From: Quercus robur
Lineage: Eukaryota > Streptophyta > Magnoliopsida > Fagales > Fagaceae
Reading direction: 5' to 3'
NCBI RefSeq assembly: GCF_932294415.1
Contig: NC_065537.1
Span: forward strand, 52,186,302-52,250,301
Length of the DNA: 64,000 bases
A program made the translations under genes and the position numbers. The notes under the pieces are model-generated. The model did not search any database. It was not told the DNA's origin and saw nothing but the letters and a program-made list of their open reading frames with translations. Below are positions 1-64,000 of the stretch, one piece after another (the first letter of the stretch is position 1; the number at the start of each line of letters is the position of its first letter).

Positions 1-837
1 TGGTGGGGAGAGGGAAAAAATCTATTTTTGAGGTTCCGGCTCAGGCTCTTTTGGGGGAAGTATCCTGCTGAGATGACATACTACCCAAAAGAAGCAAGCT
101 AAGTTGGAACCACTAGCTGCATGCCATGAGGGATAGGGAGAGAGAAAGAACCCAGACCGTAGCAAGAAATGGTGCCACAACAGACAAACAAACAAAATAC
201 CCTTCTTTGTCTAGTGATGGGGGGGTGGCACATAGACGGACCAGTGGTGGTCGGCCAGTACACCCAGACCAGACAAAGGAGGTTAAGAGCTAAAATAATA
301 AAATCTGGTCATGGCAGGCATTATAAAAAGGGAACCTTGCCGTGAATAAAAAACAGAGCAACAACGGGAACATAACTAAGGAATAGGAATTCGAAAAGAT
401 ATACCAGGAAATAGAAAAGAAACGAGTGTGAGGGAAAGAAAGAAAAGCAAACAACCAGAAAGAAAATAGATGGAGAGTTAGAACGACAGGCATGCACCAA
501 TAAATTGATTCCCTCTTTCCCTTACAAAATCCTGCTCTTTGTCAAAATCAAAAGGAGTCATTTGCGCATCAACCATTCAGGTCTGTTTCCCTCAAGGTAG
601 TTAATTTCCAAGGCAGGACTTTCCTGGGAGATTGATTGCGTTGAGAAGAAACGTTCTTTCCTCTCTAGTTTTGCTCCTGCGGACCAGATTCAATCTGGCT
701 TTTTTATCTTTTGATTAACTCATATATACTACCATTTGTTCCCTTTGTTCTTTTCTAAAAGTAATTATTATTATTGTGATTATGTTTCTTAGGGATCATT
801 TGGTCATTTTCTATTAAAGTAGCTAGGATATTTTATT
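1..837. other. No gene recognised
   Basis: I see no supportable coding region here. The only open frames are short and low-complexity. The stretch may be flanking sequence of a gene left of the window, but nothing in it shows this. Confidence 0.5.
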
Positions 838-2117
838 TTGTTATTAGGGTCCGGCTCCTCTCCCATTAGAAACCCTCCCGTTCTCTCCATTTTTTGTATA
901 GATGAAGGACACGTGGCAATTAAATGATCTAATGGTTGAAAAAAAGCCACTTCAAGCTATCCTATTTCTTTCAATCTCCTATTCTTCGCCTCTCCCTTCT
1001 CTCTGCAACAACCCATTCTCTCCTTGGTTTTTTTTTTTTTAAGTGGCACAACAATGAGTGGGTAGGAAGGCTTCCGGCGGGATTTCGGTGGCAGCACGAT
1101 ACTTCGTGGAGTGGCTTGACTGGATTGAGGGTAATTGTTCACTTTATCTGGGTTTCTCTGCCGAAGATGGCTTAAATAGTGATTTTGGGTTGAGGGATGC
1201 GTAACCTGTGTTTGTGATTTCTGATGTGAGTAATTTCTTTATGGTGTCAATTGTAACAGAAAGGTATGGCAATGGTTATGAAGATGGGATTACAATAGAG
1301 AAGTAATTTTTCTGTTTTTGTTTTCTATTTGTTTGTGGGTTTCTGATGGGTAGTAGTGTTAAGAATATGAATCCTAGTAAATCACCATTTGTTGAAGCTA
1401 TTGAAGATAAAATTAGAGAAAAAGATAAAGTTGCACATAACATTAGATAACTAGAGTTTATCCCTTTTTGTTGTAGTCTTTTTATTTTTCAAATGCTTGT
1501 AATTATCCTTATAAATGAAATCCATATGGAAGCCTGGAGATTGATTTGGCTACTAGCTTTCTTTACACTCTGTTTTTCAAACTAGAAGAACACTATGGCA
1601 AGGAATGATTTTATTTTATTTTTTTTAGAACCCAATTTACTGCTACTTGGGTATTTTTGCTTCTTAGGATGCAAAATGGTGAAAAGATTAAAGATTTCAT
1701 TATTCATATTCATATTTTGACAGTAAAAGTTAGCCAAATGGGCTGAATTTCTGTAAAATTTTCTGGCTGTGATTATAACAAGTCTTTAAGTTTTTTAAAG
1801 TGGTATTAAAATACCTGCATTCTTATAGTAAAAAAAGGTTCTTTTTGTTGATTCCTTTGAAAAGCTCAAGTTCATAAGTGATGAAGTTTGAAACGATGAT
1901 GAGTTTGTAAGAAAACAAGGAGAGAATGGGTCCAGCGGTGGTGATGTTTCAGAGAGTAGAGGGAGGCGAAGGGTAGAAGATTGCAGAAATAAAGATAGTT
2001 TGAGTTGGCTTATTTTGAACCATTAGATCATTTAATTACCACGTGTCCTTTATCTATACAAAAAAGGGAGAGAACGGGATGGTTTCTAACGGGAGAGGAG
2101 CCTAACCCTTGTTATTA
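838..2117. mobile_element. Non-autonomous Mutator-like element with long terminal inverted repeats
   Basis: The element spans 847-2108 (1262 bp) and is flanked by a perfect 9-bp direct repeat, TTGTTATTA, at 838-846 and 2109-2117. A 9-bp target duplication is the hallmark of the Mutator superfamily. Its ends are long inverted repeats of roughly 190 bp: the left end begins GGGTCCGGCTCCTCTCCC and the reverse complement of the right end begins GGGTTAGGCTCCTCTCCC, with similarity continuing to about 1025 and 1920. No transposase is encoded. The inner ~890 bp has no recognisable gene; a captured host fragment is possible but unproven. Confidence 0.88.
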
Positions 2118-2741
2118 TTACGTCTGTCTGACATAACTTGTCTAAAACAGCTCTGCCTACCGCAAGCATGTTTCTGGCAAACAAGGCATAGTTTGCGCAC
2201 AAGTCAGACTAAATTGAGTTGCAGTTGGTCCGGTCCCAACTTCCTTACCTAGAAAACTTGGGCCTAGTGCAGCAGAAAGCAGCCCAACACTACAAGCAAG
2301 GCCCACCACTTTACATGCCTTACATAAAGTTGCCAGAGTACGCTTAACCTATGGGTTTGAAATCACCAATTATTTATTTTTTGTCATTAACATCTAATAT
2401 TTTTTTTAAATTAATTTTGCTTTTGTTTTTGTTCCCTAAACTGAAATTCTAGCTCCACCACTAATGCCTCATGTATACAAGTCATTTAGCAACTATAGAT
2501 ATGAGTCAATTGCAGAAAAGAGGTTTGTTCTTATTATATACTTGAACAATTATTCCTACTCATAAAGATAATGATGAATATTATAGTTTAGTCCATGTTT
2601 ATGTCATTAATTAATAATCCCATAAAGTCTTTAAGTGATTTTTTTTAAGGTAAAAAAACCATGTAAGTCCTGAATAAAAATGTAGTAGCTAGTATATTAG
2701 TTGGCTCTTTGCATGTGAGCACTTGGCTGAGTCTTCCAAAA

Positions 2742-3364
2742 CAGCTATCAACTACACTAGATAAGTACATAAATGTCATATGTTCTCCCTACATTGAGTC
2801 AAACATGACATGATTATCAATATTTATTAGCAGCCTATAGTAACCCAATTGACTAACAGTGCCAATTTTTTATATCATTTCTAATACATTAACCTCATTT
2901 GTCCTTGCCCTCCGATACTAGAATTTTATTGCACAAATGGTATACCACCCATTCAGCTGTCAACTACACTAGATAAGTACATAAAGTCTATATCATATGT
3001 TCTCCCTGATTTTGTATATCCTGTACCCGACGACCCGGCATATATGCCGGTACCTCACAAGGAGGCGGGACCCAGGGTACCACGCAAAGAGATGGACCCC
3101 ACAGTGTGTGGGTCCCGCCTGCTTGTGAGGTACCCGGCATAGGATATATCACCTCATGTTCTCCCTACATTGAGTCAAACATGATATGATTATCAATATT
3201 TATCAGCAGCCTACAGTGACCCAATTGACTAACAGTGCCAATTTTTTATATCATCTCTAATACATTAAATCCTCATTTGTCGATTATTAAAAATATATAT
3301 ATCCTCATTTGTCATTACCCTCCTATACTAGAATTTTATTGCACAAATGGTATACCACTCATTC
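2742..3364. repeat. Tandem duplication in the copy A promoter region
   Basis: A unit of about 212 bp (2742-2953) is repeated directly downstream (2954-3364). Both units begin with CAGCT.TCAACTACACTAGA and end with the GTATACCAC.CATTCA sequence. The second unit is interrupted by a 148-bp foldback element. Block B has only one unit (about 39450-39682), so the duplication is specific to copy A. It lies directly upstream of the start codon. Confidence 0.8.
3008..3155. mobile_element. 148-bp foldback element (MITE-like)
   Basis: The sequence folds on itself: GGTACCTCACAAG.AGGCGGGACCCA on the left is matched by the reverse complement of TGGGTCCCGCCTGCTTGTGAGGTACC on the right. It is flanked by an 11-bp direct repeat, ATGTTCTCCCT (2997-3007 and 3156-3166). 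The corresponding block B sequence near 39498 has a single ATGTTCTCCCT and no insert, so this is a recent insertion in A. The superfamily is not clear; a target repeat of this size would suit Mutator-like or related elements. Confidence 0.75.
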
Positions 3365-3380
3365 AACTAGCTCTTGAGAG

Positions 3381-5441
3381 ATGGCAGCTGTAGTTCCAGA
3401 TTCCTCCAGTGATTCCATATTTGGCAAGGAAAATGGTGTTCACCCTCCCAAACAGCTCGATGCTGGAGCGTTGTTTGTCCTCAAATCCAAAGGTTTGTAA
3501 GTTCTTTTCTTTTCCCCCTATTCCCAACAGATCTTTCAAATGCTTTCATTTTAGGACTTCATGACCATTCTAAGAGAACTTTGACCTGTAGATATAGAAC
3601 TTCACCTGTTGCAATAGTACATGACAAATTTTCCCTTTTTTTTATTCTGTACTTTCTAGCTTCATGCTGTAATATATTCTAAACATGATTAATGATTGGT
3701 CCTAAACTATGTAATATTCTAAGGATTGGTGTAAATTTGTGGTATTATTAGGATCATGGTTGCACTGTGGATACCATTTAACCACATCAATCGTAGCACC
3801 GGTGCTTCTGAGTCTTCCCTTTGCTCTAGCCTTACTAGGCTGGGTTGGAGGAGTTGTATGCCTAATCCTTGCAGGTTTAGTAACTTTCTATTCCTACAAT
3901 CTTCTATCTGCGGTTTTGGAACACCATGCACAACTTGGTCAGCGCCAGCTTCGGTTTAGGGACGTGGCTAGTGATGTTTTAGGTAGGCGTATTTGATTAT
4001 ATTTTGTACACTGCTCAATGCTCATATATGCCATTTCCTTCTTTATACTAACTTTTGTTCCATGTTCAAGATTAGAGAAAGAATTAAAAAGAAAAATGAA
4101 CCCTTTTGAAGACTTCAAGTGAAGTTTGATTTGGAAAAAGAACCAATACTTAATGATCTATCTTTTCTTGCTGGCTTTATAATGAAAATATTTTAAGTTT
4201 TATGCACTCCCTCTCTTTCGTATATTTTCTTGTGTAATTGAGGCTTTGGTAACTGATGCGAAATTGTCCGAGATTTATATGTTGGCATTGGCAGGACCTA
4301 GATGGGGCAAATATGTTGTTGGGCCACTTCAATTTGGGATATGCTATGGCGCAGTTGTGGCTGGCAGCCTTCTGGGAGGGCAGAGCCTTAAGGTCAGTTG
4401 TGTCAGTTTACTATGGTTATTATTATGATTCTCTTACATTCATTTTTTTTTTTTTTTTTTTTTTATATTCACTTTCATGTTTTAAAATGTAAACAATTTG
4501 AAATTTAAACATATCCGTATTAATCTATTCCATTTACAAGAGAATTCTTTTTTTTGAATTAAACTTTTATATGGTTCAGAAATATCTCTAAACCTTACGT
4601 TTAACAATGGAAAAACTTGAGAACAATCCAGTAAAAATATATCTCCAACTCCACTTAAAATGACTACAAAATAGGATACTCTTCTACTAATACATGTTTT
4701 CAAAACAAACTTATCCAAAATTAAAAAAATTTAAAAATAGGGAAATTATGACACTAGACCAAAAAAAAAAAAAAAAAAAAGTCTCATTGCATGTGCAAAG
4801 TGCGTGTGATGAGGCTAGTTGTGAATATTGATGTAATATAGTGAAGGTAAATGGGTGTAAATAATATTTTTCCTTATTCAATTTGGGATATGCGATTAAA
4901 TTAATTATATAGTTTGTTATTGAGAATACTTAATTGATTCTCTACTTAAATTTATTAGTAAACATCTCCAATAACCAAGATTATTCTCTTTATTTTATTT
5001 TATTTTTTGATAATTTGATAGTTGGAGTAGGAGGCATTCAAAACTTAAATGTCTTTGTTAAAAGCACTAGGATGTGCGAGTTACAAAACTTTTGATTTTA
5101 ACTAAGATTATTCATGCACTAGGAAGTGCATGCACTTGCTTCACTTTTATTGGACTCTATCTCACTTGTAGGATACCTTGATACATTCCGTAGGAAGCTT
5201 GATATAGAAAACCTATACTACACTAGTCCGTTTTGTTGAGTGGAAAACCAAGGGATAGGAAATGGGAGAGAGAATTGTTTACTTGGGAGGGAAAGGGGAG
5301 AAAGTGGTGGGGCCTAATAGCTTTCTCCCTAGGCCCACCAAATTCCAACCTCTGCAATTTTGAGAGATGATTGGGGATGAGAGGGAGCTAATGGTAATTA
5401 CAATTCTTTTCCCCCACTCCTTCCCCCACTGCTTTCACATT

Positions 5442-5487
<46 letters not shown>

Positions 5488-7476
5488 CACTTTAAGTTAA
5501 CATTTAGCATCTATTTTGATACCCTAACTCTAGGGTTTTTTCCCTAATAGAGTAAATTTCTACAAATAATGTTTTCAATCCTTTCTTTTTTCTTCACAAC
5601 CAAACAAAAGAATTTTTTATACTTTCATTTTTCCACACCTCAACCAAACACCATAAGAGAATTAAAATTAAAATTAAAATCTCTTTTATTCCTCCACTTT
5701 TCTATCATTTCCTAATTTTCTATGCTCCCACTTTTCCATTTAATAATCAAACAGAAAAGAACAAAGACAAAAGCACTAAAAAACCCATAAGCTGTAAAGC
5801 TTGAATGCATGATAAAGAAAAGTCAAGATTCCATCTCCACTTTTAGTCATACATGCAAACACATCCAGCCTAACACGTGTGTAAAATGTTTTTAAGGCAA
5901 TCACCGTCCATGGACTTTTTTATCAAGGGGATTTGCTTTGGATCTAAAAAATATATGGTTATAAATAGCTTTTTAAAGTCACAAACAACTTTTTTTTTTT
6001 AGACTAATTTAGTTATATATGGGTAGAAAACATCATGTTTTACTGAACTACTTTTATAAGATCACCTCTTTATCCTTCTTGATTTATATTTGCTAAGTCA
6101 TCTACTGCAGATTATGATTCTTATAGACTTTCATCTATCTAAATACAAACTTCTACTCCAAGCACACACAATGGAGCCATAGAAATCCAAACCACAAAAT
6201 AATTTTTACTAATAATTCAGCAGATATTGTTAAAAGAAAAACATAACACAACTGCAACACATCAGAGGAATAGAGGATCAAAAAGCTTGAACCTCTACAA
6301 CACAAACAGACTAAATCAAACTACAGAAATTACATGGATATGATCTAGAAGATAGTTATACTGAGACTGACAAATTAAGCAAATAATAACAATCTCATTA
6401 AATTTCCGCAGTTTTATTCCTCCTCTTATCTCTCTTCTTCTGCAACATTATCACCATCATCAAGTAGGAGAAGACTTCCAATACAAATTGCCGTGCTAAA
6501 ATCACTAGGCAAATTCTGAATCTCAATCCGCTTGCCTCTTCTCTTTTTTATGTCATACCAAACAAGATTAGCACCGCTCTCATACCCCTCTTTCAACATA
6601 ACTTTCTTGCCATTCTTGGAAAATATTAGAGGTTATAACGAAATAGAAATAAAGGAAGAAACTGATGTGTGAACACACAGGAAGAACAGAGAGAGAAATT
6701 GAGAGAAGAGATTAGAAACTTTCTCTAAATTCTGTATTAAATGAATCTGTACATACATCAAGCTTATATACATCTCTGAAATCAATCACCCAAAACAGAG
6801 AGCAACGGAATAACAGAAAGAATAACAGAAATGGGAGAAGGAGCCAATGGAGTTAGTTACAACACGTGTGGGAGTTAGTTACAATACGTGTGCCATAATC
6901 TGAGTTAAATAATCAACCAAGACTACATGCCGTTTAGCTGCCCTTCTAAGTAGGCTTGTAGCTTAGTTTATTTGTAGTGTCGTTTTACTCTTCCTTTCAG
7001 TCTTTTTATTCTCTGCTCCTTTCTTCTTTGTTGTCTGATACTCCCCCTCAAGATGAGACTCAGAATTATGTATGTTTAATACATTCATCTTGGAAATTAA
7101 AAACTTCAACTGCTGACTGCATAAAGCCTTGGTAAACAGATCAGCTAGCTGTGTATGTGTGGGAGTGAAGAATAAACGAATCACCTTTTCTTGTACCTTG
7201 TCTCTAACTAAGTGGCAGTCTACTTATATGTGTTTTGTACATTCATGGAAGACAAGGTTCTCACCAATATAGATTGCTGCCTGGTTATCACAGAAAAGCA
7301 TGCCTGGTTGTGGATGATCAACTTCAAAATCCTTTAACAAAGCCAACAGCCAAGTCATCTCACAAACACTTAAGGCCATTGCCCTCAGCTTCAGCTGAGG
7401 ATCTAGAAACTATGGACTGTTTCTTAGATTTCCATGAGATCAAGGAGTCTCCTAAAAACACACAAAAACCAGTAGT

Positions 7477-7522
<46 letters not shown>

Positions 7523-10500
7523 CTTGTTCTAATCTCTTTTTTTCTCTGGGGGGGCCCCCTTCATCTAGAAGTCCTCTTTCTTTATGTACTCTTCAGCTTA
7601 TTGCATCCTAGCCCTCCATCTACAATACCCCCTACTCTCTTTAGGACACTTATCCCTTTAAACTTCTATTGAAGGTGGTAGAAGGAGATGCTTAACTGTG
7701 AATTCTACTGTTTAGGTCACTTCCTCATCAATGCGGCTGATAAATTTGTTGCTAGTCATTTAATGCGGAGGCAATAAGTGAGCTTTCACTGGAAACTTCC
7801 TTCACCTACCTTGACTCTCACTAAACACCATCCTCTCCATTCGGCCTTCTAGGAAGTATTTTGTCCCCTTTCCTCCTATCCTCGGGCGAATCCCCTCCTT
7901 AGGTCTAGAATGCTTTTATAATGGTAGTCACAGCTTGTTGTATCCTTCCTCGGTCCTTGAGTCCCCACAATAACCCCCTAAAACCTTGCTATTAGCCTTG
8001 AGATAAAAAGTAAGGTTTTGATTGTGCAACACTACTTGGTACGTGCCAGACGCGTTCCCACATGGTAACATCTCTTCATCTGTCTTCAGCATGTTCTTGA
8101 CACTTCAGTATTCACGATCTCGTATTTATTGTGTCAGGCAACTGCTTGTCCCCCCATGTTCTACGATGCGATGATGATCCTACAGTCCTCATTTACCTAT
8201 ATTGACGAGCGGGAATTTTACCGCCCATTTTTCACCCCTATATAAGGAGAGGTTAAGGCTAATTTTGCCCCATTTATTCACTTTGCAACTTTTTTGTTGA
8301 AGCAGTAGTCCAAGGAGATATTCTTCTATTGCTTGTAGGTGCATCTACATTCATTTACTTTTATACGTAGATTCTTCGTTACCTACACCATAAATTTCCA
8401 TGGGTAGATTTGCTAGGTTAGTGGATACCCCCAAAGGCATGGCTGCCTTTAGGACTCAATATAGGATTCCTAACGATGTTGAACTCCAACACTGTAAGTT
8501 AGGCGAATGGCTAGTCATGAACAGACCTCCTGGCTCAGTAGTGATTCCGATGATCGCCTTCATAGAAGGCGGGATGGAAATTCCCATAGGTAGGGTTACC
8601 AAAGACTTCCTTATGAATTATAGGTTGACCCCCACACAATGCTCCCCCAACATCTTTAGGGTCCTTAGTAGCGTAGATATGATAAACTGTAAGATGGGGA
8701 CCAACCTCACATGGCATGATGTGAACTGGGTATACAACTACCAAAAAGGAAAGGAAACCAACTACTATATCAAATGTAGGTCCCAACCGTTAGGTTAATT
8801 TCTTGTATGCCTGAGTCAAACAAGGGCATGGACGAGGACTTTCTCATCGTCTCAAGAGACTAGCATGATGGGTTGTACTGTCCCACCCAAGATGGGGAAC
8901 CAAGTAGGGTTCCCACAAACATTAGATGCAAGTAGGATTTTCACATTCAAATAGAGAAAAATTTTATAAGGATTTTTTCTAATCTATGACTTATATTGCA
9001 TGTTTATTGGTAGACGAACATCACACCGCCCCGAACAAGAGCTTAGTGAATTTTCCTAAGCTAAACCGCATCCTCAGGTTAGAAATTTTTCTTCCTAGAG
9101 ATGGTCAGCTTCGGGTGGTGCACGTGATCCTTGGTTTCAACCCTATCTCCAAACATTTCCAAAGCCCTAAACACATAATCAGAACTAAGGATCCAAGGCT
9201 AGCTTTAATTGACGTAGCAGTTCCGAGCTTTCTAACAACAGCTCCTCCTCCATCCAGAACATAAAACGCCCAACTTCCAGCCCCGCTCGTAACCAAACTC
9301 CTTCACTCTCAGGAGTTGCCCATACTTTCAGACGACGAAGCTGAGGAGCACACTCCTAAAGCCACCTAGGAGGTGACAAGTAAGGACTTTGAAGTCTTCT
9401 ACAGGCAAGAGGACTCGAAGACCTCCCCGGCCTTTCCCAGCACAGTTTACTTCTTGCCCAAATCAGCACCAGCCAAGAAGAAGCCAACATCCCTGAAGGA
9501 ATGGTGCTCAATAAAAAGACCCCAGACCTGCTAGCATTGCTCACAGCCCACGTTGGGGGTGCCTCCCCAACAGTTCCTGTGGTTCCCCAACCACCAATTC
9601 CTACCCTCATGCGTGCGTCCTCTGGTGATGCCGCTGATAAAAAAAGAAAAAGAGGCCAAGGGATCTGAGGATGTTGAAGAGGGAGAGGTCAAACGCCCTT
9701 CGCAATAGCCCCCAGCCAAGGAGGCCTAAATGACTAGGGCTCAGCAGAAGAAAAGTGCTCCCTCTGGAGCTTCTAAAGGCACTAAAGGGGGACAACATTT
9801 AAAGACTTCCGTATGGAAACCCTCATTTGTTTTAAGTTCTGGGGACCCGATCATGAATGACACCACCTTGAGGGATCCCCAGAAGAGTAGGTTAGGCATC
9901 CTTTCAAAATGCCTTGAAAAGGCTCTTATCCTTCCCAAGGATATGCACGAGCTGCAATCCTTGAGGAAGCGTGAGGTCTTTCTCTCACTTAAGAGAGACC
10001 TTACTAAGATATATACCTATCCTTTGCTCTTATACATTTATGCAAGATTTGTACAGATACTTATACTTAACATTTTTTGCGGTTGGTGCAAGCAGCCTTC
10101 GTGGTTGAGGAATAGGTGAACCACGCCTTGGGTCAAGCTCGTGAAGCTGAGGGCAAGCTGGAAACAACTGAGAAGGCCCATGCTACTTTCGAGAAGAGGC
10201 TTAAAGACGCCCTTTTCCACCTGGCCGAGGTAGAGAAATCTCGGAAGAATGCTAAATCTGCCTTGGCCGGTTATGAGAAATAGGCTGAGGAGGCTAAGGC
10301 TGCCCAGAAAAAGGCTAAAGAAAAAGGCTGAAAATCAATTGGCCTTGGCCATGACCAAACAGCAACAAAAACAGCTGGAGGCCAAGGACGTTGAGAAGGC
10401 TAAGGCCGAGCGAGGGGCCTATGACATAGGCATGACCAAGACTGCCCAAAGTCTGACAGCCTAGCTCCGGGACGTTGCTCAGGCTTTTTGCCTTGAGGTG

Positions 10501-13500
10501 TAGGGTCAGGCCCTCACCACAACTGGAGTTAGTATTGAATCAGAGCTTAGGGCTCTTGATAAAGTATACTATCCTCTAGCTCTGTGCCTTACCCCTGGCC
10601 CCACTCAACCTGTAGCTAACCCCATCTCTGCCTCTGCCTCGACCCAGCCCACCACTACTTCAGCTGCTACACTCATGGTGGAAAAAGAGTAAGATCAGCC
10701 TCCTCCATTATCTGTTGTGGATGAGGACTCAGAGGAGGCTACTGAAGTTGGGCAGCTAAACAAGAAGAAGAAAGAGAAGGAAAAAGAGAAAGAGGCTTCG
10801 GCGTAGCTTAGTCTTATGTTAAGAACTATCATGAAATTTTGTACCAGGGCCAAGTTTTGTTGATGCCCTTATCTTTCTCTTATTGTACACCTATTCCTGA
10901 GCATCAATGAATATCCAATTTTTACTTCACACTTTTTACTCATCCAAGTATAATTTGTCTAAGTATAATTTCTATTATTTCCTTTTTTTAATATTATCTG
11001 AAACGTGCTAACCTATATTTAACTTAATTTATGCCTAACACTATTCCATCCAATCTTGAATGACTCTTAATAAAGTTGTTGGATTGTCACTTAATGTAAC
11101 TTGCAATGATATTCTAACACTTAGTAAAAATTTCAAGTGAGACTTACCTTATCTCGAACTTAGGATGCTAAAAGGCCAATCTGCCCAGAACTTGTGATCC
11201 AAGGAGGTGGGCAAGACTTATGATTTCATCCAACACTTAGAAAATTTCACGTAAGTGTTAATTTATCCAAGGTCTATGACCCGAGGGGTAACAAGACCAA
11301 GGTTCTGTTTAACACTTAGAAACTTTTACATAAAGGTTAATTTACCCAAGGTTTATGACTAGAGGAGTCGAATAAGACCGAGGTTTTGTTTAACACGTAG
11401 AAACTTTTTGTATAAAGGTTAATTTACCTAAGGTTTGTGACCCAAAGGATAGAACAAAACCAAGATTTTGTTTAACACTTAGAAACTTTTTGTATAAAGG
11501 TTAATTTACCCAAAGTTTGTAACCTAAGGAGTCAAACAAAACCGAGGTTCTATTTAACACTTAGAAACTTTTTAGATAAAGGTTAATTTACCCAAGGTTT
11601 GTGACCCGAGGAGTCAAACAAGACTAAGATTCTATTTAACACTTAGAAACTTTTACATAAAAGTTAATTTACCCAAGGTTTGTGACCTAAGGAGTCGAAC
11701 AAAACCGAGGTTCTGTTTAACACTTAAAATTTTTTACATAAAGTGCATATAGTACAACCTACAACAATAATGAGACATAAATGAGCTAGACATGAATAAA
11801 AAGAACTTCATATCATTAATAGTAATAACACCGCAGATTTTTTACATTCCAAGGTCGTGGAATCACATTTTCATCTAGGTGTTCCAAAAAATAAGCCCCA
11901 ATGCCCGTCACTAATGTTATTCTGTACGGACTTTCCCCGTTGGGGCCAACTTCCCCCAGGCCAGGTTCCTGGCTATTCCAACCACCTTTCTCAGAACTAA
12001 ATCTCCTAGGGCTAATGGTCTTAACTTCATTCCTTTGTCATGCCTCTGTTTAAGTCTCTGCTGGTAATGTGTCATTTTCACTACAGCCACTTCTCTTCTC
12101 TCCTCAACCAATTCCAAGCTAGTCAAGAGCAGGCTATTATTCTCCTCGATGTTGAACTGATCAATTCTTAGGGTTGGAAACCCTAACTCAAGGGGAATTA
12201 TTTCTTCAGCCCCATAAGTCATGGAAAAAGGAGTCTCCCCAGTTAATCTTCGGGGGGTAGTGCGATAAGTCCATAGCATATGGGGCAATTCATCCACCCA
12301 CCTTTCCTTTGCATCATCCAACATTTTTTTCAATCTAGACACTATAGCCTTATTAGTAGCCTCACCCTGCCCATTCCCCTATGGATAAGCAAGAGTAGAA
12401 TATCTATTCCTAATCCCCAACTCCCCACAATATCTTTAAAAGGCCTTACTATCAAATTGCAGCCCATTGTCTGAAATCAGCGTGTGCGGGACTCTAAACC
12501 TGGTGATAATATTTCTCCATATAAACCTCTTAGCATCCACATTCTTGATATTGGACAAAGGTTCAGCCTCTACCCATTTAGTAAAATAGTCTATCCAGAC
12601 AAGGAGCCATCTTCGGCTTCCTATGGTTCGAGGAAATGGTCCCACTATGTCCAAGCCCTACTGAGTAAAAGGCCAAGGACTGTAAAGTGGGTTCAGAATC
12701 CCCTCCCCCCCCCCCCCCTAGTTGATGAATATTTGGGGCATATCTCTGACATTGATCGCATTTCTTAACATAATCCTAATAGGTTTTCTACATGCTCAGC
12801 CACCAATATCCTTGGGTAAGGGCCCTGTGGGCCAAAGACCTCCCACCTGTATAGCTCCCACAAATCCTCTCGTGTAATTCCTCTAACAAAGGCTCCACTG
12901 CCTCGAGATGTACACACAGTAGATACAACTCCGAATGAGAGCGTTTATACAACTTCTACCCTTTGGACAACTAGTAACGCAGGGCCTTCCTGCATATCTT
13001 TTCTGCCTCACCCTTATCCTTGGGTAACAATCCTTGCTTTAAGAAAATTACCAGCGGGTCCATCCAACTTGGTCCAACCTAGATACTATGCACTCCAACC
13101 AATGGCTTCTCTATAAAGCTGGGATGGACCATGTCTTCAACAATGACGACCTATGGCAAATTTGATCCCAAAGAGGTTGCCAGTATAGCCAAAGAATTTG
13201 CATGAGAATTTTGTCCCCTCGAGATTTGCCTTAAAGTGAAGTTCTTGAAACAGGACTAAGCTTGTCTAACCTTAACAAGATACCCCTACATGCATTCATC
13301 CTTAGCTTTCAACTCACCACTGACTTGCCCAACAACTAACTGAGAATCTAAATACACTTCCACAACTTCTCCTCCTAACTTTTTAACCATTGTCATCCCA
13401 ACCAATTAAGCTTCATACTTAGCTTCATTGTTTGTGGCCAGAAAACCCAAACGAAGTGATTTCTCCATCACTAGCTTCTCCAAGGTTATCAACACGATTC

Positions 13501-16500
13501 CTACTCCTGATCCTTTTTGGTTAGATGCTCCATCTATGTACACTTCCCAGGTGGCAGCAGCAGAAACAAAGACCATCATAGCCTCTATTATTCCTTTCCT
13601 ATCATCGACCATGCTTTCTATAAACTCCGCCACAAAATTTGCCAAGACTTGTCCCTTTATGGCAGTACAAGGCATGTACTTGACATCATAGGCACCCAAC
13701 ATAGTCCCCCATTTAGCAACCCTACTCGTGTAGTCTGATTTTCGTAGGAGAGCTTGTAAGGGGAGCTGGGTAAGCACCACCACGATATGTGCTTAAAAAT
13801 AATGTGGAAGCTTCCTTGTGGCATGTACAATGGCCAACACCGCCTTCTCTAGGGGTAAATAACGTGTCTCAATTTCATGCAAGGATTTACTAACATAGTA
13901 GATAGGTCTTTGTACTCCACTCTCATTTCTGACCAAAACCAAACTAACTGTGTAACTGTGACTGCTAAGTATGCATATAATATTTCTTCCTTCTTGGGCC
14001 TAGAGAGGACAAGAGGGCATGACAAATACTGTTTAAGCTCCTCAAAAGCCAATACACACTCCTCGGTCCATTGAAAGTCCTTCCACTTGTAGAGGATCTG
14101 GAAAAATGGATGACACCTATCTGCTGACCAAGAGATAAATCTATTCAGAGCTGCTGCCATCCCTATTAACTTCTATACCTCCTTAGGATTCCGAGGAGGA
14201 TGCAAGTTGTTAATGGCTTTAATCTGATCAGAATTGACTTTAATTCCTCAACGTGTAATCGTGTAGCCTAGAAACTTTCCCGAGCTAATCCCAAAAGAAC
14301 ATTTAGATGCATTCAAGCGCAACCTATGTTCCCTCAATATAGAAAATGCTTCCCCCAAGTCTAACAAGTGCTCCTCAACCTGTTTGCTCTTTATCATCAT
14401 ATCATCGATGTATGCCTCCACATTCCTCCCAATCTGTGACTCAAACATTCGTGTCACCATTCTTTGATATGTGGACCCTGCTTTTTTAAGGCCAAAAGGC
14501 ATCACCTGATAATGATAATTGCCAGTGGGAGTTCGAAAAGCAGTTTTCTCATGATCGGGTAATGCTAAAGGTATTTGATGATACCCTCGAAAAGCATCCA
14601 AGAAACTCATCCAAGGATGTCTAACTATTGCATCCACCAACTAGTCAATTCGAGGAACAGGGAAAGGATACTTCGGGCAGACTTTATTCAAATCCGTGAA
14701 ATCCACGCATACATGCCATTTCTCGTTTTTCTTCTACACTACCATGGTATTGGCCAACCATTCAAGGTAAAAGATTTCCTTGATTGCCCCTGCTTGTTTA
14801 AGTTTATTCACTTCAACCTTTACTGCCTCAGCATGCTCTTTTGACGAGTGCCGAGGTGGTCACTTTCGTGGAACCGCATCTGAATTCACATTCAACCGGT
14901 GACATATAAACTCTGGATCAATCCCAGCCACGTCATAAGTGCTCCAGGCAAACACATCCATATTATCTTCCAGAAACTTCACCACCGCTGCTTTCTCTAA
15001 GGGTGGCAACTGAGACCCCACTTGAAAGTATCTCTCCTCATCTTGACCAATTAAAACCTTTTCCGATTCCTCGGACAACACCCACTACGACTCGGTCCCA
15101 AGTCCTACTTCAAGACGCTTTGATTGCTATGGGATTCTCTCCTCTTCCGCCACGGCTTAATCCGCAGGTTGCCGTGTAATGGCTATTATCAGGCACTGCC
15201 TAGCCATTGTTTGACTTCCTACTAATTCCCCTACTCTCCCTTGCATGGGGTACTTAACTTTCAAATGTAAGGTTGACAAAACTACTCCCATAGCATGAAA
15301 CCATGGTCCAGCCTAGATAGCTGTGTAAGGGGAATAAGCTTTGACTACAATGAAATTAACTTGCATCTCCTTCCTCAGCTTGTACAGGTAACCTTATCAT
15401 TCAGCAAGGAATTACCAATCTCCCATCAAAGCCCACCAGTGGTGAATCATACTTCTCCAAGTCCTCGGGCCTGAGATTTATCCATTTATACAAGTCCGGG
15501 TACATAATCTTTGCTCCACTTCCCTGGTTTACTAGGACCCTTCTTACATCATACCCCCCAATCTAATTGGTGACCACCAAGGCATCATCATGTGGCTGGA
15601 ACATCCCCTCCTTATCTTCTTCTAAAAAACCTAAAGTGGGCATAGCCATTATTTTGTCCTTTTTGCGAGTCTGGCTCCTGTCTTCCAAGTTAGGACCTGA
15701 AACCACAAACATAACCCCCGAGCAAGCTCCAGCATTGCCCCTAGGCTTAGCAAAAATGACATTAATTGTGCCTAGGGCTGGTCGAGGAGCTTTATCCCTT
15801 TGATACCCAGTTTCGGGCTGTCCAAACTAAACAGCAAATTGGTGCAAGAACTACCTCAACTTCCCTACCTTCACCAGTTGACACAGATGATCACGTAAAG
15901 TCCTGCAATCTTCAGTTGTGTGTTCTTTTTCTTGATGATAATGGCAATAAAGGCTCTGGTTTCTCTTGGATGGGTCCCCACCCATTTTATTAGGCCATTT
16001 GAAATATGGTTCATTTTTTTTTTTTTTAATCTTTTCCAGTATTTGATAGATAGGCTTTTTAAACAATGAACTAACCACTTGAGCACCCGTAATCAATGTC
16101 TAGTTGGAGAAATATCTTCTCAGCCAATTACTATGATATCCTCCTCCTCGAGGATCCCTCTTTTCAGGAAAAGCCTTCGTCTTGCCCTTTCCTTGGGTCT
16201 AATCTTCCTCTACTCATTTGTACTTATCAATGCGATCCACAAGCTGGCACATACTAAGGGCAAGCTTCATTGTTAGTGACTTTCTCAGCTCATGCTCCAT
16301 TGGAAGCCCTACCTTAAAAGTTCTTACTGCCATGTCCTCGAAATCTCCATTTATTTCATTGTATGTTTCCCAATATCTGTCTGAATAGGTCTCGAGGGTC
16401 TCCCCTTCCCTCATCGCCATAGACAACAGAGAGTCTAAAGGCTTAGGGACCCTACTGCACATCACAAATCTAGCACCAAATGCCTTTGTCAACTCCTCAA

Positions 16501-19500
16501 AGGACCTTATTAACCCCTTTTCCAAAGCATCAAATCACTACATAGCCACATACCCAAGGCTGGAAGGGAATACCTTGCACATAAGAGTTTCATTGCTAGA
16601 ATGGACTGCCATCTTCTGATTGAAGTGGCTCACATGCTCTACGGGATCGGACCTTCCATTGTAGATAGTGAACGTTGGTTGTGAAAACCGGTGGGGAAGC
16701 CTGGCCTTGTTGATTATCCTAACGAAGGGTGACTTTAAGATTTGACGAAGTGCCTTACTCATTGCGTCATTCCCCATGCTATGGTCAAATGACCCTTGCC
16801 CACGCTTGAACTTGCCATTTTTCAGTTTATCCTAGTGTGAAGATGTTGAGAAGGACTCACTGGATGGGGTTCTAGACTTATGGCGATATGAGCAATCCTT
16901 ACTCTCCTCTGATCCATTACTTGATGGGGGTGATGGACTCCTTCCACCACACTCCCTTTGCCGCAGTTTCCTGTGCAAGTGATCTATCTCAAGTTTCAAT
17001 TTTCACGTTTCCTACTCATGCGAAACATGGCTCCTTATCCTTGAGTGACTCCTCTCAATACGCTCCATATGGTAGGACTCTACCATAACACTTGGTGTAT
17101 GATGTCTGTCTCTCCTTCGCTCTAGATTAACAAACTAATTTTCCCTTTATGAACCAACAGATTCTTCCCTATTCTGTTCCAGGTTGGCCATGGCTAACCA
17201 AAAATAAACCCATAACAAAACCTTGCTTCTCACAGATGGCACCAATTGTAAGGACACAAAAATCTGGCAATCCAAACTCACTTAGAATAGTGAAATTTGT
17301 GCTATCCAGCTAGGCCCAAACCAATGGATATTTGTAAAGAGAGTGAGGTAAAACAAGTTGGGCTTAGCCTAAGGATTTAGATAGAGAAGGAATGAACGAA
17401 AGCCAATAATGGTTCTTTACAATCTCACCCAAGGACGATGTTCTTGCATAAGGATGTACACTCTTCTCTCTCTCTCTCTCTCTCTCTTTTTGATTTTCTT
17501 GGGGGGGGGGGTCCCTTCATCTGGAAGTCCTCTTTCTTTATATACTCCTCAGCTTATTGCATCCTAACCCTCCATCTACAATCCCCTCCTACTCTCCTTA
17601 GGACACTTGTCCCTTTAAACTTCTGTTGAAGGTAGTAGAAGGAGATGTTTAGCTGTGAATTCTATTGTTCAGGTCACTTTCTCATCCATGCAGCTGATAA
17701 AGCTATTGCTAGTCATTTAATGTGGAGGCAATAGGTGAGCTTTCACTGGAAACTTCCTTCACCTACCTTGACTCTCACTGAATACCATCCTCTCCATTCG
17801 CCCTTCCATGAAGTATTTTGTCCCCTCTCCTCCTATCCTCGGGCGAATCCCCTCCTCAAGCTTAGAATGCTTTTATAATGATAGTCACAGCTTGTTGTAT
17901 CCTTTCTCGGTCCTCGGGTCCCCACAGTTATTATGGGAGAATGAGATTTTAAATTCTAGATTTCTTTATTTGAAACATTAAGAAATAACTTAGTTGAGCT
18001 ACAACACTTTTAGCATTTTTAAATTTTAAAAAAAAAATTAAAAAAAAAATCACTAAATTCCTATTGCCTCTATTCCTCTGTTTCTTTTTTCCATCAATCT
18101 CTTCACAATTTCTCCATTTTAAAATATAGATATAGTTTTTATTTTTATTTTTACTTAACTTAAATAATTAAAACAATTAGATAAAAATAAATTATCCCAA
18201 ATAGACACAATTGTAAAAGAAATATCTAAGACAGTTTTTCAATTTAAAGCACAAAAAACCTACACATATGATAGAAATAACTTATTTTTTGTTACATAAA
18301 AAAATGATAAGAATGTAATCATCTGTATATCAATGTGTAATCATAATAGCTTACTTTTTTTTTTAATGAGAAATTAATCGTTATTTTATTTAGACATAAA
18401 AGTAACAAAACTCTCCTCTCTCACTCTAAAGTACTCCATTTTATGTTCCATCTATCACATTCTATTACACATCTGTTTTTCTTTCTAATTAAAGTTTTAA
18501 AATGAAAAAAGAAAAAGAAAAAAAGATATAACATGTAGTACTGTAGTTGGTGGTGTATACATTGAAATACTAAGTGTGAGAAAGAGAATTTTTAATTCAC
18601 ACGAAAGGGATGGGTCATATTCACTCTTTTAGTTGAATATGATAACTTATAGGAAGTACGTACTTTAAGATATGTTCTAATTTTCTAACCTTTTTTTTTT
18701 TTTTTTTTCATTTGTTGGTAAATTTTGAATCTAAGACCTACTAAATCCCACATGACCAAGTAATCTTCATTGTTTGATTGATATAGGCTAGAAACTTTAC
18801 TAATTAAGCTAGTTGATATGCACAAATACTAATCCTTTCATCACCATAAGGTAAAAGAAGATAAGTTATTCATCTCAAAACAAATAATGAAATGTCTAAA
18901 GAAAATTAGATTCTCCATTTGGACTATAATCTAAACAATGAAAAAGATCATAATGGAACTCTCTGAGAACTGATTCCATATAAAAAATGCTCTATTTTTC
19001 TTGTTACTAACTCTTAATTTTTCTTTTTGGCAGTTCATTTACTTGCTCCATAACCCAAATGGGACTATGAAGCTTTACCAGTTTATTAGTATGTTTGGAG
19101 TACTAATACTGTTTTTAGCTCAAATTCCATCCTTCCACTCGCTAAGGCATATCAATCTTGTCTCTCTAACCCTTTGCCTTGCTTTCAGTGCTTGTGTCAC
19201 AGCCGGTTCCATACACGTCGGTAAGACTTCAACACCACAAGTTACATGAAAACATGTCTGTGTCTATGAATATCACAGACATTGAGACATACACTGCTTT
19301 TACAGGATATTCCAAGAATGCTCCTACTAGGGACTATTCCCTAAATAGCTCCAGAGTAAATCGTGTTTTTGGTGGTGTTAATGCTGTTTCAATCATTGCT
19401 ACTACATATGCCTGTGGAATTATTCCTGAAATACAGGTTTAGTTCTGCCCCTACATTAATTTGTTGCCAAGAAAATATTTTGAGAAAAGAAAGAAAAAAT

Positions 19501-20797
19501 AAATCCTATTTTGTTCCCTTTTCTTTATTTTGAGCTTGTATATAAGTTAAACAAACTGAAATTCCAGTTAAATTGTGATATAACTTGCATCTAACTACGA
19601 TTATAATATGCAAGAAAGTATCTCTTGTAACAGTTCTATCAAGCCTAATAGCTCAATGAATGAATACCATATGATTCAATTTTCTATTCTTTAGTCAAAA
19701 TTGGTCTCACCAACTTTCCATATGGTATTTAATTATCGGGTTAATTGTTACATTGATAACTTGTATCACTGTTAACAAAAATACTTTCTCCTAATGTTTT
19801 GATAGAAGTTAGATTCTAAATACTTCAATACCATTGACTATAAGTGAGAAATAGAACTAAGTTGCCTTATATTTCTTCCATTCGCAGGCAACTATAGCTC
19901 CTCCAGTCAAGGGTAAAATGTTCAAAGGTTTATGCGTCTGTTACTCTGTTATACTCACGACTTTTTTCAGCGTTGCAATCTCTGGGTATTGGGCATTTGG
20001 CAATCAGGCTATGGGGACAGTTCTTTCAAATTTTATGGGTAATGGACAGCCTTTGCTACCAACTTGGTTTCTCTTGATGACCAATATTTTCATTCTTCTG
20101 CAAATATCAGCTGTCACAGTGGTAAGTCCAACTCATAAATATTTAGCTTGATAATGCATAAAGATTGTCTAGGAAAATTATAAAATTAACTATATAAACT
20201 TTCCAAATTTATGTTTACAAGTCACAGAAAAGTGATTCAGATATTTGTTTACTATATTATTGAAGCAATACCAACCATATTCTTTATCATGTTGGTTTAT
20301 AAATTTTTTTGTTGTAAAATTAGTACTAACTTTTGCTTAGAAACCCCACTTCCGAACCTTCACTCTATTATGGCAGCATTAAATTTCATGGCTATATTGC
20401 AATGGTTAAAATGCAGGTTTACTTGCAACCAACAAATGAAGTGTTTGAAAAGTGGTTTGCAGACCCCAAAATGGATCAATTTTCCAATCGTAACGTTGTG
20501 CCAAGGTTGATTTCCCGGTCAATATCAGTGATTATAGGTACATTAATTGCGGCTATGCTACCTTTCTTTGGAGATATCATGGCAGTTTTGGGGGCATTTG
20601 GATGTATTCCTCTAGATTTTATTTTCCCAATGGTTGTCTACAATGTGACTTTCAAGCCCTCAAAGCGTGGCCTTGTATTTTGGGGTAACACGTTCATTGC
20701 AGTAGCATCTACAGCATTGGCCGCCATAGGCGCAATAGCATCAATTCGACAAATAGTTATCGATGCCAAAGCATATCGTTTATTTGCTAATATGTAA
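3381..20797 (+). CDS. GAT1-like: GABA transporter 1-like amino acid permease, copy A
   Basis: Seven exons with GT/AG borders: 3381-3492, 3752-3982, 4295-4392, 19034-19220, 19306-19436, 19888-20121 and 20417-20797. They join in frame to 457 aa, close to the ~450 aa of Arabidopsis GAT1. The protein belongs to the amino acid/auxin permease (AAAP) family, proton-coupled importers expected in the plasma membrane with about 11 membrane segments. Family motifs seen: [20 protein letters not shown] near the N terminus, then [90 protein letters not shown] and [16 protein letters not shown] at the C terminus. All exons are open, so the gene looks intact. Intron 3 is 14.6 kb, swollen by retrotransposons. 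Substrate preference (GABA, proline or other) cannot be read from sequence. Confidence 0.93.
5228..5755. mobile_element. MITE-like insertion, TTTGGTTG-type family
   Basis: The segment begins near GTTTTGTTGAGTGGAAAA and ends near TTAATAATCAAACAGAAAAG, whose reverse complement resembles the start. It contains a poly-T tract (5445-5487) and a GGGCCTAATAG..CTAGGCCCACCA segment resembling 54555-54600. It is absent from the matching part of block B. Ends and target duplication are not resolved. Confidence 0.5.
6426..6634 (-). pseudogene. F-box protein C-terminal remnant (copy A)
   Basis: Read on the minus strand from 6634 to the stop at 6428-6426, the frame gives [19 protein letters not shown], then [19 protein letters not shown] and a short acidic tail. 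This is the end of an F-box associated domain of the kind found in CPR1-like F-box proteins. The first part matches the pseudogene in intron 3 of copy B (42920-42970). Copy B lacks the final ~190 bp kept here, while copy A lacks everything upstream, cut off at the retrotransposon junction at 6634. Confidence 0.8.
6634..7480 (-). mobile_element. Ty1/copia remnant: RNase H end plus one LTR
   Basis: On the minus strand, the frame read down from about 7430 shows the copia RNase H signature [18 protein letters not shown], a frameshift, then [24 protein letters not shown], and [15 protein letters not shown], followed by SHLEGEY, which encodes the purine tract just before the 3' LTR. The LTR then runs from about 7040 down to 6634 (roughly 407 bp). 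Everything upstream of RNase H is missing. The fragment abuts the truncated LTR of the Ty3 element at the CT repeat near 7480. Confidence 0.85.
7480..7969 (-). repeat. 3' LTR of the Ty3 element, truncated
   Basis: It matches 17461-17926 along its length, with roughly 6-8% mismatches judged by eye. It ends in CCCCACA, followed inward by ATAACCCCCTAAAACC, whose complement is the polypurine tract. The outer ~215 bp present in the right LTR are missing; the break falls at a (CT)n run (about 7482-7519). Confidence 0.9.
8400..10800 (+). pseudogene. Degenerate antisense ORF of the Tat-like element (Transposase_28-like)
   Basis: Opposite in strand to gag-pol, this stretch carries broken frames at 8400-8798, 8986-9264, 9730-10119 and 10249-10464. 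The first contains [20 protein letters not shown] and [20 protein letters not shown], resembling the plant 'putative gypsy type transposon' domain (Pfam Transposase_28). The later frames are rich in Lys, Glu and Ala ([10 protein letters not shown]), a coiled-coil-like tail. Extra antisense ORFs of this type are described for Tat-lineage elements; their function is unknown. The frame happens to be in sense with the host transporter gene. Confidence 0.65.
11098..11760. repeat. Tandem repeats of ~81-82 bp in the Ty3 element's 3' noncoding region
   Basis: The phrase AACACTTAGAAA recurs at about 11232, 11311, 11392 (as AACACGTAG), 11474, 11556, 11638 and 11719, giving a period of 79-82 bp. Each unit also has GGTTAATTTACCCAAGGTTT and a (C/T)CGAGG or CTAAGG box. 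A first, more diverged unit begins near 11116. Hypervariable tandem repeats in this position are known for Tat/Ogre elements. Confidence 0.9.
11917..16777 (-). pseudogene. gag-pol of the Tat-like Ty3 element, decayed
   Basis: Gag begins at 16777 and shows [20 protein letters not shown] and later [13 protein letters not shown]; the two parts are split by adjacent stops near 16537, at a point where MRWFDALEKG is expected. The zinc-knuckle-like segment [20 protein letters not shown] is at about 15910. Pre-RT sequence [20 protein letters not shown] is near 14940. Reverse transcriptase at 14640-14248 has [29 protein letters not shown] and the catalytic EAYIDDM. RNase H has [17 protein letters not shown] and TNNEAKYEA (13560-13406). 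Integrase has [14 protein letters not shown] and [10 protein letters not shown] (12654-12436), then [20 protein letters not shown]. Many tryptophan and arginine codons have become stops, so no full polyprotein is possible. Confidence 0.92.
17247..17926 (-). repeat. 5' LTR of the Ty3 element, complete (680 bp)
   Basis: In + orientation it begins TGTAAGGACAC and ends GGTCCCCACA, giving the canonical TG...CA. It includes a (CT)n run (17461-17488) and a C/G homopolymer. The inner edge is followed by the primer-binding region. GTTAT directly outside is the probable right target duplication. Confidence 0.9.
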
Positions 20798-22704
20798 AAA
20801 TATTTGGTGTAGCAGATATAGTAGAAGAACAGAACAATGTATCATGTATGATTCTTAAGCAGCGAAATATCTGGAAAACTTAGGAGAAATGCGTGAAGCA
20901 CTCCATAATGCAATGCTATTGGTTCTAACATACTTCCTTTGCATTTCTCTTCGTGCTATATAATATTTCGTATTGGTTCCAACAGCTACATTTAAAAACA
21001 GATTTTCATGCATTACACAGTACAGAGCTTTTATAGAAGAAAGAAAGCATAGTGAAATAGAATTCTCTAAAATTTTTTGGATAGTTGAATTCTTAAAATC
21101 CTACTCATTTATTATAGATGATACAAGTGATTGTAAGGTCGGACTAAACGATAAACACTCGCGATGAATCACATTATCGAGATGACATCAATGTGTTGGC
21201 AGCCAAGACCTCCCCAATGCTTAAATCAGTGGAAAAAAAGGAATTTTAGGGAACATTTCCTGATTTTCAGAAATCATGTCAGTGATGGAATGGAGATAAT
21301 GATCAATTTTATACACTATGTTTTGTATATTTTCACCTGAATCTGCCATTTTCCTTTCAGCCTCATCATGCCCATTGTTCACTTGTTTTGGAGAATGTAT
21401 TGTATTAGGTCTTTATTTTACTGTAGAAGTTGTTGCAAGCTTGCACCACATCTTTCACTTATTGCTCCAAAGTGACAGGCAATCCTTAACTGATCTTGAG
21501 AGAGATCATTTTGGTTAGCAACATTGTTGAGGTTCCACCTGTTGGAAAAATGGTGTATGGGGTGGCTAATGTTTTGAGCCAAAACTTATGTGAGGCACAC
21601 CTGTCGGATCTGAGTTGGGCCGGACGTGTTCTCTTCCATGAGTATATTATTAACGTTATTGAATTGGGCCCAATCCTTTTAGTATTTAATTAATATTTTT
21701 TTAGTAATTGTTTACAGTGAGTTTCCATAACAAAGTGGAACAATGTGTATGTTCACTATCAGGTGCAAGTGTGTCTATAAATAGGAGTCCCTCATTCATT
21801 ATTTTGGTTTCATTTTTTCATTCATGCATAGAGACATTTAGAGAGAGGGAAACATAGTTATGTCCATTGTGCACGAAAATTAATATAGTGCTTCTTCTGC
21901 TTGTTGTTGATCTATATATCTTGAGAGGCAGACGTTTATGAGTCTCAAAGCACCACTGATGAAATAGTGTAAGAGGGTGAAATCTGTAGTAAGGAAATAG
22001 TGTCAAACACTAACCTTGATCATATTTGCATTTATAATTTTGCATTCATCTAGTTTGTGAGAATATTTAATTGTTATTGATTATTTATGCATTGAATAGG
22101 TATTGTTCTTATTGTTGTTCTAGTTCATTGAATCACAAAAGTAAATTATTTGTGTAATATTATTGCAACACCACCATGTGCCCATTGATTTTTTCCAAAA
22201 TATACAATCTTTGTCACACGAAAATCAAGAACTTGTTCCCACATGATACAATTGATTGTACTTCTAAACTAAAAGATAAACACATGCAATGAACGACCTT
22301 TCCAGCGCTTAAGTTCGAAAATAAAAATAAATAGGTTCTGTTATCAAGATATACTCAAAGAATCTGAACGTATTCACTCTCTTACGTCAATTGATGTCCA
22401 TCATAATTTACGATTCAAGATTTTTTTAATGAATCGTGTGAGCTAATAATAGGAAAATTTGATGTTGTAATGAAATGTTGTGAATTTTTGTTGTGATTAC
22501 TCATGGGGATAGGGATCCTAGGTTGGAGTTGACAGTCAGTCATATGTCTAACTGCTTGTCTATTCGGCATGACCATGCTAAACACAGACTCAAGCTACCG
22601 TATCGGTTGTGAAAATTTGGATTGAAATTTACCGTCTCCACCCTAATTTAAATTGATATAGTGTTAAAAATGTTTATTATATATGAAAATGCTCAATCCA
22701 CACA

Positions 22705-23894
22705 CACATATATATATTGCCAAAGCTGAAAGAAAATCTAATTAGATTTCAATTGAATTCTCAATTTTGCACCACTTGTCCTAGCCAAAACTCTAAGAAA
22801 ATCTAATTAGATTATAAATTAAAGTCCAATTTTATGTTATGTGTCTTTTCTAAATTTTCTACTTTTTGTGTCAAAATAAATGATGCATTAACATTTAACA
22901 TAGAAGCCAAGAAAACCACAATGATGATACTCATTGGCCTAAAGAAGAACATCTCACCTGCACACTTTTATTGGTGAACTCAATAGAGTTAGGAGCTCTT
23001 CTAATACCACTACCAAAACCGAGGAGTCCAATGAGAAAGACTTTAAAAGTAAAACCTCATCTCCTCCTCCCAATTCCATATCGTCATTCCAAGTCTCCCC
23101 CTTCTTCTCTCTCAACCTCTACCAACTAGATCCCCACACCGCCTTCTCCTCCTCCTTTTGGATTTCTCAGAGTAAGCCCAGGTTCAAACACAATGTTCAA
23201 TCCCACTCTTCCTTGCTTCACATTCTCATACATTACCACTTCATTGGCACCTCCAAGAAGATTCCAATCTCAATGATCAATTCTTGCCGTTAACTCGATG
23301 GTATCGAAATCTTGATGGTGTCCCCCCATGCCAAGTAAAACGATGATTGAATCTGCTAGCTTGATGATAACACACATAAGTTTCATTTGAATCTGTTCTT
23401 GGCTTCACTGTACATTCCCTGCTATCCCAATAATTAAAATTAGGTTTTTAACTAACAAAATTGAAAGAACCACAGTAACAATAATCTCATATGTTGATGA
23501 AGCATTCTCTAAACTATAGCTTATAGTAACATCTCAAATTACAAAACAAAACAAAACAAAAAAAAAATCTACAAAATAAGGAATTAAAAATAAACTAAGA
23601 TTTCTTTGAATCTTATTTTTTTTTAATCATTTTTAGTGTGTTTGGATTAAGATTTTGTTAATTTGTTAAAAGTGGACAAAAATATAATCATATATATTAT
23701 ATTAAGTTGAAGTACAATTTTAGAATTCAAATTAATTTCTAATTGTAGCTTAATTTTGTGTTGTGTCCAATTTAATTTTTTAAATTTTGGTGTCAAGTTA
23801 CCTCCATTCATAATGCTCAATGTGGAAACTAAGATGAACATCTTATCATCACAATTGTTAATGTTTTTGTGCGTAAGCACGGGCTACATGCTAG
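22705..23894 (+). mobile_element. Non-autonomous Helitron in block A
   Basis: The right end has the Helitron 3' signature: a short hairpin GTGC-GTAA-GCAC (23869-23880), then GGGCTACATG and terminal CTAG (23891-23894), followed by T. The left end is AT-rich (TATATATATTGCCAAAGC). Block B is uninterrupted at this point (CAATCCACACATTTTGTATA at 52625), so the insertion lies between A and T, as Helitrons do, and postdates the duplication. No Rep/helicase is encoded. The exact left base is uncertain by about 5 bp. The inner C-rich stretch (23030-23330) may be captured sequence, but I cannot name it. Confidence 0.82.
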
Positions 23895-25006
23895 TCTTGT
23901 ACATAATAGATAAATAAGATTTTAAAAACTCCATATCAACCAATTGAACTACACGACTCTTAAAAATTTTATCCATAATTAAACTCAAGATTGAAGTGAA
24001 CTACTAGGTTTATGGCTTTAAAACTTTAAATTCCTAAGGATTCAAACAAAACTCAATTGTAAGTGTCAATACCGTATTTTTTCCAATCTCAATTAACTTC
24101 CTAAAATAGTGATTTAAATCTTAAAAAGGGGGTGAAAACCATGATTTTAAGAACCAAAAGCTGGGAAAAATGTGAAAAGATCCTATTTACCCTAATTAGA
24201 CAACGGAAAAAACAATCCAAAATGTTACAAAAATCAAACTTTTCATTTCTTGCAAAATTTGACCAATGCTAACTAAACCCTAACTGGGATCAGTCAAAAC
24301 ATTAGCTTTCTTATCTAATTGTCCAATTGAGGTAAATTTTAAACCATCTTAAAGATCATGAAATTTCCTTCAAAATGGCAGTTCATAGAACAAAATTGGA
24401 GTTAAAATGGATGATATATCAAGAAAATACCAGAATGCTAATTAAATGTATTATTATTTTCAAGTAAAAAGAGAGTTTTTTGGAGCGTTTTTGTTCAATA
24501 AATTGTACCAATCCAGCCACAACTGGTGTAATCACCCTAACCCAGATTGAAGCATGATAAGTCATCTACTTTCCATAAAGAAGGCTTGGTGATATCTGCT
24601 CTAGATTGAGAGAAATGAATTTTCCAAGAATAGTATTATTTAATTTCCTACAATGCATCACCTCCCTTTCAAATGTGATATCTCGATGACTGTAGTTCCA
24701 AATCATTTGAGGTCAGGACCTATGGAAACTAGACATCCATACCTTTCCAAGGACACCAAGTTTGAAGAATTATGAGCTCTAGAAGGCCTCTAAATAGCAG
24801 CTTGAAAAAGGTCGAAAAGAGGAAAAAGATGAAAATCAAAATTGAGTGGGCATCAAGGCAAAATTGGTGAGATGATTCGGAAACATCTCACCAAACTAAC
24901 CCTTTCAATGGGAGGTTGGGGTGAGATGTTCCTGAAATGTCTCTCAATCCCTATAAATAGACCCCCACTCCCTCTTGGACAAATCACCAACAAAAATGCC
25001 CAAAAA

Positions 25007-25034
25007 TTCTTCTTCTTCTTCTTCTTCTTCTTCT

Positions 25035-25088
<54 letters not shown>
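25007..25088. repeat. Compound microsatellite (TTC)n-(TC)n
   Basis: A run of TTC triplets passes directly into about 31 TC dinucleotides. It lies just downstream of the TATA-like box of the LTR-like insertion. Confidence 0.95.
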
Positions 25089-25091
<3 letters not shown>

Positions 25092-25809
25092 ATTTTTAGA
25101 TCTACTTTCTCTTTCTTTCTACCTTAGAGAAAAACCTCCCAAACAAAAACTCCGACCCATTTTTTCACCATTTCACACCTCTAAGAACCTAGGTGAGCTT
25201 CTAAAGCCCTTTTTGAAGGTGGGATGATGTAACATCTTCCATAGCTACACCCCCTTCCTTTTTATCTTGTAAACACTATTTATATATATGAAATTCTCTC
25301 TTTTTTATCTATTGATTTTACATATTGTTCTATATCTCTCTATTTGTGTATGTTTATTTTTTGGCGAAAAGTACCTTTTAGTCCCTACATTTTTAGGCTA
25401 TTCCTATTTTAATATCTACATTTTATTTTTATCGCTTTTAGTCCCTATCTTGAAAAACGCTTCCCGTTTTGATTCCTGCCGTTACATCAGAAACAGAGAA
25501 AGCTGACATGGCAAACAGTAGGAATAAATTATACTAAATTAATGTCCACGTGGCCTAAATTAATAATAAAAAATGTTTTTTGGCATTAAAAAATGCCACG
25601 TCAGCATCTAAATTAAAAAAAAAAATTAATTTATTAATTTTAACTAAATAAAAAACAGAATTAAAAACTAAAAATAATATGAATTGAGATCTAATTATGT
25701 CTTGAACAAGAGCAATAAGAACACAAACTCAGAAATTAAAAAAAAAAAAAACAAAAAAAAACAAAAAAAAAAAAAACAAAACAAAACAAAACAAAACCCA
25801 AAAACAATA

Positions 25810-26304
25810 CTAACTATTGAGTTTTTGGGGCTTCCCAATCTTGTTCCCCCAATAACCTCTCCTCACAGGGATCACAAACAACTTAGCCAAAATGATAGCA
25901 CCACGAATGCCGGTGGCGACTTCCTTGCTGCACTTGACGCCAAGTCCAATGTGGCCGTTACCGTCACCGACAATGACGAAGGCCTTGAAACGGGTACGCT
26001 GACCGACAAGGGTTTGCTTTTGAACGGGCATGATTTTCATGACCTCGTCTTTGAGGCCGAGGCAGAGCTCATCGATGATTTTGTACTCCTTGATTGGGAG
26101 GGAATGGAGGTAGATCTGCTCCAAAGACTTAATCTTGTTGGATTTAACGAGACGTTTGAGCTTCGTGACTGGGACCCACTTCTCCTCCTCCTCCTCCTCG
26201 TGATGGGCCCTACGCCTTCCACCACATCCCTTGTCTCCCCTGGGACGTCCTCCGCTGAAGCCTCTGTCGAAGCCACCGCATTCTCCTCCACCACGCTCAA
26301 CCAT
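25810..26304 (-). pseudogene. RPS2: 40S ribosomal protein S2 (uS5) N-terminal fragment captured by the Pack-MULE
   Basis: Starting at the ATG at 26304, the frame is open for 164 aa. It begins with a Gly/Arg-rich tail ([11 protein letters not shown]), then [87 protein letters not shown] and [14 protein letters not shown], after which it leaves S2 sequence and stops. Full plant S2 is about 280 aa, so the C-terminal ~40% is absent. A small deletion relative to the usual VGPSLKDEV is visible. An upstream ATG at 26337 would add 11 residues. The frame is unbroken, but function in the ribosome is unlikely because the C-terminal half of the fold is missing. Confidence 0.88.
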
Positions 26305-26352
26305 GATTTCTTTTGGAAATGAGAATGAGTAGAGCAATGATGAAGGAAGGAG

Positions 26353-26361
26353 AAACCCTAG
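26353..26361 (-). promoter_or_regulatory. Telo-box upstream of the captured S2 fragment
   Basis: AAACCCTAG lies about 50 bp upstream of the S2 start codon. Telo-boxes (AAACCCTA) are typical of plant ribosomal protein gene promoters and 5' UTRs. Its presence suggests that the Pack-MULE took part of the 5' control region along with the coding exon. Confidence 0.6.
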
Positions 26362-27627
26362 CAGGGGATTTAAAATTGGTCCAAAATGTTTTTGGGTTTT
26401 GTTTTTTTTTTTTTTTTAATTTATGGATTTGTGTTCTTGGATCGGGGTTTGTGTTCTTGTTATTTTTGTTCAAGGCACACTTAAATCTCAATTCATATGA
26501 TTTTTAGTTTTTAATTTTTTTTATTTAGTTAAAATTAATAAATTAAATTTTTTTTTTAATTTAGATGCTGACGTGGCATTTTTTTAATGCCAAAAAACAT
26601 TTTTTATTATTAATTTAGGCCACGTGGACATTAATTTAGTATTATTTATTTTTGCCGTTTGTCACGTCAACTTTCTCCGTTTTTTATGTAACGGCAAGGA
26701 CCAAAACAGGAAGCTTTTTTCAAGATATGGACTAAAAGTGGTAAAAATAAAAATATAGGGACTAAAATGGGAATAGTCTGAAAATGTAGGGACTAAAAGG
26801 TGTTTTTCGCCTTATTTTTTATACCCTTTACTCTTTAAAACTTTATATACTAGTAAAAAAAAAAAAAAAATTATCATTTTCTCATTGTTGTCTTCTCTCT
26901 TTAAATCCCTTGGGTTTAAATAGAAATAACAACCCAACATCTTTGATAAATCCTCATCTTTCTAACTAAAAAGCTTGTGGAGGAGTAGCCTCGAACACAG
27001 CCTGCCTTAGTAGGAAGTTGGTGATTTACCATAGATGGGTTTCTCTTAAATGGGTCCTAAAGCTTGTTCCTAAGCATAATATGGGTATGCTTCCGGAAAA
27101 ATGATAGAGGTACCAATGACTCCCTTTTCCTAACATGAAAGAGAATAAGATTGGATGTGACAAGATTTAGCATTTATTTAGGAGAAATTTTATGTCTTTC
27201 TTGTACAAAACCTTTTTTTCAAAAACCAAATGCCAAGTATCTAATTTATTTTCTCTAAAACTTTAACATTGGAATTAAAATTAAAATGGGCTTCTATCTT
27301 TTGAATAGGTGGCAAGAATCTTTGGTCCGAGACTTTGGTTTACCTTAATTAATTAACTATCCTTGAATAGGTTTTTAGTTAATTAGTCAACTAAAATGAA
27401 TTAGATAAATAAGTGACCAATCACATCTAATACACCAATGGTTGGTGGCGACTCCTTAAAATAAAAATAAGAAAAGAGACTTACACACACCTCACCCTAT
27501 AAGCACATGTACACAAGAGAGTCACGTCACTAAGTACCCAATGTGCAACAACTCCCAATCCAGGAATTTTTCCAAGGGAAGGGTAGCATACACAGTAAGC
27601 AACAAAACCCTAATTTTATTTATTTAT

Positions 27628-27636
<9 letters not shown>

Positions 27637-27664
<28 letters not shown>
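27637..27664. repeat. (AT)n microsatellite
   Basis: A TATATATA run follows TTATTTATTTATTT. It is absent from the equivalent point in block B. Confidence 0.9.
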
Positions 27665-27672
<8 letters not shown>

Positions 27673-29321
27673 TATCATTATCAATGCCGGATGATAAGGA
27701 CTAATTCTTGACCAAACTGAATTAAATTTTATTTCCCCACCTAATTGTCTCACTCAAGCCTCAATGGTATGTTTTTGTGAGTGGTTATGGAGCCATTCTC
27801 TTTTTACCTCTTGCGCCAAAGGCCACTTCCTCCTCTTTCTGTTTTCTAACGACTCAAGGACGTGGGATGATAATGTCAAAGAAGAAGAGTGAACAAACTT
27901 TGGGATCTGATCAGAGCCGCAATTGAATTTTCTAGTTCTATAAAATTAGGTTGTGCTAATCATCCATTCATCTATGAAAAAGAGAGTTCCTTCATAAAAT
28001 AAACACAATATTACTGCTACATGTGCTCTTCTAATCATGACTTAGTACCCTAATTTCCACAAGCCATGCCTCTCCTCTCCCATGCTGGTTGGAGAATGGA
28101 GTCTTCTTTACCCTCAGTGGAATCAAAGATATCACTATTTACAGTGAAAGTCAATCAAATGTATAATGACCATAATTAAAAAAATTAGAGATTACATTTT
28201 AAATTTAGAACTTTATAGGTTTATATTGTACTAATAACATTGCAGACATACAAAATATGTTCAATGTTGGTAAATGTTTTTAAAAATGTGTATAACATTT
28301 TACACATTTTGTGTTTACAATATAAATTTACATTGCTAGTAATAGTACAGTGTAAACTAAGATTTTTCCTTAAATTTATAGTTATAAATTGTTTTTATTA
28401 TGGAACCTAAGAAGTAAGAATTAGTATGTATAATTTTATAATTTTATATATATATATATTTGTATGCATAATTTTATTTAAAATACAACTTTTTAAAAAA
28501 ACAAAACTTTATTTTTATCTAACTTAATTTTTTTTCTAAATAAAATAAATCAATAAACATAAATTATCCCCAAAAAAAAAAACTCATAAAGTTTTTTTCT
28601 TTTTTTTAATGGGGGCCATGGTTGATGTTAATTTGATTTGTCATCATTCGTCTGTAATAGGCTAACAGCTAATCAAAGTTTGAAAAACTTGTAGTTTTTT
28701 GACCAAAAAAAAAAAAAAACTTGTAGTTTAGCCTTTTGTGTCTTTTTTAACCTAATCTTTATTACTTTTTGATTAAGTGATCGGAACCCAATATCCAGGT
28801 ACGGAGGCATATATTGACTTTGGGGGCAATGGTCCCCCTAAATTTTTTTTAAATATATTAGTATATATATATATATATATATATGTATACACATAGATAC
28901 AGTAATTTTATTTTATAAAATTACAATTTGCCCATTTTAACAATATTATTGATTCTTTTTAGAGTAACGTTATAGTTATAAACTTATCTATAACATTTTT
29001 ATACACTGTTGAGATACAAATTTTTATTGGTTCACATCTAGACCTATCACTTACACCACTATTTTACTTACTAATAATCATTCACTATATCATCAATATA
29101 CTTCTAACATTTTTCTCATTTTAAAGGCCATTAAAAAATTTACAGATCTAAAATCTAAAACAACATATACTAGCCCAAAAAATTTGTGCAACAACAAAAA
29201 TCACCAATAGCAAAGCAAAAAAAAATTAAGTCCAATTAACCAATTTTACTCAAACAAACAACTGGCCCTTTAAAAAGTTTTAAACAGAATAATTTTGTCT
29301 TTATCCAACAAACGCACACAT

Positions 29322-29368
<47 letters not shown>

Positions 29369-29424
29369 CAACGATTAAGAAGCCGCCAAGCTAAAGGTCA
29401 AAGTCAAGTCACCTCCCTTAACTT

Positions 29425-29555
29425 ATGGCCTATTTGGATGGAGGGGGGAAGGAGGGAGAGTGAAGGGGAGTAGAGTTGAGTTGACTAAAAATAAGTTAAT
29501 TTTATGCTAAATCTACTCTACTCTCCCTTCCTCTCCTTCAATCCAAACGGACCAT
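29425..29555. mobile_element. Small foldback MITE
   Basis: The left end TGGCCTATTTGGATGGAGG pairs with the right end (reverse complement TGGTCCGTTTGGATTGAAGG). Length is about 130 bp. The GGNCYRTTTGGAT terminus resembles hAT-type MITEs common in woody plants. A target duplication is not obvious. Confidence 0.65.
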
Positions 29556-31115
29556 TAAAATTTTGGCTCCGTTCCTACTAATATCCACCAATTAAACTAA
29601 ATTAGAAATCAAAGTACAAGGCATTAGTTGTTCATGTGTGTTTACTTTCTAAATTGGAATTTTTTTTTCAATAATTCTTAAGATACACCCAATTTTACAA
29701 CATGTTGAAATGGTCGACGCTTTCTGTGTATTACTTTTTACATAGATCCACAACTTTTTTTTCTAACTCACAATCAATCACTTTAACATATTGTGAAATT
29801 AGGTGTATCACTAGTATCATTGATTTTATTTCTTAAATTTTAAAAGAAAAGGAAAATAAGCTTTTAATTAAATATTGTGTGTTTGAATTAGCTTTTATTC
29901 TACTTAGCTTATTAGTATATTTTTCTCAACAAACAAAAAAAAAAGCTTATTACTATATTTGTTCACATACAACTTTTTAAAACTTCACTCTCCTTAACTA
30001 TTGTACTTCTTTTATCAATTTTTAGTAAATAAACTTTTAAGAGCAAAAAAAAAAAAAACTAATCCAATAAACTAAAGTTAAAAGTTTTGTTCAATTAACC
30101 TAGGGATACACCCAATAACTTTTTTTTATAATTTGATAGCTACAATAAGGGAGGGGAGATTTGAACATTTGATATCTCCATTGAAAACATTAAAAGGTGT
30201 CACACCTAATTTCACAATATTTTAAAGTGGTCAACATTTTATGTCTTGTACTTTTTATATGGTCTATACCACTTTTTGTCAATTACTCATAATTAACCAC
30301 TTCAATATATTGTAAAATTAGATATGTTTGTAGAATTTTGATTTTTGTTTCTTCAATTGTTTGTATCTCTCTTAAATTTTAATTAAATATATAGTGGGTT
30401 TAAATTAGCTTTTTTTCCCACTTAGCTTATTAGTTTATTTGTTTATGTACAAATTTTTAAAATTTCAATTTCAATAAATAGAATCATACTTTTATCAATT
30501 TTTAGTAAATAAACTTTTAGGCTAAAAAATTTAATAAATTAAAATTTTAACTTTTTTGTTTGTATAATTTATTTAAAATATTACTTTTTTTAAAAAAAAA
30601 TTTATTTTTATCTAAATTTTTCTAGATGAAATAAATCAATAAAAATAAATTATCCCAATCAGAGAAACTCATAAAAATTTAAAAAGAAGAAGAAAAAACA
30701 AATGGGTCAATGGTTGATGTTAACTTCTTCTTTTTTTTTCTTTTTTTATAAGATGGTTGATGTTAATTTGATTTGTCATCATTCGTTGGTAATAGGCTAA
30801 CAGCTAATCAAAGTTGGAAAGACTAGCAGTTTTGCCTTTTGTGTCGATTTTGACCAGGCTTTCGCTAGTAGTTGAGCTATGAATTATGAAGTGTGATTTG
30901 AACCTAATCTGTATTCATTTTGACTGGATTTTTGCTTGATATTGGATTATAATCTCAGTTTTTAACTTTTTAGTTTTTATGTGCAGTTTTTTAAAACTTC
31001 ATTTTTTTTCCTATATTTTCTCACTTTTTCAAATTTTTAAAGACAACTACAAACATATTTTAGCACACTTTCAGTAAAAAGCTAGATAAGTTGTTCCCAA
31101 ATGAACATTGAGCGT

Positions 31116-31320
31116 GTGTTTGTGTAGCAATTAATCTGCATTTTGGAGCCCAAGTCCCACTACACTATTCATGGACCAGCCACCCAGGGAAAAACGCAGC
31201 AATAAGTGTTATACAGTGTTTTCAGTTTTAAAAATTATTTAGCTACAGTATTTTTAGTAATAAGTTTTCAATTTTTAGCAAAATAAATAGTATCCAAACA
31301 AATCTACTAATCCAAACCTA
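31116..31320. other. Possible degenerate MITE (GTGTTTG..CCAAACA ends)
   Basis: The stretch begins GCGTGTGTTTGTGTAGC and ends AGTATCCAAACAAATC, and contains the phrase AGCTACAGTATTTTTAGTAA common in such elements. Inverted-end matching is weak. Confidence 0.35.
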
Positions 31321-32188
31321 ATATGCACCAAATAAACCGAATAAGAAATCATAGTACAAGGCAATAGGCATCATTATGTGGGAAAGAAAACGCAGATCCT
31401 GAGATTGTAAACTTCTAAGCACAAGCATGGCGAGCAAAAGTCCTATTTAATTAAAGTTTCATTTTTGGCCCAACTAAAACGAAATATCCCTTTCTAAAGC
31501 TGCCCAATCTTTATGAAGGCCACTTTAGTTTTCTTCTTACAATGGGAAACCAAAGAAAAAGGCACTTTAGCATAAATTAAAAGGCTGTGAATTTGGACTT
31601 ATTATTTTGTGTACATGCAAGTGATCAGTTTGGTATCCTATAATTTTCAAAGTTGGAATATTTTCTTAAAAAGTTAGTTTTCTTATTTATTGGTAAAATA
31701 TGTGACAAAAAGTATATACTTAAGCCAAAAAAAAAAAAAGGAAGCTAGCACCATGATGGTTTAAAACTGAATTTTCTTTTAAAAGTCTGGTTAACGGGTG
31801 TCCTTAAAAATTTGTTAATAATCATTTTAGTAAAATTTTGATACTATTTTTATGGAAAATATAAAAAATTATAAAAAAAATTAATTTTTTTTCTTTTTTT
31901 TTAATAAAAAGTTTCAAAAAATTTTTTTATTAAATTAATACCTCTAAAACACCCGTTAACTTTCCCCTTCTTTTTAAATACGACAAATTTTTCAATATTC
32001 ATATTTTGTTGGAATGTAGGAATTAGGATACATAGTACACGTGAAGTTCTGGGAATGAGATACAAAATGACATTTCATTGAAGTGCCAAAATGTTTTGAG
32101 AAAGTTATGTCAATGACATTTTGTACTAATTAAGCTTAGGTTTCAACGAGGAATTCTGAGTTTCTGATCATCCCAAGGTATTGAAAGG

Positions 32189-32311
32189 CAGAGAATATGT
32201 GCCTATGGTTTAGCAATGAAAGAAGCAAACAAATATGCTGATACTTTAGCAAGGGGAGGGACCAAGCTTCAGCACGATTTGTCTTTTGTGGACAATTTGT
32301 ATGGTAATTGA
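32189..32311 (+). pseudogene. LINE RNase H C-terminal relic
   Basis: One frame reads AMKEANKYADTLARGGTKLQ then HDLSFVDNLYGN and a stop, matching the end of plant L1-type RNase H domains (pattern REAN.CAD.LAR.G). Nothing else of the element is recognisable nearby. Confidence 0.6.
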
Positions 32312-32865
32312 CTCTATTTTGTACGTGCTATTTATCTTTCTAGAAAAGAAGAGATAGAACGGCTGAAACGTAGTCATTCCTCATTCGACTACAGCGTATA
32401 ACTCATTAAAAAAACAAAAAAAAAAAAAAACTGACACGTGGTATAACAAAGAAACAAGCTACTCCCTAACATGTAAAAAGTGATGCTGACTGACACATGG
32501 TCAAACAAAGAAATAAGGGGACCCACTCATTCCCGCACGTAAATTTAGACCGGGTGTGGATTTTGGTGCAATATACAAAAGGGTTGTTTAGTCATTAGTG
32601 ACTATTTCTGTTCAAATGTACAATTATGTGTAAAAAACATTAGCCTCTACAAAATGCTCCCCTAGGCCCTAACTGACATCTCATTTTTTGCTTTTGTTTA
32701 ATACTAGTTAGGATTGCACCGTATCGTATCAACAAAAAAGTAAGGATTGCACGTGCTGTTGTGAGAAAAATTAAGAAATAATTTTTTTTTGAAGTAGTAT
32801 CAAACTATGTATTTAAATTTAGAATTGTTATTTAATATATGGCTATATATTTAGTATGATAATTT

Positions 32866-33010
32866 CTTAAGAGAAGGTATTTTGTATCAAATGATATAAT
32901 GTCATTTATTATTAGTGGGTTAGTTATTTTTGCACATATGTCTTTTATTTATTAGATTTTGATACGGATGACATGGTATCATTTGATACAAAATACTTTT
33001 TCATTTCTTA
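32866..33010. mobile_element. Foldback MITE
   Basis: AAGGTATTTTGTATCAAATG at the left is matched by the reverse complement of CATTTGATACAAAATACTTT at the right; the pairing runs for about 40 bp with a few mismatches. Length is about 145 bp. The family is not recognised. Confidence 0.7.
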
Positions 33011-34162
33011 AAATCTTTTTTTTTTTTTTTTTGAGAAGGACTTAAAACCTATTTACTGAAGGTAGTATCTACTCAAAAAAAAAAAATCTACTAAGAATAA
33101 TAACAAATGTCATTATCTTCTAACAATTAACAACTAAGTTTTGATAAAACATTGTCACAATATTTAAATTTTCGCAATAAATAATGACATATGCTACAAT
33201 TGAAACTCTTCATCAAACTAAATACCTAGAACCATTTGCAATGAATATATTGTTATTCATACTTCCTTCTTTGTCATTTTATTTTATGAGCATAACTACG
33301 ATACTTAGCTTACTTAATTTTTAATGAATACCTTTTTAAGAAAGAAAACAAATAAAAAAGAACAAAATAACAAAAGACATATGTCACTGAAGTTTCTATT
33401 AGATAAAATTATAAATATAGAAAATTTAAACCACTAATAAATTAGTGTTCTCTAGGCAACAAATAGAATACCATACATCACCATTTTTACTTTCTAAGTA
33501 TGACTAACACATAAAATTCAAAATACACAAGGAAAATTTTTGGGACATTAAAATTAAATGAGGCATTTTAGTTATTGCACAATGAAATATTCTAGGAATT
33601 TTAAGATTTTGTTAGGGTTTAACTAAGAGAGTAACAATAGGGACTATATACTTGTCTACAAAATAAAAAAGGAGGAAATTATTCAACTTTAAAATTGGAG
33701 GGGATGAAACTACTCCAAACATAAAGGGGGAAAGTACTTTTTTCCATAATTCTTTTTGGTTGGTAAAACTATGTATTTTTTACTTTAAACAATGTGTTAA
33801 AAAAAATGTCAGCCCAAGAAAACTGTCCGTAAAATTATGAATTTTGGCTTAACAAATTGGCTAAAAAAAAAATCAATAACACAATAAATGTCATGATATT
33901 TTCTCAATACATTTATTTTAGCTATAGTGGGTCTTGATATGATATTTTATAATTTTATTTTAGAGTAATGCTACATCCACAACATTTTCACAACAAATTC
34001 TAGGTGGTAAATTGTTATTGGTTTTTAATTGGGACAACCACTTTAAACTATGCATTAAAAACAACAACAAACAAAAAACCAACAAAAGAAAATTGTGTAT
34101 GAAACAATGAATTTTTGTTCACCAAATTTGACTAAACCAAAAAAGAAGTCTAAGAACACAAC

Positions 34163-35139
34163 TGATAGGCCAAGAATGTATTGATCCCTTGTGATGAGTT
34201 AACCAATTAATTAGCCAAGTTAATTAATTAATTCAATTAGCATGCAATACGCGTGGTAGCACAAACAAATCACCAACTAAGTTAAAATGCAGCGGAAAAT
34301 AAATTGACACGATGATTTGTTTACGAATGGGGAAAACATATATGGCAAAAACCCCACTAGGTGATTTTAAGGTCACCATTCCCGAGAATTCACTATTATC
34401 ACAACAAGCAGTTACAAGTAAAGGAATCTCAATACCTTATACCAACCTACAGTTGAACTCTTACCCTAATACCCAATTGGACTTGTTCTGTAGTGACAAT
34501 CTCTTCTTTCAATGCACGGCTTCTAGTACGTGACTAATCAATTCAATGCGCAGATTCCAGTACGCGGCTTACTCACCAACTTGAGAAGGATGTTGACTGC
34601 AAAGTTCTTCAGTTCATCAATACGATGAAGATCACGAAACTCCTTGGTTACAAAACCCTACGGTGTACAAAGACAGCAGTTTCTTGAATAGAAAGATGAA
34701 CTAGGGCATATGTCTTTGGTTCACAATATGCTTGTTAAAAACTTTTGCATTAAGTTGCATCAGTTATGACGGCCTTTAAAACAATCCTTATATATGTTTA
34801 GGGTTGTGAAAAAAGAAAGCTCAAACATCTATACATGGATTGGAGTGAAATCAGATTTGAAAAACTGATTTTCTTAAATCTTGACAGATAACCTAGCTAT
34901 CGAGAAGCTGTCGAGCATCGAGCTTAAACAGCCTTTTAAACCTCGATAAATACTAGCTGTCAAGCTTTAAAATCCATCACTTTTTCACTTGATTCTTGGA
35001 CAGACTTGGATAATTTTAACACTTGAACTTGAAACCTTGTTCCTTGAAGTATTAAACACATCCTAGATCTACCCAGTTACAAGTAAAGTGCATTTTGTCA
35101 AAGGATTAGTCAATTCTATATTGATATATGTTCCTAACA
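34163..35139 (-). mobile_element. Solo LTR (probable Ty1/copia)
   Basis: The segment has TG...CA ends (TGATAGGCC at the left, TTCCTAACA at the right; on the minus strand it starts TGTTAGGAACATATATC). It contains GGCAAAAACCCCACTAGGTG and CACCATTCCCGAGAATTCAC, phrases I associate with repetitive LTRs in oak-type genomes. No internal coding sequence is present. No matching 5-bp target repeat was found, so the ends may be slightly off. Confidence 0.55.
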
Positions 35140-35397
35140 TGATTCACATATGTCTTAAAAACAACAAATTATCACAATGTTTTCACAATACCATTATTTT
35201 CAGATGTGGTAAGTTTCATAAGAAATTCTAGTTGGCAAGTTGTTACTGATTTTAAAATGGACCCATGACTAACATCACTTTTTTATCCATCAATAGTAGC
35301 TTACCTATGATTTGTTGTGAAATTAATGTGTAAATGTTGTGGACTTAGCATTTTTTATATTTGATCTATAAAATACTGAGATCTTAACAATTGGGAA

Positions 35398-35975
35398 AAT
35401 ATTGTGATAACAATAAGTGTTACAACATTTTCGCAAAACATTTATTTTCAGTTGTGGTTGGTCATAGTCTCATATTTTTATTTCGACTTATAAGAAGTTG
35501 ACACCTCAATAATTGTAAAAATATTATGAAATTTGTTGTGTCAGTATAACAATATATATGCAAGCTCACATAAATAAATAAATATATATTTTTTAAAAGA
35601 GCACAAATCGATGACTGGAAAAAATAATAATAATAATGAACAGTACATATTAAACAAACCAAAAAATACTGTAGCTTTTACACATTCACCCAACAAATGT
35701 TACAATATTTTCACAAAACATTTATTTTCAATTGTTGTTGGTCACAGTTTCATATTTTTTATTTTATTTCGATCTATAAGAAATTAACACCTCAATAATT
35801 ATGAAAATATTGTAAAATTTATTGTGTCAGTATAACAATATATATGCCAACTCATATAAATATTTAAAGGAAAAAAAAGTATAAATGGAACAGATGACTA
35901 AAAATTATATATAAAAATAAAAGGAGAAAAAAAAAATAAAGCACTGTAGCTACAGTGCCAATTGAACAAACCAAA
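35398..35975. repeat. Two tandem copies of a ~290-bp AT-rich unit
   Basis: 35398-35672 and 35694-35975 share ACAAAACATTTATTTTCA, TTGGTCA.AGT.TCATATTTT, ACACCTCAATAATT and TTGTGTCAGTATAACAATAT. The second unit ends with an 18-bp perfect palindrome GCACTGTAGCTACAGTGC (35941-35958). No coding content. Confidence 0.75.
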
Positions 35976-36229
35976 GTGGCATTGTTTGTGCATTGGCACT
36001 TTTTATAGATAGACAATGGTGAAAAAACTTGTGAACAAAATTTGTGTGTAGTATAAACATGAAAGCATGTTATATATGACCTAGCAAGTATTTAGAGCCC
36101 TTAACACAAAGTTTTACAACTAAGTTAATTTTATCATTAAACTAATCCATAGTCGAAGTGTAAGTGACTTAGAAAATTTCCAAACTACACTACACAAGCA
36201 TAATATAATAAGCTAAAGGAAATAGAGAG

Positions 36230-36758
36230 AAAAAAACAAGTAAACCACACATAACACCACAAGTGTTATGGAAGCGGAAAACCTGAGCCCTGAGTGTAAA
36301 AGCTTCTCCCCCGACCACCCATCAGAAATCTCCACTAGTCAAGATAGTTGCAGTACATAAGGACACAATGAACCCTCTAAGCCCAAACTCCTACATGTAC
36401 TTGAGCCTTCCAAGCTCCAGCTACCAACCAACTTCTTCGAGTCCTTTTTCTTCCTAGCTTACCAAAGACCCTCCATTGAAGCTCCAATGGAATCACCACC
36501 AATGAAGATTGGATTTAGGATGTGGTTTCTTACATTTCCTTAGCTATTCACTCACTCACAATTAAGTGTTTGTGGATGAGGATTGTGTTTATAGAATCTC
36601 TATCAATGGAATGAAAGAGATGGATAAGGGAGATGGAAACTTGGTTTTTCTCTAAGGAAAAAGTTCTCTCTTTCCATACAAAGGAATGGCTTCACTCTCT
36701 TGGCACCCTTAGGGTTTTTAGAGTTTGTTCAATACTTATCTAAAGCCTCTTGCCATAC
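36230..36758. other. Probable LTR-derived sequence, interrupted at 36759
   Basis: The stretch is unusually C-rich and non-AT for the spacer (CTTCTCCCCCGACCACCC, GGCACCCTTAGGGTTTTTAG), with no gene. It stops where a second LTR begins, so it may be an older element that was a target for insertion. I could not classify it. Confidence 0.35.
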
Positions 36759-38640
36759 TGTAGATACCGCATTTTGTACCCCTTACGACTCGAGTTTCCG
36801 TTTTTTAATGATGTTAGAATTTTAAAGCCTAAGGTTGGTTTAGAGCCCGATCAAATTAAAATTGACTTAAGGAAAGTATTTGTGAAAAATATTACTTATT
36901 TTTGGAAGAATAAATCTATTTTTGGAAAAGAAATGCCACTGAACCCTAGGGCATGCGTACGCATCCATGCATATGCACACACATGCTCAAGCTCTACATG
37001 CGTATGCTTCATGCATGTGTACACGAACACGGGCATACATGCACATGCTAGGGTTCCAAAAACCAATATGGAAAAGTTTTCTGTATTAAAACTTGACTTG
37101 GAACAAATCTCACATGGTCTAGGACCACCCCCAAACCCCTATTTTTGACTATATAAAGCCTAAAATGGTTGCTTTTTAGAGGAGGACGAATTCTGGTGGT
37201 ACATATAAGATTCACTAGAAAATAGTGAATCAAAGAGGAAGTTTTTCATAAAACATCCTCAAGTCAAATTTTGTTTGATTGGGACCTATTCTAGTCTTGA
37301 TCTTTAAGTTCTAAGTTTACTAACTCATTTTTGAATTGGTTGTGACTAGATTGACCGAGGAGAATGGTCAAAATCAAGCTCTAAAAGAGTTCTAGCGTTG
37401 AGATAAATTTTCTAACTTTAGCTCTTCACTTTTCTTTGATTTTTCTTTATTTATATATGTTTTTATATGCTCTAATATGTTTTTTAGTTTAGGTTTATTT
37501 CATGTTTATATTTGAAGCATGTTAGGTTATTAGATTTCTTGCTTTCTGAGTTTCTGTTCTACAGTTTTTGGATTAAGGTTCTTGTAGTATGCATACGCAT
37601 ACAGTTGGGCTGTGCACGCATGACCTATGTATGCGCAGGCATACTCAAACCCAAAAACCCTAGTTCTATTTTCCTTTTGTTTTTCTTTTGTCATGTTCAC
37701 ATGTTTAACCACTGTTTAACATTTTTTGTCTGTCTTTGAGTCTCTACTTCTTTGTTTTATTTTTGTTTGTTTTATCTCTTTTATGCTTATAGGTTTTTAG
37801 ATTGTTTGAATACCATGAACATGCATAAATATGAACATGCATTGATGCATAGATGCCGTGTTGCAATGAGGTAAGTGAGATAAATTATGCATTTACATGA
37901 ACATGCATTGTTTGGATATAACCTTGGTTTGATTAAGGAACATGAATATGCTTAGTTTGAATGCTATGCCTTTGATGTGAAGATGCCTTTACATGTTTGT
38001 TTGATTATCTTTCATGATGTTTTTGCCCTTGGGTTATGTATGTTATGATGCCATGATAGGTGAATGCTATGTTTTGAGATGATTATGCCATATGTTTAGA
38101 TGCATGCTAGAGTGTGTGTGAGTTAGAATAATAATATTGAACTTACCTTTAATGAGATTAAGATTTGGAATACAATGAGTGGAAGTCAACCCATGAGTCG
38201 AGTGGGGTTGGGTGCCTAACACCTTCCCATCCCCATACATAAACTCCGGACACGTGCTCTAGTAAAAGATCAATCCTTTCACGAAGGGCGCTACACTTAT
38301 GGTTCCAAAACCTAATCTAGGTGGCGACTCCATTATTTTTCTACGCCATGGTCCACCCTAGGCCAAGGCGTACTTCCCATAGATCCATCACGGGCGCTTG
38401 CTCCCACACACGCCTCACAACTATATGTGTGTGTCCTGGCAGAATGGTAGTGGTAGGTGCAATTATAGAGTACAGAGATCGTGCAACTCGCAACCTGTTC
38501 ACCTCTTAAGGTCACGAGATGGTCGCGAGGTGCACAATTGTACTCTTAAACAAACACCTGCCACATGGACTTCGCAGGCAGCTTAGGTCGTGAGATGGTC
38601 GCCTCCAACCCGTGAGATTTCTAATTGATGTAGTTTTTAG
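36759..38640 (+). mobile_element. Ty3-type LTR or LTR fragment
   Basis: It starts TGTAGATACCGCATTTTGTA, a start I associate with plant Ty3 LTRs, after CATAC. It contains GTGCCTAACACCTTCCCATC and AACCTAATCTAGGTGGCGAC (near 38310), the usual sequence approaching the inner LTR edge. Two zones of alternating purine/pyrimidine with CATGCATAC/GTATGC repeats lie at about 36950-37050 and 37585-37645. No coding domain was found. The right end is uncertain and no second CATAC flank was located. Confidence 0.55.
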
Positions 38641-39702
38641 TCTTCAAGGAGAGGCTCAAGTACACTATCCCAACTTACATGAAAACCCAGAAAACAATAT
38701 ATCACCGATAAAGTGCATTACAAATAAACTTTTGTCACTGAATAAAGCCAGCACGTAACATGACTTCTCAAAAAAAAAAGTCACAATAATTTGATAATTT
38801 TACAATATTTTTAAATTAGTTTATCATCTCCCACATAGGCCTACCATAATTTACAATTATTTTAATAACCACGTATGAGCTGATAGATTAGGGGAACTTG
38901 TGAATTTTTGTTGTGTCCTTGAAGGCTTTCACAGCGTTGATATTTATCTTGTCCCACTTTTTCACAATTCTCTTACTATATTTTAATTAGTAGGTCCCAT
39001 ATTTTACAAAAAATAATAAATAAATAAAACTACATTAGCTTACTATTATTTATTTTTTGTCATTAACATCTATTAATATTTTTTTTATTAATTTTGCTTT
39101 TGATCTTGCCCCTAAACTAAAATCCTAGTTCAATCACAAATTCCTCTTGTACGAGAGTCATTTAGTAACTATGTATATGAGTCAATTGCAAAAAGGGGTT
39201 TGCTCTTATTATATACTTGAACAATTATTCCTACTCAAAAATTTAATCATGAATATTATAGTTTAGTCCATGTTTATGTCATTAATAATCCCATAGAATC
39301 TTTAAGGGTTTTAAAAAAAAACAAAAAAAAACCATATAAGTCCTGAATAAAAAATGTAGTAGCTGATTCTCAAAAAAAAAAAAAAAATGTAGTAGCTAGT
39401 ATATTAATTGGCTATTTGCACGTGTGCACTTGGCGGAGTCTACCAGAACAGCTATCAACAACTACACTAGATAAATACCTAAAAGTCTATGTTTTATGTT
39501 CTCCCTGCATTGAGTCAAACATGACATGATTATTAATATTTATTAGCAGCCTATAGTGACCAGTTGACTAAGAGTTTCAACCTTTTTATTTCATTTCTAA
39601 TTTTCTATACATTAATATCCTCATTTGTCAATATCCTTCTATCCTAGAACTTTATTGCACAAATGGTATACCACTCATTCACCTAGCTCTTGAGCCTGAG
39701 AG

Positions 39703-42700
39703 ATGGCAGCTGTGGTTCCTGACTCCTCCCCTGATTCCATATTTGGCAAGGAAAATGGTATTCACCCTCCCAAACAGCTCGATGCTGGAGCTTTGTTTGT
39801 CCTCAAATCCAAAGGTTTGTAAGTTCTTTTCTTTTCCCCCAGTTCACAACAGATCTTTCAAATGCTTTCATTAGCACTTCATGACCACTCTAGGAGAACT
39901 TTGACCTGTTGATATAGAGCTTCACATGCTGCAACAGTACATGACAAATTTTCCCTTTTTTTATTCTGTACTTTCTAGCTTCATGTAGTATATTCTAAAT
40001 ATGAGTAATGATGATTGGTCCTAAACTATGTAATATTATTATTCTAAGGTTTGGTGTAAATTTTGTGGTATCATTAGGATCATGGTTGCACTGCGGATAC
40101 CATTTAACCACATCAATCGTAGCACCGGTGCTTCTGAGTCTTCCCTTTGCTCTAAGCTTGCTAGGCTGGGTTGGAGGAGTTGTATGCTTAATCCTTGCAG
40201 GTTTAGTAACTTTCTATTCCTACAATCTTCTATCTGCGGTTTTGGAACACCATGCACAACTTGGTCAGCGCCAGCTTCGGTATAGGGATGTGGCTAGTGA
40301 TGTTTTAGGTGGGTATATAATTATATATATGATTATATTTTCTACACTGCTCATAATATATATACCATTTCCTTCTTTATACCGACTTTTTCTTCCATGT
40401 TCAAGATATTAGAGAAACAATTAAAAACCTTTTTAAGATTTCAAGTGAAGTTTGATTTGGAAAAAGAACCAATACTTAATGATTTTTCTTTTCCTGCTGG
40501 GTTTATAATGAAAATAAATTGTTAGTTTTATGCATTTCCTCTCTTTTTTTTTTATATATATTTTCTTCTGTGTAATTGAGGCTTTGGTACCTGATGCTAA
40601 ATTGTCCAAGATATATATGTTGGCATTGGCAGGACCTAGATGGGGCAAATATGTTGTTGGGCCACTTCAATTTGGGATATGCTATGGCGCAGTTGTGGCT
40701 GGCAGCCTTCTGGGAGGGCAGAGCCTTAAGGTCAGTTGTGTCAGTTTACCACGTTTATTATTATGATACTCTTACATTCATTTTATTTTTTTAATATTCA
40801 TTTTCATGTTTTAAAATGTTTAAACATATCGGTATTAATTGTGAATATTGATGTAAAATAGTGAATATAAATGGTAAAATAATATTTTTCCTTATCAATT
40901 TGGGATATGTGATTAAATTCATTATATAGTTTATTATTGGGATACTTAATTGATTCTCTACTTAAATTTACTAGTAAACATCTCTAATTAATTCTCTCTC
41001 TCTCTCTTTCTCTCTCCTTTTTTTTGGTTGATAATTTGATAGTTAGGGGTAGAAAAATTTGAATATTAAATGTCTCTGTTGAAAACATCTGAAGGTGCTA
41101 GTTGGGTTACAAAACTCTTAACTTTAACCATAATTATTCAATTTTCTATATCCCATTATGAATTTAATTATTGAAATCTAGTATTATTTAAGAATTGAAA
41201 GGCAACATCACTTCTAAAGTATGGAATAATGACTTAAGATTCATATAGGAGATATAGGGGGTGTTTGGTACATATTTTCAAACAATTTTCAGTTTTTAAG
41301 TGCATGTACCAAACACTTCCTAGTGTTCAAATTCCCTTTTTCCATTCTTGTAAGGATTGAATTATATATATTTTTTTTTAAACAATATGCGAAATTGTCA
41401 AGAACAACTCCATTTCCAGAGTATGCACATCCAAATTTGTCCTTAGCGTTTGAAACAGCAAAGTATTTAAGATACCTCTCCGTATAGGAGCTTGCTTCAG
41501 GATAATAAATTTAACACTCAAGAATAAAAATATCAAATAATTTCTAATAAATTTCTCCACATTTAAATAGAATACACGAATAATTTATCCATAAAAAAAT
41601 AAAATAAAATAAAATAAGAGTTTAATGCAGATTGGTTGAAGGAGAAGAAAATATTTTGTGTTTTTCTTTTTGTAGTGGAATTAGGATTTATTTTCTTTTT
41701 CAAGTTCAATTAAAATCATTTTCTTAGTAATGCAGCATGGTAATAGGCATGTAGAAGCAGAATATGTAACATACAATACTACAACTCTTCCATAAAACCT
41801 AAATTCTACGAAAATACTAGACTAATAGGAAAAATAATAGAGAAAACTTGTCTAACAAACATTTATTTTCTTCACACCTATAAGCTGAAAAGCATGAATG
41901 CAAGATAAAGAAAAGTCAAGATTCCATCTCCGCTTTGCTCATGCTTTATACTTATTTTCTTCACACCTTTCTTTTAGTCAAACATGCAAACACACCCATA
42001 CTAACACATGTATGACTTTTTACTGGAAATGAAATTTTTTTATTAAAAGTATTGTAGATAAAGGTAAAAATTAGCTAAAATAGTACAATAAGACCCATAA
42101 ATAACACAAAAAATACAGTGAAACTCATGAATAGTAGCAAAAATAAACCGAATGATAAAATAAATTGACAAAAATAATCTTTGCCCAATAACCACATAAA
42201 ATGTTTTTTCAAGGCAATCACCGCCCAATTGAGTCGGTCATTACCATTTTGTTATCAAGGGAATTTGTTTTGGATCTAAAAAATTTGTGGTTATAAATAG
42301 CATTAAGGCCCTTTTGGTAGAGTTGTTAAATAACTCTTTTTTAGTTTTTAAATAACATTACACACATTTCTACATACTTTTTCACTCATACGTGTTTCAA
42401 AAAACTACAAATAACATTACTCAAACTTCTCTGCCAAATAAGCCTAGTCACAAACAACTTTTTTTTAGACTAGTTTAGTTATATATGGGTAGAAAACATT
42501 ATGTTTTACTGAACTACTTTTAAAAGATCACCTCTTTATCCTTCTTGATTTATATTTGCTAAGTCATCCACTGCAGATTATGATTCTTATAGACTTTCAT
42601 CTATCTAAATACTTAGTAGCATGGTGATTCATTTATACAAAACTTCTACTCCAAGCACACACAATGGAGCCATAGGCAATGAAGTGAAATCCAAACCATG

Positions 42701-45700
42701 AAATAATTTTTTCTAATAATTCAGCAGATATTGTGTAAAAGGAAAAACATAACACAACTGCAACACATAAGAGGAACAGAGGATCAAAAGGCTTGAACCT
42801 CTACAACACAAACAGACTATATCAAACTACAGAAATTACATGGATATGATCTAGTAGGTAATTATACTGAGACTGACAAATTAAGCAAATAATAACAAAT
42901 TCATTAAATTTCCGCAGTTTTATTCCTTCAACATAACTTTCATGCCATTTTTGGAAAATATTAGAGGTTTGCGATGATGAAAATTCCAAGGCACGGTGCC
43001 TTGCTTAATTTTATAAATCCGAGTCCAAGAACTCTTCACCCCATATTCTTTCATCAACCACACATCATTACACTTCAAGAAAGAATTCACCATAAAACAG
43101 AGATATCCTCCTAAAACTGTTGAGTTAGCATAAGCTTTGACACTAGGCCTGTTTGATAGAGGAGTTTGAGTAGTATTATTTGTAGTTTTTTGAAATACAT
43201 GTGAGTGAAAAAATGTGTAAAAATGTGTATAATATTGTTTAAAAACTGAAGATGATTGTTTGAAACACCCTACCAAACAGGCCCTATATTGTTAAATAAA
43301 AGACTAAACAAAGAGCTTTTATTCAAAACTTAACTCTTGGAATTACACACTTCACAAGCACTATTATTGCATCAATATACACACGGCACTGTTGCAATCA
43401 CAAGCACTATTATTGCATCAATGCACACACGGCACTGTTACAATCACACTATTATTGACTTTGCTTCACTTCTCTTTAATTTACTTCACCTATCACTTGA
43501 CTTCTCTTCACCTCACACACTTCACCTTACACGTCTCTCACACCTCTCATGCTTTATGTCGGTTAAGAAAACCGTCTTTGAAGCTTCTAGCTTCATCTTT
43601 TTAAATACTTTATTTACCAAGCTTTTAGTCTATTCTATAAACATGTGGCTGAGATTAACTTATGGAGGATGTTCTAGAGATTGTGTGAGACGTTCTAGGA
43701 GTTTAGATTTTTAACAAAAACCACCAAAGACTTGAAATTTCTCAGTGGCAAGATCAGAAGTAAGAAGAGACTCTGGTCGGGTTGAATATGAAGGCCCACA
43801 TGGAGGAGCAATTAACCAATGTATAGCTCCATTCAAGGATGCCGAACTCGAACATATGGAGCACTCCTTCATTTTCCAACAACGTGATCTAAGACTATAT
43901 ACCTTGACTTCAAAGTCTAATAGCGGCGTTATCTTCTTTAGAAAATTCAACTATCCTCACTACCTTATAATCATCATTATGTGGATCATGGCCAAATGCA
44001 AAATTGGGCCTTCGAGAACCAGAATAATCTCTAGGATCATTATGTGGATTCCAAATTGCAATCTCTAAATCTCAAACGTGAATGCAAACCAAACCGTGAC
44101 AGTAGTCCAAGATATTGGTTTTGTAATTTGGTTGGCATAGTGGCACGGGAATTTGCACAGCCTTGCCAAATCCGTTATTGTTGTCGAGGAAAGGGACCGA
44201 GAAGTAACGATCGGTTGGATAGAAGTCATGTTCCTTGAGGATGAAGGCTTGATCTTTGTTGGCCTCGATGGAGTGCTTAAGGTGCAACTTGACGAAGTCA
44301 GGGTCCTTGATTAAGGAATACCATTGTTTGGAAACGCTGAGGAAGCGTACTAGAGACTTGACGGGTAATCGGGATAGTATTTTGGTGATTAGCTCTAGCT
44401 GAAGATAAGACACCATGGAAGAGATTTGATTTTTTTTTTTTTTTTTTTTTTTCTGGATAGTGAATAGTGTTAGATTACTCAGATTAGTATTGTTATTTCA
44501 AGATTCGGGGAATTTAAACAACAGTTTTCGTTGTTTAAATATTTGGGTTCATGAATTTTTTCTGGTCGTCCAATTTCTCTTTTCACTTTTTTGGGTTCAG
44601 GGATTTTGCTTTTGCAAGCCAAACTGGATTTTTAGATTAGTTTGCCCTCTTGCCTAGAAAAAAAAAAAAAAAAAAGTATTATTAACATATTTTTGGAAAA
44701 AGAAAAATTTTTTAAAAAAAATCACTAAATTCCTATTGCCTCTATTCCTTTGCTTCTTTTTTTCATCAATCACTTCACAATTTCTCTGTTTTAAATTATA
44801 GATATAGTTTTTATTTTTATTTTTACTTAACTTAACTAATTAAAACAAGTAGATAAAAATAAATTATCCCAAACAGATACATTTGTAAAACAAATATCTA
44901 AGACATTTTTTCTATTTAAAGCACAAAAAACAACACATATGATAGAAATAACTTATTTTTTTGTTACATAAAAAATGATAAGGATGTAATCATCGGTAGA
45001 AATCATATATCTGAGTGTAATCATAATAGTTTACTTTTTTTATGAGAAATCAATCATTATCTTATTTAGAGTATTCTATTACACGTTTATTTTTCTTTCT
45101 AATTAAAGTTTTAAAATGAAAAAAGAAAAAAAAAAAAAAAAAAAGATATAACATGCAGCACTGTAGTTGATGGTATATACAATGAAATACTAAGCGTTAG
45201 AAAGAGAATTTCTAATTCACTGGAAAGGGATGACAAGTCAAATCCACTCTTTTAGTTGAATATGATAATTTATAGGGAGTGCGTACTTTTAAGATATGTT
45301 CTAACTTACTAACTTTATTTTTTCATTTAATTGTTGGTAAATTTTGAATCTAAGACCTACCAAATCTCACATGACCAAGTAATCTTCTTTGCTTGGTTGA
45401 TATAGGCTAGAAACTTTACTAATTAAGCTAGTTGATATGCACAAATACTAATCCTTTTATCACCACAAGGTAAAAGAAGATAAGTTATTCATCTCAAAAC
45501 AAATAATAATGAAATGTCTAGAGAAAATTAGATTCTCCATTTGGACTATAATCTAGACAATGAAAAAGATCATAATGAAACTCTGAGAACAGATTTCATA
45601 TACAAAATGCTCTGTTTTTCTTGTCACTAACTCTTAATTTTTCTTTTTGGCAGTTCATTTACTTGCTCCATAACCCAAATGGGACTATGAAGCTTTACCA

Positions 45701-47302
45701 GTTTATTAGTATGTTTGGAGTATTTATGCTGTTTTTAGCACAAATTCCATCCTTTCACTCGCTGAGGCATATCAATCTTGTCTCTCTAGCCCTTTGCCTT
45801 GCTTTCAGTGCTTGTGTCACAGCCGGTACCATACATGTCGGTAAGACTTCAGCACCACAAATTACATGAAAACATGTCTCCGAATATGAATATCACAGAC
45901 ATTGAGACATACACTGCTTTTACAGGATATTCCAAGAATGCTCCTACTAGGGACTATTCCTTAAATAGCTCCGGACTAAATCGTGTTTTTGGTGGTGTTA
46001 ATGCTGTTTCAATCATTGCTACTACATATGCCTGTGGAATTATTCCGGAAATACAGGTTTAGTTCTGCCCCTGCATTCATTTGTTGCCAAGAAAAAAATT
46101 TTGAGAAAAGAAAGAAAAAACAAATCCTATTTTATTCCCCTTTCTTTATTTTGAGCTTGTATATACAAACTGAAATTCCAGTTAAATTGTGATATAACTT
46201 GCATCTAACTCCGATTATAGTATGAAAGAAAGTATCTCTTGTAACAGTTCTATCAAGTCTAATAGCACAATGAATGAATATATACCATATGATTCAATTT
46301 TCTGTTCTTTAGTCAAAATTGGTCTCACCAACTTTCCATTCATTGGGTTAATTCATTGATAACTTGTATAACTGTTAACAAAAATACTTTCTCCTAATGT
46401 GTAGATCAAAGTTAGATTCTATATACTTCAATGCCAATGATTATAAGTGAGAAATAGAACTAGGTTGCCTTATATTTCTTCCATTCACAGGCAACCATAG
46501 CTCCTCCAGTCAAGGGTAAAATGCTCAAAGGTTTATGCGTCTGTTACTCTGTTATACTCGTGACTTATTTCAGCGTTGCAATCTCTGGGTATTGGGCATT
46601 TGGCAATCAGGCTATGGGGACTGTTCTTTCAAATTTTATGGGTAATGGACAGCCTTTGCTACCAACTTGGTTTCTCTTGATGACCAATATTTTCATTCTT
46701 CTGCAAATATCAGCTGTCACAGTGGTAAGTCCAACTCAAATATTTAGCTTGATAATGCCAAAAAATTAAACTGATGTTTACAATTTTCAGACATTTGTAT
46801 ATTATGTTATTGACTTAGCACCAATCATATTCATTGTCATGTCGGTCTGTAAACTTCACAATCCTTCCCTCAAATATGGCAGCATTAACTTTCATGACTA
46901 TATTACAAATTGGTTAAAATGCAGGTTTACTTGCAACCAACAAATGAAGTGTTTGAAAAGTGGTTTGCAGACCCCAAAATGGATCAGTTTTCCTATCGTA
47001 ACGTTGTGCCAAGGTTGATTTCCCGGTCAATATCAGTGATTATAGGTTCATTAATTGCGGCTATGCTACCGTTCTTTGGAGATATCATGGCAGTTTTTGG
47101 GGCATTTGGATGTATTCCTCTAGATTTTATTTTCCCCATGGTTGTCTACAATATGACTTTCAAGCCCTCAAAGCGTGGCCTTGTTTTTTGGGGTAACACG
47201 TTCATTGCAGTGGCATCTACAGCTTTGTCCATCGTAGGTGCAATAGCATCAGTTCGACAAATAGTTATCGATGCCAAAACATATCGTTTGTTTGCTAACT
47301 AG
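39703..47302 (+). CDS. GAT1-like: GABA transporter 1-like amino acid permease, copy B
   Basis: Seven exons: 39703-39814, 40078-40308, 40633-40730, 45654-45840, 45926-46056, 46491-46724 and 46925-47302, all with GT/AG borders and the same phases as copy A. The joined protein is 456 aa, an AAAP-family permease expected in the plasma membrane. It differs from A by scattered substitutions (for example S for A before [13 protein letters not shown] for [18 protein letters not shown] for [20 protein letters not shown] for [11 protein letters not shown]). It is intact. The C terminus is RLFAN-stop, one residue shorter than A's RLFANM, because a Helitron inserted inside the AAT codon: its terminal CTAG supplies the third base of the Asn codon (AAC) and the TAG stop. 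All transcript sequence after the stop is therefore Helitron-derived. Confidence 0.93.
41256..41321. mobile_element. Very short foldback (MITE remnant)
   Basis: GGGGGTGTTTGGTACAT at the left pairs with ATGTACCAAACACTTCC at the right over 66 bp. It lies in intron 3 of copy B and is not seen in copy A. Confidence 0.55.
42306..42446. mobile_element. hAT-like MITE in intron 3 of copy B
   Basis: The left end AAGGCCCTTTTGGTAGAG pairs with the right end (reverse complement AGGCTTATTTGGCAGAG). It is about 140 bp and absent from the matching point in copy A (near 5970). Termini of the GGCCYNTTTGGYAGAG type recall hAT MITEs. Confidence 0.65.
43145..43284. mobile_element. hAT-like MITE disrupting the F-box pseudogene
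   Basis: AGGCCTGTTTGATAGAGGAG at the left pairs with the reverse complement of CCTACCAAACAGGCCC at the right. It is about 140 bp and of the same general type as the element at 42306-42446. An 8-bp target duplication is not evident. Confidence 0.7.
43352..43443. repeat. Two tandem 46-bp units
   Basis: CACAAGCACTATTATTGCAT followed by CAAT.CACACGGCACTGTT occurs twice in succession. It lies inside the unidentified insertion (43290-43716) in the F-box pseudogene, which has TGTTAAA...TTTAACA ends but no target repeat. Confidence 0.75.
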
Positions 47303-47588
47303 TAAGTTGCCCGTGTAATGCACAGATAACGTTGTAATGTTTTGTGTAAATTTGTTTTTTAGAGAATGTTATACATATATTATAGCATATTTGTTATAAA
47401 AATTTGTTAGTAATGAGTTCATCATAAGAAGTAACAATTATATATTGCACATACATATCTATTATAATTATTCTGTTCAAGTAATGAGCAAAAAAAAAAA
47501 AAAAAACAACAACAACAACATTGGAGTAATATTGTATAACAAAAGTTGATAAAAGCATATTAATTCATTTTATATTATTGATCTTTAT

Positions 47589-49499
47589 CCCCTTCCTACT
47601 AATAGTGGAAGCCCCAAGTATTTCTCATGATGTCTGACTATCTCGACCCCTAACTGGATAAAGGATCAGGTGGGAAGGAAAATTGTGGGGTGGAAAGGCA
47701 AGCTCTTATCCAATGCAGGTAGAGAAATCCTTATAAAAGCTGTTGCACAAGCCACATCTATATACACTATGAGTGTTTTCAAGTCTAGACTCTCTGTGCA
47801 AGGATTTGAATTCAATAATGGGTAATTTCTAGTGGGGTCAGAAAGAAAGGGAAAGGAGATTGGCATGGGTTTCTTGGGAGAAATTATGCAAACCAAAGTC
47901 CGAGGGAGGTATAAGGTTTAGGGACCTCAAGGCTTTCAATCTAGCACTCTTAGCGAAGCAAGGATGGAGAATTTTAGAGAATCCAAACTCACTAGTTCAT
48001 AGAGTTTACAAAGCTAAGTACTTTACAAAGGAGTCGTTCTTAAATGCTCAAGTGGGTAGGAAGCCCTCCTACACGTGGCGAAGTATTATGCCAGCAAGAG
48101 ATATAATTATGAAGGGCTCTTGGTGGTGCATAGGCAATGGGCAAAAAGTTCACATTTGGAATGATAGGTGGATCCCAAGACCAAATTCCTTCAAAGTAAT
48201 CAGTCCTCGGAGAGCTCAGTATAAGGAAGTGATGGTTTCGGACCTCATTGATACAAATAGGAGGAGCTAGGATGCAACCAAGGTCAAAAGCATTTTAATC
48301 CCGCATGAACACAGATAATGTTGGGCATCCCAATAAGCTATAGACTACCTGATGATTCGGTCATATGGGCTGGGACCCCAAATGGAAAATTTACAGTGAA
48401 GAGTGCCTACAGGGTAGTGCAAAATTGCCTAAATGAGGGGTCTACAAGGTCTGACATGGGCAGCAGCTTTGACAATGCGAAGATGAAAGCTATATGGAAA
48501 ATGGTTTGGCAATTGGAGTGCCCAAGCAAAATAAAACACTTCATGTGAAGGGCGTGTAAGAACATTCTTCCTACTAGAAATAGGCTAAAGGTGAGGGGAG
48601 TAGGTTGTGAGGACTGCTGTGCTCTGTGTGGTTCTAGTGAGACATCAGGGCATATCCTTTGGGATTGTAAATTTGCAAAGGAAGTATGGAATGGAATGAA
48701 AACTAAACTCCCTGCTCTGCCTAAACCCGTGCTTGAGTTCTTGAATTTGTGTGGGAGGTAGTGGATTCTTGTCCAAATGTTAATTGGGTGCCGTTTGTTG
48801 TGACTGCATGGAACTCGTGGAATAATAAAAATACAGTGATACATGGTGGACAAAACAAAGGGAAGGTGGGGCTTATTAAGTCAGTGGTTGGTTATGTTGA
48901 AGAGATCAAAAGTGAGAAGACAACATAGAGGAGAGCTCATTTAGGTGCTGCACAAATATGGACTCCATCAAAGCAAGGATGGTATAAGGTTAATACGGAT
49001 GGAGCAGTGTTCAGGGAGGCAGGGAGCTGAGGCATAGGAGTGGTAGTCAGGAATGATAAGGGACAGATCATGGGGGCACTGAGCAGAAGACTGGAGCTGC
49101 CACTGGGAGCGTTGGAGGTAGAGGCAAAAGCTGTGGAAGAAGGGGTCCAATTTGCAAGGGACCTTAGCCTTGGTCAGATAGTAATTGAGAGTGACTCTCA
49201 AGTGGTGGTCAACTCATCACGCGATCTAGGCCTGACTCAAAGTTATGTCCAAAAAGTAATTGAAGGCACAAGAATGGGATTGTGCTGGTTTACTACGTGG
49301 GAGGTGTCTCACACTCATAGAGGCTGCAACGTCGCGGGTCATATTCTGGCAAAACATGCCAAGGTTGTACATGATTGTGACATTTGGGTGGAGGATACTC
49401 CATCTATGATTGTAGATCAAGTACTAAATGATGTAAACTGTATGACTTCCATTTCGGTTTAATGAAATGTATATGTTGTGAATCAAAAATATATATATA
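47589..49499 (+). mobile_element. L1-type LINE, 5'-truncated, nested in the Helitron
   Basis: The ~1.9 kb insertion is flanked by an 18-bp perfect target duplication, TATATTATTGATCTTTAT (47571-47588 and 49500-49517), and ends in an AT tail. It begins within the end of the reverse transcriptase (GWKGKLLSNAGREILIKAVA). It then has WVSWEKLCKPKSEGGIRFRD and WRILENPNSLVHRVYKAKYF, a zinc-binding C..CG....H.....C region near 48600-48670, and a plant-type RNase H (KVNTDGAVF, VVRNDKGQIMGALS, VIESDSQVVVN, HTHRGCNVAGHILAKHA). Several stops and frameshifts make it inactive. The 5' truncation is usual for LINE insertion by target-primed reverse transcription. Confidence 0.93.
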
Positions 49500-49867
49500 T
49501 ATATTATTGATCTTTATTATGTGATGTAATAAAGAGCTTCATTACAAAATCTCGTTTTTTGTTGTTTCTTCAATGATTTGTTATTGTGGTATGGCGATGC
49601 TTGTAAAGCTTGTTAAGGGGTATGTTATCATCATATGTTTCTTCATCTTCAACATTTGAAGCTTGGTACGATCCTATTTGTTTAATTTTTTAGCTTCCAT
49701 CACTTTTTCCTTTTATTGCATTATTTGTGTTAATCATTAATGAATTGGCATTGGAACATTCTTGACTGGATCTTACAAAGTTTGGACCTCTAGATTTGTT
49801 GTCGTGATTTTTCGTAGATATTTGCATTCATTTTAAATTTCAGTGATATAACAATTTTTTTGTAAAT

Positions 49868-49902
<35 letters not shown>

Positions 49903-50270
49903 TGTTAATTTAGGAATAGTGTAACAAAAGGGTTAATATAGTATATTGGATTGTGTATTTTTCTTTTCTTCTATATCTTTTTGTCATTTGAAGGTGCATA
50001 AAAACTCTTAGCAACTATGTAATTTTCAAAACCATCTTTTAGATTGAATTCATTCAAATAAAGTAGGAAAATGCTTTTTTTTATTTTTTCCAAAAATTTT
50101 CATCAATTCATGTGGGATTCCTTCTCCAATATCAATTTGCAAATGTGGAATTTAATATATATTATGATCAATAGTTTTATAATAATTTTAAATAAGTTGT
50201 ACCTTAGTTTGTTTTTCAGCAAGATCTCTTGCAGATTTATTTAGGATTTTCTCAGAATCTCAATCAAATA

Positions 50271-50590
50271 TCACAAAAGTTGTTTTGTCAGTTGCATCAA
50301 AAACTTCAATTTGAATCCTATATCTAAAGTAGTTTGTAATTTTATATCTAGTAGTTCTAGTGAGATAAATATATTATAAATATTTGGAGATATAGTTAAT
50401 GTGAGTGCCTCTAATCTTGGGATAGAGAGATTTGTTTTTATTTCACATTTTGCACACCAAAATGATCCTGATTGTGGTTTGATCTTCATTCCACAAAACA
50501 TGCACGAAATATAATAACAACCTATTGTTGTATCAATCTTGCTTATTGTTGCAATACTCTAGTAGTTCACATCTTGCAATGAACTTTGAA
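50271..50590 (-). pseudogene. Replication protein A (RPA1-like) C-terminal domain relic in the Helitron
   Basis: The minus-strand frame reads ATISKIDTTIGCYYISCMFC then GMKIKPQSGSFWCAKCE, ending in PRLEALTLTISPN. The C-x2-C...C-x2-C zinc ribbon and the preceding YYISC match the C-terminal DNA-binding domain of RPA70-type proteins. Plant Helitrons often carry such genes. Only this part is recognisable. Confidence 0.7.
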
Positions 50591-51499
50591 GTTAATATGT
50601 ATTATTTTTTAATGTAAATAATATGATGTATTATTATTTTTTCATGTAAATGATGAGTATAATTTGAAATGATTAACAAACATGTTTCGTAAGATCCCAT
50701 TCAATGCATTTTATCTCTGTTATTGTCTTCATATTCTTTAAAGATAAATCCTCCTATGAAAATTGTTTTGCATGTATTTTTGGTATTTCTTGTATATATA
50801 GGATCATGTTTTTGACCATTCCTATCACTGATTTTTTTTTTTTTTTAAGAAAATACTATGTAAATGAAATTTTGTGAGATAGTGTATGTTATTTATCAGA
50901 CTTTTTTTGTTATTATAAATTTTAGAAATAGGCACTTGTCATTATTTTAGCAACCTCAGGAATCTCAAGATTTATATATATTTTTGTTGCACCAATCGAT
51001 GACGAAGAGAATTTGCCTGAATAAATTGCATAAAACATTATTAATAGACAAAAGCATATTGAATTGAAATTTAGAAAAAAAGGAATACATGATTTCATGA
51101 GAATGAGGTTTTCTAGAAGTATCATCTATACGTGAGGAAGGAGGAAGAGAGTTTGTAAGTGGATAAGAGTTTTGGCTTTAATTTACACGTTGGAAGGGTT
51201 AGACTTAGGTCATAATATGTAAGGCAATGAGTTTGGGTTCTTCATAGAGTTTGGTCTATTTTTAAAAGGTAGTCCATTTTATAAGAAATAACATTTGGTC
51301 TAATTGTCAAGAGCAGCTCATATTTTATATAACAGTAGAAATAAGTTACTATGATCTATTAGGTAACAATAAAAAAAATAAAAAATAAAAACTTAATAAA
51401 AAGAGGTAAAATGGCTAAATGCAAAATTAGAGCGCCACGTGGCAAGACTTCATGCACTCCTGTATGAGGTCTTTGCTTTTATTTATATATATTGATATT

Positions 51500-51614
51500 G
51501 ATTTCTAGTTCCAGACATCTTTAAGAATCATACATGATACATGTAGCAAATATAGTAGAAGAACCAGAACAATGTATCATGTATGATTCTTAAGGATGTC
51601 TAGAACTAGAAATC
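51500..51614. repeat. Inverted duplication beside the Helitron end
   Basis: A 42-bp arm (51500-51541) is the reverse complement of 51573-51614 with two mismatches, around a 31-bp spacer. The inner part of the right arm (GTATCATGTATGATTCTTAA) is present once in block A near 20840, so the left arm is the new copy. It directly adjoins the Helitron terminus. Confidence 0.85.
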
Positions 51615-53980
51615 TATATATATATATTGGTTTCCAACAACTACGTTTATATGAACTAGGGATCAAGGGAATGAGCATACTTTTAAGAATAGATTTTCAT
51701 ACATTACATAGTACAGGGCTTAATAGATGAAAGAAAGCATAGTGAATTAAGATCCTCTAAAATTGTTATTACAGATGATACAATTGATTATAAGGTCGGA
51801 CTAAATGATCAACACTGAATGAATCACATTACCGAAGTGACACCATAGAAAATGAAGTGGACTTTGGATGGGCCTATAAGTAAGTTGGCTATTGAATTGG
51901 ACCCAATCCGTTTAGTATTTAATCAACACTATTTAATTAGTAATTGTTTATAATGAGTTTCCAAAACAAAGTGGAACAATGTGTTTGTTCACTATCGCAC
52001 TCTTTTATGAACAGGTGCAAATGCGTCTATAAATATGCATTTATCATTTTGCATTCATCCAATTTGTGAGTATATTTAATTGTTCTTGATTATTTATGCA
52101 TTTTAAAGGTATTTTACTTAATAACTTATTGTTGTTCTACTTCACATGATCACTAAAGTAAATTATTTGTGTAATATTTTTGCAACACCACCATGTGCCC
52201 ACTGACCATTTCCAAAATATACAATCTCTATCACATGTAAAACAAGAGCTTGTTCCCACGTGATACAATTGATTGTACTTCTAAACTAAATGATAAACAC
52301 ATGCAATGAACCACCTTTTTAACGCTTAAGATGTTTTTTTAATGACTCGTTTGAGTTGATAGGCAAATTGGATATTGTAATGAAATGTTGTGAATTTTTG
52401 TTGCAATTCTAGCTTTACTCTTGGGGAAAACAATCCTAAGTTGGACTTTGGAGTTAACAATCAATCATGCGTTTAACTGTTATTTATTCGGCATGACTAT
52501 GCTAAATAGGGACTTGAGCTACCATATCGGTCATGAAAAGTTGGATTGAATTTTACCGTATTTGCCATAATTTAAATTGATATCAAAATAGTATTAGATA
52601 ATGTTTATTAAATATGACAATGTTCAATCCACACATTTTGTATATAATAGATAAATAAGATTTAAAATTTTTCATGCTAACTAATTGAACTACAAAACTC
52701 TTAGCAAGCTTAACTACTGGGTTTATGGCTTTAAAGCTTTAAATTCCTAAGGATTTAGACAAAACCCTAATTATATTAATCAATGCCGGATGATAAGCAC
52801 TAATTCTTGACCAAACTGAATTAAATTTTATTTACTCACCTAATTGTCTCACTCAAGCCTCAATGGCATGTTTTTGTGTATGGTTATGGAGCACTCTCTT
52901 TTTACCTCTTGAGCCAAAGGCCACTTCCTCCCAGTCCTTCCTCCTCTTTCTATTTTCTAATGACTCAAGGACGTGGGATGATAATGTAAAAGAAGAAGAG
53001 TGAACAACCTTTGGGATCTGATCAGAGCCGCAATTGAATTTTCTAGTCCTATAAATTATAAAATTAGGCTATGCTAATCATCCATTCATCTATGAAAAAG
53101 AGAGTACCCTAATTCCTTCATAAAATAAACACAATATTACTGCTACTTGTGCTCTACTAATCATCACTTAGCACATTAAAATGCGGGTACCACCACAAAC
53201 CATGCCTCACCTCTCCCATGCTGGTTGGAGAATGGAGTCTTCTTTACCCTCAGTGGGATCAAAGATATCATTATTAACAGTGAAAGTCAATCAAATATAT
53301 AATGACTATAATTAAAAAATTTATAAATTACGTTTTAAAATTAGGACTTTTATAAGTTTACATTGTACTAGTAACATTGCAGACATACAAAATGTGTATA
53401 ATGTTTTACCATTTCTTTTTTTAAAAATGTGTACAACATTATTCACATTTTATGTGTCTACAATGTAAGCTTACATTATTTGTAGTAGTACAGTGTAAAT
53501 TAAAATTTTTCCTTAAATTTATGGTTTATAAATTGTTTCTATTATGGAACCTAAGAATTAGTAATCATTTTTGGAAGGTGAATGAATGAGAGAGGAAGAA
53601 GTGAGCTCAAGTATTCCTTATCTTGCACGTGATAGAGAAATTTTGGAGATAAAAGCACTTTCTGTTGGTACATCGTGAGAACGCATGTTATTTCTTGTTT
53701 GGTTGAAACATCTTTTTCCTTCAATAAACTTTGTCTACTTTAGATTTTTGTTCCTTTAAAAGGTTGCAAGTTTTGTTTTTGAAAATTTTTAGTTAATTTT
53801 GTTCTATTGTCCATCAAGGACAACCTTCCAGTTTTTTTAAAAAGGAAAAAAAAAATTGCTAGTATGTATTTTGTCCTAAATATATTGACCATGTTTTCAT
53901 TTCATCCCTAACTTTTAAAAAACTTCACTCGATTGGAACAATATAAACTTTTGGTCCATCAAGTTAATGATGAGGTTATT

Positions 53981-54410
53981 AAGGCCGTTTGGTTGTGGTG
54001 ATTTGGAGATGGAAAATAGTGGAGAAGGAAAATGAGGTTTTTGGTTGGAGGGTGATTTTGGTGGGACTCAAAGTTTGTTTTCTTTAGACCCACTATTTGG
54101 GGGTTGTTTTCTCCTTGAATTGGGGAAAAGGTGGGCATAGATGAGAAATTACTCATTTGTCCCTATCCTCTTGGGTTTTTTTTTTTTTTTTTCCTCCTTA
54201 TAAATAATAAACTATTAAATGTTTTATAAGTAATAGGTGCATGAGAGTAAATCCATATAAACACTATTTTCTATCATTTCATTATTTTCTCAACAAAATA
54301 AAAAGGTTTTTCATCCTTCTACTTTTTTACCTCTGTCAAACACACATGTGAAAAAACTAAAATATTTTCTATTCCTTATTTCCTTATTTTGTTTTCATTT
54401 CCCAACCAAA
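53981..54410. mobile_element. MITE-like element, CGTTTGGTTG termini
   Basis: GGCCGTTTGGTTGTGGTGAT at the left corresponds to the reverse complement of CATTTCCCAACCAAACGAAG at the right. The inner part has GACCCACTATTTGGGGGTTG and poly-T. Block B homology to A ended about 400 bp earlier. Confidence 0.6.
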
Positions 54411-55055
54411 CGAAGATAAGAGTATTTGGTTGAGATGATTTTGTAGAGGATGAAAAAAAAAAAAAAAAAAAAAAAAAAGAGGGGAAAATAGGAGAGAAAA
54501 TGGTTGAAAGGGGTATTTGCTTAGGAAGGGAGGGGGGGGGGGAATGAAAACTGTTGGAGCTCGGCCTGCTTGGGTGTTTTCTCCTAGGGCCCACCAAAAC
54601 TTGATCTCCTCAAATTGGGAAGAAAATAGAGGGAAAGTAATAGTTGCAGACTTGCAATCAAATAAATGAAATATCCTCTCCTTTTACGTGCTAGACCTAG
54701 TTTTAAACGTGATATTTTCCTAGGCCTGTGATCTATGGGTACACTCCTTTTGGACTTGAATTTTTTCTTGTTACTTTTTTTTCTAGACATAATTTTTCTT
54801 TTTTAATAATTTTGGGTAATTGCTTCTTTTTCTTTTTCTTTTTTTGCTTGCCACTTTTTTTCTCAATTGGGCATCATTTTTTAATAAGGGTATATGAATA
54901 TATTTATATAAACACATTTTTTCCATCCCTTCACTTTTCTACCCTTAACCAAACACAATGAGTGAAACTAAAATCTCTTATATTCTCCCATTTTTTTGTC
55001 TTCTTCCCATGTTCTATTCTCCTAACATTTCCATTTCCCCAACTAAATGGACCCT
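54411..55055. mobile_element. Second MITE-like element of the same type
   Basis: It starts AAGAGTATTTGGTTGAGATG and ends TTCCCCAACTAAATGGACCC, near-inverted ends. It holds a GGGCCCACCAAAACTTG segment like that in 5228-5755, and A and G homopolymers. It abuts the preceding element. Confidence 0.55.
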
Positions 55056-55273
55056 AAGAAACAAGCTACGCATACACCTACATCAGCAAATTGTGTAGTG
55101 ATACCAATTTTGAATAAAAGAAATAAAGGATCACATAGCTTAGAAAGAAGTTAGAAGCTTTTGAATTTTCGGGATGCAACTAAAAATTTTCAAAATTTAG
55201 AAACCAAACTGAAACCCACTAAGATATTTCAAAGAAAAAAAATTATACTTAAGTGTAAATAGAGTATATTATA

Positions 55274-56310
55274 CTAGTATGTAGCCCCGTGCTATCGCAC
55301 GGGAATGGATATATTATTAATTATGAGTTTATTCATATTTAAAAGGCTCAGTTAAGTCTAAATTCATATTATTAACCAGAAAATTTCATTAACAAAACTT
55401 AGCAGTATATATATTTTACATAGAAAGATGAACCTTGGTGACAATGTTTATCCAAAAGATCCATTCACGCTTTTGAATCTTCAATCTCTATTAGTGATTG
55501 AAATTTTCGTAGCTTAAAAAATTTAAAATTAAAAAAAAAAAAACCCTCAGAGTTGTACTCATTTTGTAGTTTTACAATGGGTCATTTTCTAACATGATGG
55601 ACATTTGTGTGAAGAAAAAACCTCTGAAGTTTCATGGCTGATAAAATAAATTCTCTCCAATCTCTTTTTATAGAGAGAAGGGTTTGTGCGTGTTTTTATA
55701 CATTCTTCATAGTTGTATTATCACGAAGCAGGTCCAATGGATTTAGATTGGTACTACCGATTCCCAAAGCATGAGTGTTTAATGTGTTATTAATTTCATC
55801 TCATTGGCTTCTGCACATGACAGTAAAATTAAAAATAATTAGATTATACACGTGTATAGTAAAATTGGACTCCAATTTCAAATTCTAATTGAACAATTGG
55901 AATGATAATATATGATAGTAACAACAATAGGAAAATTCAAATAAAATTTCGAATTAAATTGTAACAATCTAAATAAAAAATTCCAGTAAAAAGACAGGGT
56001 GGAGTGATATACTCCAAGAAGGCGACCAAACTTGTGTAAATATAGAATAATAAATCTCTCTTTGGAAAATTTACATTGTTCATAACCTTTACCTTCACTG
56101 AACATTTTAAAAACATAGTGACTCACATCTGCCATCCAGACATCTACAGCCGGGTCCTCTCCAATTCGCGTGAGATCCCATTGATCACTAAGTTCCTTTG
56201 CAGCCTGCAAAAAGTATCATCCATCGGTCCACAGCAGTGCTTTCTTCATTTTATAGGTGCCAAACTTGAACAAAAAGCCAAATATAAGGATAGTGAATTT
56301 TATGCATAAT
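55274..56310 (-). mobile_element. Helitron 3' end with captured sequence (far end not found)
   Basis: On the minus strand this ends CCCGTGCGATAGCACGGG (a 7-bp-stem hairpin, 55286-55303) followed by GCTACATACTAG and T. This is an undecayed Helitron 3' terminus, with the CTAG at 55274-55277 after host A. The element extends to the right. Its 5' end was not identified, so 56310 is only the limit of the described content. Confidence 0.75.
56093..56204 (-). pseudogene. Exon-like fragment, probably captured by the Helitron
   Basis: A 112-bp open segment reads AAKELSDQWDLTRIGEDPAV then DVWMADVSHYVFKMFSE. It is bordered by TTTTTGCAG on its 5' side and GTAAAGG on its 3' side, i.e. intact acceptor and donor. 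Composition is much less AT-rich than its surroundings. It looks like one internal exon of a host gene. I do not recognise the protein. Confidence 0.5.
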
Positions 56311-57488
56311 GTGCATCTAATCACATATTAGCAATTTATAACAAATGTAAAGATGCAAACTTTGTAAGTGAATAGTAAACAAAACTCAATGTCAGAACCA
56401 AGAAGAAAACACTTTAATCCGAAACTTAGTGCAAATGTAAATATGCAAACTTTGTAAGCAATTTATAACAAAGATGCAAACTCTGGCTTTGCTATCTTTT
56501 TGGAAATTATGCAATGTACCCAAATCAAGTTCTTATCACCGATATTAATCTCTTTGGTTTTCATGTTTGACTACAAAATCAAGAAAAAACTTAATTAGCA
56601 CAGTAACTCACTTGACCCGATACATAGAAGTGGTTTTAATGAGAATGAGCCAACATACATTTAGCCACATGATGCAAAATTCAACTTCAATTTCAGATTC
56701 TAGACACATGGCACAAAATTAGAATTCTAATTTGGAATTCAATTTCACACACTCTCTCTATTTCACCTATTATTTGAATATGCTTTTACTGAGATTAGCA
56801 AAAAGATGGGTAGAAATTTGAAATTTGGCTAGATGTTTGCTCAAATATTATCCAAAATGAAAAAAGCAGTATTCAGACTTAGCACGTAAGTACTTTAATT
56901 GCTGTCTTTTCGGCCTTTGCTTTATTAGATCAATACAGGTACATTGAACCATATGAGTTATAACTCTATATTAAATTAAAGAGAATATCTTTTTTTTAAT
57001 ATTTATTTAAAGGATTGCCCTCCAGTTGTGAGATGCTTAATGATCTCTGACTTACAAAGTTTTAAGGTTCTTTGATTATATTAAAATAAAATTGCCAAAT
57101 TTTATAATAAAAAATATATAATAATAGATGTGCAAATCACGCAAGATTAGCCTACCATTTAGTCAATGAATATTACAGTCCTTCAAAAATTATTAACTAA
57201 ACATATAAATTGTCTTAGACAAGAAGCATATGTTGCGTAATTACCATGTCATACGACTTATCCCAGTAGATTAGTCAATGCAGACCAGTCATAACACATT
57301 CTCAAATTGAGCTGTTCATACTTTGTGAACATCCCCCTTAGAAATTTTGTTAACTAATTATTTAAATTACTTAGTTATATTTGTTTACCGAGAGCAATCG
57401 CAGTAGTAGGACAGATGTTATAGGTTAAAATTCATACCAATAAAAAAAAAGTGTAAGTCAACACTTTTCTTTTTTTTTTTTTTTTAAA

Positions 57489-57660
57489 TAAATGTTATGT
57501 CTACGACAATTTCTTAACAAATCCTAAGTGTTAAATTATTACTGGTTGTTGCTATTGAGCAAAAAAGTAATTTCAATAGTAGTCCTATATTAAAACCAAT
57601 AGCAACTTGTTACTTATAATTTGTTATGAGAATTATCTTGAATGTAGTAATAGCGTATTA
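57489..57660. mobile_element. Foldback MITE, ATGTTATGTC family (copy 1)
   Basis: It starts AAATGTTATGTCTACGACAAT, continues AACAAATCCTAAGTG, and ends with the near-inverse (AATTTGTTATGAGAATTATC). The internal phrase TTGAGCAAAAAAGTAATTT is shared with the copies at 59750 and 61123. Confidence 0.7.
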
Positions 57661-59435
57661 CTCTTTTTTTAAGAGCAAATAAGGTACATAACATATGAGA
57701 AAGTTTAAAAACACAACAAAATATCAATATTTTTATAATAACCTTATTTTTATTTATGATCCGTCTTGGTCTAATATTTTATTATTTTATTTAATTTTTT
57801 TATATCCTATGAGGAACTAATATCTTAACTTTTATAAAAATGTTGTGACAATTGGTTGCGTTGATAATAGATAAGAGCATTCACATTAGTCTGTGTATAA
57901 TAAAAAAAAATGTATAAAATTTACACAGTTTTGCTTAAAAATAACCTACATTAGTCTATACATAATTGTGTAAATTTACAAATTTACTACAATAACAATG
58001 TAAATTTACACTAATACTATTCATTTTTCATTTAAATATTTATTCTTTATTTATATATCTCGAGGATGAAGAAAAATAGTAGATGATAGTTGTTGTGTGC
58101 GAAGAAAAAATAAAAAAAAAATCAAGAAAAATTGATATTTTGATAAAATATAATATAAAATAGATAATCTATGTGGGATGTTTTATAAATAAAACATGTA
58201 GAATAGAAAAAGTATGTATTTATACTAAAATAATAAATAAAAAAATTTACACGAGTGCTCTTTGGGAACTCATATTATATATTTTATTTTTATTTTTAAG
58301 AAACAGCTTGTAAGTCATAAGTCATAACATATAATACATGTCAGATGTCACTGTATTCTACCAAAAATACATGTCACTGTCAAAGACCCCCAAGAAATAA
58401 GTTAGAAGTAGTATAATTATTCCCGGGTCGTAGGGTTGGCCAATTCGGCGGCCTTTTTCTCTTTGAGTTGGACTATCCGCACTTTTTGCCCGCCCGATTC
58501 GGGGTTCTGTGGAATGTGGATCAGAGGGGTCAAATCTGTAAAACGCTACATTTCCGCGTGATTGCCATTAATGATTGCGACATATCTCCCCTTTTATTAA
58601 GTGTTTCTGCACTTGAGCCCTTAAATTAACTTCTATTTGTAAAATGTCACTCCTAGATTTAGGGATTTCTTGTTAGTTAGTATTTTTTTAAAATAAAATT
58701 CACTTTAATAATCACAAAGCAAATTTACAAACGTATAAACTATAAAGAATTTTTCTTGGTGAAAAACATTAAAGTAATATAAAAAAAATAAAAATAAAAA
58801 ATTTAAAAAGCCATAACCTATAAAATTTTTTTTTTTTTTTTTTGAGAATGATAAAATATTGAAAGTTGAAACCATATGTCTTATGAAAATATTATATCTT
58901 TTACGTAACTATATATTCAATATAAATTTCTTCCATAAGATTCTCATAACTGGATAATATATGATGGGTGAAGTCGTCGTTCATTAGACTTGGTAAACAA
59001 GTCAGGTTGGATTCAGTCTTAACAATCAAGTATCTATTAAGAGATTTTTCTATAGAAAAAAAGTACCTAATAAGATTTGACTTATTAACTCAATCGAATA
59101 CGTGTTGAAATAGATATGAGTCGGAGTAAATAGGCTATTAATTATATGATCACTATATGACTCGTATTTTTCATATACAATAATAAATAAATAATTTGAA
59201 CATGTTCTTTTCATCTTGCTTTCAACACAAATAAAAGGGAAAACATCATTCAAAATTAAATTTGAAAAATACATAAATATTTAAGGTTTTCAATAGTATA
59301 TTTTAGAAGTTTACTAGTATGATAATTTCATGAAACTTTAAAAGAAAACTTGGATATAGTCCAAAGATCATCCTAAACAACATTTATCTCCTATATATTA
59401 TTTAAAACATAAGACAAAATTTTGTCTCCTATATG

Positions 59436-59468
<33 letters not shown>

Positions 59469-59749
59469 ACTCCCAAAGGATTCTTCTTTAAATTTATTTT
59501 TAGCTTTCAAACAATGTTTATTGGCCAACTTATTATTATTTTTTTAGTTTTTATTTTTGCATTACCTTTAGAAGGAAAAAAAAATAAAAAGAAAAAAAGA
59601 GCTTTTGATACTCCGGTTGAATATAGAAAAGATTGTAGTTTCAATAATAGCTTCTCCTTAAAAAAATGTAGGTAATTTCAAATATATTAAGAAAATTTAT
59701 CTATCTATGTATAATTGGATTAGAATTTTTCAGTGTCCTTTTTTCAATG

Positions 59750-59915
59750 AGAAATGTTATGTCTACAACATTTTTACAACAAATCCAAAGTGGTAGGTTG
59801 TTATTGATTGTTATGGATGGGCAAAAAAGTAATTTAAGTTGTGAATTCAAATTTAAACTAATAACAACTTACTGCATATAATTTGTTGTAAAAATGTTGT
59901 GGACATAACACTTTT
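59750..59915. mobile_element. Foldback MITE, ATGTTATGTC family (copy 2, best preserved)
   Basis: GAAATGTTATGTCTACAACA at the left pairs with the reverse complement of TGTTGTGGACATAACACTTT at the right; the arms (to ACAACAAAT) are about 33 bp with few mismatches. Length is about 166 bp. Confidence 0.8.
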
Positions 59916-61122
59916 CTTTTTCAATACTTCCAAAACTAATTCTATTATTTAAGTGAAAATGATTTAAGTTTAACAATAAGACAAACTGAGGACATAAAGG
60001 TATTTGAGAAATTTAAAATTCAAATTCTATAAAATTAACACATGCATTTTGTCCTTTCTATATTTTCAAAACTAATCCTATTATTTCAATTAATGAAAAT
60101 TTAGTAATTATATAATTTATAATTCAAATTCCATAAAATGAAGTCAAAACTAGGCTTTTTTTTTATAAAAAAAATTTAAAAAGAACATTTGAATATGCAC
60201 ATAACACGTATGGAGATGCTAGCTTTCTATATGATAGTATAATGAAATTCACTTTCTAAATGATTCAGATCTTTAAAAAAAATGGATTGGATCCTTTATA
60301 ATCAATTTCAGATCTTGTAATTGGATTTTAGAAGAAATTAATGTTGCATTTGATTTATATAATACGATCGAACTTTTTTTTATTAGAAGATAACAGGACC
60401 GAACTTGAATCAAATTTGAACTTTAAAATGACCTATTAATATCTAATTGTATGTAACGTAATTTACAAAACGAACAGTGATAGGAATGTGTACTTACTAT
60501 ATCGATTGTATGGCTTTATATTTCAAATAGGCTGGCAAAGTTGACAAAGATTGATTTGGCATAATCAACCTACGTGTTAATTTTCAATTCACAAATTGGT
60601 AAATTATATAAATTTTGCTTCGCACTTCATTCTCTTGGAATTGATTAATTGAACATCAAACTGAACTTCTGCACTTTTTTTTTTTTTTGGAAACGCCACT
60701 TTGTATTATAACTTCTGAACTTCTGCACTTAATTGAATATATTAACTTTGAATTGACCCAAAAATAAAAGCCTTTAAAGGTGTTTAGAAAAGCAGAGATT
60801 TGTATTCACACTCAATCGCAATTTCAGCCACTAATTTACAAGCTATAAAAACCTATACCTTGTCTTCATGTTTTTTTAAGCATTACCTACCTATGTATTT
60901 TTATAACACTTAGTATACAAGATTAACTAGTGAGTGAGGAGGATGAGCATCTAATAAGATCAATGAGACCGAGTGCATCACTTTCAAAGATAAAAATTTT
61001 AAAACCTTCCTATTTTGTATTACCTTTATTTCAAATTGTTGTTCATATTTAGAAAATTCAACTTTTTAAGAGAATATCATTTAATACATTGTTTGTCAAT
61101 TAAAAATGTACAAATTTTAAAA

Positions 61123-61304
61123 GAGAAATGTTATATCCATAACATTTTTACAATACTTTCATAACAAATCCTAAGTAGCATGTTGTTACGGGTTGTTATT
61201 AGTGGGGTAAAAAAGCGATTTTAGTGGTAGTTTCAAATTAAAACCAATAACAACTAAACACCTATAATTTGTTGTGAAAATATTATAGATGTATCACTTC
61301 TCAT
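61123..61304. mobile_element. Foldback MITE, ATGTTATGTC family (copy 3)
   Basis: GAGAAATGTTATATCCATAA at the left and TATTATAGATGTATCACTTC at the right form the same inverted ends, with GTAAAAAAGCGATTTTAGTG between. Partial relatives lie near 33961-34060 and 35215-35350. Confidence 0.7.
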
Positions 61305-61739
61305 TTTAAAAACTATCCTTCTTAATTCAAGGGAAAATTTAACGATTGTCCTGAAAACATTGGTTTAAGAACTATTTTTATAAACATTTTTATGGAAAAA
61401 TGATAAAGTTATTAATTTTTTTATAACTTTTTATATTTCTTATGAAAGTGGTGTTAAAACTTTTCTAAAATAGTCTATTAACAATTACTCTAAGGACACC
61501 TGTTAATATGACTCTTAATTTAAACTTGAGAAAGAATAATATTGACTTTTTAAATAAAATAAATAGTAAGATAAATTTTTTGTATATTGAGACATTTCAA
61601 AATAGAAGAGAGAACCAAAATAGTATAATGCTTAGCTAGAATTATAAGGTCTAAGAACAAAAATATAGATAGAAATCCAATTAACAAATTTTAAAGATAT
61701 CATAAATTCACATCCATGAATTTTTTTCTTTTTCTTTTT

Positions 61740-61826
61740 TCGTATATCATACCTATCTAATCTTAACCGTTCATTTATTATTATAATAATAGAAGTTAAG
61801 ATTAGGTAGGTATGATACATTAAAAA
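61740..61826. repeat. Short hairpin
   Basis: TATCATACCTATCTAATCTT and its reverse complement (AAGATTAGGTAGGTATGATA, one mismatch) flank a ~30-bp AT-rich loop. It could be a tiny MITE or a structured transcript. Nothing else supports a small RNA gene. Confidence 0.7.
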
Positions 61827-62039
61827 AAAAAATTGTGTACTGCTAAATTCTCCATACAAAATGACAAGTGATTTTTTTTTTTTTGATAAGAGACAAGTGA
61901 TTTTTTAAAAGTAAATTTTCTATTAAAATTGGTGTATAACACTAACCTTAAAGAGTTAAATATGAAAATACAAAACAAGAAAACACAAGAATTTGTGGGA
62001 CAAAAAGAGTTAAATAGGAGAAAAGCAAGGGGGTCCAAA

Positions 62040-63316
62040 GTGCAAAATGAGCACTAGAAATAAAACCACTAGTCTGTGCAAGTGTGTGTATCTTTAATTT
62101 CACTCGGTTTCTTTCCGCTCTTCCTTTCTCATATTTTCTTTCTTTCCTTCTTTCTCTCTAGCTTTCCTCCATGTGGCTGTAAAACTAGTCTCCTCTGCAC
62201 CTTCCTCGTTACTTCCCACTTCTCATTCTCTCTCTCTCTTTGAGTCTCCCCCACCTTTGCTTTGGACTTTGGACCTCAAAAGATTCTTGGGTCAGTTTCT
62301 TCTTCATGTGATCGGTGAGTTTTTTTTTTTGTTTTTGTTTTTTTTTTTTTTTTTCCTCTAAATATCTACTGTTCTTTGAATATACCCTTTTACTTATTTT
62401 GCTTCATGGTGTCATGTAAATCTGGTTTAGGATTGTTGGTTTGTGAATCTGTTTGATTATGAAGTTCAATGGTTGAAGTATAGGCACAAGCTTTTGGTGC
62501 AGAGTACTGGGTTTTTTTTTTTTTTTTTTAATGATTATGGTTGTGGAATTTGGCTGATATTATGGGATTTGGATGTGAATTTTAGGTTCATGTCATTTCT
62601 GTTTCTGGTTTCAGAACATATTCTTGTGAGTTAGTATATTCTTGTGAATTTTTGCTTTTTGGTTATTACTGGTGGCTGAGAAAAATGTAGAAAAGATGGG
62701 ATAAGAAAAGAGAAGATTGAATTTTTATGACTTTTGTTAGGATTCTAAAAATAAAAAATAAAAGAAGATAACTTCAATTTAATTGACTTAAATAGTTGAA
62801 ATAGACCCTTTTTTTTTCCTGGAATAGACCCAGTTCAGTGCATGATTTAAAAAATAAAAAATAAAAAACAGTAAAATTGGATTGATTTTGGATGCATGAA
62901 AGTTTTAGATGCCATATATATAAATACACACACATAGATTCCAACATAAACAAAGCAAAGCTAAGACAGTGACAGCTTTTGGTTATTCATTGTTAATCAG
63001 ATTATTGTTTTGGACTTGTTTATCCAAGAAAATGAAAAATTCTTCTCTCTCTACTTGCTGTGGAAGTCTTGACTTAAGGGCTTGTTAAATCCCTTCAAAG
63101 CCAACAAGGAGAGCTGGTTAAAAGAATTGGGATTGTTTCAAAGTTTCTCTGATTTTTTGAGTTTTTTTGTTACAAGAAGCTGATTCTCTTGTTCTTTCAG
63201 TTGTTTGTCTTGGCTATTTGGTCATAGTTTAGTTTTTGATATTTAGTCCATAATTGAAATATATGATGGCAGGTTTGGCTTAGAGACTGTGTGTCTCAGA
63301 TTTTCTGGGGTAAGAT
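62040..63316 (+). promoter_or_regulatory. Probable 5' UTR with intron of the DUF668 gene
   Basis: A pyrimidine-rich leader (62100-62270, TCTTTCTTTCCTTCTTTCTC) leads to a donor ATCG|GTGAGT at 62315. An acceptor GATGGCAG|GTTTGG at 63272/63273 lies 44 bp before the start codon, giving a ~960-bp 5' UTR intron. Two minimal upstream ORFs are in the leader: ATG TGG CTG TAA (62171-62182) and ATG TGA (62306-62311), if transcription starts before them. The transcription start is not known from sequence. Confidence 0.55.
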
Positions 63317-64000
63317 ATGGTTGTGGAAGGGTGGTTTCGTAGTCTGTGGAAGACTCCACGGAAGCATGAGGCTGGTCCTGGGAAGGCTGTGATTGGAGTG
63401 TTAGCATTTGAAGTTGCAAGCTTGATGTCTAAGCTGGTTCATCAATGGCAATCTTTAAGTGATAAGCAAATTTCTAAATTGAGAGAAGAGATCACAAATT
63501 CAGTGGGTATAAAGAAGCTTGTCTCGGAAGATGAGGCTTTCATTGGAAGGTTGATATGTGCAGAGATGTTTGAGAACATGGTACATGTGGCAAAATCTGT
63601 GGCCAGGATTGGGAAGAAGTGCAGTGATCCTAGTTTGAAGAATTTTGAGCATGATTTTGAGGTTCTAATCAACAGCGGCAATGACACATATGGGTGGGAA
63701 TTTTCATCGAGGAAGATGGAAAAGAAAGTCAAGAAGATGGAAAGGTTTGTTGCAGCAAATGCGAACTTGTATCAGGAAATGGAGATTTTTTCAGATCTAG
63801 AACAGACTCTAAGGAGAATGAAGGCTAATGATGACTCAGATGGTGTACATTTGCTTGAATATCAGAAGAAGGTTACATGGAAACGGCAGGAGGTGAAAAA
63901 TTTGCAACATATCTCTCTGTGGAACAAGACTTACGATTACACGGTTCGTCTTTTGGCAGGATCTATTTTCACAATATTCAGAAGGATCAAACATGTCTTT
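63317..64000 (+). CDS. DUF3475/DUF668 domain protein, PSK SIMULATOR-like (partial, 5' end)
   Basis: The frame is open from ATG at 63317 to the window edge (228 codons), cut by the window. After a short N terminus (MVVEGWFRSLWKTP) comes the DUF3475-type segment KAVIGVLAFEVASLMSKLVH, then KLVSEDEAFIGRLICAEMFE, HVAKSVARIGKKC, FSSRKMEKKVKKMERFVAAN and LYQEMEIFSDLEQTLRRM. It ends LLAGSIFTIFRRIKHVF, the linker usually preceding DUF668. Arabidopsis relatives include the PSI proteins, linked to phytosulfokine signalling and growth, and uncharacterised DUF668 proteins of about 400-600 aa. I judge family membership secure and the PSI assignment less so. Confidence 0.85.
   Translation, partial: MVVEGWFRSLWKTPRKHEAGPGKAVIGVLAFEVASLMSKLVHQWQSLSDKQISKLREEITNSVGIKKLVSEDEAFIGRLICAEMFENMVHVAKSVARIGKKCSDPSLKNFEHDFEVLINSGNDTYGWEFSSRKMEKKVKKMERFVAANANLYQEMEIFSDLEQTLRRMKANDDSDGVHLLEYQKKVTWKRQEVKNLQHISLWNKTYDYTVRLLAGSIFTIFRRIKHVF

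Follow-up and report, generated by a model that had tools for sequence, protein, structure and literature searches.

A probable Helitron end at the stop codon of one of two GABA transporter 1-like gene copies in Quercus robur

Why does one of two neighbouring copies of a transporter gene end one residue short of the other, and where does its stop codon come from? The question is raised by the window, i.e. the whole stretch of 64,000 nucleotides analysed here, which contains two copies (A and B) of one seven-exon gene, with their 3' ends about 26.5 kb and their 5' ends 36.3 kb apart:

3381 to 20797, plus strand: copy A, GABA-transporter-1-like gene, 457 aa, C-terminus LFANM followed by the stop
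3381-3492, 3752-3982, 4295-4392, 19034-19220, 19306-19436, 19888-20121 and 20417-20797, plus strand: exons of copy A
39703 to 47302, plus strand: copy B, GABA-transporter-1-like gene, 456 aa, C-terminus LFAN followed by the stop
39703-39814, 40078-40308, 40633-40730, 45654-45840, 45926-46056, 46491-46724 and 46925-47302, plus strand: exons of copy B

The coding sequences of A and B were assembled from the aligned exons, and both have AG/GT borders at all six introns and no internal stop. The copy B protein contains the Pfam domain Aa_trans (PF01490) at full length (residues 37-443, 212.5 bits, 1.1e-62), and many of its close relatives in the homologue search bear the name 'GABA transporter 1-like'. 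Judged by the domain and the names of the homologues, A and B would be GABA transporter 1-like members of the AAAP family. They differ at 22 of 456 residues, with dN 0.025 and dS 0.083. Intron 3 is 14.6 kb long in A (4393-19033) and 4.9 kb in B (40731-45653), where by eye the minus strand carries the apparent start of an F-box-type reading frame at about 44000-44420. Upstream of copy A, GC-rich, fold-back-like sequence at about 3010-3150 is flanked on either side by a repeated stretch of about 200 bp (2780-2968 and 3156-3378); in copy B, by eye, this stretch is single and the fold-back absent.

The copies agree through ...TTTGCTAA, ending in GCTAA, and by eye they then part at A^T, copy B reading TTT GCT AAC TAG (47291-47302) and copy A reading TTT GCT AAT ATG TAA (20783-20797). 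At this border the following can be distinguished:

47299 to 47302, minus strand: CTAG, the putative Helitron 3' end in its own reading, at the exact point of A/B divergence
47300 to 47302, plus strand: TAG stop of copy B, apparently derived from the element
Copy B gene end carrying the element border: CTAGTAAG
Predicted empty-site reading for the copy B locus without the element: GCTAATATGTAA

The CTAG contributes the C of AAC together with the TAG stop of copy B. Copy A preserves the unfilled site, GCTAA|TATG at 20790|20791, which places the insertion point between A and T. The 3' side of the insertion, A|CTAG, is clean, and a target duplication is absent by eye. The frequency of CTAG in the window is 0.0033 per position, and that of AT steps is 0.097. 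The two endings as first read in the preliminary description are confirmed, its placement of the insertion between A and T agrees with the empty site in A, and its proposal that CTAG makes the stop is in line with the TAG at 47300-47302 and with a protein one residue shorter than that of A.

Plant Helitrons have CTRR at the 3' end and TC at the 5' end and insert between an A and a T, leaving no target duplication, and their 3' hairpin is GC-rich, of 15-20 bp, and placed about 10-12 bp from the end. The best reading of the insert in copy B is that of a minus-strand Helitron, degenerate and non-autonomous, because of its CTAG end, the empty A|T site in A, two similar 3' ends elsewhere in the window and a broken gene for the RPA C-terminal domain lying in Helitron sense. 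Without its nested LINE the element measures about 2.27 kb. The features bearing on this reading are:

47299 to 51495 (right end inferred), minus strand: full extent of the copy B insert, interpreted as a non-autonomous, degenerate Helitron with a LINE nested in it
47307 to 47329, minus strand: candidate subterminal stem-loop, TTATCTGTG-CATTA-CACGGGCAA, 4 nt from CTAG as scored
50203 to 50555, minus strand: broken RPA1 C-terminal (PF08646) remnant, two colinear frames in Helitron sense
47589 to 49499, plus strand: nested LINE with Pfam zf-RVT and RNase H-like RVT_3 (1.2e-14 and 1.9e-18)
22705 to 23894, plus strand: copy A 3' flank, a separate insertion of Helitron-like form, its 3' end reading GTGCGTAAGCACGGGCTACATGCTAG before a T
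55274 to 55304, minus strand: a third 3' end resembling that of a Helitron, CCCGTGC-GATA-GCACGGG...CTACATACTAG, before a T

On the minus strand the 3' end of the copy B element reads TTATCTGTGCATTACACGGGCAACTTACTAG followed by T, and under the best reading its 3' border is ...CACGGGCAACTTACTAG, then T. The 27 nt on the inner side of this CTAGT were compared with those at the 119 other CTAGT sites in the window, among which the best two likenesses were found at 23894 on the plus strand and 55274 on the minus strand. Such likeness, together with the position of CTAG at the exact divergence point, supports the earlier suggestion that the sequence met here is a 3' terminus of Helitron type, read from the other strand. 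The score against 55274, a site selected beforehand by its hairpin, was reached by 90 of 20,000 dinucleotide shuffles, and that against 23894 by 10 of 20,000, the latter figure being flattered since this site was picked afterwards as the best of the 119.

The terminus at 55274 (TCCCGTGC-GATA-GCACGGGG-CTACATACTAGT, ending in ...CATACTAG) ranks first of 298 hairpin-plus-CTRRT sites and reads as a textbook Helitron 3' end with a well-formed hairpin. The stem at 23894 consists partly of wobble pairs, by eye, and is outside the top 25 of the hairpin scan. For the insertion ending there, the BLAST alignment of A with B is interrupted at 22704/52635 and taken up again at 23897/52638, and the empty site in copy B lies at about 52635-52638 (exact border by eye). 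After the CTAG at 23894 copy A continues as does copy B, which has no insert, and the 5' end of this insertion is not TC. The copy B terminus ranks 31st of the 298 by hairpin score; with six Watson-Crick pairs, two wobble pairs and one mismatch in its nine positions, its stem is decayed. The DNA hairpin was dropped as evidence on its own because its folding is not above that of shuffled sequence (z 0.11; 96 of 200 shuffles fold equally well).

The RPA remnant consists of a zinc ribbon (50430-50555) followed by an OB piece (50203-50331). Its two PF08646 frames taken separately give 3.4e-4 and 0.014, both below the Pfam cut-off, and the hand-joined fragment gives 48.5 bits and 1e-12 (cut-off 28.5). 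A PDB search with a minus-strand frame including part of the remnant returned three matches, all of them weak (E of 0.67 or more) and to an unrelated protein. RepHel, a protein expected of autonomous Helitrons only, was absent from the nine frames scanned, a set that excludes the minus strand of 47299-49499 and the plus strand of 47299-47699. Within the window there was no second copy of the element interior, and the 5' 100 nt of the element found nothing better than E 0.095 elsewhere in it. The LINE is enclosed by an exact 18-bp target-site duplication, TATATTATTGATCTTTAT (left 47571-47588, plus strand; right 49500-49517). A reverse-transcriptase core domain was not found in any of the three frames read on the plus strand over 47700-49460, and the LINE is apparently 5'-truncated.

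The right junction of the insert is less simple than the preliminary description implied. The candidate 5' ends, with TC on the minus strand, are the GA at 51494-51495 and an alternative GA at 51500-51501, each reading GA|T on the plus strand. With the flanks joined at 51495 the sequence reads GCTAA|TAT, in agreement with copy A for three bases and then rearranged. Two features follow:

51487-51542 and 51572-51627, not assigned to a strand: arms of an inverted repeat at the right junction (56 nt, 91% complementary, 29-nt loop)
51542 to 52635, plus strand: displaced native 3' flank of B, matched by BLAST in pieces to A 20808-22704

By eye, the left arm repeats the host 3' flank in inverted orientation, over about 42 nt, and takes the place of host sequence of about 14 bp that A has at 20794-20807 and B does not. 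The window was scanned for inverted repeats with 40-nt arms, at least 36 of 40 positions complementary and a loop below 90, with a quick pre-filter and with one-base-rich stretches skipped, and the right junction was the sole site found. This scar could be the result of a template switch, or of fold-back repair, where the Helitron meets the host. An origin of the inverted repeat in a local re-insertion that gave a new 5' end was rejected, there being by eye no donor copy beside the right arm. Similarity between the copies returns at A 20808 and B 51542, and the native 3' UTR, said earlier to have been replaced as a whole, is displaced rather than lost: it now starts about 4.2 kb further downstream, with the loss of about 14 bp and a local inverted duplication. 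With the 3' UTR so displaced, an ordinary transcript of copy B would have its end within the Helitron or farther downstream.

Our preferred reading, to which we give a probability of about 0.87, is that a non-autonomous Helitron inserted at A|T in copy B after the gene duplication and that its terminal CTAG became the stop. The transporter gene would first have been duplicated. A non-autonomous Helitron carrying the RPA remnant would then have entered B between the A and the T of the next-to-last sense codon, AAT, in an orientation in which its 3' end points back toward the gene. Joined to ...GCT AA, the CTAG would give GCT AAC TAG, so that translation ends one residue early and transcripts of B would read into Helitron DNA and not into the native 3' UTR. 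During the insertion or later, a template switch or fold-back repair may have inverted the copy of the host flank and removed the missing base pairs, and a LINE would have landed within the Helitron. We infer this order of events, and the relative dating, from one pair of paralogues.

The age of the duplication was considered from an alignment of 19 of the best 120 homologues. Among the matches listed, the most identical is P0004 from Castanea sativa, with 95% identity to copy B; by E-value it is outranked by three longer proteins of other plants at 72-76% identity. Copy A and P0004 have in common some states that look derived against the 18 outgroup rows, which suggests that A and P0004 are probably orthologues and that the duplication is probably older than that split. 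In this alignment the last residues of the Fagus row, P0006, are uninformative, its gene-model end being odd.

What the insertion did to the protein depends on which C-terminus is ancestral. Among the best 120 of 1,623 homologues, 111 end exactly one residue past an LFA[N/D]-type motif, and this last residue is M, V, I or L in 108, H in two and G in one. Of the other nine, six have longer tails and three have no such motif. None of the 117 motif-bearing homologues among these 120 has a stop directly at the motif. The pattern of LFA[N/D] plus one further, nearly always hydrophobic, residue is drawn from these homologues and is not a curated feature, and copy B, ending at N, fails it. Because 111 of the 120 homologues keep the extra residue, the ending of copy A is taken as ancestral, and copy B would have lost the conserved terminal residue. 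The earlier statement that the protein was left unharmed is unsupported as it was put, as the residue lost is a terminal hydrophobic one and no motif-bearing homologue stops as B does; the function of the copy B protein may be unchanged. The last hydrophobic residue may have a role in leaving the endoplasmic reticulum, and the titles and abstracts searched gave no test of it in ER exit for this transporter family.

The missing C-terminal residue is also what one would expect if copy B were a pseudogene undergoing decay, at the end of which the insertion lies as neutral debris, a reading that is compatible with a Helitron insertion. It is in line with apparently derived changes at conserved sites of B, such as F106Y, where 18 of 18 outgroup rows have F, and with the larger distance of B from P0004 (25 differences in 456 residues, against 12 in 457 for A). 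However, the frame of 456 codons and the six introns are intact, dN/dS between the copies is about 0.31, a ratio that belongs to the pair and is not assignable to the B branch alone, and B is hardly farther than A from P0006 (67 differences against 64) or from the Juglans row P0010 (85 against 84). We therefore consider the decay of copy B unlikely.

A second alternative, which is likewise compatible with the Helitron insertion itself, concerns the RNA. The stop is overlapped by a donor-like hexamer:

47302 to 47307, plus strand: GTAAGT, donor-like, in the context CTA|GTAAGT, with 7 of 9 consensus positions

The G of this site is the G of the TAG stop, and splicing at GTAAGT, with the exon ending at 47301, would remove the stop; the TAG would then be unused, or used only sometimes, and joining to an acceptor, whether within the element or farther on in the displaced native 3' flank, would change the C-terminus. 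Scored against the nine-letter splice donor consensus, the site equals the top scorer, also 7 of 9, among the 12 genuine donors in A and B, and there is no other with seven or more matches in 46925-47600. But the bases at -1 and -2 (A and T) are off consensus, and a score this high is reached by 30 of the window's 3,047 GT sites on the plus strand, the majority of which presumably go unused. Chimeric isoforms of transposons and genes with alternative ends are described for thousands of Arabidopsis loci (PMC10241880), and this lends such splicing some plausibility. We nevertheless regard it as distinctly unlikely in copy B.

It is tempting to speculate that CTAGTAAGT acts as a two-way switch, in which the TAG stop and the 5' splice donor GTAAGT have a G in common, and we hold this to be quite improbable. 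If it were true, unspliced transcripts would give a transporter without the conserved C-terminal hydrophobic residue and splicing would take away the stop and add a new tail; a single insertion would thereby have given the duplicate a C-terminus, a 3' UTR and perhaps a location different from those of A. Under the preferred reading of a Helitron-made stop, the TAG would be used in copy B mRNA and the poly(A) site would lie inside the element. Downstream of the stop are TTGTAA (47332), TGTAAA (47345) and TATAAA (47395), and their role as poly(A) signals within the element is speculation.

It could also be argued that CTAGTAA is native and arose from TATGTAA by two small indels, the true border of the insert lying a few bases to the right. 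GTAA comes next in both copies, and the BLAST match between A and B overruns the junction to 47305; the presence of GTAA on both sides is what carries it there. This explanation requires two compensating indels and a CTAG formed by coincidence at the fitting distance from a terminus that resembles two other termini ending in CTAG, and we find it very improbable. That the insertion is ancestral and was precisely lost from A is scarcely credible, as nothing was found in its favour, the ending of A fits the family while 0 of the 117 motif-bearing homologues end like B, and by eye the A site bears no trace of the element.

With regard to known systems, many plant Helitrons carry an RPA gene according to extracts of PMC4683698 and PMC3288121, and the Mothra mother element of rice has RPA and lacks RepHel as described in part of PMC4683698. 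The copy B element resembles Mothra, as the same extract presents it, in its CTAG 3' end, A/T insertion, candidate subterminal hairpin and RPA-like gene, and differs from it in having a broken RPA, a decayed hairpin, a rearranged 5' junction and a nested LINE. In Arabidopsis, transcript 3' ends provided by transposons are common, and Helitrons are among the enriched families in transcripts of this kind (PMC10241880). As in the TE-associated alternative transcription termination (TE-ATTS) outlined there, a transposon would give the 3' part of the transcript of a gene; unlike it, the copy B case is one of DNA sequence, and the element terminus would give the stop codon as well. In the RPP4-ATCOPIA4 example of that excerpted account, a Copia element deprives the RPP4 protein of its 3' part, whereas copy B loses one residue to a Helitron end. 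Template switching at a similarly small scale, the proposed cause of the inverted copy at the right junction, is known from short-range mutations in great ape genomes, as a partial view of PMC7954356 indicates; in copy B, unlike in those, the inverted copy sits at a transposon junction.

Gene ends made by transposons are thus already known, and copy B is a clean single case. The titles and abstracts searched gave no description of a Helitron terminus serving as the stop codon of a gene, which is weak evidence with few subscription journals covered. What the locus offers is a base-exact case in which a transposon terminus has apparently become a functional-looking stop with 456 codons intact, and in which the empty site is kept in the neighbouring paralogue. 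It suggests that a duplicate can exchange its entire 3' end in a single step. Copy B also offers a question at the level of RNA, i.e. stop against overlapping donor, and one at the level of protein, namely how far the terminal hydrophobic residue matters in GABA transporters.

Other repeats were observed in the window. Downstream of copy A there is an inverted repeat at 25363-26811, with arms of about 420 nt that are 86% alike, and it looks like a fold-back or terminal-inverted-repeat element. A weaker inverted repeat is present at 59746-59919 (82% over 60 nt, 54-nt loop), and a tandem array with an 82-bp period extends over 11232-11743.
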